Origin: a virus
Length of the DNA stretch: 29,448 nt
Reading direction: 5' to 3' (one strand)
IMG/VR virus record: IMGVR_UViG_3300030106_006094
Location: 7,859-37,306 of that record
In this document: positions 1 to 29,448 of the stretch, one piece after another
How the letters are laid out: the number at the start of each line of letters is the position of its first letter
Numbering within the stretch: position 1 is the stretch's first letter
Notes under the pieces: model-generated
Seen by the model: the letters and a program-made list of their open reading frames with translations, nothing else
Told to the model about the DNA's origin: nothing
The model's database searches: none
Made by a program: the position numbers and the translations under genes

Positions 1-1749
1 ATAGAACCTGTCGAGATACCTGCGGGTGGGATTGCAACTTTTCTAACAGCCCGAGAGGGTATGTTTGCTGACGACGACGATGAATTACCCGCTGGTGGTA
101 TTGCATCGGTTAAGCAAGTAGCTGACAAACTTGCTGAATACGGACGCCATGAAGACGAATACATGGTTCACGCTGCAGAAGGCGAAACGGTTATCCCGAT
201 GGAGGTCTTCCGCAAAAATCCCATACTTAAAGAAAACATATACCGACAAATGCGCGACATGGGCCTTGAGCCAGAGCGTTATGTTATCGGTAACGAACTG
301 AATTCAATTAACCCAGTTACAGGACAGCCTGAGTTTTTTATTAAAAAACTGTTCAAAAAACTGGGTAAATTTCTTAAAAAAGCGATCAAAGTTGTATTGC
401 CCATCGCGTTAAACTTTGTTTTTCCCGGTCTTGGTGTAATCGCTAGTGCTGCTATCGGTAGCGGTATTGGCGGGCTTATACAAGGAGAAAGCTTCGGTGA
501 AGCTCTCAAATCGGCGGCAATTGGTGGTTTGACTGCTGGTGTAGCCAAAGGCGTGTCTGGCGGCATTGGCGCTGTTAAAGAGGGCGGTAAGTTTGGAGCA
601 GGGTTTAAAGCTGGTTTTCAAGCTCCGGCTGGCACAAGCGCGTTTCAAGCGGGTCAATCTTCAGTATATACCCCCACTGCTGCGGATTTAGCCACTAAAG
701 GCGAAATGTTGTATGGCAAGGTAGACTTTGACGCATTACAAGCACCGCCTTCTGCGTCCGGAGCACCGGGTCCTAGCACTGCAGGAGCACCGCCTTCTGC
801 GTCCGGAGTTCCTTCCGGAGAATTTACGGGCAAACCATATTTATTAGGCGGAACAGAAAAAGTTCCAGTATCTTCCGGAGAATTTACGGGCAAACCATAT
901 TTATTAGGCGGAACAGAACCTGTAACAGATCCGACGGTAACGCAAACCGGCGTTGATGCTGGAGCAGTTGTAGATGCCGCATCAAAAAAAGTTACAACCA
1001 CCGCTCCGTCAATGACTGCACAAACAGCGGAACAGTTTATTAAAGATTCTACGGTTAAATTGCCTGATCTAAGTGACAGTTTTAGAAAACTAGGCCCCGG
1101 TGGCGGCGATTTTATGGAAGGGGCCCGTGAAATATTTATGCCTAGAAACGCTCTTCGGAATCAAGCTCGAAGTTTTGTAGAAAATGCAATTCAAAGCGGC
1201 GAACTAACGGGCGTAGAACTAGGAACTAAAGCGTTTGATAACGTAGTTAGTGAAATAATGAAAAATCCCGGCTTCATGAGACGGATTTTACCCGGAACTA
1301 TTGCGGCAATGGGTATTGGAAATTTGGTTAATCCTAGCCAAAACCCTGATCTTCCGGACATGTCGGGCGAAGGCATCAGTCAGGCATTGACGTTACTTGA
1401 AGAAAACCCTGACCAGTACCGTTCATTCCAAAATTTAGCGATACGCGGCGGTGGTCAATTTTCTCCTTTTGAGATCCAACCTCTTTATAACGATCCTTTG
1501 GGTACTACAACTTATCAGTCGGTAGCCGATGTTGCTACTGGCGGCGGCATGAACATAGAAGATTTTCCACCCCGCATAGGAAGAATATCGGGTCCCGGCA
1601 CAGAAACTTCTGACGACATTCCCGCCATGCTGTCTGATGGCGAGTTTGTAATGACTGCTGAAGCAGTCCGAGGTGCAGGAAACGGTAGCCGTGAAGCGGG
1701 TATGCGTAACATGTATCAAATGATGAATCAATTTGAGGCGATGGCCTAA
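1..1749 (+). CDS. Probable virion protein, 5' end cut by window
   Basis: The frame is open from position 1 without a stop; the first ATG (61) has no well-spaced ribosome site, so the real start probably lies upstream. The motif PAGGIA occurs twice near the N-terminus, across that ATG. Counting from ATG 61, residues 93-110 are a Lys-rich amphipathic stretch and 111-140 a hydrophobic Gly/Ala segment, which looks membrane-active. A Pro/Ser/Gly linker (about 225-290) carries tandem repeats. The C-terminus has a motif (SDGEFVMTAEAVRGAG) that I recognise from structural-module proteins of uncultured marine phages. The stop overlaps the next ATG by one base. Role is inferred: a tail, internal or ejection protein. 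Exact function unknown. Confidence 0.75.
   Translation: MEPVEIPAGGIATFLTAREGMFADDDDELPAGGIASVKQVADKLAEYGRHEDEYMVHAAEGETVIPMEVFRKNPILKENIYRQMRDMGLEPERYVIGNELNSINPVTGQPEFFIKKLFKKLGKFLKKAIKVVLPIALNFVFPGLGVIASAAIGSGIGGLIQGESFGEALKSAAIGGLTAGVAKGVSGGIGAVKEGGKFGAGFKAGFQAPAGTSAFQAGQSSVYTPTAADLATKGEMLYGKVDFDALQAPPSASGAPGPSTAGAPPSASGVPSGEFTGKPYLLGGTEKVPVSSGEFTGKPYLLGGTEPVTDPTVTQTGVDAGAVVDAASKKVTTTAPSMTAQTAEQFIKDSTVKLPDLSDSFRKLGPGGGDFMEGAREIFMPRNALRNQARSFVENAIQSGELTGVELGTKAFDNVVSEIMKNPGFMRRILPGTIAAMGIGNLVNPSQNPDLPDMSGEGISQALTLLEENPDQYRSFQNLAIRGGGQFSPFEIQPLYNDPLGTTTYQSVADVATGGGMNIEDFPPRIGRISGPGTETSDDIPAMLSDGEFVMTAEAVRGAGNGSREAGMRNMYQMMNQFEAMA
741..808 (+). repeat. Tandem repeat, 23-bp unit, period 45
   Basis: The same 23 bases occur at 741-763 and 786-808, in frame, encoding APPSASG twice. 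This is a short in-frame duplication in the linker of the first virion protein. Confidence 0.85.
812..918 (+). repeat. Tandem repeat, 47-bp unit, period 60
   Basis: Copies at 812-858 and 872-918 are identical and spaced exactly 60 bases apart, so each unit adds 20 residues containing SGEFTGKPYLLGGTE. The lack of synonymous differences suggests a recent duplication or ongoing slippage. Confidence 0.9.
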
Positions 1750-3371
1750 TGGCAACTGAAGAACAAATAACCCGGCAATATGTCTACGAAGACCCGGCGA
1801 TAGCTGCGTACAAGCTGGGGCTTTACCAAGACGCACAAAACTACATGAAGCAGTTGACGGATGCGGGAGTTCTACCTCCTACGCAAGCCGTTGCTGGCAT
1901 GACTGCAGATCAACTAGCTGCTGGAAATATATTAAGGTCCGGGATTGGCGGCTATGAACCTTATTTGCAAGGCGCGTTGCAAGCGACACAGGCCGGGCAA
2001 GCTGCCATAACCGGCGGTGCCTTACCGGCGATACAGGAAGCCATGCAGGGACAACGCCTTGGCATGAGCACATTGCGTGATGCACAGTCGTTGGCTGCTG
2101 CCACCAGAGGACAACCTTATCAAGCTCGTGACGCAGCAATGGCTGGATTACAGGGTGCCGAACAACTCGGACGACGGGCCGCTTCGGATGCGCAAGCCCG
2201 TTTAGGTCAAGGTGCTGAGCAAGCTAGAGCCTTAGCTGGTGATGTGGGAATCGGTGCTTTGGGCACTGCACAGGCACTTGGTGGACAACTTGGCGCGGCG
2301 ACACGAGGCGGCATACAAGCAGCACAACGTGGCGAGCGGGGCATACTAGGCGCACAACAACAGTTAACTGATGTGGCGGGTCGTTTTGATCCTGCAGCGG
2401 CAGAGGGCGGTATTGCGTCGTTTATGGACCCGTTTACGCAACAAGTCATAGAAGCTGAACAAGCAGAGATTGCTCGACTAGGCGAACAGCAAAAACGCCA
2501 AGCTAGAGGGCAACAAATAAAAGCTGGAGCCTTTGGAGGTTCCAGGGGTGCTATTCAGGAAGCTGAAATAGGTCGAAATGTATTAGAACAACAAGCACGG
2601 ACCGGGGCACAACTCAGGAGCCAAGGTTACCAACAGGCTGCGCAACAAGCACAGCAAGCCTTCGAGCAATCCAAAGCAAGACAGCTTCAGGGTGCAGGGC
2701 TCACGGGCCAATTAGCTGGCACAGGGGCTCAGTTAGGCATGTCAGCGCAACAACAAGCTGCAGCAAACGCACGAGCGTTGGCACAAAGCGGTTTGGCGGC
2801 GCAACAACTACGCGGGCAGACGGGACTACAGGCAGGTGCTATGGGTCAACAGGCAGCCCTACAAGGCGGCCAGCTAGGTCTTTCAGCAGCACAGATGGCG
2901 CAGCGTGGCGCACAGGCCGGGGGCCAGCTAGGATTGCAATACGGTCAACTAAGTCAGGCTGATGTAGCACAACTCGCTGCAATGGCTGGACAACAAGGTC
3001 AGATGGCACAGGGCATCGGCGCATTAGCCGGTCAGGCTGGACAACTTGGCGGCAGGTTGGGTGCGCTGGGACAAGTTCAAGCCGGTCTTGGACAACAGGC
3101 TCAACAGCAACGAGCCTTTGACGCTTCCCAACTTATGGGTTACGGCGGCACTCAACAGCAGCAAGCACAAAACGTTCTGAATGCTCAATTTGCTGCCGAA
3201 CAGGCTGCTTACCAACAACCGTTCCAGCAACTCGGATTTATGGCTGACCTAACTAAAGCGTTACCTTCTTCGCAAAGCGCCATATTCCAACAACAGTCAC
3301 CAAGTCCGGGCTTTGGTCAACAAGTAGCTGGTCTGGCAATGGGGGCAGCCGGTTTATCGAGGGCTTTCTGA
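1749..3371 (+). CDS. Gln/Ala/Gly-rich probable virion protein
   Basis: 540 residues, extremely rich in Gln, Ala and Gly, with long stretches of helical low-complexity sequence. Its ATG overlaps the TAA of the preceding gene (TAATG) and its own TGA overlaps the next ATG, so the genes are translationally coupled. The motif GAFGGSRGAIQEAE (around residues 258-271) is one I associate with structural-region proteins of marine phages. No enzyme motif, signal peptide or obvious transmembrane segment is visible. Probably an elongated, oligomeric virion or ejection component; inferred from composition and position only. Confidence 0.75.
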   Translation: MATEEQITRQYVYEDPAIAAYKLGLYQDAQNYMKQLTDAGVLPPTQAVAGMTADQLAAGNILRSGIGGYEPYLQGALQATQAGQAAITGGALPAIQEAMQGQRLGMSTLRDAQSLAAATRGQPYQARDAAMAGLQGAEQLGRRAASDAQARLGQGAEQARALAGDVGIGALGTAQALGGQLGAATRGGIQAAQRGERGILGAQQQLTDVAGRFDPAAAEGGIASFMDPFTQQVIEAEQAEIARLGEQQKRQARGQQIKAGAFGGSRGAIQEAEIGRNVLEQQARTGAQLRSQGYQQAAQQAQQAFEQSKARQLQGAGLTGQLAGTGAQLGMSAQQQAAANARALAQSGLAAQQLRGQTGLQAGAMGQQAALQGGQLGLSAAQMAQRGAQAGGQLGLQYGQLSQADVAQLAAMAGQQGQMAQGIGALAGQAGQLGGRLGALGQVQAGLGQQAQQQRAFDASQLMGYGGTQQQQAQNVLNAQFAAEQAAYQQPFQQLGFMADLTKALPSSQSAIFQQQSPSPGFGQQVAGLAMGAAGLSRAF

Positions 3372-5638
3372 TGATGAGAGAACGACTACCGCAAGGACTG
3401 GAAAACCTGATCCAAAGCATCGGAGACATGCCAATACCTGAAAACGGGGAGGCTGATATTTCTATTAAGATTCGTGGAAACGACGTGATGGAGCGGCCCA
3501 TGTTTGCTGCTGGAGGGGGCGCAAATAAATTTCCTGACCTGAGTGGTGACGGGAAGGTTACACAAAAAGACATTTTGATGGGCCGTGGCGTTATACAAAA
3601 ACAAGCCGGTGGTCCTATTCCAGACATGCCGATGCAAGCCCCTGTTGAACCTCCGCCCGAACAGGTGATGCAAGTGCAGGAAGTAGAACAACAGGCTGAC
3701 ATGGAAGGTGAGCAGGTTGGTCTGGATTATTTGGCACGTACAATGGACGGGATTGACGCGGCTGAAGATGTTGAAGAAATGATAAATGCCATGCGTGGTA
3801 ACGAAATGCCACTCGAAGCACGGCGCATGGAACTAGCAGAGTTTGTTGGTCGAGACGACGCAATGGCTACACCCGAGACTGTACTAGCTATGGTACAGCC
3901 TACCATCATGTTAAGTGAAGAGGGTGCCATGAACAGCGGTATTGGTGACCTGATGCGTCAAATAACCGAAGATGTAGACATGGCTACGGAGGGCGGCGCA
4001 CCTACCGATATGGGGGAAGGGCTGGGCGGCTTGATGATAGCTGGCGCACCAATGCCACAGGAACCGGTGCAAGGCTTTGCCCAAGGCGGTGCTGTAAAAA
4101 AGTTCGCAAAGGGTCGGGAAGTTTCTAACGCCGGGAACATACAAGGTTATTACGACGAATACCTACCGTTTTTTCAAAACATTATTGGCGATTACGACTC
4201 AGACCGGGATAAAGACGTAGGTTTGGCAATGGCTAAAGCCGGGTTTCAATTTGCTTCAGGCCGTGGGCCAAAAGGCGAAAACATTGCAGGACGACCTTTC
4301 CTGTCTCAACTAGGCACCGTGGGCACTCAGTTTGCGGAAGATATTGGACAAATTCGAAAAGACTACCGTAAACAAGACATGGGTTTACGAACTCTAGCTG
4401 CCCAAAGCGCAATAAAAGATGTGCAAACCGACAAGGAAACGGCTGCCTCCATAACAGCGGCTAACCTAAAATATATTCGAGATTTGCAAATAGAGTCTCT
4501 CAAACAAAACGCACCCGTTGTCAAAACTTTAAAGGATTTATCTGGCCGAGAACGGCTCGTTAGTTATAACCCCAAAGACGGCACTATGTTAACTTTTGAT
4601 ACGCCTGAACAAGCTCAAGGTTATGCAGCGCGGTTGGGAACCGAAGCCGATATGATGACGGACATCGGCAACAACCTACCTTTCTTTAAAGAAGGAAAGT
4701 TGTCGGAGCCTAACATGAATGCTTTTTTAACGGCAATAGATACGGTTTACACTCCCAAATCCGGGATTCGAGGAGGCTTGGAAAATAAACTGCCAATGGA
4801 CTTAGCGGTTGCTTTAGTTGAAGAAAACAAGAAACAGCCTCTTGCAGGTCGCATCAATCAAAAAATTCTTATAGAAGCGCAAGCACTTGTAAATAATCCA
4901 GCACAAAAAATTCTTGAAAATTTTGAGGATGATGTTGCAAAAGAAAGAGAATTAGAACGAGAAATAATACCAATAATTCGAAAAGGAGAAAACGTACCGG
5001 CGTCTTTTGGTGCTTTGAATAATCTAAACAGATTCAAAGCACAAGTATCGGAATATTTTAGGGATCTTAGGGGCGGAAAAGCGGATTTAGATAGTTTGAA
5101 TAATATAATCAGCACTGACATTCACATGAATCATTTGGCAAACACGATTACTCGTTTGCAATATGAAGAGGCGGGCGCTGAAAGGTTAAAAATGGCAATA
5201 GAGTTAGCTGCAGAACAAGCTAAGGTTTTATATGCTACGACGCCGCCCGGTCTTACCGTGCAAGAACAAATGCTTTGGAACCGTGCCGAAGACAATCAAG
5301 TGCTTGCAACGGCCAAAAAACTTAGAGACGAAATGAAAAATCTTCGCAGAAACGCTGAAGATGCACAAGCTTCCAGACAACCTGGAATGGATTCTTCAGG
5401 GTACAGTGAAGGCGACTTGCGGTTAGCTTACAAACTTTTGACAGAACAAAGATTGGCTGTAATCGAACAAAGTTTAGATAACGTTATTGCTGCTTTTGAA
5501 GCGGATATGGGATTTACTTCTCGCCAACCGAGAGGTAAGGGGTTCAAAAAACGAACAGAAGCTCAACGGTCTCTTCAAGAAAGGGGCATTTTTAAACCGG
5601 AAGAGGAACAACTAAGTCCTGCGTTGGATATGTTATAG
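3371..5638 (+). CDS. Probable virion protein with EF-hand-like loop
   Basis: 755 residues. The N-terminal region contains a dockerin/EF-hand-like loop: DLSGDGKVTQKD, residues 56-67, with acidic or polar ligands at loop positions 1, 3, 5 and 12, so calcium binding is plausible. Residues 75-230 are acidic and Met/Pro-rich; from about 250 on the protein is mostly helical and charged, with no known catalytic motif. TGATG overlap with the upstream gene indicates coupling. Position among giant structural genes suggests a virion or tail-fibre-associated protein. The specific function is not recognised. Confidence 0.72.
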   Translation: MMRERLPQGLENLIQSIGDMPIPENGEADISIKIRGNDVMERPMFAAGGGANKFPDLSGDGKVTQKDILMGRGVIQKQAGGPIPDMPMQAPVEPPPEQVMQVQEVEQQADMEGEQVGLDYLARTMDGIDAAEDVEEMINAMRGNEMPLEARRMELAEFVGRDDAMATPETVLAMVQPTIMLSEEGAMNSGIGDLMRQITEDVDMATEGGAPTDMGEGLGGLMIAGAPMPQEPVQGFAQGGAVKKFAKGREVSNAGNIQGYYDEYLPFFQNIIGDYDSDRDKDVGLAMAKAGFQFASGRGPKGENIAGRPFLSQLGTVGTQFAEDIGQIRKDYRKQDMGLRTLAAQSAIKDVQTDKETAASITAANLKYIRDLQIESLKQNAPVVKTLKDLSGRERLVSYNPKDGTMLTFDTPEQAQGYAARLGTEADMMTDIGNNLPFFKEGKLSEPNMNAFLTAIDTVYTPKSGIRGGLENKLPMDLAVALVEENKKQPLAGRINQKILIEAQALVNNPAQKILENFEDDVAKERELEREIIPIIRKGENVPASFGALNNLNRFKAQVSEYFRDLRGGKADLDSLNNIISTDIHMNHLANTITRLQYEEAGAERLKMAIELAAEQAKVLYATTPPGLTVQEQMLWNRAEDNQVLATAKKLRDEMKNLRRNAEDAQASRQPGMDSSGYSEGDLRLAYKLLTEQRLAVIEQSLDNVIAAFEADMGFTSRQPRGKGFKKRTEAQRSLQERGIFKPEEEQLSPALDML

Positions 5639-5648
5639 GTAAGTCCTA

Positions 5649-8600
5649 GTGAGTGAATTAGCCTTAGAAGACGAAATTGAAGTAGAAAACAAACCTGCAG
5701 AGGGAATGTCTGATTTACCGGGGGCTACCGCTCGGGTAAGTCCTGATTTAGAAACTTTTGTTAGGGTTGTGCGCCAATACGGATTGCCAGAAACTACTAA
5801 AGCTTACGTGCAAAAACAAGAGGGCGCTGGCCGTTACACGGAATTAAGAAACCAAGGCTTACGGAACATTGATATTCTTCCAATGTTCGTTAATTTTGAA
5901 AAGTTAGATGTTCCAGTAACAGATTATCAGGAACAGGGGTTATCTTTAAACGAAGCGTCCGCCTTGTTAGCTCAGGACATGGGCGTTGATCTCGATCAGT
6001 TAAGAACGGAAGACGGCACTTCTGCTTTAGAATTTTTGCAAACATTTGCTAAAGGACGGAAACTTACCACAGGAGAAGCTGCTGCGGAGGGCACTGCACG
6101 TGGAGCCACGGTGGGTATTCCCGCCGTAGCTGGCATGTCGGGAGCAATGTTAGCAGCAGCGTCACTTGCCACCCCTCCCGGAGCAGCCGTTATGGGCCTT
6201 ATTGGTTTAGGCGGTTTAATTGTCGGTGGTTACGGTGGGCAAAAGTTAGAAGAATTAATTTTTTCGTCTGACCCCGTTCTTGATCCCAATGCTTCCGCTA
6301 CTTTGGAAGCTTTCAAAACAGGAACAGAAATGTTGCCCGCTTTTGGTTTGCCTTATGCTTCACGTAAAGTGACTCAATACGCTTTAGGCAACCGAGGCCC
6401 CTTTGCAAATCATTTAAAAAACTATATTGAAAGTCGCAAATTCAATTTAACAACACGGGATCAAAAAATCTTCGAAGATTTAGAGCCCTATGAAATGAGC
6501 TTGATCAGATCAGATCCAGTGTTTGCACGTATTCAACGTATGTACCAAGAAAATCCTAAAGCGTTTATGGGCACAGAGTTAGTTGCAGGTGCGGGCACTA
6601 TGGCGGGCTCTTATCTTGCTGAACGAAACTACCCCGGACAAATGGCTCCTAAAGTGGGGCTTGAAATTGCTGGCGCAACTTTTTTTAGTCCTTTAACCGC
6701 GTTGCCATATTTTTTTGCTGGCAAAGGGTTTCTTCAAGATGTCATGCAAAAAGGAAAGGATTTACCACAGTCCGAACAAGAAGAGAGAATTGGAGCAGCT
6801 CTTGTTTCTTTGATGAGAGAATTAGGCGAGGAACCGCTTGAAATCCAAAGAAGGTTAAACGAAGGCCAGTTAACAAAATCTTTTGAAAGCCTCATTGAAG
6901 ATTATCCAGCACGAAGGTCTTTGTTAATGGAAGACTTAGACATCGTAATGACTCCTCGCCAACTCGCAGATAGCACTACCTTGAGTTATTTGGAAGCACG
7001 TCTTCGCCGTGAAAACGGTAAATTGAGTATGCAGATGCAAACTAATTACGATCAACAAGTAAAAGAAATATCTACTTTGATCAAGGCTTTAGCATCTACC
7101 GGCGATCCCGATGCTTTAAACGTTGCAGGAACCTTGCGAAAAAGATTTTTTGAAGAACAGATTGAACAATCCCTTGATGTTGCTTTACGAGATCAAACTC
7201 GTGTATACGAGCGGCTCAAACCAAAAACGTTAGATGCTCGAAACAAAGCCAGCGTAACAATCGATAACATTGTTATGAAAACTTTTGACGACGTGAGAAA
7301 ACAAGAATCTATTTTACACGAAGCAGTCCCAACACAGTTAGAGATTGGTCAGGGTAATCTTTTAAGCTCATTACGTGGAGAACTTCAAGATTTAGAACCG
7401 GCAGTCGCATTAGACGTTTTACCTCGAATAGTGCAAAACATCGGTAAAACTAACGACCAAAATTTACAAGCAATGATTTTGGATCAACAAATTGAGTTTC
7501 AACGAGGCGTGGTTGCTCGTCTCACTGCTCGCGGCAGCGCGGCAGAAAACTTAGTTAAAGTTAAACAACAACAAAAAATATTAACCGATTTACAAAAAGA
7601 TAGGGCCAAACTACCAGACGAGTTTCAACCTTTAACTTACGGACAGCGCAAAAGAACTCGTTCGGAATTGTTACGAATGGCCCGAGAAGCAGCTTCTGGA
7701 GAAAACCCAAGTTCAGTGAACTCCAGGTTGTACGGGGTTTTTGCACAAGCCATACTCAGAGACTTACACGACGTTGAAACAATACGAAACATCAACAATT
7801 TATCTGCGGACCAAGTAAACGAAATTGGCCCGGCAATAGATAAAGCCAACGCTTTTTCTACGGCTTTGAACGATGTTTTCAGAAGAGCTTTTCCAAACCA
7901 AATTTTGCGTGATAAATCAACTGGAGCTGATTTTGTTATTCCTGAGTTGATGTACAAAAAAATAATAGCTGGCGCCGATGACGAAACAATCTTACGTGTC
8001 AAAGAGTTAGACGATGCTATAGGGTTTTTAGTTAAAAACACGGCTCCTACGTTTGATGACGCTGTTGCTTATAAAGCAAACTCTTTAACGATGAGAGAGT
8101 CTTTGGACACTATTTTAAGGCACCTTGCTTACGACAGAAACATTATGAAACCTGATCCTGAAAACCCCGATCAGTTTCTTGTCGATCAAAACGCTTTGTA
8201 CAAATTTATAAAGGACAATGAACAAAGTCTTGATCAATTACCTACTTTAAAAAGCGATTTAGAAGACGCAAAAATATCTACGCAACTCCTTAACAAAGCT
8301 CGTTCTGACGTTCCTCAAGATGAGTTAGAGTTTTTTGATTCTGATTTGTTTTTTGAAGTTGTCGGAGAAAAACCCTACCTAGCTTTCGAAAGGATTTTAG
8401 ATCCAAAAAACCCCAATCCTCGACAACAACTTGAAAGTTTAATCAATACTTTGCGTGGCGCTGCCAGTTTACGAGCAGATGATCTTCAACAATCAAGTTC
8501 TCGCGGCACTCGCGTCCCACGAATTAACATACAAGACATTGACGATAAAATAAAAAGCTCTATTTTTGATTATGCTTTACAAAAAAACCAACCTAACATG

Positions 8601-9473
8601 TCAGAGCCTTTAAATTTTAACGGCATGTACGACACGTTTTTCAAACCTTTTCAATCAGGAGGTGCGCCTCTTGCTACTATTTTAGAAAAAGAAGGGGTAA
8701 TCACTGCAAGAGAACGTTTAAATTTACAAAAAATGCTTAAAGCAGGTCGTACTTCACAAGAAAAATTAAGTGCGCCTGATTTTGAAGTTGAAAAAGATTT
8801 AGAGACAGGCATGGATTTGTTGGTAGGCGCAGGAACACGGATCGCAGGTTCTCGTTTAGTAACCACCTTAGCTGATTTTATTCCTTTCACGCGAGGTCAA
8901 GGTCTAATCGAGGCCAACATAGGTGCTCAATACGCAAAAAAATTATTAGAAAGTATTCCAAAGTCTACGGTTAACGACGTATTAGAAGACGCAATTTTTG
9001 GACCGGAAGCTGCTGAAAATTTAAACCGTTTGTTGAAAAAAGGCATATTCCGCGTTAAAAGCGACAAACGAACAACAGCTACTCCACGAAAACGCGGCAT
9101 GTTGAAAAAAGCGTTATCTCGTTTTGCTGACGTGCAAAAACTTAACGCTTTCTTAATTCCTATCATCGGGGATTTTACAATCGATCAAGGTGGGGTTTTT
9201 GCTCCTGATGATTTTAGTCAGGAACGTTACGAAGAACTTCAAGAGTTTCGTAGCCAACCCAGCGGTGTACCCAGAGGCAGGAGTGGACGTAACGCGCCTA
9301 TCCAAACGTTTAATCCACCGGCCCCTGCAGCGGCTCCCCCGCCACAAGCTCAAGCTACACCACCAAACCCGCAGCTTAGACAACGCTACGCAGCCATGTA
9401 TCCCAACGACCCTATATCGGGCTTAATCGAGCAACAAGCCATGCAGACCGGCATTGGGACTCTACCTACCTAA
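5649..9473 (+). CDS. Giant probable internal virion/ejection protein
   Basis: 1274 residues from a GTG start at 5649, ten bases after the preceding stop. Residues 149-197 form a long Gly/Ala-rich hydrophobic segment and another weakly hydrophobic stretch lies near 305-360; the remainder is mainly charged helix. The C-terminus (about 1210-1274) is Pro/Gln-rich and ends in a compact motif around LRQRYAAMYPNDPIS. Size, last position in the structural block and membrane-like segments fit an internal core or DNA-ejection protein such as those of T7-like phages, but I see no lysozyme or transglycosylase active site. The final TAA overlaps the stop of the opposite-strand helicase gene. Confidence 0.75.
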   Translation: MSELALEDEIEVENKPAEGMSDLPGATARVSPDLETFVRVVRQYGLPETTKAYVQKQEGAGRYTELRNQGLRNIDILPMFVNFEKLDVPVTDYQEQGLSLNEASALLAQDMGVDLDQLRTEDGTSALEFLQTFAKGRKLTTGEAAAEGTARGATVGIPAVAGMSGAMLAAASLATPPGAAVMGLIGLGGLIVGGYGGQKLEELIFSSDPVLDPNASATLEAFKTGTEMLPAFGLPYASRKVTQYALGNRGPFANHLKNYIESRKFNLTTRDQKIFEDLEPYEMSLIRSDPVFARIQRMYQENPKAFMGTELVAGAGTMAGSYLAERNYPGQMAPKVGLEIAGATFFSPLTALPYFFAGKGFLQDVMQKGKDLPQSEQEERIGAALVSLMRELGEEPLEIQRRLNEGQLTKSFESLIEDYPARRSLLMEDLDIVMTPRQLADSTTLSYLEARLRRENGKLSMQMQTNYDQQVKEISTLIKALASTGDPDALNVAGTLRKRFFEEQIEQSLDVALRDQTRVYERLKPKTLDARNKASVTIDNIVMKTFDDVRKQESILHEAVPTQLEIGQGNLLSSLRGELQDLEPAVALDVLPRIVQNIGKTNDQNLQAMILDQQIEFQRGVVARLTARGSAAENLVKVKQQQKILTDLQKDRAKLPDEFQPLTYGQRKRTRSELLRMAREAASGENPSSVNSRLYGVFAQAILRDLHDVETIRNINNLSADQVNEIGPAIDKANAFSTALNDVFRRAFPNQILRDKSTGADFVIPELMYKKIIAGADDETILRVKELDDAIGFLVKNTAPTFDDAVAYKANSLTMRESLDTILRHLAYDRNIMKPDPENPDQFLVDQNALYKFIKDNEQSLDQLPTLKSDLEDAKISTQLLNKARSDVPQDELEFFDSDLFFEVVGEKPYLAFERILDPKNPNPRQQLESLINTLRGAASLRADDLQQSSSRGTRVPRINIQDIDDKIKSSIFDYALQKNQPNMSEPLNFNGMYDTFFKPFQSGGAPLATILEKEGVITARERLNLQKMLKAGRTSQEKLSAPDFEVEKDLETGMDLLVGAGTRIAGSRLVTTLADFIPFTRGQGLIEANIGAQYAKKLLESIPKSTVNDVLEDAIFGPEAAENLNRLLKKGIFRVKSDKRTTATPRKRGMLKKALSRFADVQKLNAFLIPIIGDFTIDQGGVFAPDDFSQERYEELQEFRSQPSGVPRGRSGRNAPIQTFNPPAPAAAPPPQAQATPPNPQLRQRYAAMYPNDPISGLIEQQAMQTGIGTLPT

Positions 9474-10915
9474 CTGAGCCACTGCTTGGTTTCTTCGCCT
9501 AATACCTGCGAAGCCAGACTAACCTTGTTTTTTAACGCTTTAATGATCTTTTCATCGACAGTGTTTGGACTAACCAAATCGACATACAAGACGTGGTGTT
9601 CCTGACCGATTCGATGCGCACGGTCCTCGGACTGTAGTCGTATCTCAAGATCGTAGGAGTTATTGTAATAAATGACGTTGGTTGCTTCTGTCAGGGTTAG
9701 TCCATATCCGCCGGTCTTTGGGTTAGCTACCAGAAAACGTAACTCACTGTCCGGTTCTTGAAACAAACTGACAATTTCATCCCTGTCGTCCTGAGAGGTT
9801 TGCCCGTAGAACACGGCCGACGAGTCATGCCCGTAACGAGTAGCCAAGGCATCCGCAATACGGCGAATGTCCCAAACGTAAGATGCCCAGATAATTACTT
9901 TACCCATCATCTCGTCCACAACGTTAAGCATCTCGCTCATTCGGTTGCTATCGAGTGCCTGTATGTCTCCATCGTCGGTGCGCAGGTGACCACAACAAAT
10001 CTCCTGCAATCGCATAATCTGGGTCAAAACGCTTTGCGTAGTAGAAAGCTCGCCCGCATCTAACATAGCTAACGCATATTCTTTCATTTGTTTGTAAGCT
10101 TTTTGCTGCTCATTCGTTAACTCTACATTGCGTGTCATATAAACTTTTTTGGGCAAGTCCAGACATTCTTCTTTCAATACCCTGTGTGAAAAACGATCCA
10201 GCTTTTGGTTCAACTCCCCCAGGTTACGGTAGCCTGTAATTTGTTGGAAACTGCGAGCCCCAAACTTGCGCTGTTGCACAACAGCGTAGCGACCCTGAAA
10301 CGCATAATAAGATTCAAACCCCAACAAACTCGAACCAAGGAACTCACACTGTGCATACAGGTCCATTGGAGTTTTAGTTATGGGAGAGCCTGTCAGGATG
10401 CGCTTGTACTTGGAGACCTTGCCTAACTTGACGATGTTTTTTGTCCGCTGGGCGTTACGGTTCTTGATTGAAGTGCTTTCGTCTACCACTACAAAGTTAT
10501 CCGGGTTTATTTCAAGGAACCGTTGAGCCACCTTTGTACCTTTTTGTGTGGACAAAGCTTCGGTGTTCATCACCAGAATGCGCAACACAGAGTTGTCTGT
10601 GCCTCGTGCGACTTCGGTCAGACGTTTCTTAAACTTCTGCGTCTGGTTTGGTTGCCAAAGCAAAAGGTCTACCTTAACGTTGTCTGACAAATGTTGAGGG
10701 ATCTCTTTGTTGACCCAGTTGCTATACACCCCCTTGGGGGCAATAATTAGGGCCGTGTTGATTTCACCTTCGGTAAACAACGTACCCATCGTGTCGATTG
10801 CCACTTTGGTTTTGCCCGTTCCCATCTCCATAAATAGGGCGTAAGCGGGGGTTTGCCAAGAGTTGTCGTAAGCCAGTTGTTGGTGTTGGTAGGGATCTGT
10901 TTTAAATTCGTACAT
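9470..10915 (-). CDS. SNF2/RapA-type superfamily 2 helicase
   Basis: 481 residues. Walker A MGTGKT at 31-36, DEST (Walker B/motif II) at 145-148, TGSPIT (motif III) at 175-180, then C-terminal motifs GGYGLTL and the SNF2 hallmark QSEDRAHRIGQ near 430. It should be an ATP-dependent dsDNA translocase, likely remodelling DNA-protein complexes or recombination/replication intermediates. Start chosen at 10915: AAAGAGG lies five bases upstream, and the promoter -10 (10940-10945) would start RNA near 10933, downstream of the alternative ATG at 10936. It is the only replication-type gene on the minus strand in this part, facing the structural block tail to tail with overlapping stops. Confidence 0.93.
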   Translation of the reverse strand: MYEFKTDPYQHQQLAYDNSWQTPAYALFMEMGTGKTKVAIDTMGTLFTEGEINTALIIAPKGVYSNWVNKEIPQHLSDNVKVDLLLWQPNQTQKFKKRLTEVARGTDNSVLRILVMNTEALSTQKGTKVAQRFLEINPDNFVVVDESTSIKNRNAQRTKNIVKLGKVSKYKRILTGSPITKTPMDLYAQCEFLGSSLLGFESYYAFQGRYAVVQQRKFGARSFQQITGYRNLGELNQKLDRFSHRVLKEECLDLPKKVYMTRNVELTNEQQKAYKQMKEYALAMLDAGELSTTQSVLTQIMRLQEICCGHLRTDDGDIQALDSNRMSEMLNVVDEMMGKVIIWASYVWDIRRIADALATRYGHDSSAVFYGQTSQDDRDEIVSLFQEPDSELRFLVANPKTGGYGLTLTEATNVIYYNNSYDLEIRLQSEDRAHRIGQEHHVLYVDLVSPNTVDEKIIKALKNKVSLASQVLGEETKQWLS

Positions 10916-10929
10916 TTTTGCCTCTTTAC

Positions 10930-10957
10930 TTGACATGAGATTATATGGGAGTATTCT
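10930..10957 (+). promoter_or_regulatory. Promoter for replication operon
   Basis: TTGACA at 10930-10935, 16-base spacer, TATTCT at 10952-10957. Predicted RNA starts near 10964, just before a hairpin, and reads into the gene at 11014. Confidence 0.65.
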
Positions 10958-10968
10958 TGGATTGGGAA
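10940..10968 (-). promoter_or_regulatory. Promoter for SNF2 helicase
   Basis: On the minus strand a perfect TATAAT (10945-10940) is preceded, 17 bases upstream, by TTCCCA as -35. It overlaps the plus-strand promoter, so the two transcription starts should compete. Confidence 0.6.
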
Positions 10969-10984
10969 GTGTCGAAAGACACTT
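10967..10984 (+). promoter_or_regulatory. GAAA-tetraloop hairpin in operon leader
   Basis: AAGTGTC (10967-10973), GAAA loop, GACACTT (10978-10984): a perfect 7-bp stem capped by a GNRA tetraloop at the predicted 5' end of the replication mRNA. No U tract follows, so it is not a terminator; 5'-end protection or protein binding are possible roles. Confidence 0.6.
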
Positions 10985-11013
10985 AATTAAATAAACACGA
11001 TACGAGGTACACG

Positions 11014-11589
11014 ATGAGCGACCCATTGGATCATTTGATCGATGAGATGCAAGGCGACAGTAAAAGCGACTTGAATCTACCTGACGACTCTGGACTTTCA
11101 AGCGTGGCGAAGATTGCGGATCAGATCGTAGCCAAGCAAACGGAAGTCAAAACACTGGAAGAAGACTTGAAGAAAGCGAAAGCAAAATTGCTGAAGCTGA
11201 CTGACGAGGAACTTCCCAGTGCAATGCAAGAGTTAAACATTTCTGAATTTAAACTCGGAGATGGTTCCCAAGTAACACTGAAACCGACTTACGGCGCTCG
11301 CATCAGCGAGGAGAACCGTGAGGATGCGTTTGAATGGCTCCGAAAACGAAACGAAGCAGACATTATTAAAAACACGGTGACTGTGCGTTTTAATCGCGAG
11401 CAGGACAACGAAGCCAAAGCTTTGGTGGATGACTTGATCCTGAGAAAAATGACTCCTGAACAGAAATCCGAAATACATCCCGGAACCCTAAGATCATGGG
11501 CGAAGCAACGTATTGAAGATGGCAAAGAGCTAGACATGAATTTGTTTGGCGTGTGGGTCGGACAGCGAGCCGAAATAAAGAGGACTTAA
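11014..11589 (+). CDS. Coiled-coil phage protein, first gene of replication operon
   Basis: 191 residues, start supported by CGAGGT six bases upstream. Residues about 30-80 are a heptad-like helix (predicted coiled coil), followed by a mixed region with NTVTVRFNREQD and a C-terminal basic helix. I recognise it only as the kind of small conserved protein found next to SSB-like and primase genes in phages of this type. It leads the replication operon and ends three bases before the SSB-like gene. A DNA-binding or assembly-factor role is inferred from context, with no catalytic motif seen. Confidence 0.8.
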   Translation: MSDPLDHLIDEMQGDSKSDLNLPDDSGLSSVAKIADQIVAKQTEVKTLEEDLKKAKAKLLKLTDEELPSAMQELNISEFKLGDGSQVTLKPTYGARISEENREDAFEWLRKRNEADIIKNTVTVRFNREQDNEAKALVDDLILRKMTPEQKSEIHPGTLRSWAKQRIEDGKELDMNLFGVWVGQRAEIKRT

Positions 11590-11592
11590 TAT

Positions 11593-12375
11593 ATGGCGAC
11601 GAAAGAAATAGCAGACAACGAAGAAAAAGCAGTTGCGCTAGTGGATTCAGCGTTGTTCGAGCAGGATGCTGGTGCGGGTATGGCAATGGAACAGGATGAT
11701 TTGGCATTGCCGTTTCTGAAAGTACTGTCAGCATTGGACCCTTTAATCCAAGAGGGTGAAATCGATGCAAAACCTGGTGATCTATTCAACACTGTGACCA
11801 ACACAGTCTATGCGGGTAAAGAAGGGGTGCGTGTAATTCCGTGCCACTACGAGCGTCGGTTTTTGATGTGGGCACCACGAGGCTCTGGAAGCGGCGCACC
11901 TACCGGTATTTATGGCCCGGCAGACGAGCGACCTGAAACCAAGCGCGACGAAAACGACAACAAAGACTACGTTGTCGGTGGGGAAGGCGAGTACATTGAT
12001 GAGACACACCAACATTACGTGGTGATACTGGAGGAAGATGGTTCGTTTAACACGGCCCTGATTCCCATGAAATCCACGCAGTTGAAGAAGTCTCGGAAAT
12101 GGAACAGCATGATTGCATCACGGACGATGACAAATGCGAAGGGGGAAGCGTTTCAGCCCCCGAGGTTCAGCCACGTATACAAGCTGTCTACCAGTTCGGA
12201 AAAGAACGACAAGGGCAGTTGGCATGGTTGGAATATAGAACTGGACGGAGTGGTTGAGGACGCGAATGTCTATAGAGCGGCAAAACTTTTTCATGAATCC
12301 ATCAAAGGTGGAGAAGTGACAGTAAAGCACACTCAGGAAGACACTCAAGCAGAGCGGGGCGACGACCCCTTCTAA
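11593..12375 (+). CDS. Putative single-stranded DNA-binding protein
   Basis: 260 residues. The body is a mixed beta-rich sequence (VRVIPCHYERRF..., HQHYVVILEEDGSF..., HGWNIELDGVV) without enzyme motifs. The C-terminus is acidic and ends in ERGDDPF, resembling the protein-recruiting acidic tail of SSB proteins (E. coli SSB ends DDDIPF; T7 gp2.5 also has an acidic tail). Location directly before the primase supports a role coating ssDNA and recruiting replication enzymes. The fold is inferred, not demonstrated; a recombination mediator is the alternative. Confidence 0.7.
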   Translation: MATKEIADNEEKAVALVDSALFEQDAGAGMAMEQDDLALPFLKVLSALDPLIQEGEIDAKPGDLFNTVTNTVYAGKEGVRVIPCHYERRFLMWAPRGSGSGAPTGIYGPADERPETKRDENDNKDYVVGGEGEYIDETHQHYVVILEEDGSFNTALIPMKSTQLKKSRKWNSMIASRTMTNAKGEAFQPPRFSHVYKLSTSSEKNDKGSWHGWNIELDGVVEDANVYRAAKLFHESIKGGEVTVKHTQEDTQAERGDDPF

Positions 12376-12387
12376 CCGCAACGGGCA

Positions 12388-12440
12388 GAGTGGTGTCCAA
12401 AGGCCCGGCATTTCGTCCTTAGCCGCCGGGCCATCCACTC
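12388..12440 (+). promoter_or_regulatory. GC-rich extended hairpin before primase
   Basis: GGCCCGGC (12402-12409) pairs perfectly with GCCGGGCC (12425-12432); an outer helix GAGTGG (12388-12393) / CCACTC (12435-12440) extends it across an internal loop. It fills the 77-base gap between SSB-like and primase genes, ends 12 bases before the primase ATG and lacks a U tract. It could limit primase translation or act as an mRNA processing site. Confidence 0.6.
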
Positions 12441-12452
12441 CTTGGAATAATA

Positions 12453-13985
12453 ATGATAGAGAAATTTAGTACAATTTTCGATGGTTTACGTGCGGCATAC
12501 GGCACGTTTAAGATCGAAAACCGCAACGAAAAAGGGAAAGCTACCGGCAAAGCTATGATCGTTCGCGAACCACGTACCGAAGCGACGTGGGAGGGACATC
12601 TCAGCGGCAACGGCCAGTCTGTCGGCATAATCCCAATCAACGAAAACAACGAATCCCGGTGGGGCTGTATTGACATAGATCAATACAACTTTGACCACCA
12701 AGCACTAATCAAGAAAATTTTAGCGGCAAAGCTTCCATTGTTGGTTTGTCGTAGCAAATCCGGTGGGGCGCACGTCTTTTTATTTACGTCTGACTTTATC
12801 CCTGCGAAAGATATGCAGGACATCCTGACAAGGTTGTCCGTCAGTTTGGGTTATGCGGGCAGTGAAATCTTTCCAAAGCAGGTGGTGCTTAACCTTGAGC
12901 GGGGAGATGTCGGCAACTTTTTGAACATGCCTTATTACGACCACGAGAATGGACTGCGCTATGCGTTCAAAGATGATGGGACGGCAGCCGATCTGGAAGA
13001 GTTTTTTACCCTCTACGATGAAAAGGTGCAGACGCACGAGCAAGCACTGGCTCTTAATGCAGACGAGGATGCGGCGAGCCCTATTGTAGATGGCCCTCCG
13101 TGTCTTCAAATTCTGTGTCGAGAAGGCATAGGCGAGGGCGCAAGGAACAACGGTTTGTTTAACCTCGGGGTGTATCTGCGCAAGGCTTATCCAGAAACTT
13201 GGGACAGTGAGGTCCTTAATTACAACATGCAGTACATCAAGCCTCCGTTGCCTTTGGGCGAAGTCAATACGGTAGCCAAGCAGCTTGAAAGAAAAGACTA
13301 TGCGTACAAATGCAAGGACGCGCCCATTAACAGCTACTGCAACCCGGAGTTATGCCGAACTCGAAAGTACGGTATCGACGGGGCATCCGCGGCCGCAAAG
13401 ATAGCAAACCTGAGAAAGTACAATTCTGTTCCGCCCGTCTGGTTTCTGGACGTGGAGGGCAAGCCACTGGAGATGGATACGGACGATCTCTTGAATCAGG
13501 CAGCGTTTCAAAGAGCCTGTGTCGAGCAGTTGAACTTTTTGCCAAGGACCATGCAAAAGGCTGTCTGGGAGACTCGGATCAACACGCTTTTGATTGAGAT
13601 GTCAGAGACCGAGGGGTCGATAATCGAGGTCAGTCAGGACGTGAGCGTCAACGGTATTTTCCAAGACCATCTGGAAGAGTTCTGCACCGGGCATCAGGCA
13701 GCAGAGGAGAAAGAACAGATTTTATTGAAGCGTCCTTGGACTGATGAAGATCGACAGGAAACTTTTTTCAGGCTCAAGGATTTAGAGGCGCATTTGCTGA
13801 AAGCTAACTTCAAGCATTATAAGACACATCAGGTGGCGCAGCGACTGAGAGACATCAACGGCGAGGCCACGCAGATCAAGATTGCTACTAAGAACGTCAG
13901 GCTCTGGAAGATCCCGGCGTTCAAAGCAAACAAGGCTGTTGTAGAAGAACCCAAATTCGCACAAGACGAGGACATACCATTTTGA
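12453..13985 (+). CDS. Archaeo-eukaryotic-type (AEP) primase
   Basis: 510 residues. The catalytic core shows IDID (Asp74, Asp76; metal-binding motif I) and SGGAH (103-107; motif with catalytic His), followed by FLNMPYY near 155-162. A PriCT-like helical region (about 215-280, GARNNGLFNLGVYLRK) is followed by cysteines at 287, 296 and 301 which, with Cys217 or Cys222, could bind zinc or an Fe-S cluster. The C-terminal half is divergent, and the protein ends in DEDIPF, like an SSB tail. It should synthesise primers for the downstream PolA. Only a weak ribosome site (GGA) precedes the ATG, behind the 12388-12440 hairpin. Confidence 0.88.
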   Translation: MIEKFSTIFDGLRAAYGTFKIENRNEKGKATGKAMIVREPRTEATWEGHLSGNGQSVGIIPINENNESRWGCIDIDQYNFDHQALIKKILAAKLPLLVCRSKSGGAHVFLFTSDFIPAKDMQDILTRLSVSLGYAGSEIFPKQVVLNLERGDVGNFLNMPYYDHENGLRYAFKDDGTAADLEEFFTLYDEKVQTHEQALALNADEDAASPIVDGPPCLQILCREGIGEGARNNGLFNLGVYLRKAYPETWDSEVLNYNMQYIKPPLPLGEVNTVAKQLERKDYAYKCKDAPINSYCNPELCRTRKYGIDGASAAAKIANLRKYNSVPPVWFLDVEGKPLEMDTDDLLNQAAFQRACVEQLNFLPRTMQKAVWETRINTLLIEMSETEGSIIEVSQDVSVNGIFQDHLEEFCTGHQAAEEKEQILLKRPWTDEDRQETFFRLKDLEAHLLKANFKHYKTHQVAQRLRDINGEATQIKIATKNVRLWKIPAFKANKAVVEEPKFAQDEDIPF

Positions 13986-14197
13986 AACAGGCAGATGGAT
14001 TAGATGAGGCGTTGATTGGGACCGCGTACCGGATCGATCTTGGAGAGATTCTAGTTTACGATTACGACAAGTGCGTTGAGATTTTTATGGACATCAACGA
14101 CTGGACTGAAGAAGAGGCGATAGAGTGGGTAGACTATAATGTGGTGGGTGCTTACGTTGGCGAGGGTACACCGATCTTTGTGAAGTTGAGCAGGTAA
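13982..14197 (+). CDS. Small conserved phage protein of unknown function
   Basis: 71 residues starting with TTG that overlaps the primase stop (TTGA). The sequence ILVYDYDKCVEIFM ... WVDYNVVGAYVGEGTP matches a short family I recognise from many phage replication regions, usually of unknown role. Its TAA overlaps the ATG of the UvrD-like helicase, so translation runs primase, this protein, helicase without a gap. No catalytic motif. Confidence 0.82.
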   Translation: MKQADGLDEALIGTAYRIDLGEILVYDYDKCVEIFMDINDWTEEEAIEWVDYNVVGAYVGEGTPIFVKLSR

Positions 14198-15720
14198 TGC
14201 AGCGCATCTTTGGCCCTCCCGGAACAGGCAAAACAACCACTCTCCTTAACCTAGTAGACCGTGCGCTATCTGACGGCACACCCCCCGGAAAGATCGCATT
14301 CTTTGCGTTTACCAGAAAAGCGGCCTCAGAAGCCAAGGAGAGGGCCTGTGAGCGGTTTGGATTGGACCCCCGTAATGATTTGCCCTATTTCAGAACCATA
14401 CACTCTCTGGCGTTCTATTTGACCGGACTGAAGTCTGAGCAGTTAATGACGGCAGGGCATTACCGGGAGGTCGAGCAGAAAATTGGCATCAATCTGGTAA
14501 CTGGTGAAACGTCACAATACGAAGTTGAAGAGGACCTATCGAACAGCTTGCGTAAGGAGTCTGATCTTTTACGACTGATTACCTTGTCGCGTCTGAAGAA
14601 GACACTGCTCCGGACTGAGTACAATTTCAGCGAGCTACAGCACGAGTGGGTTGAAGTGGACTACGCGGCACGGAGCTTGGCCCAATACAAAAAAGCGCAT
14701 GGTTTGTATGACTACACCGACATGCTTGAACTGTTTGCCAAGTCCGCACATCACACCTGTCCTAAGTTTGAACTGGCAATGTTGGATGAGGCACAGGATT
14801 TGAGTCCTTTGCAATGGGACATAGCCCACGAGATCGAAAAGAAGTCTGAGCGGATGTATTGTGCCGGTGACGATGACCAAGCGATCTACAAGTGGTCCGG
14901 TGCCGACGTAGAGCATTTTATTAACCTGCCCGGCGGTAGTGAGGTATTAGAACAAAGCTACCGGGTGCCTAGAAAGGTACACGAGGTAGCCGAGCGCATT
15001 TGCGGACGCATCAAGCGGCGGTTCCCGAAGCGGTATCTGCCCAGACGCGAAGAGGGCAAGCTCGAACGCATTACAGACTTTGAAGAACTGGACTTGAACC
15101 ACGGCACTTGGTTGTTCTTGTCTCAGGCCCAGTATTTTTTGAACTCGATCAAAACTCATTGTAAATCCCAGGGTTACTTTTACGAGTCTCAGTCTGGGCA
15201 TAGTTTGCGATTAAAAATCAGAGAAGCGTTGGAGGGGTGGAAGCTCCTGCAGCAAGGCAAGATGATCACCTACGACAAGGCCAAGACGTTGTACAGCTAC
15301 ATGTCTGGCAACGGTGGTAGAATCCAGCGCGGATTTAAAAAGATTCTTGGGGAAGAAGACGACACGTTCACGTTTGATGAATTGAGGGACAACAACGGTT
15401 TGTTGGCGACTCTCGACATGTCGTGGCAACAGGCGTTAGATAAAGTGCCAGATGTTGATGTAGCTTACATCAACGCTCTGTTACGTCGAGGCGAAGACCT
15501 GACCGCGCCGCCACGCATCAAACTTTCGACAATACACGGGGCGAAGGGTGGCGAGGCGGAGAATGTGGTTTTGTACACTGATTTAACGGCAGCAGCCGAA
15601 CAGTCAATGGAAAAGGACCCGGATTCAATGCACCGCGTCTTCTATGTGGCCGTGACCCGGACGAAACAAAATTTGTTTGTTGTTGAGCCCGAAAACTTTT
15701 ACAGGAGTTATGCCTTATGA
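14197..15720 (+). CDS. UvrD/PcrA-like superfamily 1 helicase
   Basis: 507 residues. Walker A GPPGTGKT at 6-13, motif Ia FAFTRKAA (36-43), TIHS (67-70), motif II LDEAQD (196-201), motif III GDDDQAIY (224-231), motif IV LEQSYR (251-256), motif V TIHGAKGGEAENV near 445 and motif VI YVAVTRTK near 485. This is a complete SF1A 3'-5' ssDNA translocase/helicase, somewhat short for UvrD because the accessory subdomains are reduced. It likely unwinds DNA ahead of PolA or clears intermediates. Start overlaps the previous stop (TAATG) and the end overlaps the next gene (ATGA). Confidence 0.95.
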   Translation: MQRIFGPPGTGKTTTLLNLVDRALSDGTPPGKIAFFAFTRKAASEAKERACERFGLDPRNDLPYFRTIHSLAFYLTGLKSEQLMTAGHYREVEQKIGINLVTGETSQYEVEEDLSNSLRKESDLLRLITLSRLKKTLLRTEYNFSELQHEWVEVDYAARSLAQYKKAHGLYDYTDMLELFAKSAHHTCPKFELAMLDEAQDLSPLQWDIAHEIEKKSERMYCAGDDDQAIYKWSGADVEHFINLPGGSEVLEQSYRVPRKVHEVAERICGRIKRRFPKRYLPRREEGKLERITDFEELDLNHGTWLFLSQAQYFLNSIKTHCKSQGYFYESQSGHSLRLKIREALEGWKLLQQGKMITYDKAKTLYSYMSGNGGRIQRGFKKILGEEDDTFTFDELRDNNGLLATLDMSWQQALDKVPDVDVAYINALLRRGEDLTAPPRIKLSTIHGAKGGEAENVVLYTDLTAAAEQSMEKDPDSMHRVFYVAVTRTKQNLFVVEPENFYRSYAL

Positions 15721-15932
15721 AGTCGCTTGAAGAACAGGTTGCTGGAGAGCATTACAAAACCCAGAAGATTCAGCCTATTGAATACATTCTGGCAAACAAA
15801 TTGCCCTTCATTGAGGGCAACATAGTGAAATATATCACTCGATGGCGTGAGAAAGGGGGTATTGAAGACCTGAAGAAGGTTAAACACTACACCGAAATTC
15901 TCATGGAGTATGAAAATGGACAAAGAAACTAG
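15717..15932 (+). CDS. DUF3310 family protein
   Basis: 71 residues. The core QPIEYILANKLPF...GNIVKYITRWREKGGIEDLKK is the DUF3310 signature, a small helical domain common in phages beside nucleotide-metabolism and replication genes. Its biochemical role is not established. ATGA overlap with the helicase gene and a 17-base overlap with the polymerase gene place it firmly in the replication operon. Confidence 0.9.
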   Translation: MKSLEEQVAGEHYKTQKIQPIEYILANKLPFIEGNIVKYITRWREKGGIEDLKKVKHYTEILMEYENGQRN

Positions 15933-17826
15933 ATTGCAGTTCCCTTTATTTACACCGAAAACTGAATGGACTGCCCCGTTTGAGCTAAAAGACCTGACGG
16001 GTGCTAAAGAAATTGCGATTGACTTAGAAACAAGAGACCCTCATCTGAAAGAAAACGGCCCCGGCTGGCCGAAAAAAGACGGAGACGTTGTAGGAATCGC
16101 TGTTGCGACTGAAGGCTTTGAAGCTTACTACCCTATCGCCCATGCAGGAGGAGGAAACTTAGACAAAAACGTGGTGTTGAAGTGGCTTAATAAACAATTG
16201 TCTACAAATTGTCCAAAAATTATGCACAACGCGCCCTACGACTTGGGCTGGCTCAAAGCACTGGGCACCACGGTTAACGGTCCTATTATCGACACAATGA
16301 TCATGGCTGCACTCTTGGACGAGAACCGATTTTCTTATTCACTGAACGCCCTATCTTACGATTACTTGGGCGAGGCCAAGTCAGAGAAGCTACTGACCGA
16401 AGCGGCGGTGGACTTTGGGGTAGACCCCAAGGCCGAGCTATGGAAGTTGCCTAGCCAGTTTGTGGGTCCCTACGCCGAGCAAGATGCCCGGTTAGCCTTT
16501 GATTTATATAAGTTTTTTAGGGTTGAGATTAATAAAGAGAACTTGGAAACGGTCTTCGACCTAGAGACTCGATTGACTCCCTGCTTGATAGACATGACCT
16601 TTCGAGGCATTCGGGTGGACATGGAGAAATGCGAGCGCACTAAGCAAGAGTTATTAAAACGAGAGAAGATCCTGCTCAAACAGATCAAGGACATGGCCGG
16701 TCAGGACGTAGAAATATGGGCGGCAGCGTCCCTTGCCAAGGCATTTGACAAGCTCAAGATCAAGTACGCTAGGACAGGGACGGGACAGCCGTCTTTTACC
16801 AAGTCCTTTTTGTCCGAGCACCCGCATGAGTTTGCCAAACTTGTGGTACAGGCGCGTAACCTGAACAAGATACAGGGCACGTTTGTCACCTCGATTATGA
16901 AGTATGTGTCGAAAGAGGGCCGCATCCACGGACACATCAACCAGTTACGATCTGACGATGGCGGCACCGTCTCGGGCCGACTGTCGATGGCGAATCCTAA
17001 TTTGCAACAGATCCCGGCACGTGACCCAGAACTCGGTCCCTTGATCCGCAGTTTGTTTCTCCCGGAAGAAGACGAGCAATGGGCGGCTATCGATTTCAGT
17101 CAACAGGAGCCAAGGATTTTGACGCACTACGCCTCGGTGTTTGGTGAGTGGAAGGGTTCACCACTGGGCGGGGCCAAGGAATTTGTTGATGCCTACACCA
17201 ACGATCCAGAGACAGACTTTCACACAATGGTAGCCGAGATGGCTCAGATTCCACGCAAACAGGCCAAAACCATTAACCTGGGGATGATGTACGGCATGGG
17301 CGTTAAAAAGCTTTCTGAGCAACTGGATCTGGATATTGATGAGGCGAAGAGTCTGACCGAGCAATACCACTCCAGAGTGCCGTTTGTGAAGCAGCTTATG
17401 GCTGGCGTATCACGCAGCGTGGACAAGAAAGAGGATGGCGCAATCCGTTCACTGAAAGGACGCAAGTGCCGGTTTAATATGTACGAGCCGATAGGCTATG
17501 ACCTACAGAAAGCCATGCCTAAGAAGGAGGCAAAGGCGGCCTACGGGGACACCACGCCCCTGCGCCGTGCGTACACGTACAAGGCCCTTAATCGACTGAT
17601 ACAGGCTTCTGCAGCGGACATGACGAAACAAGCGATGGTGGACTTATATGAGGCGGGAGAACGACCTCTGCTTCAGGTCCACGATGAACTTGGTTGTAGT
17701 GTGCAGGACTTGGCCCACGCAAAACGGATCAAAGAGGTGATGGAGAACGCCATACCGCTCAGGGTTCCCAACAAATGTGACATTGACCTTGGACCTAGCT
17801 GGGGCGAGACAAAAGAGGTTAAATGA
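15916..17826 (+). CDS. polA: DNA polymerase I family (family A) with 3'-5' exonuclease
   Basis: 636 residues. Exonuclease: DLE (36-38), HNAPYD (104-109), YAEQD (186-190), so proofreading should be active. Polymerase: motif A AIDFSQQEPR with Asp393, motif B RKQAKTINLGMMYG with Arg447, Lys451, Leu455 and Tyr459, motif C QVHDE with Asp590. Leu455 aligns with E. coli Pol I Phe762 (T7 Tyr526). No 5'-nuclease domain is present, as in T7-like enzymes. ATG 15916 is preferred over 15910 because GGAG at 15905-15908 sits seven bases before it. Replicative polymerase of this phage. Confidence 0.97.
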   Translation: MDKETRLQFPLFTPKTEWTAPFELKDLTGAKEIAIDLETRDPHLKENGPGWPKKDGDVVGIAVATEGFEAYYPIAHAGGGNLDKNVVLKWLNKQLSTNCPKIMHNAPYDLGWLKALGTTVNGPIIDTMIMAALLDENRFSYSLNALSYDYLGEAKSEKLLTEAAVDFGVDPKAELWKLPSQFVGPYAEQDARLAFDLYKFFRVEINKENLETVFDLETRLTPCLIDMTFRGIRVDMEKCERTKQELLKREKILLKQIKDMAGQDVEIWAAASLAKAFDKLKIKYARTGTGQPSFTKSFLSEHPHEFAKLVVQARNLNKIQGTFVTSIMKYVSKEGRIHGHINQLRSDDGGTVSGRLSMANPNLQQIPARDPELGPLIRSLFLPEEDEQWAAIDFSQQEPRILTHYASVFGEWKGSPLGGAKEFVDAYTNDPETDFHTMVAEMAQIPRKQAKTINLGMMYGMGVKKLSEQLDLDIDEAKSLTEQYHSRVPFVKQLMAGVSRSVDKKEDGAIRSLKGRKCRFNMYEPIGYDLQKAMPKKEAKAAYGDTTPLRRAYTYKALNRLIQASAADMTKQAMVDLYEAGERPLLQVHDELGCSVQDLAHAKRIKEVMENAIPLRVPNKCDIDLGPSWGETKEVK

Positions 17827-17827
17827 C

Positions 17828-17856
17828 TTGCGATAATTCGCATAGGGTCTTATACT
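17828..17856 (+). promoter_or_regulatory. Promoter with TGCGA inverted repeat, upstream of regulator
   Basis: TTGCGA (17828-17833), 17-base spacer, TATACT (17851-17856). The -35 overlaps a perfect inverted repeat, TGCGA-TAAT-TCGCA (17829-17842). The predicted start is 17863, the A of the ATG, so the message would be leaderless. Confidence 0.72.
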
Positions 17857-17862
17857 TTACGC

Positions 17863-18057
17863 ATGGACACAGAAAAGTGGAAATCAGTTTTGGTCCCGGT
17901 GCCAGTGTACCGAGAGATCAAAGAAATTGCGCAGATGGAAGATCGTTCGATCAGCGGACAGCTACGCAAAATATTCAAAGAATGGAAGGAAGATCGGATT
18001 GCCGAAGCGGCAGAAATCGATCAAAATAGTTTAACTACTTTTTCGGCAGAAAAGTAG
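17863..18057 (+). CDS. Putative ribbon-helix-helix transcriptional regulator
   Basis: 64 residues with the layout of an Arc/CopG-like ribbon-helix-helix domain: a strand at 6-13 (WKSVLVPV), helix A at about 15-26, a turn (EDRS) and helix B at 29-44, then a short acidic tail. Such proteins bind operators as dimers through the strand. No ribosome site precedes the ATG, and the promoter upstream places +1 on or next to the ATG, as for leaderless lambda cI mRNA from PRM. The TGCGA inverted repeat in this promoter suggests autoregulation (inference). An overlapping frame starting at 17823 is judged spurious. Confidence 0.75.
   Translation: MDTEKWKSVLVPVPVYREIKEIAQMEDRSISGQLRKIFKEWKEDRIAEAAEIDQNSLTTFSAEK
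18035..18057 (+). promoter_or_regulatory. 8-bp hairpin over the regulator stop codon
   Basis: CTACTTTT (18035-18042) and AAAAGTAG (18050-18057) pair perfectly around a seven-base loop; the 3' arm contains the TAG stop. It begins the stem-loop series that fills the following gene-free stretch. Confidence 0.65.
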
Positions 18058-18275
18058 AGGCAGGGGTCTACTTCGACCCAGTTGGCCCGTGTCCCGTCCG
18101 GGTTGCCGAAGACGGGATAATTTGTTAGTTTTAGGGGTAGAAGAAGTCCCCTAGCTTCTTTAGAAGAGTAGCCAAGGCTCTTCGTCTCAAGACAAACCTG
18201 AGTCTTAACACCGCTCGGGCATTCCTTAGCCGGGCCTTAGCTTTGCCGAAGTTAAGGCCCGGTCCCTTTTTTTAC
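18058..18275 (+). ncRNA. Candidate structured RNA / 3' UTR with serial stem-loops
   Basis: No gene fits this stretch on either strand. It can form successive stems: 18064-18068/18075-18079 (GGGTC/GACCC), 18092-18098/18111-18117 (TCCCGTC/GACGGGA), 18132-18137/18148-18153 (TAGGGG/CCCCTA), 18163-18168/18178-18183 (GAAGAG/CTCTTC, alternative to a small stem at 18155-18166), 18189-18193/18202-18206, and the terminator. Every stem was found by eye; no folding was run. It would be co-transcribed with the regulator, either as a structured 3' UTR or as a processed small RNA. It matches no RNA family I recognise. Confidence 0.5.
18230..18275 (+). terminator. Strong intrinsic terminator of replication/regulator transcripts
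   Basis: A 14-bp stem (18230-18243 with 18249-18262, one G-T wobble) holding CCGGGCCTTA/TAAGGCCCGG, loop TGCCG, followed by TCCCTTTTTTT. It is correctly oriented to end plus-strand transcription coming from the polymerase and regulator genes. Confidence 0.92.
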
Positions 18276-18290
18276 TTTTAAATGATATGG

Positions 18291-18320
18291 TTGGTCTGAC
18301 CAAAGGGTGGGCTCACCCTT
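18291..18320. repeat. Two adjacent inverted repeats between convergent units
   Basis: TTGGTC-T-GACCAA (18291-18303) is directly followed by AAGGGTG-GGCT-CACCCTT (18303-18320). They sit between the plus-strand terminator and the end of the minus-strand operon; the second could help end minus-strand RNA although no U tract follows it on that strand. Confidence 0.55.
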
Positions 18321-18356
18321 CGGAGCGAGGCTGGCCCACTCGTGGTCAAAACGGGC

Positions 18357-18686
18357 TTAATTGTTATAATGAATTTTCCAGGTTTGAAGCTCTTTAAGTT
18401 TTTCTACATATTTCACGGATTTTTCGGGCATCCCACAGTTATCAAAACCTTCCACATCCAACATCTTCATTAATAAACTTTTTACTTCGGGAACAATTCC
18501 TTCATATTCTTTTTTCAAATACTCCAAATCAGATTCCCCGGTCAACAAATCAATTAAATCGCCTATCGCGCCAGTAGCCATGACCCATTCGTTTTCGGTC
18601 AAATGGGCCTCATTTTCTATATCGCCGCCAGCCATAACCGTCATATACGTGTCGTATTGCTGGTCGGTTTTCTTATGCCATTTCAT
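18357..18686 (-). CDS. Hypothetical protein, last gene of minus operon
   Basis: 109 residues with an excellent ribosome site (AAGGAG, six bases from the ATG at 18686). Acidic, helical, soluble; no recognised motif. It is separated by 27 bases from the preceding small gene and is the promoter-distal end of the twelve-gene operon. Function unknown. Confidence 0.8.
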   Translation of the reverse strand: MKWHKKTDQQYDTYMTVMAGGDIENEAHLTENEWVMATGAIGDLIDLLTGESDLEYLKKEYEGIVPEVKSLLMKMLDVEGFDNCGMPEKSVKYVEKLKELQTWKIHYNN

Positions 18687-18713
18687 TTTTTACTCCTTTT
18701 TGTTTTTACCATC

Positions 18714-18845
18714 TCAGTCCGTCGCCAATTCAACGTAGACCTTGGTCCAATACGTTCTGGCCCAATCGCTTATGTTCGGGTTCTCAAGTATATTTCTAAC
18801 CGCCAGTAGCTGAGACACCATTCTCCATTCGTCTTTTCTCATCAT
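18714..18845 (-). CDS. Small hypothetical protein, 43 aa
   Basis: MMRKDEWRMVSQLLAVRNIL... 43 residues ending in VELATD. GGAG lies five bases before the ATG, and the ATG overlaps the upstream gene's stop (ATGA), strong evidence that it is translated. Trp-rich, helical, no recognised domain. Confidence 0.7.
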   Translation of the reverse strand: MMRKDEWRMVSQLLAVRNILENPNISDWARTYWTKVYVELATD

Positions 18846-19012
18846 TTTCTCTCCAATTCACAAATTTCTGCTGTTGGAAAATCCTCATCTGTTTTACCTT
18901 CCAACATCTTTTCTGTCAAAAAGTTGTTTGCTTCTTTTTTAGATGCAAAAGGACCACGGACCTTGGAGCGTCCATGCTTCTTCGCATTATGTAAAACAAT
19001 TACCCAGGTCAC
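18842..19012 (-). CDS. Small hypothetical protein, 56 aa
   Basis: Starts with GTG overlapping the stop of the 372-residue gene upstream (GTGA) and ends overlapping the next ATG, so it lies in a continuous chain of coupled genes. The sequence begins MTWVIVLHNAKKHGRSKVRG, has a strand-loop-helix look with a basic N-terminal half and an acidic C-terminal half. No recognised family. Confidence 0.7.
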   Translation of the reverse strand: MTWVIVLHNAKKHGRSKVRGPFASKKEANNFLTEKMLEGKTDEDFPTAEICELERK

Positions 19013-20127
19013 GCCTTATCCTTTTCAACAACGTAATCCTTGGTTATCACTCCCAAACTGGGATCGCCGCGTTTATGCTCTTTAATGTACACGCTTTTAA
19101 GAATGTATCCGTGCTCGTCCTTATAATGACGCCAGTGTCCCGCTACGTCGTGTTGACGCACTCCAGCAAACTCCGTGCGCTTTGGCTCTTTTGGCATAAT
19201 TACACGGCCCTTGGTCTTAGGCAGCGTCAGCTTTACGCGCACGTGCGAGTCATGGGGGGTTGTTTCTTTGTTTAACCGTTTGCCTTGTACTCCAAGAACC
19301 TTTGGCTCTTCGACAAACCAGTCATAATTCATCAAAGACAGCATGGCTATCAATCGCGCATATTTGTTTTGATTGATCCGACCCTTCATTACTCCAAAAT
19401 CACTTCTTACATTTTTTGGAGTGTCATACACGTAATCGTTCAAACCCAAGGACCATCTTTGAAAAAGGCCCAATAAGTCGTTGCTGGCCGGGGCTTCCTC
19501 ATCTCCCAAAAACATCAATGGAAAAAAACCCGGATGGCGACGGTTTATTATGTCAGCCTCTATGTATTGTCCGCTCATACTCCAAATGCAGGTTTTGACA
19601 CTTATAGGGTACAGAGCTACTGCGGTTTTTGCAGGGAAAAGCGTGGTTGTTTCGTCTCGCGTTCCGTACACCTCTTCGTAATAGTGTTCTATTACATACA
19701 CATCTCCACGCTCACAACGTCTTCTTCCCACAATTGCATTATCCTCATTCACTAACGCAACTTCGGGAGATTCTCGAACATGAAAACCAACCAAGCCAAA
19801 CCCCGGATACAAGTGTCCCAGATCAAATTCGATCCACTGATTGAAGTGACGAGGGCGGGCATTCAACATAGCTTTGTAAAGCTGATGCTGATTACCTTTC
19901 TCGACCTGCGGCTCAAGATACTCCAAGATCTCGTTGCTGATCTCGTAGGTCACACTGCTTTGAATCCGGTTAGTTCTTTCTCTTAATGTTTTTTTTACAT
20001 GGACTTTCCACCCTTTAGGATGTTCAAAGTTTTCTAAACCACCCAAGCGTATAAACGGCTTCTGGATCGCGTGGATAACTTCCTGTTTAAGCTGACCCAG
20101 TTCCAGTTTTTCTCCTTCGTGGCTCAT
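19009..20127 (-). CDS. Conserved phage protein with basic C-terminal motif
   Basis: 372 residues from an ATG at 20127 that overlaps the upstream TGA (ATGA); a TTG at 20139 is less likely. A central part (about 85-215) contains HLYPGFGLVGFHV and YPISVKTCIWSM. The C-terminal 45 residues carry the pattern VRQHDVAGHWRHY ... IKEHKRGDPSLGVITKDY, which I recognise as recurring at the end of many uncharacterised marine phage proteins. No catalytic residues can be assigned. It is the largest gene of the minus operon. Confidence 0.85.
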   Translation of the reverse strand: MSHEGEKLELGQLKQEVIHAIQKPFIRLGGLENFEHPKGWKVHVKKTLRERTNRIQSSVTYEISNEILEYLEPQVEKGNQHQLYKAMLNARPRHFNQWIEFDLGHLYPGFGLVGFHVRESPEVALVNEDNAIVGRRRCERGDVYVIEHYYEEVYGTRDETTTLFPAKTAVALYPISVKTCIWSMSGQYIEADIINRRHPGFFPLMFLGDEEAPASNDLLGLFQRWSLGLNDYVYDTPKNVRSDFGVMKGRINQNKYARLIAMLSLMNYDWFVEEPKVLGVQGKRLNKETTPHDSHVRVKLTLPKTKGRVIMPKEPKRTEFAGVRQHDVAGHWRHYKDEHGYILKSVYIKEHKRGDPSLGVITKDYVVEKDKA

Positions 20128-20639
20128 TCTTCGGTCCAATACATCTCGTTGATTGATGCGTCGATGTGGACAATTGGCTCGTCAGACCTGTTGTAAAACT
20201 GTCTTAAACCACAAACCAATGGGTTCAAGATTGCGGCCTTCTCCTCAAATTCCATCGATTGATAAACGTCGTAATCGAAAGAGATCGGTATGCGCGTTAG
20301 CAAAAACTTCTCTTCGCTATTGTGTCGCTCGACATAAACATCCACCCCCATGTCCCTGCGTTTATGTACATACTGCATCGAGGGATCACAAACCTGGAAG
20401 ATAGGGCCTTTTGTTTCCTGTGCGTCGAGTTGCTGCTCGCGCTCAAAAAGCTTGTTTCTAAGGTTCTCCGTTTCCTGATACAAACGCCGATGCGCATCTA
20501 TCCGAAACGAGTCGTTTTTAGCTGCTTTAGAATTTGCTTCTTCTATTTTAGAGTTCAACTTCTTGACCTTGTTTTCAAGTCGCTTGACTTTTTTGGTCAA
20601 CTCTTCGTTTTGCTTCTCGATTTCATTTTTTAAAACCAT
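20124..20639 (-). CDS. Coiled-coil hypothetical protein
   Basis: 171 residues. Residues 1-72 form a long, heavily charged coiled coil (Lys/Glu/Leu/Asn heptads); residues 75-171 are a globular, acidic domain ending MYWTEE. AGGAG lies eight bases before the ATG. Ends in a 4-base overlap with the 372-residue gene, which suggests the two proteins work together; oligomerisation through the coil is likely. Function unknown. Confidence 0.82.
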   Translation of the reverse strand: MVLKNEIEKQNEELTKKVKRLENKVKKLNSKIEEANSKAAKNDSFRIDAHRRLYQETENLRNKLFEREQQLDAQETKGPIFQVCDPSMQYVHKRRDMGVDVYVERHNSEEKFLLTRIPISFDYDVYQSMEFEEKAAILNPLVCGLRQFYNRSDEPIVHIDASINEMYWTEE

Positions 20640-20640
20640 G

Positions 20641-20865
20641 CTAGTTCTCCTGTTTAAGTTGGTGGTTTGGGCGGCGTTTTGCCGACATTGAAATTACGTG
20701 CTGCGAGTAGTCAACGCCCGGCGGGAGATGTTTTTGGATATCTCCCATTGCTATGTCCCGAAGGTCCAAATGGTTTTGCCATTTAAAACCAAAACTGTCT
20801 CGCGCCTCGTAGACTATCGCGATGTCATATTTCGCTACTTCCATTTTCGTTGTTTCCCTTTTCAT
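20641..20865 (-). CDS. Hypothetical protein, 74 aa
   Basis: Contains YDIAIVYEARDSFGFKWQNH and a basic tail (SAKRRPNHQLKQEN). Two starts are possible: ATG 20865 (AAGGA immediately adjacent, too close) or ATG 20844 (67 residues, AGGG eleven bases upstream); neither ribosome site is ideal, so coupling with the upstream gene, which it overlaps, may drive translation. One base separates its stop from the next ATG. Function unknown. Confidence 0.62.
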   Translation of the reverse strand: MKRETTKMEVAKYDIAIVYEARDSFGFKWQNHLDLRDIAMGDIQKHLPPGVDYSQHVISMSAKRRPNHQLKQEN

Positions 20866-20995
20866 TCCTTAGCACAGCGTTTAACCGTTCACGGTCCTCG
20901 GTGCTGATGTGTTTTTTAATGTTGAGGATCGACATCCCTAAAGCGTCAATCCCGTATTTCGCTTGAAACTCTTCGCAAAGCTCAACGAGCGTCAT
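20825..20995 (-). CDS. Small hypothetical protein, 56 aa
   Basis: MTLVELCEEFQAKYGIDALG..., 56 residues ending in NGSSEI. The ATG overlaps the upstream TGA (ATGA) and it fills what would otherwise be a gap in the operon. Helical, with an unstructured Asn/Ser tail that lies in the overlap with the next gene. No recognised family. Confidence 0.65.
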   Translation of the reverse strand: MTLVELCEEFQAKYGIDALGMSILNIKKHISTEDRERLNAVLRNEKGNNENGSSEI

Positions 20996-21276
20996 TTTTC
21001 CAAAGGCCCGATGATCATGTCCGCGATCTTGCCTCCAAACTCCGCGTCCTGCATGGCCTTCAACGCCATCAGTCCCGCTGCTGCGTTAGATAACTCCGGA
21101 AACGATCTATCAAACGCCTCGGTATCTTCTTCCCCATCGTCATACTCCACCTCAATGTGGAACGCGAACGAAGTTGGGTTGATTCCCATGTCGTTTAAAA
21201 TATCCCCGATTAAGTCGGTTAAGTATTCCGTGTCTTTGACCTCTAATTGATCGTCGCCTAGCATTATGGTTTTCAT
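20992..21276 (-). CDS. Hypothetical acidic protein, 94 aa
   Basis: GGAGG lies seven bases before the ATG, which overlaps the upstream TAA (TAATG). Acidic alpha/beta sequence with HIEVEYDDGEEDTEAF in the middle. DNA mimicry is conceivable from the charge but there is no specific evidence. Function unknown. Confidence 0.78.
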   Translation of the reverse strand: MKTIMLGDDQLEVKDTEYLTDLIGDILNDMGINPTSFAFHIEVEYDDGEEDTEAFDRSFPELSNAAAGLMALKAMQDAEFGGKIADMIIGPLEK

Positions 21277-21467
21277 TACGCAGCCTCCGATTCATACGTT
21301 TCAAAACAGTTGACCCATTGGGACAATTCTTTGTCCGTCATGTTCAAAAGTTCTTCCAATCGTTTGCGAATTGTTTTCGCCAACACCTCGTGCGGGATCT
21401 CATCCGGGTCTTCGAAAGTACTATCAACGTAAAAATTTGTGTCATAAATATGAGTAAATGCTTCCAT
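21276..21467 (-). CDS. Hypothetical protein, 63 aa
   Basis: Small acidic helical protein (MEAFTHIYDTNFYVDS... QWVNCFETYESEAA). Start and stop both overlap neighbours by one base in TAATG junctions. No recognised domain. Confidence 0.72.
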   Translation of the reverse strand: MEAFTHIYDTNFYVDSTFEDPDEIPHEVLAKTIRKRLEELLNMTDKELSQWVNCFETYESEAA

Positions 21468-21895
21468 TACACCGCCTCATAATCGATATCGACCCACTGT
21501 AAAGAAGTGACGTTGATCTCGTCGGTAGTTAGGTGGGCATACTCCGGGTTGCGGGTCACATTGGCACACAACATGACATTACCTGCCGCATCGTGCTTGA
21601 AAGTAAACGCTACCGTATCACCCTCAGAAGCTTGCTCACGTAAGACAGGAGCGGGGATATTGTAACGCTTGTCCTTGCGTCCGTTCTTCCCGGTCACAAC
21701 ATAAAACTTTATTGTCGTTTCAGTTCCGTCCGTGAAGTGCAGCGGCATTTCTTTTTTACTGCCATTAGTCATGGTGTCGAAATCGACGCCGAGCAACCGC
21801 GCCAAGCGGACCAGTTCTTTAAAACAATCCGGGTTACCTTTTTCGATCATGGTTTTGGTCAACGTCTTGCTGACCGCTGGTATTAATAGTTCCAT
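21467..21895 (-). CDS. Hypothetical protein, possible DNA-binding domain
   Basis: 142 residues. N-terminal helices (KTLTKTMIEKGNPDCFKELVRLARLLGVDFDTM) are followed by a beta-rich half (TIKFYVVTGKNGRKDKRYNIP, DTVAFTFKHDAAGNVMLCANV). The all-helix then beta layout with basic patches is compatible with a nucleic-acid-binding protein, but no family is recognised. Coupled by TAATG overlaps at both ends. Confidence 0.75.
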   Translation of the reverse strand: MELLIPAVSKTLTKTMIEKGNPDCFKELVRLARLLGVDFDTMTNGSKKEMPLHFTDGTETTIKFYVVTGKNGRKDKRYNIPAPVLREQASEGDTVAFTFKHDAAGNVMLCANVTRNPEYAHLTTDEINVTSLQWVDIDYEAV

Positions 21896-22092
21896 TAGTC
21901 TTCTCCGTTTAGTATGTTCAATGATAAATCTGCACTTTCGGCAAGACCGTCAACCATTTGCCATCCAGCCCTTATGGCTTCCATGTCTTCTGCCTTTATG
22001 CCCGCCAACACTAAACGTAATGCAGCGGCTTTTGTGGCGGTGTCCGTGACCGCATCTCTCAACTCTTTGAGTTGTTTGTCCATTGATTTCAT
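21895..22092 (-). CDS. Hypothetical helical protein, 65 aa
   Basis: Ala-rich, two-helix protein (MKSMDKQLKELRDAVTDTAT...). AAGGAAG precedes the ATG, which overlaps the stop of the first operon gene. Likely oligomerises through amphipathic helices. Function unknown. Confidence 0.72.
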   Translation of the reverse strand: MKSMDKQLKELRDAVTDTATKAAALRLVLAGIKAEDMEAIRAGWQMVDGLAESADLSLNILNGED

Positions 22093-22226
22093 TTATCTTC
22101 CTTTTGTTGTAGCTCATCGAGCTTGTTGTTGATGTCTTGGAGAGTGGACTGGATGTCTCGAACCACGGACCACGCTTCTTGGACTTCTTGTTCTGACAGC
22201 GTGATTTTGATCTCGATCTTTTCCAT
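22089..22226 (-). CDS. Small coiled-coil protein, first gene of minus operon
   Basis: 45 residues (MEKIEIKITLSEQEVQEAWS... LDELQQKEDK), with GGAG seven bases before the ATG and an ATGA overlap with the next gene. A short strand is followed by one long amphipathic helix. As the first gene of a twelve-gene operon it may carry a regulatory role, but that is only inferred from position. Confidence 0.7.
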   Translation of the reverse strand: MEKIEIKITLSEQEVQEAWSVVRDIQSTLQDINNKLDELQQKEDK

Positions 22227-22324
22227 TCGTTTCTCCAAGTCGGTTTCTGATAATAGGGGTATTTGTTTTGATATGCAACACCTCCTATATGAAAGTTGTT
22301 TATTACTTTTAGTTATAAGTTTAT

Positions 22325-22352
22325 TTTATATTGGTCTTGATAGGTATGCGAA
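22325..22352 (-). promoter_or_regulatory. Promoter of the minus-strand operon
   Basis: On the minus strand TTCGCA (22352-22347), 16-base spacer, TATAAA (22330-22325). Its -35 lies inside the spacer of the plus-strand promoter, so the two cannot be occupied together. Predicted leader of about 90 bases containing an unused AGGAGGTG ribosome-like site near 22280. Confidence 0.55.
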
Positions 22353-22365
22353 AATATGGTAAAAT
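22337..22365 (+). promoter_or_regulatory. Promoter of the rightward small-gene unit
   Basis: TTGATA (22337-22342), 17-base spacer, TAAAAT (22360-22365), each 5 of 6 to consensus. A TGCGA pentamer (22347-22351), also found in the regulator promoter, lies in the spacer. Confidence 0.72.
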
Positions 22366-22370
22366 ATAGG

Positions 22371-22435
22371 AGGGTCATAAAACCTTTGTCGAAACTGACC
22401 CTTTCGATTGTTCTTTAACCGGCCGCTGCTGCGGC
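22371..22435 (+). promoter_or_regulatory. Leader with two hairpins
   Basis: AGGGTCA (22371-22377) pairs perfectly with TGACCCT (22396-22402); GCCGC (22422-22426) pairs with GCGGC (22431-22435) around TGCT. Both sit in the roughly 90-base untranslated leader of the gene at 22466. Role unknown. Confidence 0.5.
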
Positions 22436-22465
22436 TACAATTTAAACAACTAAACGGAGGTGCTT

Positions 22466-22888
22466 ATGAAAGTAAGCGATGAAGCTTGGTGTCTTTATGA
22501 AAAGACAAACGTATTTCTCATGGAAAGATCGATACCGATTCGGTTTCGAGACTGCCCAAGCAAAGAACCAAAGATCGATTTGGCTCAAGCCCGGAAACTG
22601 GCGCGACGTTGTTTTAGAAAATTTTCTAAAAGGCCGCTCAGTTTCTACGTTAACAGAATCGAAGCGATCTCAGGATCGACCCACACTTGGACCAACAACA
22701 AGAAAGGCAATGGAAAAACCTTGCTTGTCAATGTCCACAAAGATTGGGGCGAGTTCATTCACGACCTGTCTCACTTGATTCAGGCCAAGAATCAATCTCG
22801 ATACCGGAGGGGCAAAGCTTGGCATTGTGCGGAACACGCGGCTTTGGAATTCAGGATCGCAAAAACGGTCTTGGAGGATTGTCCATGA
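22466..22888 (+). CDS. Putative metal-binding protein, HDxSH/HxxEH motifs
   Basis: 140 residues. The C-terminal half has His99 and His103 (HDLSH) followed by His120, Glu123 and His124 (HCAEH) on what look like two helices, an arrangement suggestive of a zinc site and distantly reminiscent of small metalloproteases, though the canonical HExxH order is absent. The N-terminal half is basic. Start at ATG 22466, five bases after GGAGG, preferred over GTG 22460. First gene of the rightward unit. Family not recognised. Confidence 0.75.
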   Translation: MKVSDEAWCLYEKTNVFLMERSIPIRFRDCPSKEPKIDLAQARKLARRCFRKFSKRPLSFYVNRIEAISGSTHTWTNNKKGNGKTLLVNVHKDWGEFIHDLSHLIQAKNQSRYRRGKAWHCAEHAALEFRIAKTVLEDCP

Positions 22889-23112
22889 AAATTCCAAGCA
22901 ACCTGACCCAAGCTTGGCTCGATAAAAAGGGCTTCAAGCTGGTAGAGATCTATCGCAACGGTTACCGCCTAGCGATTCTCAGATCTGTCGGTAGAAAGTG
23001 GGCACACCTAAGTGTGGCCGCAACTGGGGACAACTTCAAAGTACCAGTTGACCAGTTGATGTACCGGCCCGTTGTTCGCAAACGTGGACAATGGACTGTG
23101 GACTACAACTAA
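22885..23112 (+). CDS. Hypothetical protein, 75 aa
   Basis: ATG at 22885 overlaps the preceding stop (ATGA) with GGAGG seven bases upstream; a longer frame upstream is a shadow of the preceding gene. Basic, beta-rich sequence (MKIPSNLTQAWLDKKGFKL ... RKRGQWTVDYN) resembling a small nucleic-acid-binding barrel in composition. No recognised family. Confidence 0.75.
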   Translation: MKIPSNLTQAWLDKKGFKLVEIYRNGYRLAILRSVGRKWAHLSVAATGDNFKVPVDQLMYRPVVRKRGQWTVDYN

Positions 23113-23116
23113 TAAA

Positions 23117-23132
23117 GGGGGCCTCGGCCCCC
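23117..23132 (+). promoter_or_regulatory. GGGGGC-CTCG-GCCCCC hairpin
   Basis: Perfect 6-bp GC stem with a CTCG tetraloop between two genes. No U tract follows, so it is more likely an mRNA stabiliser or partial attenuator than a full terminator. Confidence 0.55.
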
Positions 23133-23162
23133 AACTCCTAATCAACTAAATCGAGGTAAAAA

Positions 23163-23393
23163 ATGAAAGTAAGAATTCAAGAAACCATAGAGCTTCGCAA
23201 ACACGAGGTTCAAGTTTTAAAAAAAATGGCGGAAGAAAACGGCTACGTTTCTTGGCGTGACTTTGTTAGCTGGAGAATTTGCTCACTGGGCTACGGTGAT
23301 TTAAACGCCGAAATTTCTGAATGGCTAGAACATGAAGAGTGGCAAAACATGACCGAAGAAGAGCGAGAAAAAAATGAGGTTGCTCCGGTTTAA
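23163..23393 (+). CDS. Small protein, possible RHH-type DNA-binding
   Basis: 76 residues behind a CAACTAAATCGAGG leader with GAGG seven bases from the ATG. The first 45 residues could fold as strand-helix-helix (MKVRIQETIEL, then HEVQVLKKMAEENG, then SWRDFVSWRICSLG), as in ribbon-helix-helix proteins, followed by an acidic tail. This assignment is tentative. Followed directly by a strong terminator. Confidence 0.68.
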   Translation: MKVRIQETIELRKHEVQVLKKMAEENGYVSWRDFVSWRICSLGYGDLNAEISEWLEHEEWQNMTEEEREKNEVAPV

Positions 23394-23400
23394 AAATAAG

Positions 23401-23423
23401 AAAGGGGCTTCGGCCCCTTTTTT
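23401..23423 (+). terminator. UUCG-loop intrinsic terminator
   Basis: AAAGGGGC, TTCG, GCCCCTTTTTT: an ideal tetraloop-capped stem followed by a T run. Ends the unit 22466-23393. Confidence 0.95.
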
Positions 23424-23437
23424 GTTAATTCGCCTTT

Positions 23438-23665
23438 CTATATAGTACTTTTTCATAAAATTAATTTTTTTAAAAAAATAATTTCAAAAATGCCGGTACT
23501 GGTGGGACTAATGGGATTGCCCAGTAAACACGCGGCTTTCAGCCGTACCGGCACGGTCCCACTGGTGTTTAACAACGGGACAGTTTTCGTTAAATTGCAT
23601 TTCCACATAGGAGTTTTCAGGAAATCTTTTTTTTATTTTTTTATTTTTACTAAAAAGTACTATAT
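23438..23665. other. Candidate replication origin or packaging site
   Basis: Gene-free. A perfect 14-bp inverted repeat (ATATAGTACTTTTT at 23440-23453 and its complement at 23652-23665) brackets about 200 bp. Inside are an A/T-only tract (about 23456-23482), then a GC-rich core, then poly-T tracts (23627-23650). The core has interleaved inverted repeats: 23491-23499 with 23545-23553, 23502-23508 with 23556-23562, and a small hairpin at 23534-23544. It ends 33 bases before the terminase small subunit, whose protein commonly binds DNA near its own gene; an origin is the alternative reading. Function is inferred. Confidence 0.5.
23491..23562. repeat. Interleaved inverted repeats, pseudoknot-like order
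   Basis: TGCCGGTAC (23491-23499) and GTACCGGCA (23545-23553) are complementary, as are GTGGGAC (23502-23508) and GTCCCAC (23556-23562). The order is 1-2-1'-2', not nested. ACTGGTG also occurs as a direct repeat at 23498-23504 and 23561-23567. Confidence 0.8.
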
Positions 23666-23698
23666 GGTAAGCGTTTTTAATTAGGTAAGATTTGTCTT

Positions 23699-24247
23699 AT
23701 GGCAGAACAGGTAATTAAGAAAGAAACCAGAGGCCGACCTCGGGTTAGTGAGGCGACCCGACTGACCGGGAAACAGGTCAAGTTTGTTGAACTGGTTGCA
23801 ACCCGAGAAGGTCAGGACACTTTGCAGAACCTAGCAATCGAAGCTGGGTTTAGTCCGAAGGGTGCGAACACCCGAGCATACGAAATGCTCAACCCCAGGA
23901 TTTCTCCACATATATGCAAGGCGTTGCGTGAACGCAGAGAACAGCTTGCTGAAAAGTATGAAGTGACCTATGCCAGACACATTCGTGATCTTCAGAAGAT
24001 CCGTGATGATGCTCTTGCCAACGGAGCTTACTCGGCGGCAGTGCAAGCCGAAAAGGCGAGAGGGTTAGCGCAGGGTAATATCTATGTGAACAAGAGCGAG
24101 ATCCGTCATGGGTCGATTGATTCCATGAGCAAGGAACAAGTCAAAGAAGCACTAAACGAACTCAAGCGTCAGCTTGGGGAAAAGGTGGTTGTTGATGTCG
24201 AGCCAGAGCGAGTCGAGCTTCTGGAAGACGCTCAAGTGGCACATTGA
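23699..24247 (+). CDS. terS: Terminase small subunit
   Basis: 182 residues. After a basic leader (KKETRGRPRVSEATR) comes the phage small-terminase helix-turn-helix pattern, LTGKQVKFVELVA ... LAIEAGFSPKGANTRAYEML (about 22-65), then an oligomerisation helix region and an acidic tail. It recognises viral DNA and recruits the large subunit for packaging. No good ribosome site precedes the ATG. Unusually, about 5 kb of small genes separate it from the large subunit. It directly follows the repeat-rich candidate origin/packaging region. Confidence 0.85.
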   Translation: MAEQVIKKETRGRPRVSEATRLTGKQVKFVELVATREGQDTLQNLAIEAGFSPKGANTRAYEMLNPRISPHICKALRERREQLAEKYEVTYARHIRDLQKIRDDALANGAYSAAVQAEKARGLAQGNIYVNKSEIRHGSIDSMSKEQVKEALNELKRQLGEKVVVDVEPERVELLEDAQVAH

Positions 24248-24602
24248 AAAATCAGGGGCCGATGTTGTATTAACTCGGATCGAGAACTCCCAGACTCCCG
24301 GTATCCCCGATCTTCTTTTTTGTGACCGCAAGCGCAACCTGCATTTGATTGAGTTGAAGGTAGCCACGGGTTGGAAACCTAAACTCAGTCCTTTTCAAAT
24401 TAGTTTTGCTGTTCGGCACCAAGCTGCAAGGGCGTGGGTGTTGATCCAGAAATGGCAAAAGGATGAGAATGAAATCTACCTGTACCGTGCCGATCAGGTT
24501 ATGAAACTGATGGAGAAAGGCATGAAAGGAGTTAAACCGAAAGAAGTGTTTACGTTGCCGGTTGGTCTGGAACGGTTTTTGATAGCCCTTGAGGATTTCT
24601 GA
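24195..24602 (+). CDS. VRR-NUC domain nuclease
   Basis: 135 residues from ATG 24195 (53 bases inside the terminase gene, AAAGGTGG upstream). PD-(D/E)xK nuclease core of the VRR-NUC type: Asp39 in GIPDLLF, Glu53 and Lys55 in IELK, Gln68 in SPFQ, followed by the VRR-like basic region around VRHQAARAWVLI. Phage members are thought to resolve branched DNA; here it may trim replication or recombination intermediates before packaging. Overlap with the terminase gene suggests coordinated expression. Confidence 0.9.
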   Translation: MSSQSESSFWKTLKWHIEKSGADVVLTRIENSQTPGIPDLLFCDRKRNLHLIELKVATGWKPKLSPFQISFAVRHQAARAWVLIQKWQKDENEIYLYRADQVMKLMEKGMKGVKPKEVFTLPVGLERFLIALEDF

Positions 24603-24643
24603 TGAGTCATATAGGATGAATCCCATGAGTAGTTTTAATGTAC

Positions 24644-24668
24644 TGGAAGTTAAAAAATGACTTCCATG
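24644..24668. repeat. Hairpin and inverted copy of a 20-bp repeat
   Basis: GGAAGT (24644-24649) and ACTTCC (24660-24665) form a stem. On the minus strand 24668-24649 reads CATGGAAGTCATTTTTTAAC, identical over 20 bases to 28856-28875 on the plus strand. Confidence 0.85.
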
Positions 24669-24672
24669 AAAA

Positions 24673-24879
24673 ATGTATATCCTTTATAGGAAACATTTAG
24701 AAAAGCAGCAGAGGCTAGAACAGTTACGACAGGATCGTTTGGCGCGTATTGCCAAGGAAAAAAGATTAAATGAGATTAGAAAACAAAAACTAGCTCGTTT
24801 AGAAAACATGGTAAGGAAAAAGCATTTAGAGGCGGGCATGACTCTTGAAGAAATTAATAACGGAGTCTTGTATAGGTAA
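24673..24879 (+). CDS. Small very basic coiled-coil protein
   Basis: 68 residues, dominated by Arg/Lys/Glu/Leu heptads (LEQLRQDRLARIAKEKRL). The pI must be very high, consistent with nucleic-acid binding or scaffolding. There is no ribosome site before the ATG, which is the main reason for doubt; the frame is otherwise clean and fills the space up to the next promoter. Confidence 0.5.
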   Translation: MYILYRKHLEKQQRLEQLRQDRLARIAKEKRLNEIRKQKLARLENMVRKKHLEAGMTLEEINNGVLYR

Positions 24880-24882
24880 GGG

Positions 24883-24910
24883 TTGACACTTCAATAGTTG
24901 TGTGTAGGAT
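24883..24910 (+). promoter_or_regulatory. Promoter with inverted repeat around -10
   Basis: Perfect TTGACA (24883-24888), 16-base spacer, TAGGAT (24905-24910). GTTGTGTG (24897-24904) and CATACAAC (24917-24924) form an imperfect inverted repeat (7 of 8) around the -10, a plausible operator. Confidence 0.65.
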
Positions 24911-24942
24911 ATCTCCCATACAACAACTAAATAGGAAGTGTT

Positions 24943-25485
24943 ATGTCACTAGAAAAAATCAGCGAGCTTATTAAAGTAGCCCGATCCGAATCTACCGAGT
25001 ACGATAACTTTGTGAAGGACGATCCGATTTCTGCCTTTCTTAGCTTGGAAGCTGCTAACAAAATCACACCTCTGGATCTTGATCGTATGATCGATAATCC
25101 CTCGGCGGCTCTTCATGATCTATTTGGGATTGGCCGACACCTAAACCCAGAAACCAAAAAGTTTGATAATTGTTTTCATCCCCGCTTTGCTAATTTTTTA
25201 ACGGTCAGGGTTGAAGTCGAGAAAAAATTCATAGCGACGGCTAGTGCTACTATTGATATTGATCCGGACGATGTTTGGAAGACTCTCGGATATTCTTTAG
25301 AAGAGGTGATCGAACACGACATGGATGTGATGCACTACGTCGATGATTATTTGCAAGAAGTGGATGAGGAAAACCACCCTTCCGGTTTGGATCTTCAAGA
25401 CCTGAAGGATCAACTGGAAGAAAATTTCGAGTATGAAATGGAGGACTTTCGTTGGGGCAATGTTGATTGGAAGGTGAAGAGGTAA
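24943..25485 (+). CDS. Hypothetical acidic protein, 180 aa
   Basis: AGGAAG lies four bases from the ATG, behind a CAACTAAA leader. Strongly acidic, particularly the C-terminal 60 residues (YVDDYLQEVDEEN, EENFEYEMEDFRWG). No recognised domain. First gene of a four-gene accessory unit. Charge pattern would suit a DNA-mimic or host-protein inhibitor, but that is speculation. Confidence 0.78.
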   Translation: MSLEKISELIKVARSESTEYDNFVKDDPISAFLSLEAANKITPLDLDRMIDNPSAALHDLFGIGRHLNPETKKFDNCFHPRFANFLTVRVEVEKKFIATASATIDIDPDDVWKTLGYSLEEVIEHDMDVMHYVDDYLQEVDEENHPSGLDLQDLKDQLEENFEYEMEDFRWGNVDWKVKR

Positions 25486-25487
25486 TT

Positions 25488-25691
25488 ATGACGCAGTACA
25501 ACGAAAACAATTCAATATCGATTGTCTGGAGCATTGAAGACGTTAAAGGGATACGGCCCGATTTAAACGATGACCAGTGCATGAAGGTTTTACGCATGGT
25601 CGAAGATAAACACGATGCAACCTTTGGCGTTAATTGGGACATGATTGAAGATTGGGCCGATCATTTGTATCCGTGGGAGGAAAGTGAATGA
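25488..25691 (+). CDS. Small conserved phage protein, 67 aa
   Basis: Start at ATG 25488 with AGAGG upstream. The pattern ISIVWSIEDVKGIRPDLND ... CMKVLRMVEDKHDATFGVNWDMIEDWADHLYP is one I recognise in short uncharacterised proteins of phages and bacteria. Acidic, helical. Overlaps the next ATG (ATGA). Confidence 0.8.
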   Translation: MTQYNENNSISIVWSIEDVKGIRPDLNDDQCMKVLRMVEDKHDATFGVNWDMIEDWADHLYPWEESE

Positions 25692-25852
25692 AAGATAAAG
25701 CAATTTGGGGCGTAACTATTGACGGGATCAAGGTAGACACGCCACTCAGAACTTATAAAGAAGCGAGGGAGCAAGCGCACTGGATCGCAAACGGTGCGCA
25801 CTCGTGGTATGGAATTGAGGTTGTTAATTTTACTGATCAGTCGGAGGGGTAA
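25688..25852 (+). CDS. Small hypothetical protein, 54 aa
   Basis: MKDKAIWGVTIDGIKVDTPL..., 54 residues with a strand-strand-helix-strand look (KEAREQAHWIANG in the helix). The ATG overlaps the preceding stop. Composition resembles small domains that regulate or bind nucleic acid, but no family is recognised. Confidence 0.68.
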   Translation: MKDKAIWGVTIDGIKVDTPLRTYKEAREQAHWIANGAHSWYGIEVVNFTDQSEG

Positions 25853-25858
25853 GCAACG

Positions 25859-26053
25859 ATGTGCAGCAACAAAGTGCTAATTGACGTGCCGAAAGGTTTG
25901 GATTATAAGACTGTTGAGTACCCTTGTGGATCGACGGGCATTTATGGACAAATGATTTTGTGCGACAAATGCGAACCGCAACGTAAAAACCGCCAAGCCT
26001 TAGCCGATGCCGACAACGCTTGGATGAAGTCTGCCGGGTGGGGAGAAATTTAA
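25859..26053 (+). CDS. Small putative zinc-ribbon protein
   Basis: 64 residues; GGAGG lies eleven bases before the ATG. Cysteines in PCGSTG (residues 22-27) and LCDKCEP (34-40) could chelate one zinc ion, as in short treble-clef or ribbon folds. The pattern PCGST ... CDKC is familiar from small phage proteins of unknown role. End of the four-gene unit; no terminator follows. Confidence 0.72.
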   Translation: MCSNKVLIDVPKGLDYKTVEYPCGSTGIYGQMILCDKCEPQRKNRQALADADNAWMKSAGWGEI

Positions 26054-26061
26054 ATCCGGGC

Positions 26062-26090
26062 TTGTTTTGGTGGGGATCTATGTATAGGAT
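26062..26090 (+). promoter_or_regulatory. Promoter with 9-bp operator-like inverted repeat
   Basis: TTGTTT (26062-26067), 17-base spacer, TAGGAT (26085-26090). GGGATCTAT (26073-26081) and ATAGATCCC (26089-26097) are a perfect inverted repeat overlapping the -10, which looks like a repressor site. The same TAGGATA...TCCCA context occurs at the 24883 promoter. Confidence 0.68.
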
Positions 26091-26120
26091 AGATCCCACA
26101 ACTAAACCGGAGACTTAAAA

Positions 26121-26834
26121 ATGACAATTGAACAAACTGTTTTTGATATGCTTACGACTTCGACGGGCACTCATATGCTCGACAGTGGCGGCGCGAATGG
26201 TCGTCACTGGCAACGTAATCAAGAGCGATCCATAGAAGATTTTTTATCTGAACCCGAGGCGGTATTGAGTACCGAGTATGATTACCCGGAAGTTACCGTT
26301 TCACTATTTCACAAGCTGACCAGCGGCGTAATCTATCTGGATGAGTTCTCGAAAGAATTTAATTCTTTGCCCTGCGATAATTGGGACGGGGATTATTACG
26401 GGACTAGCGTCGAGCAATGCGAGTGGCTAGTAAACCGGGGTTTCGATCAGGCGAACAAAGAAAAAAAGTACTATAAGGACGGTTGGAATACCTATAACTG
26501 GGAGAATAATTTTTCTCAGGTATTGCAGGGGCATGATTTGGTAAACCATGAGGACGAAGATTACGTTTTAATTCAGATCCACCAAGGTGCCGACGTGCGT
26601 GGAGGGTATACCGACGCGAAGTTGTTTCGCTTAAATGATTATGTGGAACCGTGGCGGGTGGTAGATGATCGCGCTTACTTTTCGATTGACGGTGTTAACG
26701 GTGCGACGATGTTTATTGATTGCACGGGTTCCGAATTGGAAAGTGAGGGCACTCGTTTAGATGAGGAAGATATACGCCTGATAAAAGAAAAAACGGGCGG
26801 CAATTTGATAGGCGAGATCGACAAAGATTTTTAG
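26121..26834 (+). CDS. Conserved hypothetical phage protein
   Basis: 237 residues. The N-terminal signature STGTHMLDSGGANGRHWQRN recurs in phage and plasmid proteins of unknown role, as I recall. The middle contains QCEWLVNRGF, the C-terminus is acidic. No catalytic or membrane features. The leader is CAACTAAACCGGAG; the gene has its own promoter and a strong terminator, so it is a single-gene transcription unit. Confidence 0.82.
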   Translation: MTIEQTVFDMLTTSTGTHMLDSGGANGRHWQRNQERSIEDFLSEPEAVLSTEYDYPEVTVSLFHKLTSGVIYLDEFSKEFNSLPCDNWDGDYYGTSVEQCEWLVNRGFDQANKEKKYYKDGWNTYNWENNFSQVLQGHDLVNHEDEDYVLIQIHQGADVRGGYTDAKLFRLNDYVEPWRVVDDRAYFSIDGVNGATMFIDCTGSELESEGTRLDEEDIRLIKEKTGGNLIGEIDKDF

Positions 26835-26864
26835 AACCTGGCTAAATAAAAACCTCCGTTTATG

Positions 26865-26889
26865 CCCCGCTATATGCGGGGTTTTTTTT
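26865..26889 (+). terminator. Intrinsic terminator (CCCCGC stem)
   Basis: CCCCGC-TATAT-GCGGGG followed by eight T. Just upstream, CCTCCGTTTA (26853-26862) is complementary to the TAAACGGAGG leader found before several genes. Confidence 0.93.
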
Positions 26890-26901
26890 GTCGTCTAGAT
26901 A

Positions 26902-26934
26902 TGCGATGATGCTTATCCAATCAACTAAACGGAG
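26902..26934 (+). promoter_or_regulatory. Promoter/leader module with TGCGA box
   Basis: TGCGAT (26902-26907), four bases later a TTAT core in GCTTATCC, then CAACTAAACGGAG (26922-26934). Same arrangement as at 27424 and 28233, but the TATACT -10 is degenerate here. Confidence 0.5.
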
Positions 26935-26940
26935 ACGAAA

Positions 26941-27129
26941 TTGGATTATTATATTTTGCCGAACGGCGTTAACTTACACCTAACACGATCCGACGATACT
27001 ATTTGTTTCTCAGGATCGGCCACGGGTAACCACTGGCTATCTGCAACGCAAACAACCGACGCCCGATTAAGAGAACATTGGGACGGCTACAAAAGCAACG
27101 CGCTAAAAAACTACTGGGAGAATGTATAA
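26941..27129 (+). CDS. Small hypothetical protein, TTG start
   Basis: 62 residues (MDYYILPNGVNLHLTRSDDT ...). No ATG is available; TTG at 26941 follows GGAG by six bases. Beta-rich N-terminus, helical C-terminus. Stops directly before the next ATG. Confidence 0.7.
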   Translation: MDYYILPNGVNLHLTRSDDTICFSGSATGNHWLSATQTTDARLREHWDGYKSNALKNYWENV

Positions 27130-27375
27130 ATGAGTTATGTAATTATGGCGATAGATGAAACGGGCGGCGAGTTTAACGCCGGGAACCAATCGTTTAACAC
27201 TGAGTCGGACGCCTATGAAGCTTTGTCCGAGGTGAAAGAAGGGTATCCGGAGGCGCGTCGGATCTGGGTCGAATTGTTACGAGATAAAGACTATTTTTTA
27301 TCGCAGCGATCCGATCCCGATTATTACGATGATATCGACGATTATGACGCCGATCTTATGTACCGCGAGTATTAA
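27130..27375 (+). CDS. Small acidic hypothetical protein
   Basis: 81 residues, very acidic, ending in a run of Asp/Tyr (DYYDDIDDYDADLMYREY). Starts on the base after the preceding stop. The N-terminal strand-helix-strand (SYVIMAIDETGGEFNAG) suggests a small alpha/beta fold; the Asp-rich tail would mimic DNA phosphate charge. No family recognised. Confidence 0.72.
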   Translation: MSYVIMAIDETGGEFNAGNQSFNTESDAYEALSEVKEGYPEARRIWVELLRDKDYFLSQRSDPDYYDDIDDYDADLMYREY

Positions 27376-27395
27376 CCAGCTACGATCTGAAACGA

Positions 27396-27420
27396 CCCCG
27401 CCTAGTGCGGGGTTTTTTTT
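27396..27420 (+). terminator. Intrinsic terminator (cassette copy 1)
   Basis: CCCCGC-CTAGT-GCGGGG followed by eight T; same stem as the terminators at 26865, 28205 and 28695. Confidence 0.93.
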
Positions 27421-27423
27421 GGC

Positions 27424-27466
27424 TGCGATTAGTCTTATACTGTCAGTCCAATTCAACTAAACGGAG
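27424..27466 (+). promoter_or_regulatory. Promoter/leader module (copy 1)
   Basis: TGCGA (27424-27428), -10 TATACT (27436-27441) within a 19-base block (27433-27451) repeated identically at 28242-28260, then CAACTAAACGGAG (27454-27466). No -35 consensus is present: the position is occupied by the terminator T run. Confidence 0.65.
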
Positions 27467-27472
27467 AATAAA

Positions 27473-27661
27473 TTGGAAGAAACAAAAAAATATATAGAAG
27501 TGCCGCCGCCAAGCTGGGAGACGTGCGCGAGGATCTGGGCCGCCGCGGTAGAACACGGAACCGAAAATCTAACGAGCCGCGCAGCCGCTCGCGAGGAACT
27601 GATCCGAATGGGCGCGTTATTAGACAAACTTGAAAAACAACTAAACGGAGAAACAAACTAA
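27473..27661 (+). CDS. Small hypothetical helical protein, TTG start
   Basis: 62 residues (MEETKKYIEVPPPSWETCAR ...). TTG 27473 follows GGAG by six bases, with the same leader as the TTG-started gene at 26941. Its 3' end contains another CAACTAAACGGAG (27638-27650), which provides the ribosome site for the next gene. Pattern resembles small phage proteins of roughly 60 residues with PSWE and RMGALLDKL helices; function unknown. Confidence 0.72.
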   Translation: MEETKKYIEVPPPSWETCARIWAAAVEHGTENLTSRAAAREELIRMGALLDKLEKQLNGETN

Positions 27662-28182
27662 TGAAATATGATTTTGTAATTGACTTAGGCAAACCCGAAC
27701 GAATGAACCTCCGGGCGGCTAAACTTGTTCTTGAATGGGAATACAACCCCACGCAAAACCAAAGCTATCCGGGCGTTTCCGCCGAACAACATTCGGGCGT
27801 TGAATGGTATGTTCAAGCTTGCGGATTAATCCCAGACTTCTATGCGCGAGCTATTGACGAATGGGAAACCGAAAACGGTGCGGGCTGTAACACTGACGAT
27901 CCCCGCGGGGAGAAACCCACTTTGTCCGAGATCGCCGAGCGGATGGATACGATTTATGGGTTTGGCGGTTTCCGCTCTTATTTGTGGCAGGGTAAGGTTT
28001 TGGATGATGGCACGTTTGAAGCTTTGCCTTCCGATGATGACGAACAAGACCCGCCGTTAATTCCTTATGTTCATTTAGTGCATCCGTCGGAGAGGCATTT
28101 GGAATGTTTCATTTATCCATACGGGGTTGTTACCCTCCGGGATATCAAAACCGGCGAAACCAAAACGGCGCGATTCGATTAG
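27661..28182 (+). CDS. Hypothetical protein, 173 aa
   Basis: ATG overlaps the preceding TAA (TAATG) with GGAG eleven bases upstream. Acidic, with WYVQACGLIPDFYARAID in the first half and a Pro-rich segment DDDEQDPPLIPYVHLVHPSE in the second, followed by a beta-rich end (CFIYPYGVVTLRDIKTGE). No recognised family. Last gene before a cassette terminator. Confidence 0.78.
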   Translation: MKYDFVIDLGKPERMNLRAAKLVLEWEYNPTQNQSYPGVSAEQHSGVEWYVQACGLIPDFYARAIDEWETENGAGCNTDDPRGEKPTLSEIAERMDTIYGFGGFRSYLWQGKVLDDGTFEALPSDDDEQDPPLIPYVHLVHPSERHLECFIYPYGVVTLRDIKTGETKTARFD

Positions 28183-28192
28183 ATCCCGCCGC

Positions 28193-28230
28193 CGATCCAA
28201 ACGACCCCGCCGTGCGCGGGGTTTTTTTTG
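28193..28230 (+). repeat. 38-bp terminator repeat, copy A
   Basis: Identical over 38 bases to 28683-28720. Contains the whole terminator stem and T run. Confidence 0.92.
28205..28229 (+). terminator. Intrinsic terminator (cassette copy 2)
   Basis: CCCCGC-CGTGC-GCGGGG followed by eight T. Ends the two-gene unit 27473-28182. Confidence 0.94.
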
Positions 28231-28232
28231 TC

Positions 28233-28270
28233 TGCGATCTTTCTTATACTGTCAGTCCAACTAAATGGAG
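28233..28270 (+). promoter_or_regulatory. Promoter/leader module (copy 2)
   Basis: TGCGA (28233-28237), TATACT (28245-28250) and CAACTAAATGGAG (28258-28270), with the same 12-base offset between TGCGA and TATACT as in the 27424 copy. Confidence 0.65.
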
Positions 28271-28276
28271 AAACAA

Positions 28277-28675
28277 ATGCTAATAGATAGCTTTACAAAA
28301 AAAGACTACACGCAAGACGCGGACAAGTTAGTCGCAATCAATCCCCGGTGGCAGAAACAAGTTAAGAAATGGGGCAAGGCAATGCGTTTGGTCGATTACT
28401 GGGTTGATCTCGGTTATGTAGCCGACGGTTTCGATGACAAGAAACATTACCAAGAATGTCTCGACAACGAAGAAAAGTATTGGAATCAAGTGAAAGAGAT
28501 CGAGTTTTCCTTACCGAAACGCGAGATCGAGAACGCTGCGCGACAGTTAATCGACATTGTGAACGCTCAGTTTGTGAACGATCTGGTAGACGACGCCTAC
28601 CAACGGGGTAAGTCTGACGCGAGATTGGAAGCGGAAAAATTCATCGATGACCATTTGATTGTCGTTAGGGGTTAA
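28277..28675 (+). CDS. Hypothetical protein, 132 aa
   Basis: ATG 28277 lies six bases after GGAG; an in-frame ATG at 28265 overlaps the leader and is unlikely. Helical, charged protein (KQVKKWGKAMRLVDYWVDLG ... EIENAARQLIDIVNAQF). No recognised domain. Single-gene transcription unit flanked by cassette elements. Confidence 0.78.
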   Translation: MLIDSFTKKDYTQDADKLVAINPRWQKQVKKWGKAMRLVDYWVDLGYVADGFDDKKHYQECLDNEEKYWNQVKEIEFSLPKREIENAARQLIDIVNAQFVNDLVDDAYQRGKSDARLEAEKFIDDHLIVVRG

Positions 28676-28682
28676 CCCGATT

Positions 28683-28720
28683 CGATCCAAACGACCCCGC
28701 CGTGCGCGGGGTTTTTTTTG
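28683..28720 (+). repeat. 38-bp terminator repeat, copy B
   Basis: Identical to 28193-28230, but here no promoter/leader module follows; the GC-rich island starts instead. Confidence 0.92.
28695..28719 (+). terminator. Intrinsic terminator (cassette copy 3)
   Basis: CCCCGC-CGTGC-GCGGGG followed by eight T, closing the accessory-gene region. Confidence 0.94.
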
Positions 28721-29160
28721 CCCGCCATTTAAGAGTGTAACCGGCCCCGGCCCGCCGCCCGATCCCCCCGCCAAACGTACCGCGGCCCGAGGTTTGGGAA
28801 CTGGGCGGTTCGAACCGCGATTCGCGCCCCGTGGTGGAAGTCATTTTTTAACAAACATGGAAGTCATTTTTTAACGTACACGATCCCCGGCCCGCGATCC
28901 TCCGACCCGATCCGCGCACCGATCCGATACCACGCCGGGTCATATTTTGTCAGCATGGGGGCCAGATGCCAGGTGCCACAAGACAACGCACACAAAACGG
29001 GCTCCGGGTCCCCCGGACAATCGAGGCTATCCGGGAGCCACGATCCGCGACCCGGCGGGCGCGATCCACGCGCCGCGCCGCGCTGGCTGGCGAGCGTGTA
29101 AAGGTGCAGGTTTTCCGCAAACAATCACATAAAAAATCAAACGGCTTTCACTGGTTAAAA
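28721..29160. other. GC-rich gene-free island before terminase large subunit
   Basis: Base composition is markedly more GC-rich than the rest. I see no convincing gene. It holds CGATCC at 28881, 28895, 28908, 28920, 29041 and 29062 plus GATCC at 28761, a 14-bp perfect palindrome GCGGTTCGAACCGC (28805-28818), two direct 17-base repeats (28836, 28859) and hairpins such as TCCGGG/CCCGGA and GGCTCC/GGAGCC between about 29010 and 29040. A packaging site, origin or structured RNA are all possible; none is demonstrated. Confidence 0.55.
28836..28875 (+). repeat. Direct repeat of 17 bases, period 23
   Basis: GGAAGTCATTTTTTAAC at 28836-28852 and 28859-28875. The second copy with three preceding bases is also present, inverted, at 24649-24668. 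Confidence 0.9.
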
Positions 29161-29202
29161 AAAGTGCTATTCTTAGCCCCTGAAACGCGATTAGGGACCC
29201 CT

Positions 29203-29448
29203 ATGAGCCTTAGTCTTGAAACTTTTGACGAAACACAACAATTACGCCTAGAACTGCGTCTGAAGCAGTTAGAGAAGCTTGAAGCTTGTCAGGATGAATT
29301 TATTCCATTTGTAAAAAGCATGTGGCCCGGATTCATTGCAGGGCGGCACCACTACATTATTGCCGAGAAGTTAGAAGAAATTGCGAGCGGCAAGTTAAAA
29401 CGTTTGATCATCAACATGCCTCCGCGGCACACGAAGAGTGAATTTGCA
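29203..29448 (+). CDS. terL: Terminase large subunit, N-terminal part
   Basis: 82 residues before the window ends. After a coiled N-terminal helix comes DEFIPFVKSMWPGF and then LIINMPPRHTKSEFA, with the variant Walker A PPRHTKSE at 73-80, typical of phage TerL packaging ATPases. It should power DNA translocation into the prohead and cut concatemers. The ATG has no clear ribosome site. A possible -10 (TATTCT, about 29169-29174) lies upstream. Truncated only by the window. Confidence 0.93.
   Translation, partial: MSLSLETFDETQQLRLELRLKQLEKLEACQDEFIPFVKSMWPGFIAGRHHYIIAEKLEEIASGKLKRLIINMPPRHTKSEFA

Follow-up and report, generated by a model that had tools for sequence, protein, structure and literature searches.

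A ribbon-helix-helix regulator gene with a predicted leaderless mRNA and tandem 10-bp candidate operators in phages related to pelagiphage HTVC023P

The small gene following the DNA polymerase gene in the phage DNA studied here, which has relatives beside the polymerase gene of many uncultured marine phages, probably encodes an autorepressor of a small multi-promoter regulon in a lytic marine phage, with an mRNA that would be leaderless in this clade. By sequence comparison at the family level, its 64-residue product is a ribbon-helix-helix (RHH) protein. The analysed stretch, referred to as the window, comprises 29,448 nucleotides of the IMG/VR record IMGVR_UViG_3300030106_006094 (positions 7,859 to 37,306), and coordinates are those of the window unless stated otherwise. 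The features of the RHH locus are listed below.

15910-17826, plus strand: DNA polymerase gene of family A (Pfam DNA_pol_A, 5.5e-65), lying beside the RHH gene
17828-17833, plus strand: TTGCGA, the -35 hexamer, separated from the polymerase stop codon by a single base and kept in L001-L010
17829-17842, no strand: perfect TGCGA-TAAT-TCGCA inverted repeat (arms 17829-17833 and 17838-17842), probably not an operator
17830-17839, plus strand: imperfect upstream decamer GCGATAATTC, a GATnnnTC variant; the GATnnnTCnYATA form recurs in the window
17840-17859, plus strand: tandem decamer GCATAGGGTC-TTATACTTTA, candidate operator matching 9/10 pattern positions and overlapping the spacer, the -10 hexamer and the discriminator
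17851-17856, plus strand: -10 hexamer TATACT, forming the top-scoring promoter with TTGCGA at a spacer of 17
17863-18057, plus strand: gene of the 64-residue RHH regulator, predicted +1 at the A of ATG 17863
18229-18270, plus strand: intrinsic terminator with compensatory changes in its stem, which would end a monocistronic transcript

The polymerase gene ends with the stop codon 17824-17826, and the promoter occupies the gap between the two genes. The preliminary description had placed the RHH gene at the end of a replication operon; it does sit at the 3' end of the run of replication genes, with a promoter of its own. The start codon is firm, as no in-frame ATG, GTG or TTG occurs in the window back to the upstream stop, and the N-terminus MDTxKWKS is kept in the relatives. 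An alternative open reading frame in another frame, 17823-18029, was discarded since its ATG is missing in relatives, e.g. in L005.

The best Pfam family for the protein was RHH_5. The window's protein (P0001) alone reached 0.015 with this family, below the cut-off, whereas all 12 members of the family alignment were matched (best 1.6e-6) and the curated cut-off was exceeded in 3 genomes, which bears out the earlier assignment of an RHH-like product. The nearest solved sequence in the PDB was AvtR, a viral RHH regulator (E 0.0011). In the AlphaFold model, helices were predicted at residues 13-25 and 30-62 with a mean pLDDT of 90-95 over residues 11-40; the N-terminal strand, which is formed only in the dimer, was left without assignment. 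The leading Foldseek matches of the model were the RHH-type DNA-binding proteins CdbA, MatP, Arc and CopG, with AvtR and SvtR further down; the best E value was 0.06 and none was below 0.05, as is usual for so short a chain. Residues W6, S8 and L10 were invariant in the family; an alignment to CopG would place them on the DNA-facing side.

At least 147 relatives of the protein were found in IMG/VR, and 80 loci were fetched for comparison of the neighbourhood. In all 80 loci the RHH gene lay next to a DNA polymerase gene, or to its remnant at the end of the contig, wherever the contig extended that far. In the window's clade (clade A) and in more distant clades it is codirectional with and downstream of the polymerase gene; in clade B (L011-L026) the two genes are convergent. 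The L001 contig starts 120 bases before the RHH gene with other sequence there, and its similarity to the window begins just before the -35 hexamer, which indicates that the promoter and the RHH gene move together. A tblastn search with the window's protein yielded no relatives in the cultured phage collection, and one peptide-pattern scan of cellular genomes yielded none either. The nearest polymerases, with about 54% identity, belong to pelagiphage HTVC023P and to the phages 023Pt_psg01 and DSL-LC04. With the family profile, divergent RHH relatives were detected in HTVC023P (E 3e-5), HTVC027P (E 0.0053) and 023Pt_psg01 (E 0.21), the homology of the last two being weak. These divergent pelagiphage-type proteins share the start D/A-x-x-K-(W/Y)-K-S. 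All three genes, 8538-8759 of HTVC023P (L237), 11641-11820 of HTVC027P (L239) and 10602-10778 of 023Pt_psg01 (L240), are annotated as "hypothetical protein" and resemble divergent members of the RHH family.

The sequence confirms the previously reported TTGCGA/TATACT promoter with its 17-base spacer. Between the -10 hexamer and the ATG (17863-17865) lie the six bases TTACGC. A scan of the region gave 3 promoter-like sites against 3.1 in shuffles, and the promoter match of the window is not significant by itself. The weight lies in the comparison of relatives. In clades A and B a promoter ending 5-7 bases before the ATG was the top-scoring one in 9 of the 12 distinct upstream regions and the third in the other 3, while in shuffled upstream regions such a promoter was the top match in 2.8%. 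In all relatives outside these clades the top promoter ended 23-39 bases before the ATG, and nearly all of these leadered relatives have a Shine-Dalgarno site. The -10 hexamers differ between clade A (TATACT) and clade B (GATAAT-like, at a shifted place) and the 5-7-base spacing is constant, so it is the distance that has been kept and not the hexamer. This conservation of the geometry argues that the leaderless arrangement is more than chance. In clade A the only purine located 6-8 bases after the -10 hexamer is the A of the ATG, on which transcription most likely starts; the start at 17863 proposed earlier is thus predicted from the clade-conserved spacing. The claim that a ribosome site is absent was upheld: the RHH gene has no usable Shine-Dalgarno site, the sole pairing being AGGG about 15 bases from the ATG, and most genes of the window carry sites of the GGAG/AAGGAG type.

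The mRNA could nevertheless have a leader, if the gene were expressed through read-through from the polymerase operon and its translation relied on reinitiation or did without a Shine-Dalgarno site. The codirectional position of the RHH gene, 36 bases behind the polymerase gene, is in line with read-through. However, in sister clade B the gene lies on the strand opposite to the polymerase gene with an identical promoter geometry, the promoter travels with the gene in L001, and elsewhere in the family the gene has a good promoter of its own. A leadered mRNA is regarded as unlikely.

Clades A and B form one branch of the polymerase tree (support 100/100) and the outgroups are leadered; leaderlessness therefore looks to have been derived once, which is the most simple reading of the tree. 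In clade A 36-37 bases lie between the polymerase gene and the ATG; the leadered relatives have at least 60 there, and in clade B the preceding open reading frame ends 31-40 bases upstream of the RHH gene. The difference in gap between leaderless and leadered relatives amounts to about one leader. In the simplest explanation, the leader was lost when the space behind the neighbouring gene was compacted.

The segment downstream of the RHH stop codon, 18058-18270, folded far better than its shuffles (z about -5) and was kept in close relatives up to the terminator. Among seven close relatives a clear compensatory change was present in the terminator stem only, and the Rfam search of the 3' region gave no match to a known RNA family. 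A new RNA in 18058-18270 is not claimed.

The preliminary description had also pointed to the inverted repeat as the likely target of the protein. The perfect TGCGA-TAAT-TCGCA repeat overlapping the -35 hexamer is indeed there, with its arms conserved in L001-L004 and L008-L010. Its palindromic GA-N4-TC recurs in the GATnnnTC sites and may be one dimer site of a larger array. Yet an equal inverted repeat arose in 20% of the shuffles of 17820-17865 (the density in the window is 0.37 per 46 bases), the repeat is broken in L005-L007, whose proteins are 77-79% identical, and it was looked for in clade B and the leadered clades and was not present. The operator role was rejected as very improbable. 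The repeat overlaps the decamer array and may be a remnant dimer site.

A different element was common to the aligned upstream regions of the RHH genes, a tandem 10-bp direct repeat NYATANNNTC-NYATANNNTC located in the spacer and over the -10 hexamer. This repeat, which partly overlaps the inverted one, is the candidate operator. Most of the 26 distinct upstream regions scored 9-10 of 10, against about 6.3 in shuffles, although the pattern had been read off the same family and related sequences are not independent. In a held-out test, the pattern was fixed and nine upstream regions were set aside by dissimilarity, most of them fetched later; eight of the nine scored 9-10 (among them L052, which closely resembles an earlier sequence) and the shuffles averaged 6.0-6.7. 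The operators of clade A are degenerate and the weakest of the family, and L005 and L006 retain one clear decamer. Tandem repeats thus lie in the own promoter of a viral RHH gene, and this promoter usually holds the best or a near-best decamer site of its genome.

Related sites recurred elsewhere in the phage genomes. The related form GATnnnTCnYATA (GATNNNTCNYATA) occurred 8 times in the window against 0.18 expected, and exceeded one occurrence in 0 of 100 shuffles. This form had been noticed from three of the eight sites, and its excess rests on the other five and on their position. The counts of ATAnnnTCnYATA were 6, 9, 8 and 5 in the related genomes G009, G006, G005 and G013, respectively, where 0.5-1 were expected, and most of these sites immediately preceded another gene's Shine-Dalgarno site and start. 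The full two-decamer pattern with two mismatches allowed was at chance level in the window, so only the stricter patterns carry weight. The sites in the window were the following.

10937-10958, minus strand: ATACTCCCATATAATCTC, a weak candidate operator within the SNF2-type helicase promoter
22340-22367, minus strand: candidate operator ATATTTTCGCATA upstream of a leftward operon of small genes
24601-24622, both strands: overlapping candidate sites, poorly kept in L007
24908-24920, plus strand: candidate operator before gene 24943 (DUF6874), identical in L001 and partly kept in L007
26083-26095, minus strand: candidate operator before gene 26121, matched by GATCTATCGTATA in the corresponding position of the L008 genome
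27425-27444, plus strand: candidate operator GCGATTAGTC-TTATACTGTC before gene 27473
28234-28253, plus strand: candidate operator GCGATCTTTC-TTATACTGTC before gene 28265

In clade A relatives, sites were found again at the same places upstream of the leftward operon and of genes 24943, 26121 and 27473. For the leftward operon, the L004, L007 and L008 genomes have a similar site in the corresponding position, and GATTAGTCCTATA preceded the ortholog of gene 27473 in the L008 genome. The repeats were thus found at other viral promoters, with a mixed result for the helicase promoter, whose homologs scored 10/10 in L213 and L214 and near chance in several other genomes. No PADLOC defence-system match was obtained for the target genes.

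The decamer could also be a phage promoter consensus only, an extended -10 with its spacer read by the host RNA polymerase, in which case the RHH protein would bind elsewhere or have another role. The motif overlaps the -10 hexamers everywhere and sits at many promoters, TATAAT alone predicts some conservation of ATA, and a part of the conservation of the decamer is conservation of the promoter; because of this overlap a sigma70-only reading is possible. HTVC023P, despite its RHH relative, showed no excess of sites. In contrast, neither the conserved TC pairs nor the 10-bp phase is a feature of sigma70 promoters, and the ranking of the RHH gene's own promoter among the sites of its genome is another argument against a mere consensus. 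The motif was at chance level in DSL-LC04, where no RHH relative was found; HTVC027P and 023Pt_psg01 had a few motif sites, one in the promoter of the own RHH-like gene, and the occurrence of the motif at own promoters of RHH-like genes in two pelagiphages points in the same direction. A promoter consensus without a role for the RHH protein is considered improbable, though less so than a leadered mRNA.

According to the preferred reading, autorepression together with control of several promoters, RHH dimers would bind tandem repeats of 10 bp, NYATANNNTC and in this clade GATNNNTC as well, located between and over the -35 and -10 hexamers of the gene's own sigma70-type promoter and of several other phage promoters. 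A dimer on each decamer would cover the promoter and exclude the host RNA polymerase. The accumulating protein would limit its own synthesis and shut down a small set of phage promoters; repression rather than activation is what we infer, and the timing within the infection is likewise presumed. In clades A and B the promoter would fill the short gap behind the neighbouring gene, with transcription from the A of the ATG, and the resulting leaderless mRNA would end at the terminator 18229-18270.

The gene had been proposed to be part of a phage switch. Six genomes of the group, whose records may be fragments, gave no match to Phage_integrase PF00589 (tyrosine integrase), and the control for this search was matched in 14 of 14 genomes. 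Since no tyrosine integrase was found, a lambda-type lysogeny switch is unsupported and was rejected; a feedback repressor in the lytic cycle appears to fit better. Many RHH proteins are antitoxins, and autoregulation is typical of them, which would suit an antitoxin of a type II toxin-antitoxin pair. However, the gene has no codirectional partner, the next gene lying on the opposite strand about 300 bases on with the terminator in between. A toxin-antitoxin pair was dismissed as highly improbable.

Repressors of the Arc/CopG type bind adjacent sites cooperatively and repress their own genes, and Arc acts in a temperate phage. The window's protein resembles them in fold, by the Foldseek matches, and differs in sequence (15-18% identity) and in the operator. 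In Sulfolobus many mRNAs are leaderless, and leaderless viral RHH genes may be ordinary in Sulfolobus viruses. The closest known system in its working appears to be F55 of Sulfolobus spindle-shaped virus 1, a viral RHH protein with tandem repeats at several early promoters and its own (PMC5569661). Common to both are a small viral RHH protein and tandem repeats at several promoters including its own; F55 represses by covering promoter elements, and repression is proposed here. F55 belongs to an archaeal virus with a lysogenic state and has ATAGATAGAGT-type repeats over BRE/TSS, whereas the window has a sigma70-type bacterial promoter and belongs to phages in which no tyrosine integrase was found. 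AvtR (AFV6) and SvtR (SIRV1) are also viral RHH regulators, of archaeal viruses; SvtR is an autorepressor with three further binding sites, while AvtR differs in having two fused RHH motifs and an inverted-repeat consensus (PMC5569661). Leaderless mRNA is described for lambda cI from PRM and for PaaR2, both HTH regulators, and was proven for PaaR2 by 5' RACE and N-terminal sequencing (PMC8630535). These share with the RHH gene a phage-type regulator, operators in the promoter region and a leaderless mRNA, the latter only predicted here, and they differ in being HTH proteins, in having divergent promoters and in coming from temperate or cryptic prophages. In the Aca8-type early regulons of archaeal viruses, a shared regulatory sequence stands before numerous small early genes and also before the gene of the repressor proposed for them (PMC11065993). 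The common regulatory sequence before small genes and the proposed repressor gene are similar; the predicted winged HTH, the archaeal promoters and the anti-defence roles shown for Aca8 systems are different.

Viral RHH repressors (F55, SvtR, Arc) and leaderless cI and PaaR2 are thus known already. In the titles and abstracts of open-library papers on ribbon-helix-helix, phage and leaderless, the combination was not described; the RHH family and its combination with a leaderless mRNA appear new. Little is known of how transcription is controlled in uncultured lytic marine phages, and a readable operator would allow co-regulated genes to be predicted from sequence, including small unannotated ones that may act on the host. 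The leadered relatives and the leaderless clade offer a natural before/after series for the loss of the leader of a repressor mRNA. More tentatively, and as a possibility rather than an expectation, this apparently undescribed RHH family may govern an early-gene regulon of lytic marine relatives of the HTVC023P-type pelagiphages via the tandem 10-bp operators, with only the regulator's mRNA having passed from leadered to leaderless in one branch and the targets keeping Shine-Dalgarno leaders. If true, translation control of the repressor would be separate from that of its targets, and the small genes that share this operator would become candidates for host takeover or anti-defence.

Some minor observations were made along with the motif searches. 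ATAAAATCGCATA was located about 10 bases before an ATG at position 23991 of G005 (minus strand, L236) and at position 29239 of G013 (plus strand, L231), both in record coordinates, and these sites possibly represent a second leaderless start under the same motif. In the window, the leader CAACTAAANNGR at 22447, 23143, 24924, 26099, 26922, 27454, 27638 and 28258 (8 against 0.16 expected) stands just before the Shine-Dalgarno site of many right-arm genes, several copies following a candidate operator by a few bases. G+C-rich terminators resembling one another (CCCCGC...GCGGGG, then T8) were present at 26860-26890, 27400-27420, 28200-28220 and 28690-28710. In two cases a GCGATnnnTC-TTATACTGTC promoter comes after the terminator at a distance of no more than about 30 bases, which gives repeated terminator-promoter cassettes of this type before small genes. 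The segment 28740-29110, just before the start of the terminase large subunit, is G+C-rich and without a convincing gene, and contains repeated GGAAGTCATTTTTTAAC.

Follow-up and report, generated by a model that had tools for sequence, protein, structure and literature searches.

In the Arc and CopG systems, RNA polymerase is blocked by ribbon-helix-helix (RHH) dimers that cover the space between the -35 and -10 elements of a promoter. The locus described here resembles these RHH autorepressors (Arc/Mnt of P22 and CopG of plasmids) in having a small RHH protein, with a fold that matches Arc and CopG, and a predicted operator laid over a core promoter; autoregulation would be a further likeness. 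It differs from them in that the sequence similarity of its protein is too low for a close family call, the predicted operators consist of 10-bp direct units in tandem, the predicted targets include several promoters across the genome, and no lysogeny module was found in the phage.

The stoperators of mycobacteriophages are asymmetric sites spread across short intergenic gaps and served by one phage repressor (PMC9283540). The sites predicted here are likewise asymmetric, lie in short intergenic gaps and would answer to one phage repressor. They differ from stoperators in the RHH fold of that protein, in lying within promoters or after terminators, and in belonging to phages in which no integrase was found.

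The third comparison is with boxA/nut and rRNA leader antitermination sites, for which the boxA consensus is GYTCTTTAANA (PMC5725501). Here too a boxA-like sequence with flanking hairpins lies just downstream of a promoter, but it is seen only in the clade of the phage under study, the consensus is incomplete in that phage and in contigs L003 and L136, and no N-like protein was identified.

Phage sequences and features

The window, that is, the whole stretch of 29,448 nucleotides that was analysed, is G000:C1:7859-37306, from an uncultured marine phage; the IMG/VR virus record to which it belongs is 37.3 kb long and classed as linear. Its genes include those for a DNA polymerase, a primase, helicases, the two terminase subunits and structural proteins. 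Among phage records, the nearest polymerases (about 54%) come from phage 023Pt_psg01, Pelagibacter phage HTVC023P and Phage DSL-LC04. A Megablast search with 20 kb against phage records gave no near DNA match, and an Rfam scan gave a chance mir-128 match only. Ten IMG/VR contigs with the intergenic region (L002, L003, L004, L089, L129, L134, L136, L139, L140 and L141) were reached through the first rightward gene, one leftward operon gene and the leader pattern.

At positions 22325-22365 the initial annotation had drawn two divergent, overlapping promoters as a possible genetic switch. We consider it probable, from sequence and its conservation, that the interval is instead a rightward promoter overlaid by predicted tandem sites for an autoregulated RHH repressor, encoded at 17863, that would shut off several phage promoters. 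The features concerned are:

10930..10957, + strand: replication-operon promoter TTGACA-N16-TATTCT, with a predicted operator in the spacer (10934-10957, - strand); the operon runs from 11014 onward
17828..17856, + strand: the regulator's own promoter, TTGCGA-N17-TATACT, with the predicted operator CATAGGGTCTTATA at 17841-17854
17863..18057, + strand: RHH regulator, 64 aa, assigned by family profile and predicted structure
22089..22226, - strand: first gene of the leftward operon, about 45 aa, called from sequence and found at the matching place in relatives
22250..22278, - strand: conserved leftward promoter TTGCAT-N17-TATTAT, called from relatives
22281..22290, + strand: CCTCCTATAT, which may be an operator half-site and lies upstream of the leftward -35; the match in the window is weak (4.1 bits)
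22325..22352, - strand: leftward promoter of the initial annotation, TTCGCA-N16-TATAAA, not conserved
22337..22365, + strand: rightward sigma70-type promoter TTGATA-N17-TAAAAT with extended -10 TGG, called from conservation in relatives
22345..22370, - strand: predicted tandem operator of the RHH repressor, in 10-bp phase over spacer, -10 and start, called with the matrix described below; on the + strand it reads TATGCGAAAA TATGGTAAAA TATAGG
22466..22888, + strand: first gene of the rightward operon in the window genome; the gene adjoining the leader varies among relatives

The RHH regulator

The regulator was matched in 147 stretches of IMG/VR and in five MAG contigs, and no homolog was found among 50,697 phage records. 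Pfam RHH_5 matched 19 of 19 members of the regulator family (best E 1.5e-6); the window regulator itself gave E 0.015 against the RHH profile, below the curated cut-off. Its AlphaFold model (pLDDT 81) has the strand-helix-helix order of the fold, and the Foldseek matches listed were mostly RHH proteins (CdbA, Arc, CopG, MatP and PutA), none with an E-value below 0.2. From the family profile, the predicted fold and the structural matches taken together, the 17863 protein was assigned as an RHH protein. A PDB sequence search with the window regulator returned chance ribosomal matches only, and no description of it appears in the titles and abstracts listed by literature searches. In L176-L178 the homolog has 55 aa and ends at TAG, against 64 aa in the window, and its RHH part is intact.

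Predicted operator motif and its placement

The own promoters of distant regulator homologs carry tandem 10-bp half-sites, YATAnnnTCY, and this motif was recovered by a motif search over 16 non-redundant upstream regions. A 14-base matrix was built from 15 sites in such distant own promoters, none of them from the clade of the window phage. Its three best places in the 29.4 kb were 22345-22358 (-), 17841-17854 (+) and 10934-10947 (-), all in promoter gaps; these are, in rank order, the spacer of the rightward promoter, the regulator's own promoter and the replication-operon promoter. The fourth-best place, 22355 (-), lies exactly 10 bp from 22345. The rightward promoter held rank 1 in all four contigs (window, L134, L136 and L139). 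The second-best place in L136 was the regulator's own promoter, and in L139 the leftward promoter carried another strong site. L003/L004 had a weaker site at the rightward promoter, and their own regulator promoter scored poorly.

As a control, the matrix columns were permuted with base composition kept (n = 3,000). The top three places were all intergenic for 0.3% of the permuted matrices, a site at both the own promoter and the rightward promoter was never obtained (0/3,000), and rank 1 at the rightward promoter in 4/4 contigs was obtained once (1/3,000), the contigs being related and not fully independent. The best score in the window, 13.2, is not extreme when set against the 95th percentile of shuffles, 14.5. 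As the score is only moderate by this measure, support for the operator comes from the ranking and from the relatives. Leave-clade-out scans gave further sites, many of them in a promoter-like context, and four MAG homologs outside the training set had similar motifs at their own promoters. A 14-base pattern scan for TCGATTGTTCTTTA returned mostly unrelated contigs.

Half-sites are repeated over the regulator's own promoter, as expected of an autorepressor of the Arc/CopG type. The pentamer TGCGA, which the initial annotation had noted in both the overlap and the regulator promoter, is indeed common to the two; the match is longer than the pentamer, and TGCGA is the inner part of the predicted tandem operator. 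In L139 both the rightward promoter and the contig's own regulator promoter contain the 12-nt sequence TGCGATAATATG. On the leftward side, CCTCCTATAT has a mirrored counterpart, ATATAGGAGG, in the region of the rightward start, and the leftward promoter of L139/L140 carries a strong predicted operator, CATAACGTCTTATA (14.8 bits).

The motif is AT-rich, coincides in part with -10 elements and is present at many phage promoters, as would a promoter signal or host-factor site common to these phages, with its association to the RHH gene incidental. This explanation is unlikely, since the motif accompanies the RHH gene in nearly all homologs, whatever the clade, stands in either orientation relative to the promoter, and has the tandem phasing typical of RHH sites.

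Promoters of the divergent interval

Both promoter-like patterns of the initial annotation were found where it had placed them. The rightward one (+ strand) consists of TTGATA at 22337-22342, N17 and TAAAAT at 22360-22365 (10/12), with an extended -10 TGG at 22357-22359. The leftward one (- strand) consists of TTCGCA at 22352-22347, N16 and TATAAA at 22330-22325 (9/12), and an alternative with N18 and TAAAAT fits too. In 2,000 dinucleotide shuffles of the intergenic region, an overlapping pair of equal strength occurred in 0.7%, a rightward match of at least 10/12 in 8%, and, taken by itself, a leftward match of 9/12 or better in 49%. The pair is thus unusual and its leftward half weak. From 12000 to 29448 the window holds 18 promoter-like matches against 21 expected from shuffles, which is no excess.

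Among the relatives, the rightward -10 is kept in 10/10 (4-6/6, with the extended TGn). The rightward -35 is kept in L134 and L140, matches at 4/6 in several others and is lost in the L003/L004/L089 group; in L136 the promoter, by reading, is TTGACC-N17-TAAAAT. The leftward -10 of the initial annotation is replaced by GATTTC, TATGGA or ATTTTT, or is absent (L136), with L129 as the exception, and that promoter is probably not used. A second leftward promoter, TTGCAT-N17-TANTAT, with a fitting short leader, is found in the window, L002, L129 (-35 TTGTAT), L134 (-10 TATGAT), L136 and L139-L141, and is replaced by TTGACA-N18-TATCTT in L003, L004 and L089. By reading, L131, L132, L133 and L135 have a leftward promoter of the TTGCAT type, and the whole rightward promoter segment is missing. 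This pattern of conservation points to 22250..22278 (-) as the promoter that the leftward operon is likely to use. The dyad TTATTACTTTTAGTTATAA at 22300-22318, between the two promoters, is perfect in L003/L004; it was considered as a separate operator and rejected, being kept in several relatives and absent from L129 and L136.

The initial annotation had proposed a comparison with related phage genomes, and this comparison upholds its rightward promoter but not its leftward -10. Since the former is conserved and the latter is not, it is not the overlap that is conserved. A control region between divergent gene blocks, as had been claimed, is supported, and its rightward promoter looks real. 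The leftward operon also stands, but about 11 genes were counted in place of twelve.

It is quite improbable that two face-to-face promoters sharing 22337-22352 compete for RNA polymerase as a bistable switch. Both patterns exist and such an overlap is rare in shuffles, but nearly all relatives have lost the leftward -10 and yet keep the operon, together with another leftward promoter about 60-85 bp further leftward, and the predicted operator in the spacer accounts for the conserved bases of the overlap. The analogy drawn with lysis/lysogeny control found no backing: neither the 37.3-kb record nor any of 11 related ones, all of which may be incomplete, had a match to PF00589 (tyrosine integrase), and no CI/Cro-type repressor was present in the selected proteins scanned with PHROGs/Pfam. 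Because no integrase was found, lysogeny control is not supported.

Proposed model of repression

In the proposed model the interval would be the core of a single rightward sigma70 promoter with an extended -10, and the tandem 10-bp half-sites in its spacer, -10 and start would be bound by the phage's own RHH protein, as we infer from the computed fold, the conservation, and the motif with its placement. Side-by-side RHH dimers would cover the promoter from -35 to -10 and so block RNA polymerase, giving repression as opposed to activation. The 17863 protein would also repress its own promoter and that of the replication operon, and the result would be a delayed shut-off of early and replication transcription in the lytic cycle. 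The leftward operon would start from the separate promoter at 22250-22278, where some relatives also have a predicted operator.

If correct, the model names the regulator, the probable binding code and the targets in a phage group that has no member of this RHH family among the 50,697 phage records, and the code would allow promoters to be annotated across many metagenomic phage contigs. A wider reading, and a rather improbable one, is that one RHH protein may serve as genome-wide regulator in a widespread group of uncultured phages from the sea whose examined records show no integrase, acting through tandem 10-bp sites placed at early promoters and within cassettes of terminator, site and gene; in one clade a boxA-like antitermination leader would follow the main rightward promoter.

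In L129, L131, L002 and L003, high-scoring sites occur in short gaps that follow an intrinsic terminator and precede the next ribosome-binding site; similar gaps of the window, at 26864, 27394 and 28203, contain weaker, related sequences. A stoperator-like action, in which the RHH protein bound in such gaps would block both initiation and elongation across the rightward operon, would suit the sites in those four contigs but is very unlikely, as a promoter located there would account for them just as well. Between 26864 and 28713, four strong and similar rightward intrinsic terminators lie between small genes of the rightward block; TGCGAT or TCTTATAC motifs follow three of the four, before the next gene.

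Leader and other features

Directly 3' of the rightward start lies a leader in which two hairpins flank the boxA-like GTTCTTTAAC. Its parts are:

22371..22402, + strand: leader hairpin 1 (AGGGTCA/TGACCCT); a change from G-C to U-A stays paired in L003/L004
22410..22420, + strand: boxA-like GTTCTTTAACC between the two hairpins; GTTCTTTAACA in L129, L134 and L139-L141
22421..22436, + strand: leader hairpin 2 (GGCCGC/GCGGCT), called from pairing across relatives

Over seven distinct leader sequences, 94.7% of cells were paired, against 29-54% in sliding controls, and three pairs were changed on both sides. The match to the boxA consensus is perfect in L129, L134 and L139-L141, with one mismatch in the window and two in L003 and L136. 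A covariance model found no copies of the leader outside the clade, and boxA-like matches were absent near the predicted operators of other RHH clades. As a hypothesis drawn from sequence and pairing, the leader may act in antitermination; if it is such a site, it would be a second layer of control in phages in which no integrase was found.

Two further non-coding features were observed. Positions 23394-23698 form an AT-rich region of about 300 nt with a large imperfect inverted repeat, directly before the small terminase gene and kept in relatives; a packaging site or an origin is possible. The leader of the replication operon (10958-11013) contains a 7-bp hairpin with a GAAA loop (AAGTGTCGAAAGACACTT).

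Follow-up and report, generated by a model that had tools for sequence, protein, structure and literature searches.

The interleaved inverted repeats described here are the middle part of a larger DNA element of ~240 bp (about 23434–23671), which is most likely a phage replication origin made up of an iteron core and unwinding elements (probability roughly 0.6). The window analysed, a stretch of 29,448 nt, is part of a viral contig of the IMG/VR collection (IMGVR_UViG_3300030106_006094). Five short GGKAC-type units, three direct and two inverted, lie between the two least stable segments of the window at the start of a rightward operon, and this plan recurs in dozens of other phage genomes. 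We tentatively suggest that it represents an undescribed origin architecture (three iterons and two inverted iterons on either side of a dyad, a melting arm at each end, and the halves in helical register) that is common to a large group of uncultivated marine phages and has a counterpart of the same plan, unrelated in sequence, in phage DSL-LC04. Searches of the open literature turned up no previous account of this sequence or of a replication origin in these phages.

Organization of the element

A 76-aa ORF and the small terminase gene (terS) border the 305-nt intergenic region that contains the repeats. A first-pass annotation had reported two complementary pairs in the order 1-2-1'-2', and direct reading of the sequence confirmed both: a 9-bp pair, TGCCGGTAC (23491–23499) with GTACCGGCA (23545–23553), and a 7-bp pair, GTGGGAC (23502–23508) with GTCCCAC (23556–23562). 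The direct ACTGGTG repeat reported to overlap them is also present (copies at 23498–23504 and 23561–23567). Equal two-base gaps had been noted on the two sides; they exist in the window (TG on the left, CG on the right) but are not kept in relatives, where the core-to-core pitch is 9 bp in the left half versus 11–12 bp in the right half. The description of the right half, read as DNA, as inverted copies of the left-half units is correct, and this feature is conserved across relatives. As for the view that such an arrangement is hard to get by chance, the arrangement is real, but taken alone it is only mildly unusual. The 9/7 interleaved set occurs once in the window, at least one such set arose in 4 of 200 whole-window dinucleotide shuffles, and the looser 7/6 form is expected ~1.4 times per window from such shuffles. 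The significance of the arrangement therefore comes from its conservation in dozens of other genomes and not from its rarity.

The repeat arms of the annotation are units 1, 2, 4 and 5 plus chance extensions. Beyond them, the element contains a further unit in the direct series (GGGAT), a fourth GGGAC, which could pair with unit 5 in a single strand, and an imperfect outer inverted repeat that encloses the interleaved repeats (Table 1). The outer arms displayed a weak excess of cognate over swapped pairing (p 0.008 across lineages). By reading of the sequences, a weak central-spacer dyad appears in other lineages as well, with a different sequence. A candidate protein-coding ORF spanning the repeats (23490–23684) was rejected: a 1-nt indel shifts the frame between groups, the lengths range from 26 to 82 aa, and there is an early stop in one relative (L018). 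No tRNA or tmRNA was found.

Table 1. Parts of the element and the adjoining gene (positions in the window)
Feature	Position	Strand	Remarks
Left A/T-rich arm, presumed unwinding element	23434–23490		left half of outer inverted repeat
CTATATAG box	23438–23445		inside left A/T-rich arm
Iteron unit 1, GGTAC	23495–23499	+	inside left arm of the 9-bp pair
Iteron unit 2, GGGAC	23504–23508	+	inside left arm of the 7-bp pair; 9-bp spacing in 63/63 measured elements
Iteron unit 3, GGGAT	23513–23517	+	GGTAC or GGGAC in relatives
Central spacer with short dyad (GCC...GGC)	23519–23537		weak, from reading of the sequence
Iteron unit 4, inverted GTACC	23545–23549	-	inside right arm of the 9-bp pair
Iteron unit 5, inverted GTCCC	23556–23560	-	inside right arm of the 7-bp pair
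Extra (fourth) GGGAC	23577–23581	+	lost in other lineages, which have CGTTAC instead
Conserved CACATAGGAGTTTTC block	23604–23618	+	
Right A/T-rich arm, presumed unwinding element	23615–23671		inverted copy of left arm
Box in right A/T-rich arm	23652–23667		
Terminase small subunit gene	23699–24247	+	first gene rightward; PHROG 51, E 2.9e-7

Conservation of the units and their spacing

With the small terminase sequence of the window as query, 24 IMG/VR loci were found, in many of which the intergenic region upstream of terS was conserved even when the genes further left were different. DNA-pattern searches enlarged the set to 64 distinct elements, comprising the window and 63 further IMG/VR phage contigs; the relatives are all metagenomic contigs, many of them short, and the lineages share ancestry. 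Five GGKAC units, three direct followed by two inverted, were present in 63 of the 64 elements, spaced by 9 and then 8–9 bp in the direct half and by 11–12 bp in the inverted half. The distance from unit 3 to unit 4 in these 63 elements was 32, 42–44 or 53 bp (50 and 51 bp in two further, divergent elements), so that the classes of gap between the halves differ by steps of about one helical turn. Measured from unit 1 to unit 4, the distances were 49–50, 59–61 or 68–70 bp. The helical phase was coherent at 10.5 bp (R 0.83, Rayleigh p ~5e-4, with nine lineages treated as independent; given their shared ancestry, the true significance is lower).

Each of the contigs checked carried a single iteron cluster, and stray matches to the unit outside it fell almost exclusively within ORFs. 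A collection of 84,980 genomes from bacterial and archaeal species did not contain the iteron triple, and blast searches of phage records with the element from four lineages (the window and three relatives) returned chance matches only. A segment of Vibrio phage 424E50-1 (OX241437.1 23575–23600; L288:1501–1526) has AGCCCTTATAGGACGGGGC in common with the central dyad of group C; it is a 26-nt terminator-like hairpin between genes and was rejected as a homologue.

Pairing across genomes

From the given strand, the annotation had proposed an RNA that would form a pseudoknot or two exclusive folds. Such a structured RNA would accord with the perfect pairing of both stems in the window, with folding z-scores of −2.4 (core) and −4.4 (whole), and with the 90% of cells found paired in 33 aligned sequences. 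Comparison among genomes argued against it. Bases flanking the cores paired with their own partners no better than with those of swapped genomes of the same group (52 unique elements). The consensus folds differed among groups, without a nested structure common to the lineages, covariation terms were near zero, and an Rfam search of the element gave no match. In the 33 aligned sequences, stem 1 contained unpaired cells at four positions, including the middle, in near relatives. It is mismatched in L005 and L013 (GGGAC versus GTACC) and in L018 and L028 (GGTAC versus GTCCC). For stem 1, pairing is thus lost in close relatives whose sequence is otherwise conserved, the observation that the annotation itself had named as telling against its proposal, and the compensatory changes in both stems that were looked for in related genomes were not found.

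Only one clean double change was seen, from T-A to G-C at columns 28/80 (units 2 and 5), and it is present in all group-A sequences. Unit 3 and the fourth GGGAC show the letter change of unit 2 as well. Because one copy cannot be the partner of every other simultaneously, the double change is best seen as an alteration of the repeat unit read by a protein rather than of one base pair. The order 1-2-1'-2' is that of an H-type RNA pseudoknot; the pairing of the element, in contrast, is not maintained across genomes, and two-base loops flanking a 9-bp stem are unlike the classical H-type. Moreover, the strong promoter-like site seen in many relatives is downstream rather than upstream of the element. 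We conclude that this is a double-stranded DNA element and that an RNA pseudoknot is not supported; a structured RNA of either kind is very improbable.

Stability and strand composition of the flanks

Duplex stability was computed by the nearest-neighbour method. The two flanks of the iteron block were the least stable (left) and second least stable (right) 60-bp segments of the 29.4-kb window. On a 50-bp scale, the left flank of the window genome was the least stable segment of the entire contig, with the right flank second. Among seven large contigs, the left flank ranked first without exception and the right flank between second and fourth; one of the two flanks ranked first for instability in 52 of 54 loci.

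Strand composition was examined as the keto (G+T) skew of fourfold-degenerate sites in same-strand genes. An upward step at the element was observed in five of six contigs (z 2.4–4.7) and was absent in the sixth; transcription of the late operon could explain it at least in part. The steepest step was located near the element or a few kb rightward (4–5 kb to the right in two contigs). GC skew alone was rejected as an indicator, since it follows gene direction. As evidence for an origin, both the stability ranks and the skew step are circumstantial. No one-mismatch DnaA-type box was common to all groups. DnaA boxes are present in many iteron-type origins and are not required in all. Another A/T-rich intergenic stretch of the window, at 24630–24690, contains a GACTTCCATG motif that resembles CTTCCATGGAAG upstream of terS in L015 and L028.

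Position in the genome

The element forms the left start of a rightward terS/GP88 operon in constant orientation. The next gene rightward is terS in some groups, among them that of the window, and a GP88-family gene in others, which indicates that the site stayed in place when the gene order around it changed; in many relatives 3–6 kb separate terS from the element, which still stands at the operon start. To its left, the window genome encodes an AEP-TOTE-type primase, UvrD and SNF2 helicases and a family A DNA polymerase.

Some features of the neighbourhood were seen in individual relatives. In L013, L014, L015, L016 and L028, terS is preceded by a different, G/C-rich region with repeated motifs like GTACCG, CCGCG and GCCCGC; in two of these (L013 and L028) the element sits before the GP88 gene. 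Phages that are otherwise near-identical carry swapped genes directly left of the element (22100–23430 in the window; L005, L007, L010 and L012); the swap has its junction right at the element, and this looks like a recombination boundary or cargo site.

Alternative functions

We considered four other functions for the element; from the most to the least likely, these are a looped transcription switch, a packaging site, the structured RNA discussed above and an attachment site. For the switch, a phage regulator bound to the five units would loop the DNA and switch promoters at the two A/T-rich ends, or a TTGACA-type promoter just to the right. In most genomes the element does separate a leftward block from the rightward operon, TTGACA stands just right of it in many relatives, the outward-reading TACTATAT boxes at its two ends are inverted copies of each other, and A/T-rich flanks would also suit promoters. 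Some relatives also encode nearby a protein that combines DUF6891, an RNA polymerase alpha C-terminal domain (PF03118, E 1.7e-19) and sigma-70 region 4 (L052, G003:1526–1705 and G008:24465–24644; in L052 the gene is leftward, 2–3 kb left of the element), possibly a phage transcription regulator that binds A/T-rich DNA. However, this protein was not found in the window genome, isolated units were absent from other promoters of these genomes, and in two contigs (G002 and G006) nearly all genes on both sides of the element run in the same direction. The two flanks are, in addition, the weakest DNA of the whole genome, beyond what promoters need. A transcription switch is for these reasons unlikely, if the best of the alternatives.

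Recognition by the small terminase subunit of a packaging (pac or cos) site is less likely still. The element directly precedes terS in the group of the window, as such a site might, yet terS has moved away in many genomes and linkage between the two is not maintained. Sequence continues for at least 1 kb to either side of the element in at least 40 of the 64 loci, contrary to what fixed virion ends at this place would give. An attachment site of the phage, with arm-type sites for an integrase, is hardly credible. In outline the element does resemble lambda attP: its short arm-like sites, three direct and two inverted, are grouped 3 + 2 in opposite orientation around a core. In contrast to a lambda-type attP, the element comes without an integrase found, without bacterial copies and without a shared core sequence: eight related contigs, possibly fragments, had no tyrosine (PF00589, 0 of 8) or serine recombinase, and the absence of the iteron triple from the 84,980-genome collection means that no integrated copies were seen.

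A probable replication origin and its comparison with known systems

A replication origin remains the preferred reading, and the element has the features expected of an iteron origin: regularly spaced short repeats, an adjacent A/T-rich region and a single locus in the contigs checked. From the unit structure, spacing, instability and position observed, we infer a path from binding through opening to replication. A putative initiator of the phage or the host would bind all five units in a single wrapped or looped complex, for which the three direct and two inverted half-sites may be kept in helical register. The bound complex might strain the DNA and open one or both A/T-rich arms, where helicase and primase would then be loaded. 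If the element is an origin, its sequence could serve as a signature by which to find replication starts across a widespread group of uncultivated marine phages and to anchor genome maps, and it would be a compact system in which to study the use of direct and inverted half-sites by a phage initiator. The rule that spacings change by about one helical turn yields a direct prediction for insertions.

Phage DSL-LC04 (OR003939), whose terS is 50% identical and whose gene layout is similar to that of the window phage, carries an element at the equivalent place upstream of its rightward terS operon. There, outer A/T-rich inverted arms of 36 bp surround 131 nt, and the stretch of lowest stability in the 39.9 kb examined falls within the element. 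Unlike the element of the window, it lacks GGKAC units; the sequences are unrelated and only the plan is in common. Elsewhere in DSL-LC04, short G/T-rich repeats (GGTTAGGTGCGGTTCGGTGTGG...) follow one another in an intergenic region (L289:16540–16690).

Iteron origins, such as phage lambda ori, phage P4 ori/crr and those of iteron plasmids, are compared here by their general features rather than by sequence alignment. Like the element, they combine several short repeats with easily melted A/T-rich DNA, one such site per genome, close to replication genes. The element could nevertheless be assigned to none of these origins. In contrast to them, the unit of the element is just 5–8 bp long with a pitch of 8–9 bp, its halves are oppositely oriented across a helically phased gap, and melting regions lie on both sides and form a long inverted repeat. 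What sets the element apart is this double-sided plan, in which one half is inverted relative to the other.

Follow-up and report, generated by a model that had tools for sequence, protein, structure and literature searches.

The small accessory genes at 26.8-28.7 kb of this phage DNA appear, on balance, to be separated by a reused terminator-promoter-leader module, which would also serve gene exchange. In the proposed arrangement, this region is a series of short transcription units, and each module of about 75-100 nt would consist of an intrinsic terminator, a promoter and a short A-rich leader with the Shine-Dalgarno sequence GGAG. The RNA polymerase, which we infer to be that of the host, would probably halt at the hairpin and T8 and restart at a -10-like TATACT; in cassettes 2 and 3, the T tract stands where the -35 element would be expected. 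Owing to this stop and restart at each module, each unit would be transcribed independently of its neighbours. Since the same module recurs, it would supply short homologies in the form of the leader, the stem, the T tract and the -10 block. Over evolutionary time, the genes that lie from one leader to the following terminator may have been exchanged at these homologies, and stem-loop and promoter segments may have been swapped between cassettes.

The window, meaning the whole stretch of 29,448 nucleotides analysed, corresponds to positions 7859-37306 of a 37,306-base IMG/VR virus record of an uncultured phage. It contains a replication block with helicases, primase and DNA polymerase A. The cassette region sits in the 5 kb separating the small terminase subunit gene (23699-24247) from the terminase large gene, which starts at 29203. 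By DNA polymerase, the closest isolates are 023Pt_psg01, HTVC023P, DSL-LC04 and HTVC027P, with 49-55% amino-acid identity. A search of the record for a T7-type RNA polymerase gave no match, and the control search was equally without a match anywhere. Relatives were collected through protein and pattern searches, which yielded about 14 viral contigs in three clades: the window's own clade and two sister clades, L019-L022 and L028/L030/L031. The comparison contigs are metagenomic assemblies and several are partial.

The pattern CCCCGCN5GCGGGGT8 is found exactly at 26865, 27396, 28205 and 28695, as the initial annotation had described for four terminators with this stem and tail, while about 0.01 matches are expected by chance from shuffles. 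No fifth copy was found on either strand of the window with up to three mismatches allowed. The features, all on the plus strand, are terminator 1 (26864-26889, stem CCCCGC/GCGGGG with T8, from pattern match and folding), terminator 2 (27394-27420, pattern match), terminator 3 (28203-28229) and terminator 4 (28693-28719, pattern match), which has no promoter behind it. The predicted folding energy is -14.4 to -14.7 kcal/mol for each of the four, and the reported identity of the copies at 28193 and 28683 over 38 nt was confirmed. Terminator 4 closes the block and is followed by a 0.48-kb non-coding stretch and then terminase large. The close contigs have the same hairpins at the same places, with stems CCCCGC/GCGGGG or CCCCGG/CCGGGG; the stem is GCCCGC/GCGGGC in L019-L022 and GCCGGC/GCCGGC in L028, L030 and L031. 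The sixth stem pair among the relatives is C-G or G-C, the remaining pairs co-vary, and the stem is intact in 24 of the 25 alleles listed. Since the differences between the stems are paired and leave the hairpin intact, the four hairpins are very probably true terminators.

Terminators 1-3 are each followed by TGCGAT...TTAT and the CAACTAAAcGGAG leader. This order had been noted earlier and is present at all three places, except that the third leader has one mismatch and the spacing of cassette 1 differs, with TGCGAT about 12 nt past the T run versus 3 in the others. On the plus strand, the promoter-like block TGCGATGATGCTTATCC and leader CAACTAAACGGAG of cassette 1 are located at 26902-26934, the promoter block (TATACT at 27436-27441) and leader of cassette 2 at 27424-27466, and the promoter block (TATACT at 28245-28250) and leader CAACTAAATGGAG of cassette 3 at 28233-28270. 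The 28-nt promoter block at 27424 and 28233 is identical except for three free positions and has 0 occurrences in shuffles; the block TGCGATNNNTCTTATACTGTCAGTCCAA is present at these two positions, with a looser version in cassette 1. All close relatives have TATACT 15 nt past T8 in cassettes 2 and 3, so that a -35 element would fall inside the T tract. The promoter block is kept across aligned modules from eight genomes. A generic sigma-70 scan gave 16 promoter-like sites against 18.6 in shuffles, which is no excess; the promoter calls are therefore drawn from conservation only, and the cassette blocks are to be taken as putative promoters.

The leader CAACTAAACGGAG and its relaxed forms lie directly before start codons at 22447, 24924, 26099, 26922, 27454, 27638 and 28258. 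It is exact at 26922 and 27454, and the single mismatch in the copy at 28258 makes an ATG within the leader (28265); unit 3 more likely starts from the ATG at 28277. The leader is not confined to the cassettes: further copies are located at 22447 and, within unit 2, at 27638, and relaxed forms are found at 24924 and 26099.

Three units are bounded by these cassettes on the plus strand: unit 1 (26941-27375) with a 62-aa gene starting at TTG and an 81-aa gene, unit 2 (27473-28182) with a 62-aa and a 173-aa gene and the internal leader copy at 27638-27650, and unit 3 (28277-28675) with one gene of 132 aa from the ATG at 28277. The earlier suggestion that these units are insulated is supported by sequence, namely by the paired stem changes and by the -10-like block and ribosome-binding leader after terminators 1-3. 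The modules probably function as operon punctuation.

Upstream of the cassettes, operon A has a candidate promoter TTGACA-16-TAGGAT with leader AACTAAATAGGAAG (24883-24936, plus strand), which is conserved in relatives and has no terminator ahead. It is followed by four small genes with no cassettes between them (24943-26053, plus strand), and this gene content is highly variable among relatives. A second candidate promoter and its leader, with a -35-like TTGTTT, TAGGAT and AACTAAACCGGAG (26060-26112, plus strand), precede a 237-aa gene of PHROG 11344 (26121-26834, plus strand). Around the -10 of this promoter, at 26073-26097, GGGATCTAT and ATAGATCCC are the two arms of an inverted repeat of 9 bp, a possible operator. 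The 237-aa gene is related to genes of Gordonia, Mycobacterium and Erythrobacter phages, with 35-40% identity over about 170 aa among the matches listed, and to genes in five viral contigs. No relative was found among the close relatives of the window's phage, the nearest ones being in other phages.

Another repeat, GGAAGTCATTTTTTAAC, occurs at 24649-24665 on the minus strand, past the gene behind the small terminase gene, and at 28836-28852 and 28859-28875 on the plus strand, both within the non-coding stretch ahead of terminase large. Being present once inverted and twice direct, it flanks the whole accessory region with inverted copies. L010, L012, L014 and L015 share the first site, and L021 carries one copy at 288. 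The non-coding stretch itself (28720-29202) is GC-rich (0.60), is conserved in relatives and is possibly a packaging or replication site. In L019-L021 the GC-rich non-coding stretch stands before the small terminase gene instead, which indicates that the accessory block and the small-terminase pair changed order.

Cassette 1 has an additional element. The anti-leader CTCCGTTTA (26854-26862, plus strand), located before terminator 1, is the complement of TAAACGGAG in the cassette-1 leader. In the predicted fold of a read-through RNA, a 9-bp stem encloses the terminator and promoter and the Shine-Dalgarno sequence is hidden, with z = -4.2 in the window. The same predicted fold is obtained in L010, L014 and L016 (z = -3.3 to -4.1) and is weaker in L009 and L015 (z = -2.4 and -1.8). 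L018 and L024 likewise have the anti-leader arm, as does L011 with one G-U pair. The fold was not found in L012, where the arm is lost, and cassettes 2 and 3 are without the arm. By this model, the anti-leader could make the next ribosome site inaccessible in a read-through RNA. It is a doubtful extension of the same model that cassette 1 is a translational lock together with a released 3' end laid out like a 3'UTR-derived small RNA. With CTCCGTTTA hiding the leader TAAACGGAG, only RNA from the internal promoter would then be translated. The 3' end would consist of CUCCGUUUA, the hairpin and U8, with a seed complementary to the Shine-Dalgarno leaders of other units; this joint reading is equally tentative.

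The pairing of the 9-10 nt anti-leader with the leader and Shine-Dalgarno sequence, and the z values of its fold, also speak for a reading in which the hairpins are conditional, regulating upstream read-through by attenuation or antitermination while cassette 1 also locks translation of the next gene. This is improbable for the series of hairpins, in view of the missing arm in cassettes 2 and 3, its loss in L012 and the fact that no antiterminator gene was recognised. The promoter-like block after each of terminators 1-3 also means that read-through would not be needed for expression.

The initial annotation had proposed that aligning relatives would reveal gene swapping at the cassettes, and this was borne out in part: for the slot at 26.1-27.1 kb and for whole units in the two sister clades. 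The order in the close clade is 182-aa gene, terminator 1, a variable slot and 81-aa gene, terminator 2, 62-aa and 173-aa genes, terminator 3, 132-aa gene, terminator 4. The 237-aa gene replaces the 182-aa gene of all close relatives in the window only, a replacement known from this one contig. The first slot of unit 1 in the close clade holds the 62-aa gene, a 103-aa gene or neither; unit 1 also occurs with a 71/72-aa gene, which the window is without. The gene content of units 2 and 3, however, does not vary among the close relatives covering them. The order in L019 is g1 g13, terminator, g4 g12, terminator, g22, terminator, and that in L020 and L022 is g1 g13, terminator, g32, terminator. 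L028 and L030 have g1 g13, terminator, g23 g24, terminator, g34, terminator, while L031 has two cassette-bounded units, one unique and one with g22, instead of the last unit g34. The gene g22 forms a terminator-bounded unit in both L031 and L019.

In several genome pairs, the joints are located at leaders and terminators. Homology between the window and L014, L016, L009 and L018 stops at 26130, 9 bases into the gene after the 26.1-kb leader, and for L014, L016 and L018 it restarts at 26847-26849, about 15 bases ahead of terminator 1, with different genes between. Homology with L010, which is without the first gene of unit 1, stops in the leader at 26939, and homology with L016 and L011 restarts within the terminator-4 stem, at 28707. 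Between L019 and L020 it stops in the leader at L019:5752 and restarts at L019:6511, the first base of the last terminator; two units (g4 g12; g22) in one genome stand here against one unrelated gene (g32) in the other. Chimeric assembly at repeats could mimic such swaps. This is argued against by the cassettes of different genomes in the clades with whole-unit swaps, which are only about 74-88% alike, by L020 and L022, which come from different samples and agree to 99.9% across 5.5 kb, and by the recurrence of the main arrangements in several samples.

The joints themselves could also arise in another way. If the modules were mere operon punctuation, alike through a few duplicated copies and the same job, and genes were moved by illegitimate recombination, only joints that spare the promoter, ribosome site and terminator would survive, and joints would thus be found at cassettes without a causal role for these. 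Several observations are in agreement with this. Operon A (24.9-26.05 kb), which has no cassettes, is equally variable and turns over its genes at stop/start junctions, so that cassettes are not needed for gene turnover. Units 2 and 3 are stable in spite of near-identical cassettes on both sides, the clades with whole-unit swaps have the low cassette similarity given above, and none of the proteins scanned was recognised as a recombinase. The breakpoint ends, which as pairwise ends are not independent, point in both directions. Cassettes make up about 10% of the DNA and contain 35 of the 135 ends counted over all pairs, which speaks for exchange at the modules; cassettes and leaders together cover about 13% and contain 41. 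The 100 ends outside cassettes, largely at plain gene boundaries of operon A, speak against it. This explanation is nevertheless considered rather unlikely, as it is opposed by the swaps of whole cassette-bounded units in L019/L020 and L031, and by stem-loop and promoter alleles that shift between non-orthologous cassettes, which needs exchange at the modules themselves.

The stem-loop CCCCGCCTAGTGCGGGG is found at position 1 in L010 and L014 and at position 2 in the window, L010 and L012. The stem-loop CCCCGCTATATGCGGGG is found at position 1 in the window and at position 2 in L009, L011 and L015, and CCCCGCCGTGCGCGGGG at positions 3 and 4 in the window and at position 2 in L016. Terminator 3 of the window is unlike that of all relatives at this position and has the same stem-loop allele as terminator 4 of its own genome. 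L016 has the promoter segment GGGAATAGT in cassettes 1 and 2, and cassette 2 of L009, L011 and L015 has GCGATTGCT. Concerted evolution of the cassettes within genomes was considered and rejected: a permutation over the whole module gave p of 0.05 for cassettes 1-2, which is borderline, and 0.23-0.29 for the others, and was not significant. Allele sharing across positions is therefore claimed, and not homogenisation. From these alignments the cassettes appear to be swap points at some positions, not all. We infer homologous recombination, rather than selection for gene-preserving joints, as the mechanism of exchange at the modules.

The full cassette pattern has matches solely among relatives of the window's phage, with 0 matches in the genome_contigs collection of prokaryote genomes from 84,980 species. 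A second search pattern, for cassette 1, was badly spaced and had L012 as its sole match. Terminator and repeat scans found no cassettes between the terminase genes of the isolates DSL-LC04 and HTVC023P. In DSL-LC04 (L044 8999-10744), a leader ACATACAGGAGAAA is repeated before small genes between the terminase genes, without strong terminators.

It is useful to compare these cassettes with known systems. The morons of lambdoid phages are small ORFs with their own promoter and terminator and a GC content distinct from the genome (PMC1524935). The units of the window also have, by sequence, their own promoter and terminator. However, their GC content of 0.45-0.51 does not differ from that of the genome (0.467 for the window), and they consist of one or two genes with cassettes shared with neighbours, not of single inserted ORFs. 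The earlier description of these genes as moron-like thus cannot be kept in the strict sense. In cluster K mycobacteriophages, the cited portion of the source describes SAS/ESAS as a short conserved sequence reused beside the start codons of many genes and suggests it as a possible target of homologous recombination (PMC3203893). The leader of the window is likewise a short sequence reused directly upstream of many start codons. SAS/ESAS are not described there as terminator-promoter composites, and are a partial analogue by description.

The closest parallel is found in the promoter early stem-loops (PeSLs) that T4-type phages carry (Arbiol et al. 2010 and Comeau et al. 2014, Genome Biol Evol, both as cited in PMC4503421 and PMC4177764). 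As described there, PeSLs combine a promoter with a stem-loop terminator, recur between small variable genes and are credited with mediating gene shuffling. The cassettes resemble them as composites, by sequence, of a putative promoter and a stem-loop terminator between adjacent small genes. The PeSL trait of differing genes between copies is found here at the terminator-1 slot and in the L019/L020 and L028/L030/L031 clades, not in units 2 and 3. In contrast to these portrayed PeSLs, the phage is not T4-like, its 37.3 kb record having a DNA polymerase A; the cassette sequences had matches only in their own group; the cassettes hold a fixed translation leader, with the T tract overlapping the -35 position; and only some of the units vary. 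By this comparison the cassettes are a sequence-unrelated analogue of T4-type PeSLs, not a member. Exchange at promoter/stem-loop modules is, according to the same sources, already known for T4-type phages. If the proposed reading is true, insulator and swap-point modules exist beyond these phages, in three sequence-distinct versions in an uncultured group. This would suggest a general solution to the management of accessory genes, with the cassettes as practical markers by which exchangeable genes of metagenomic phages could be found.
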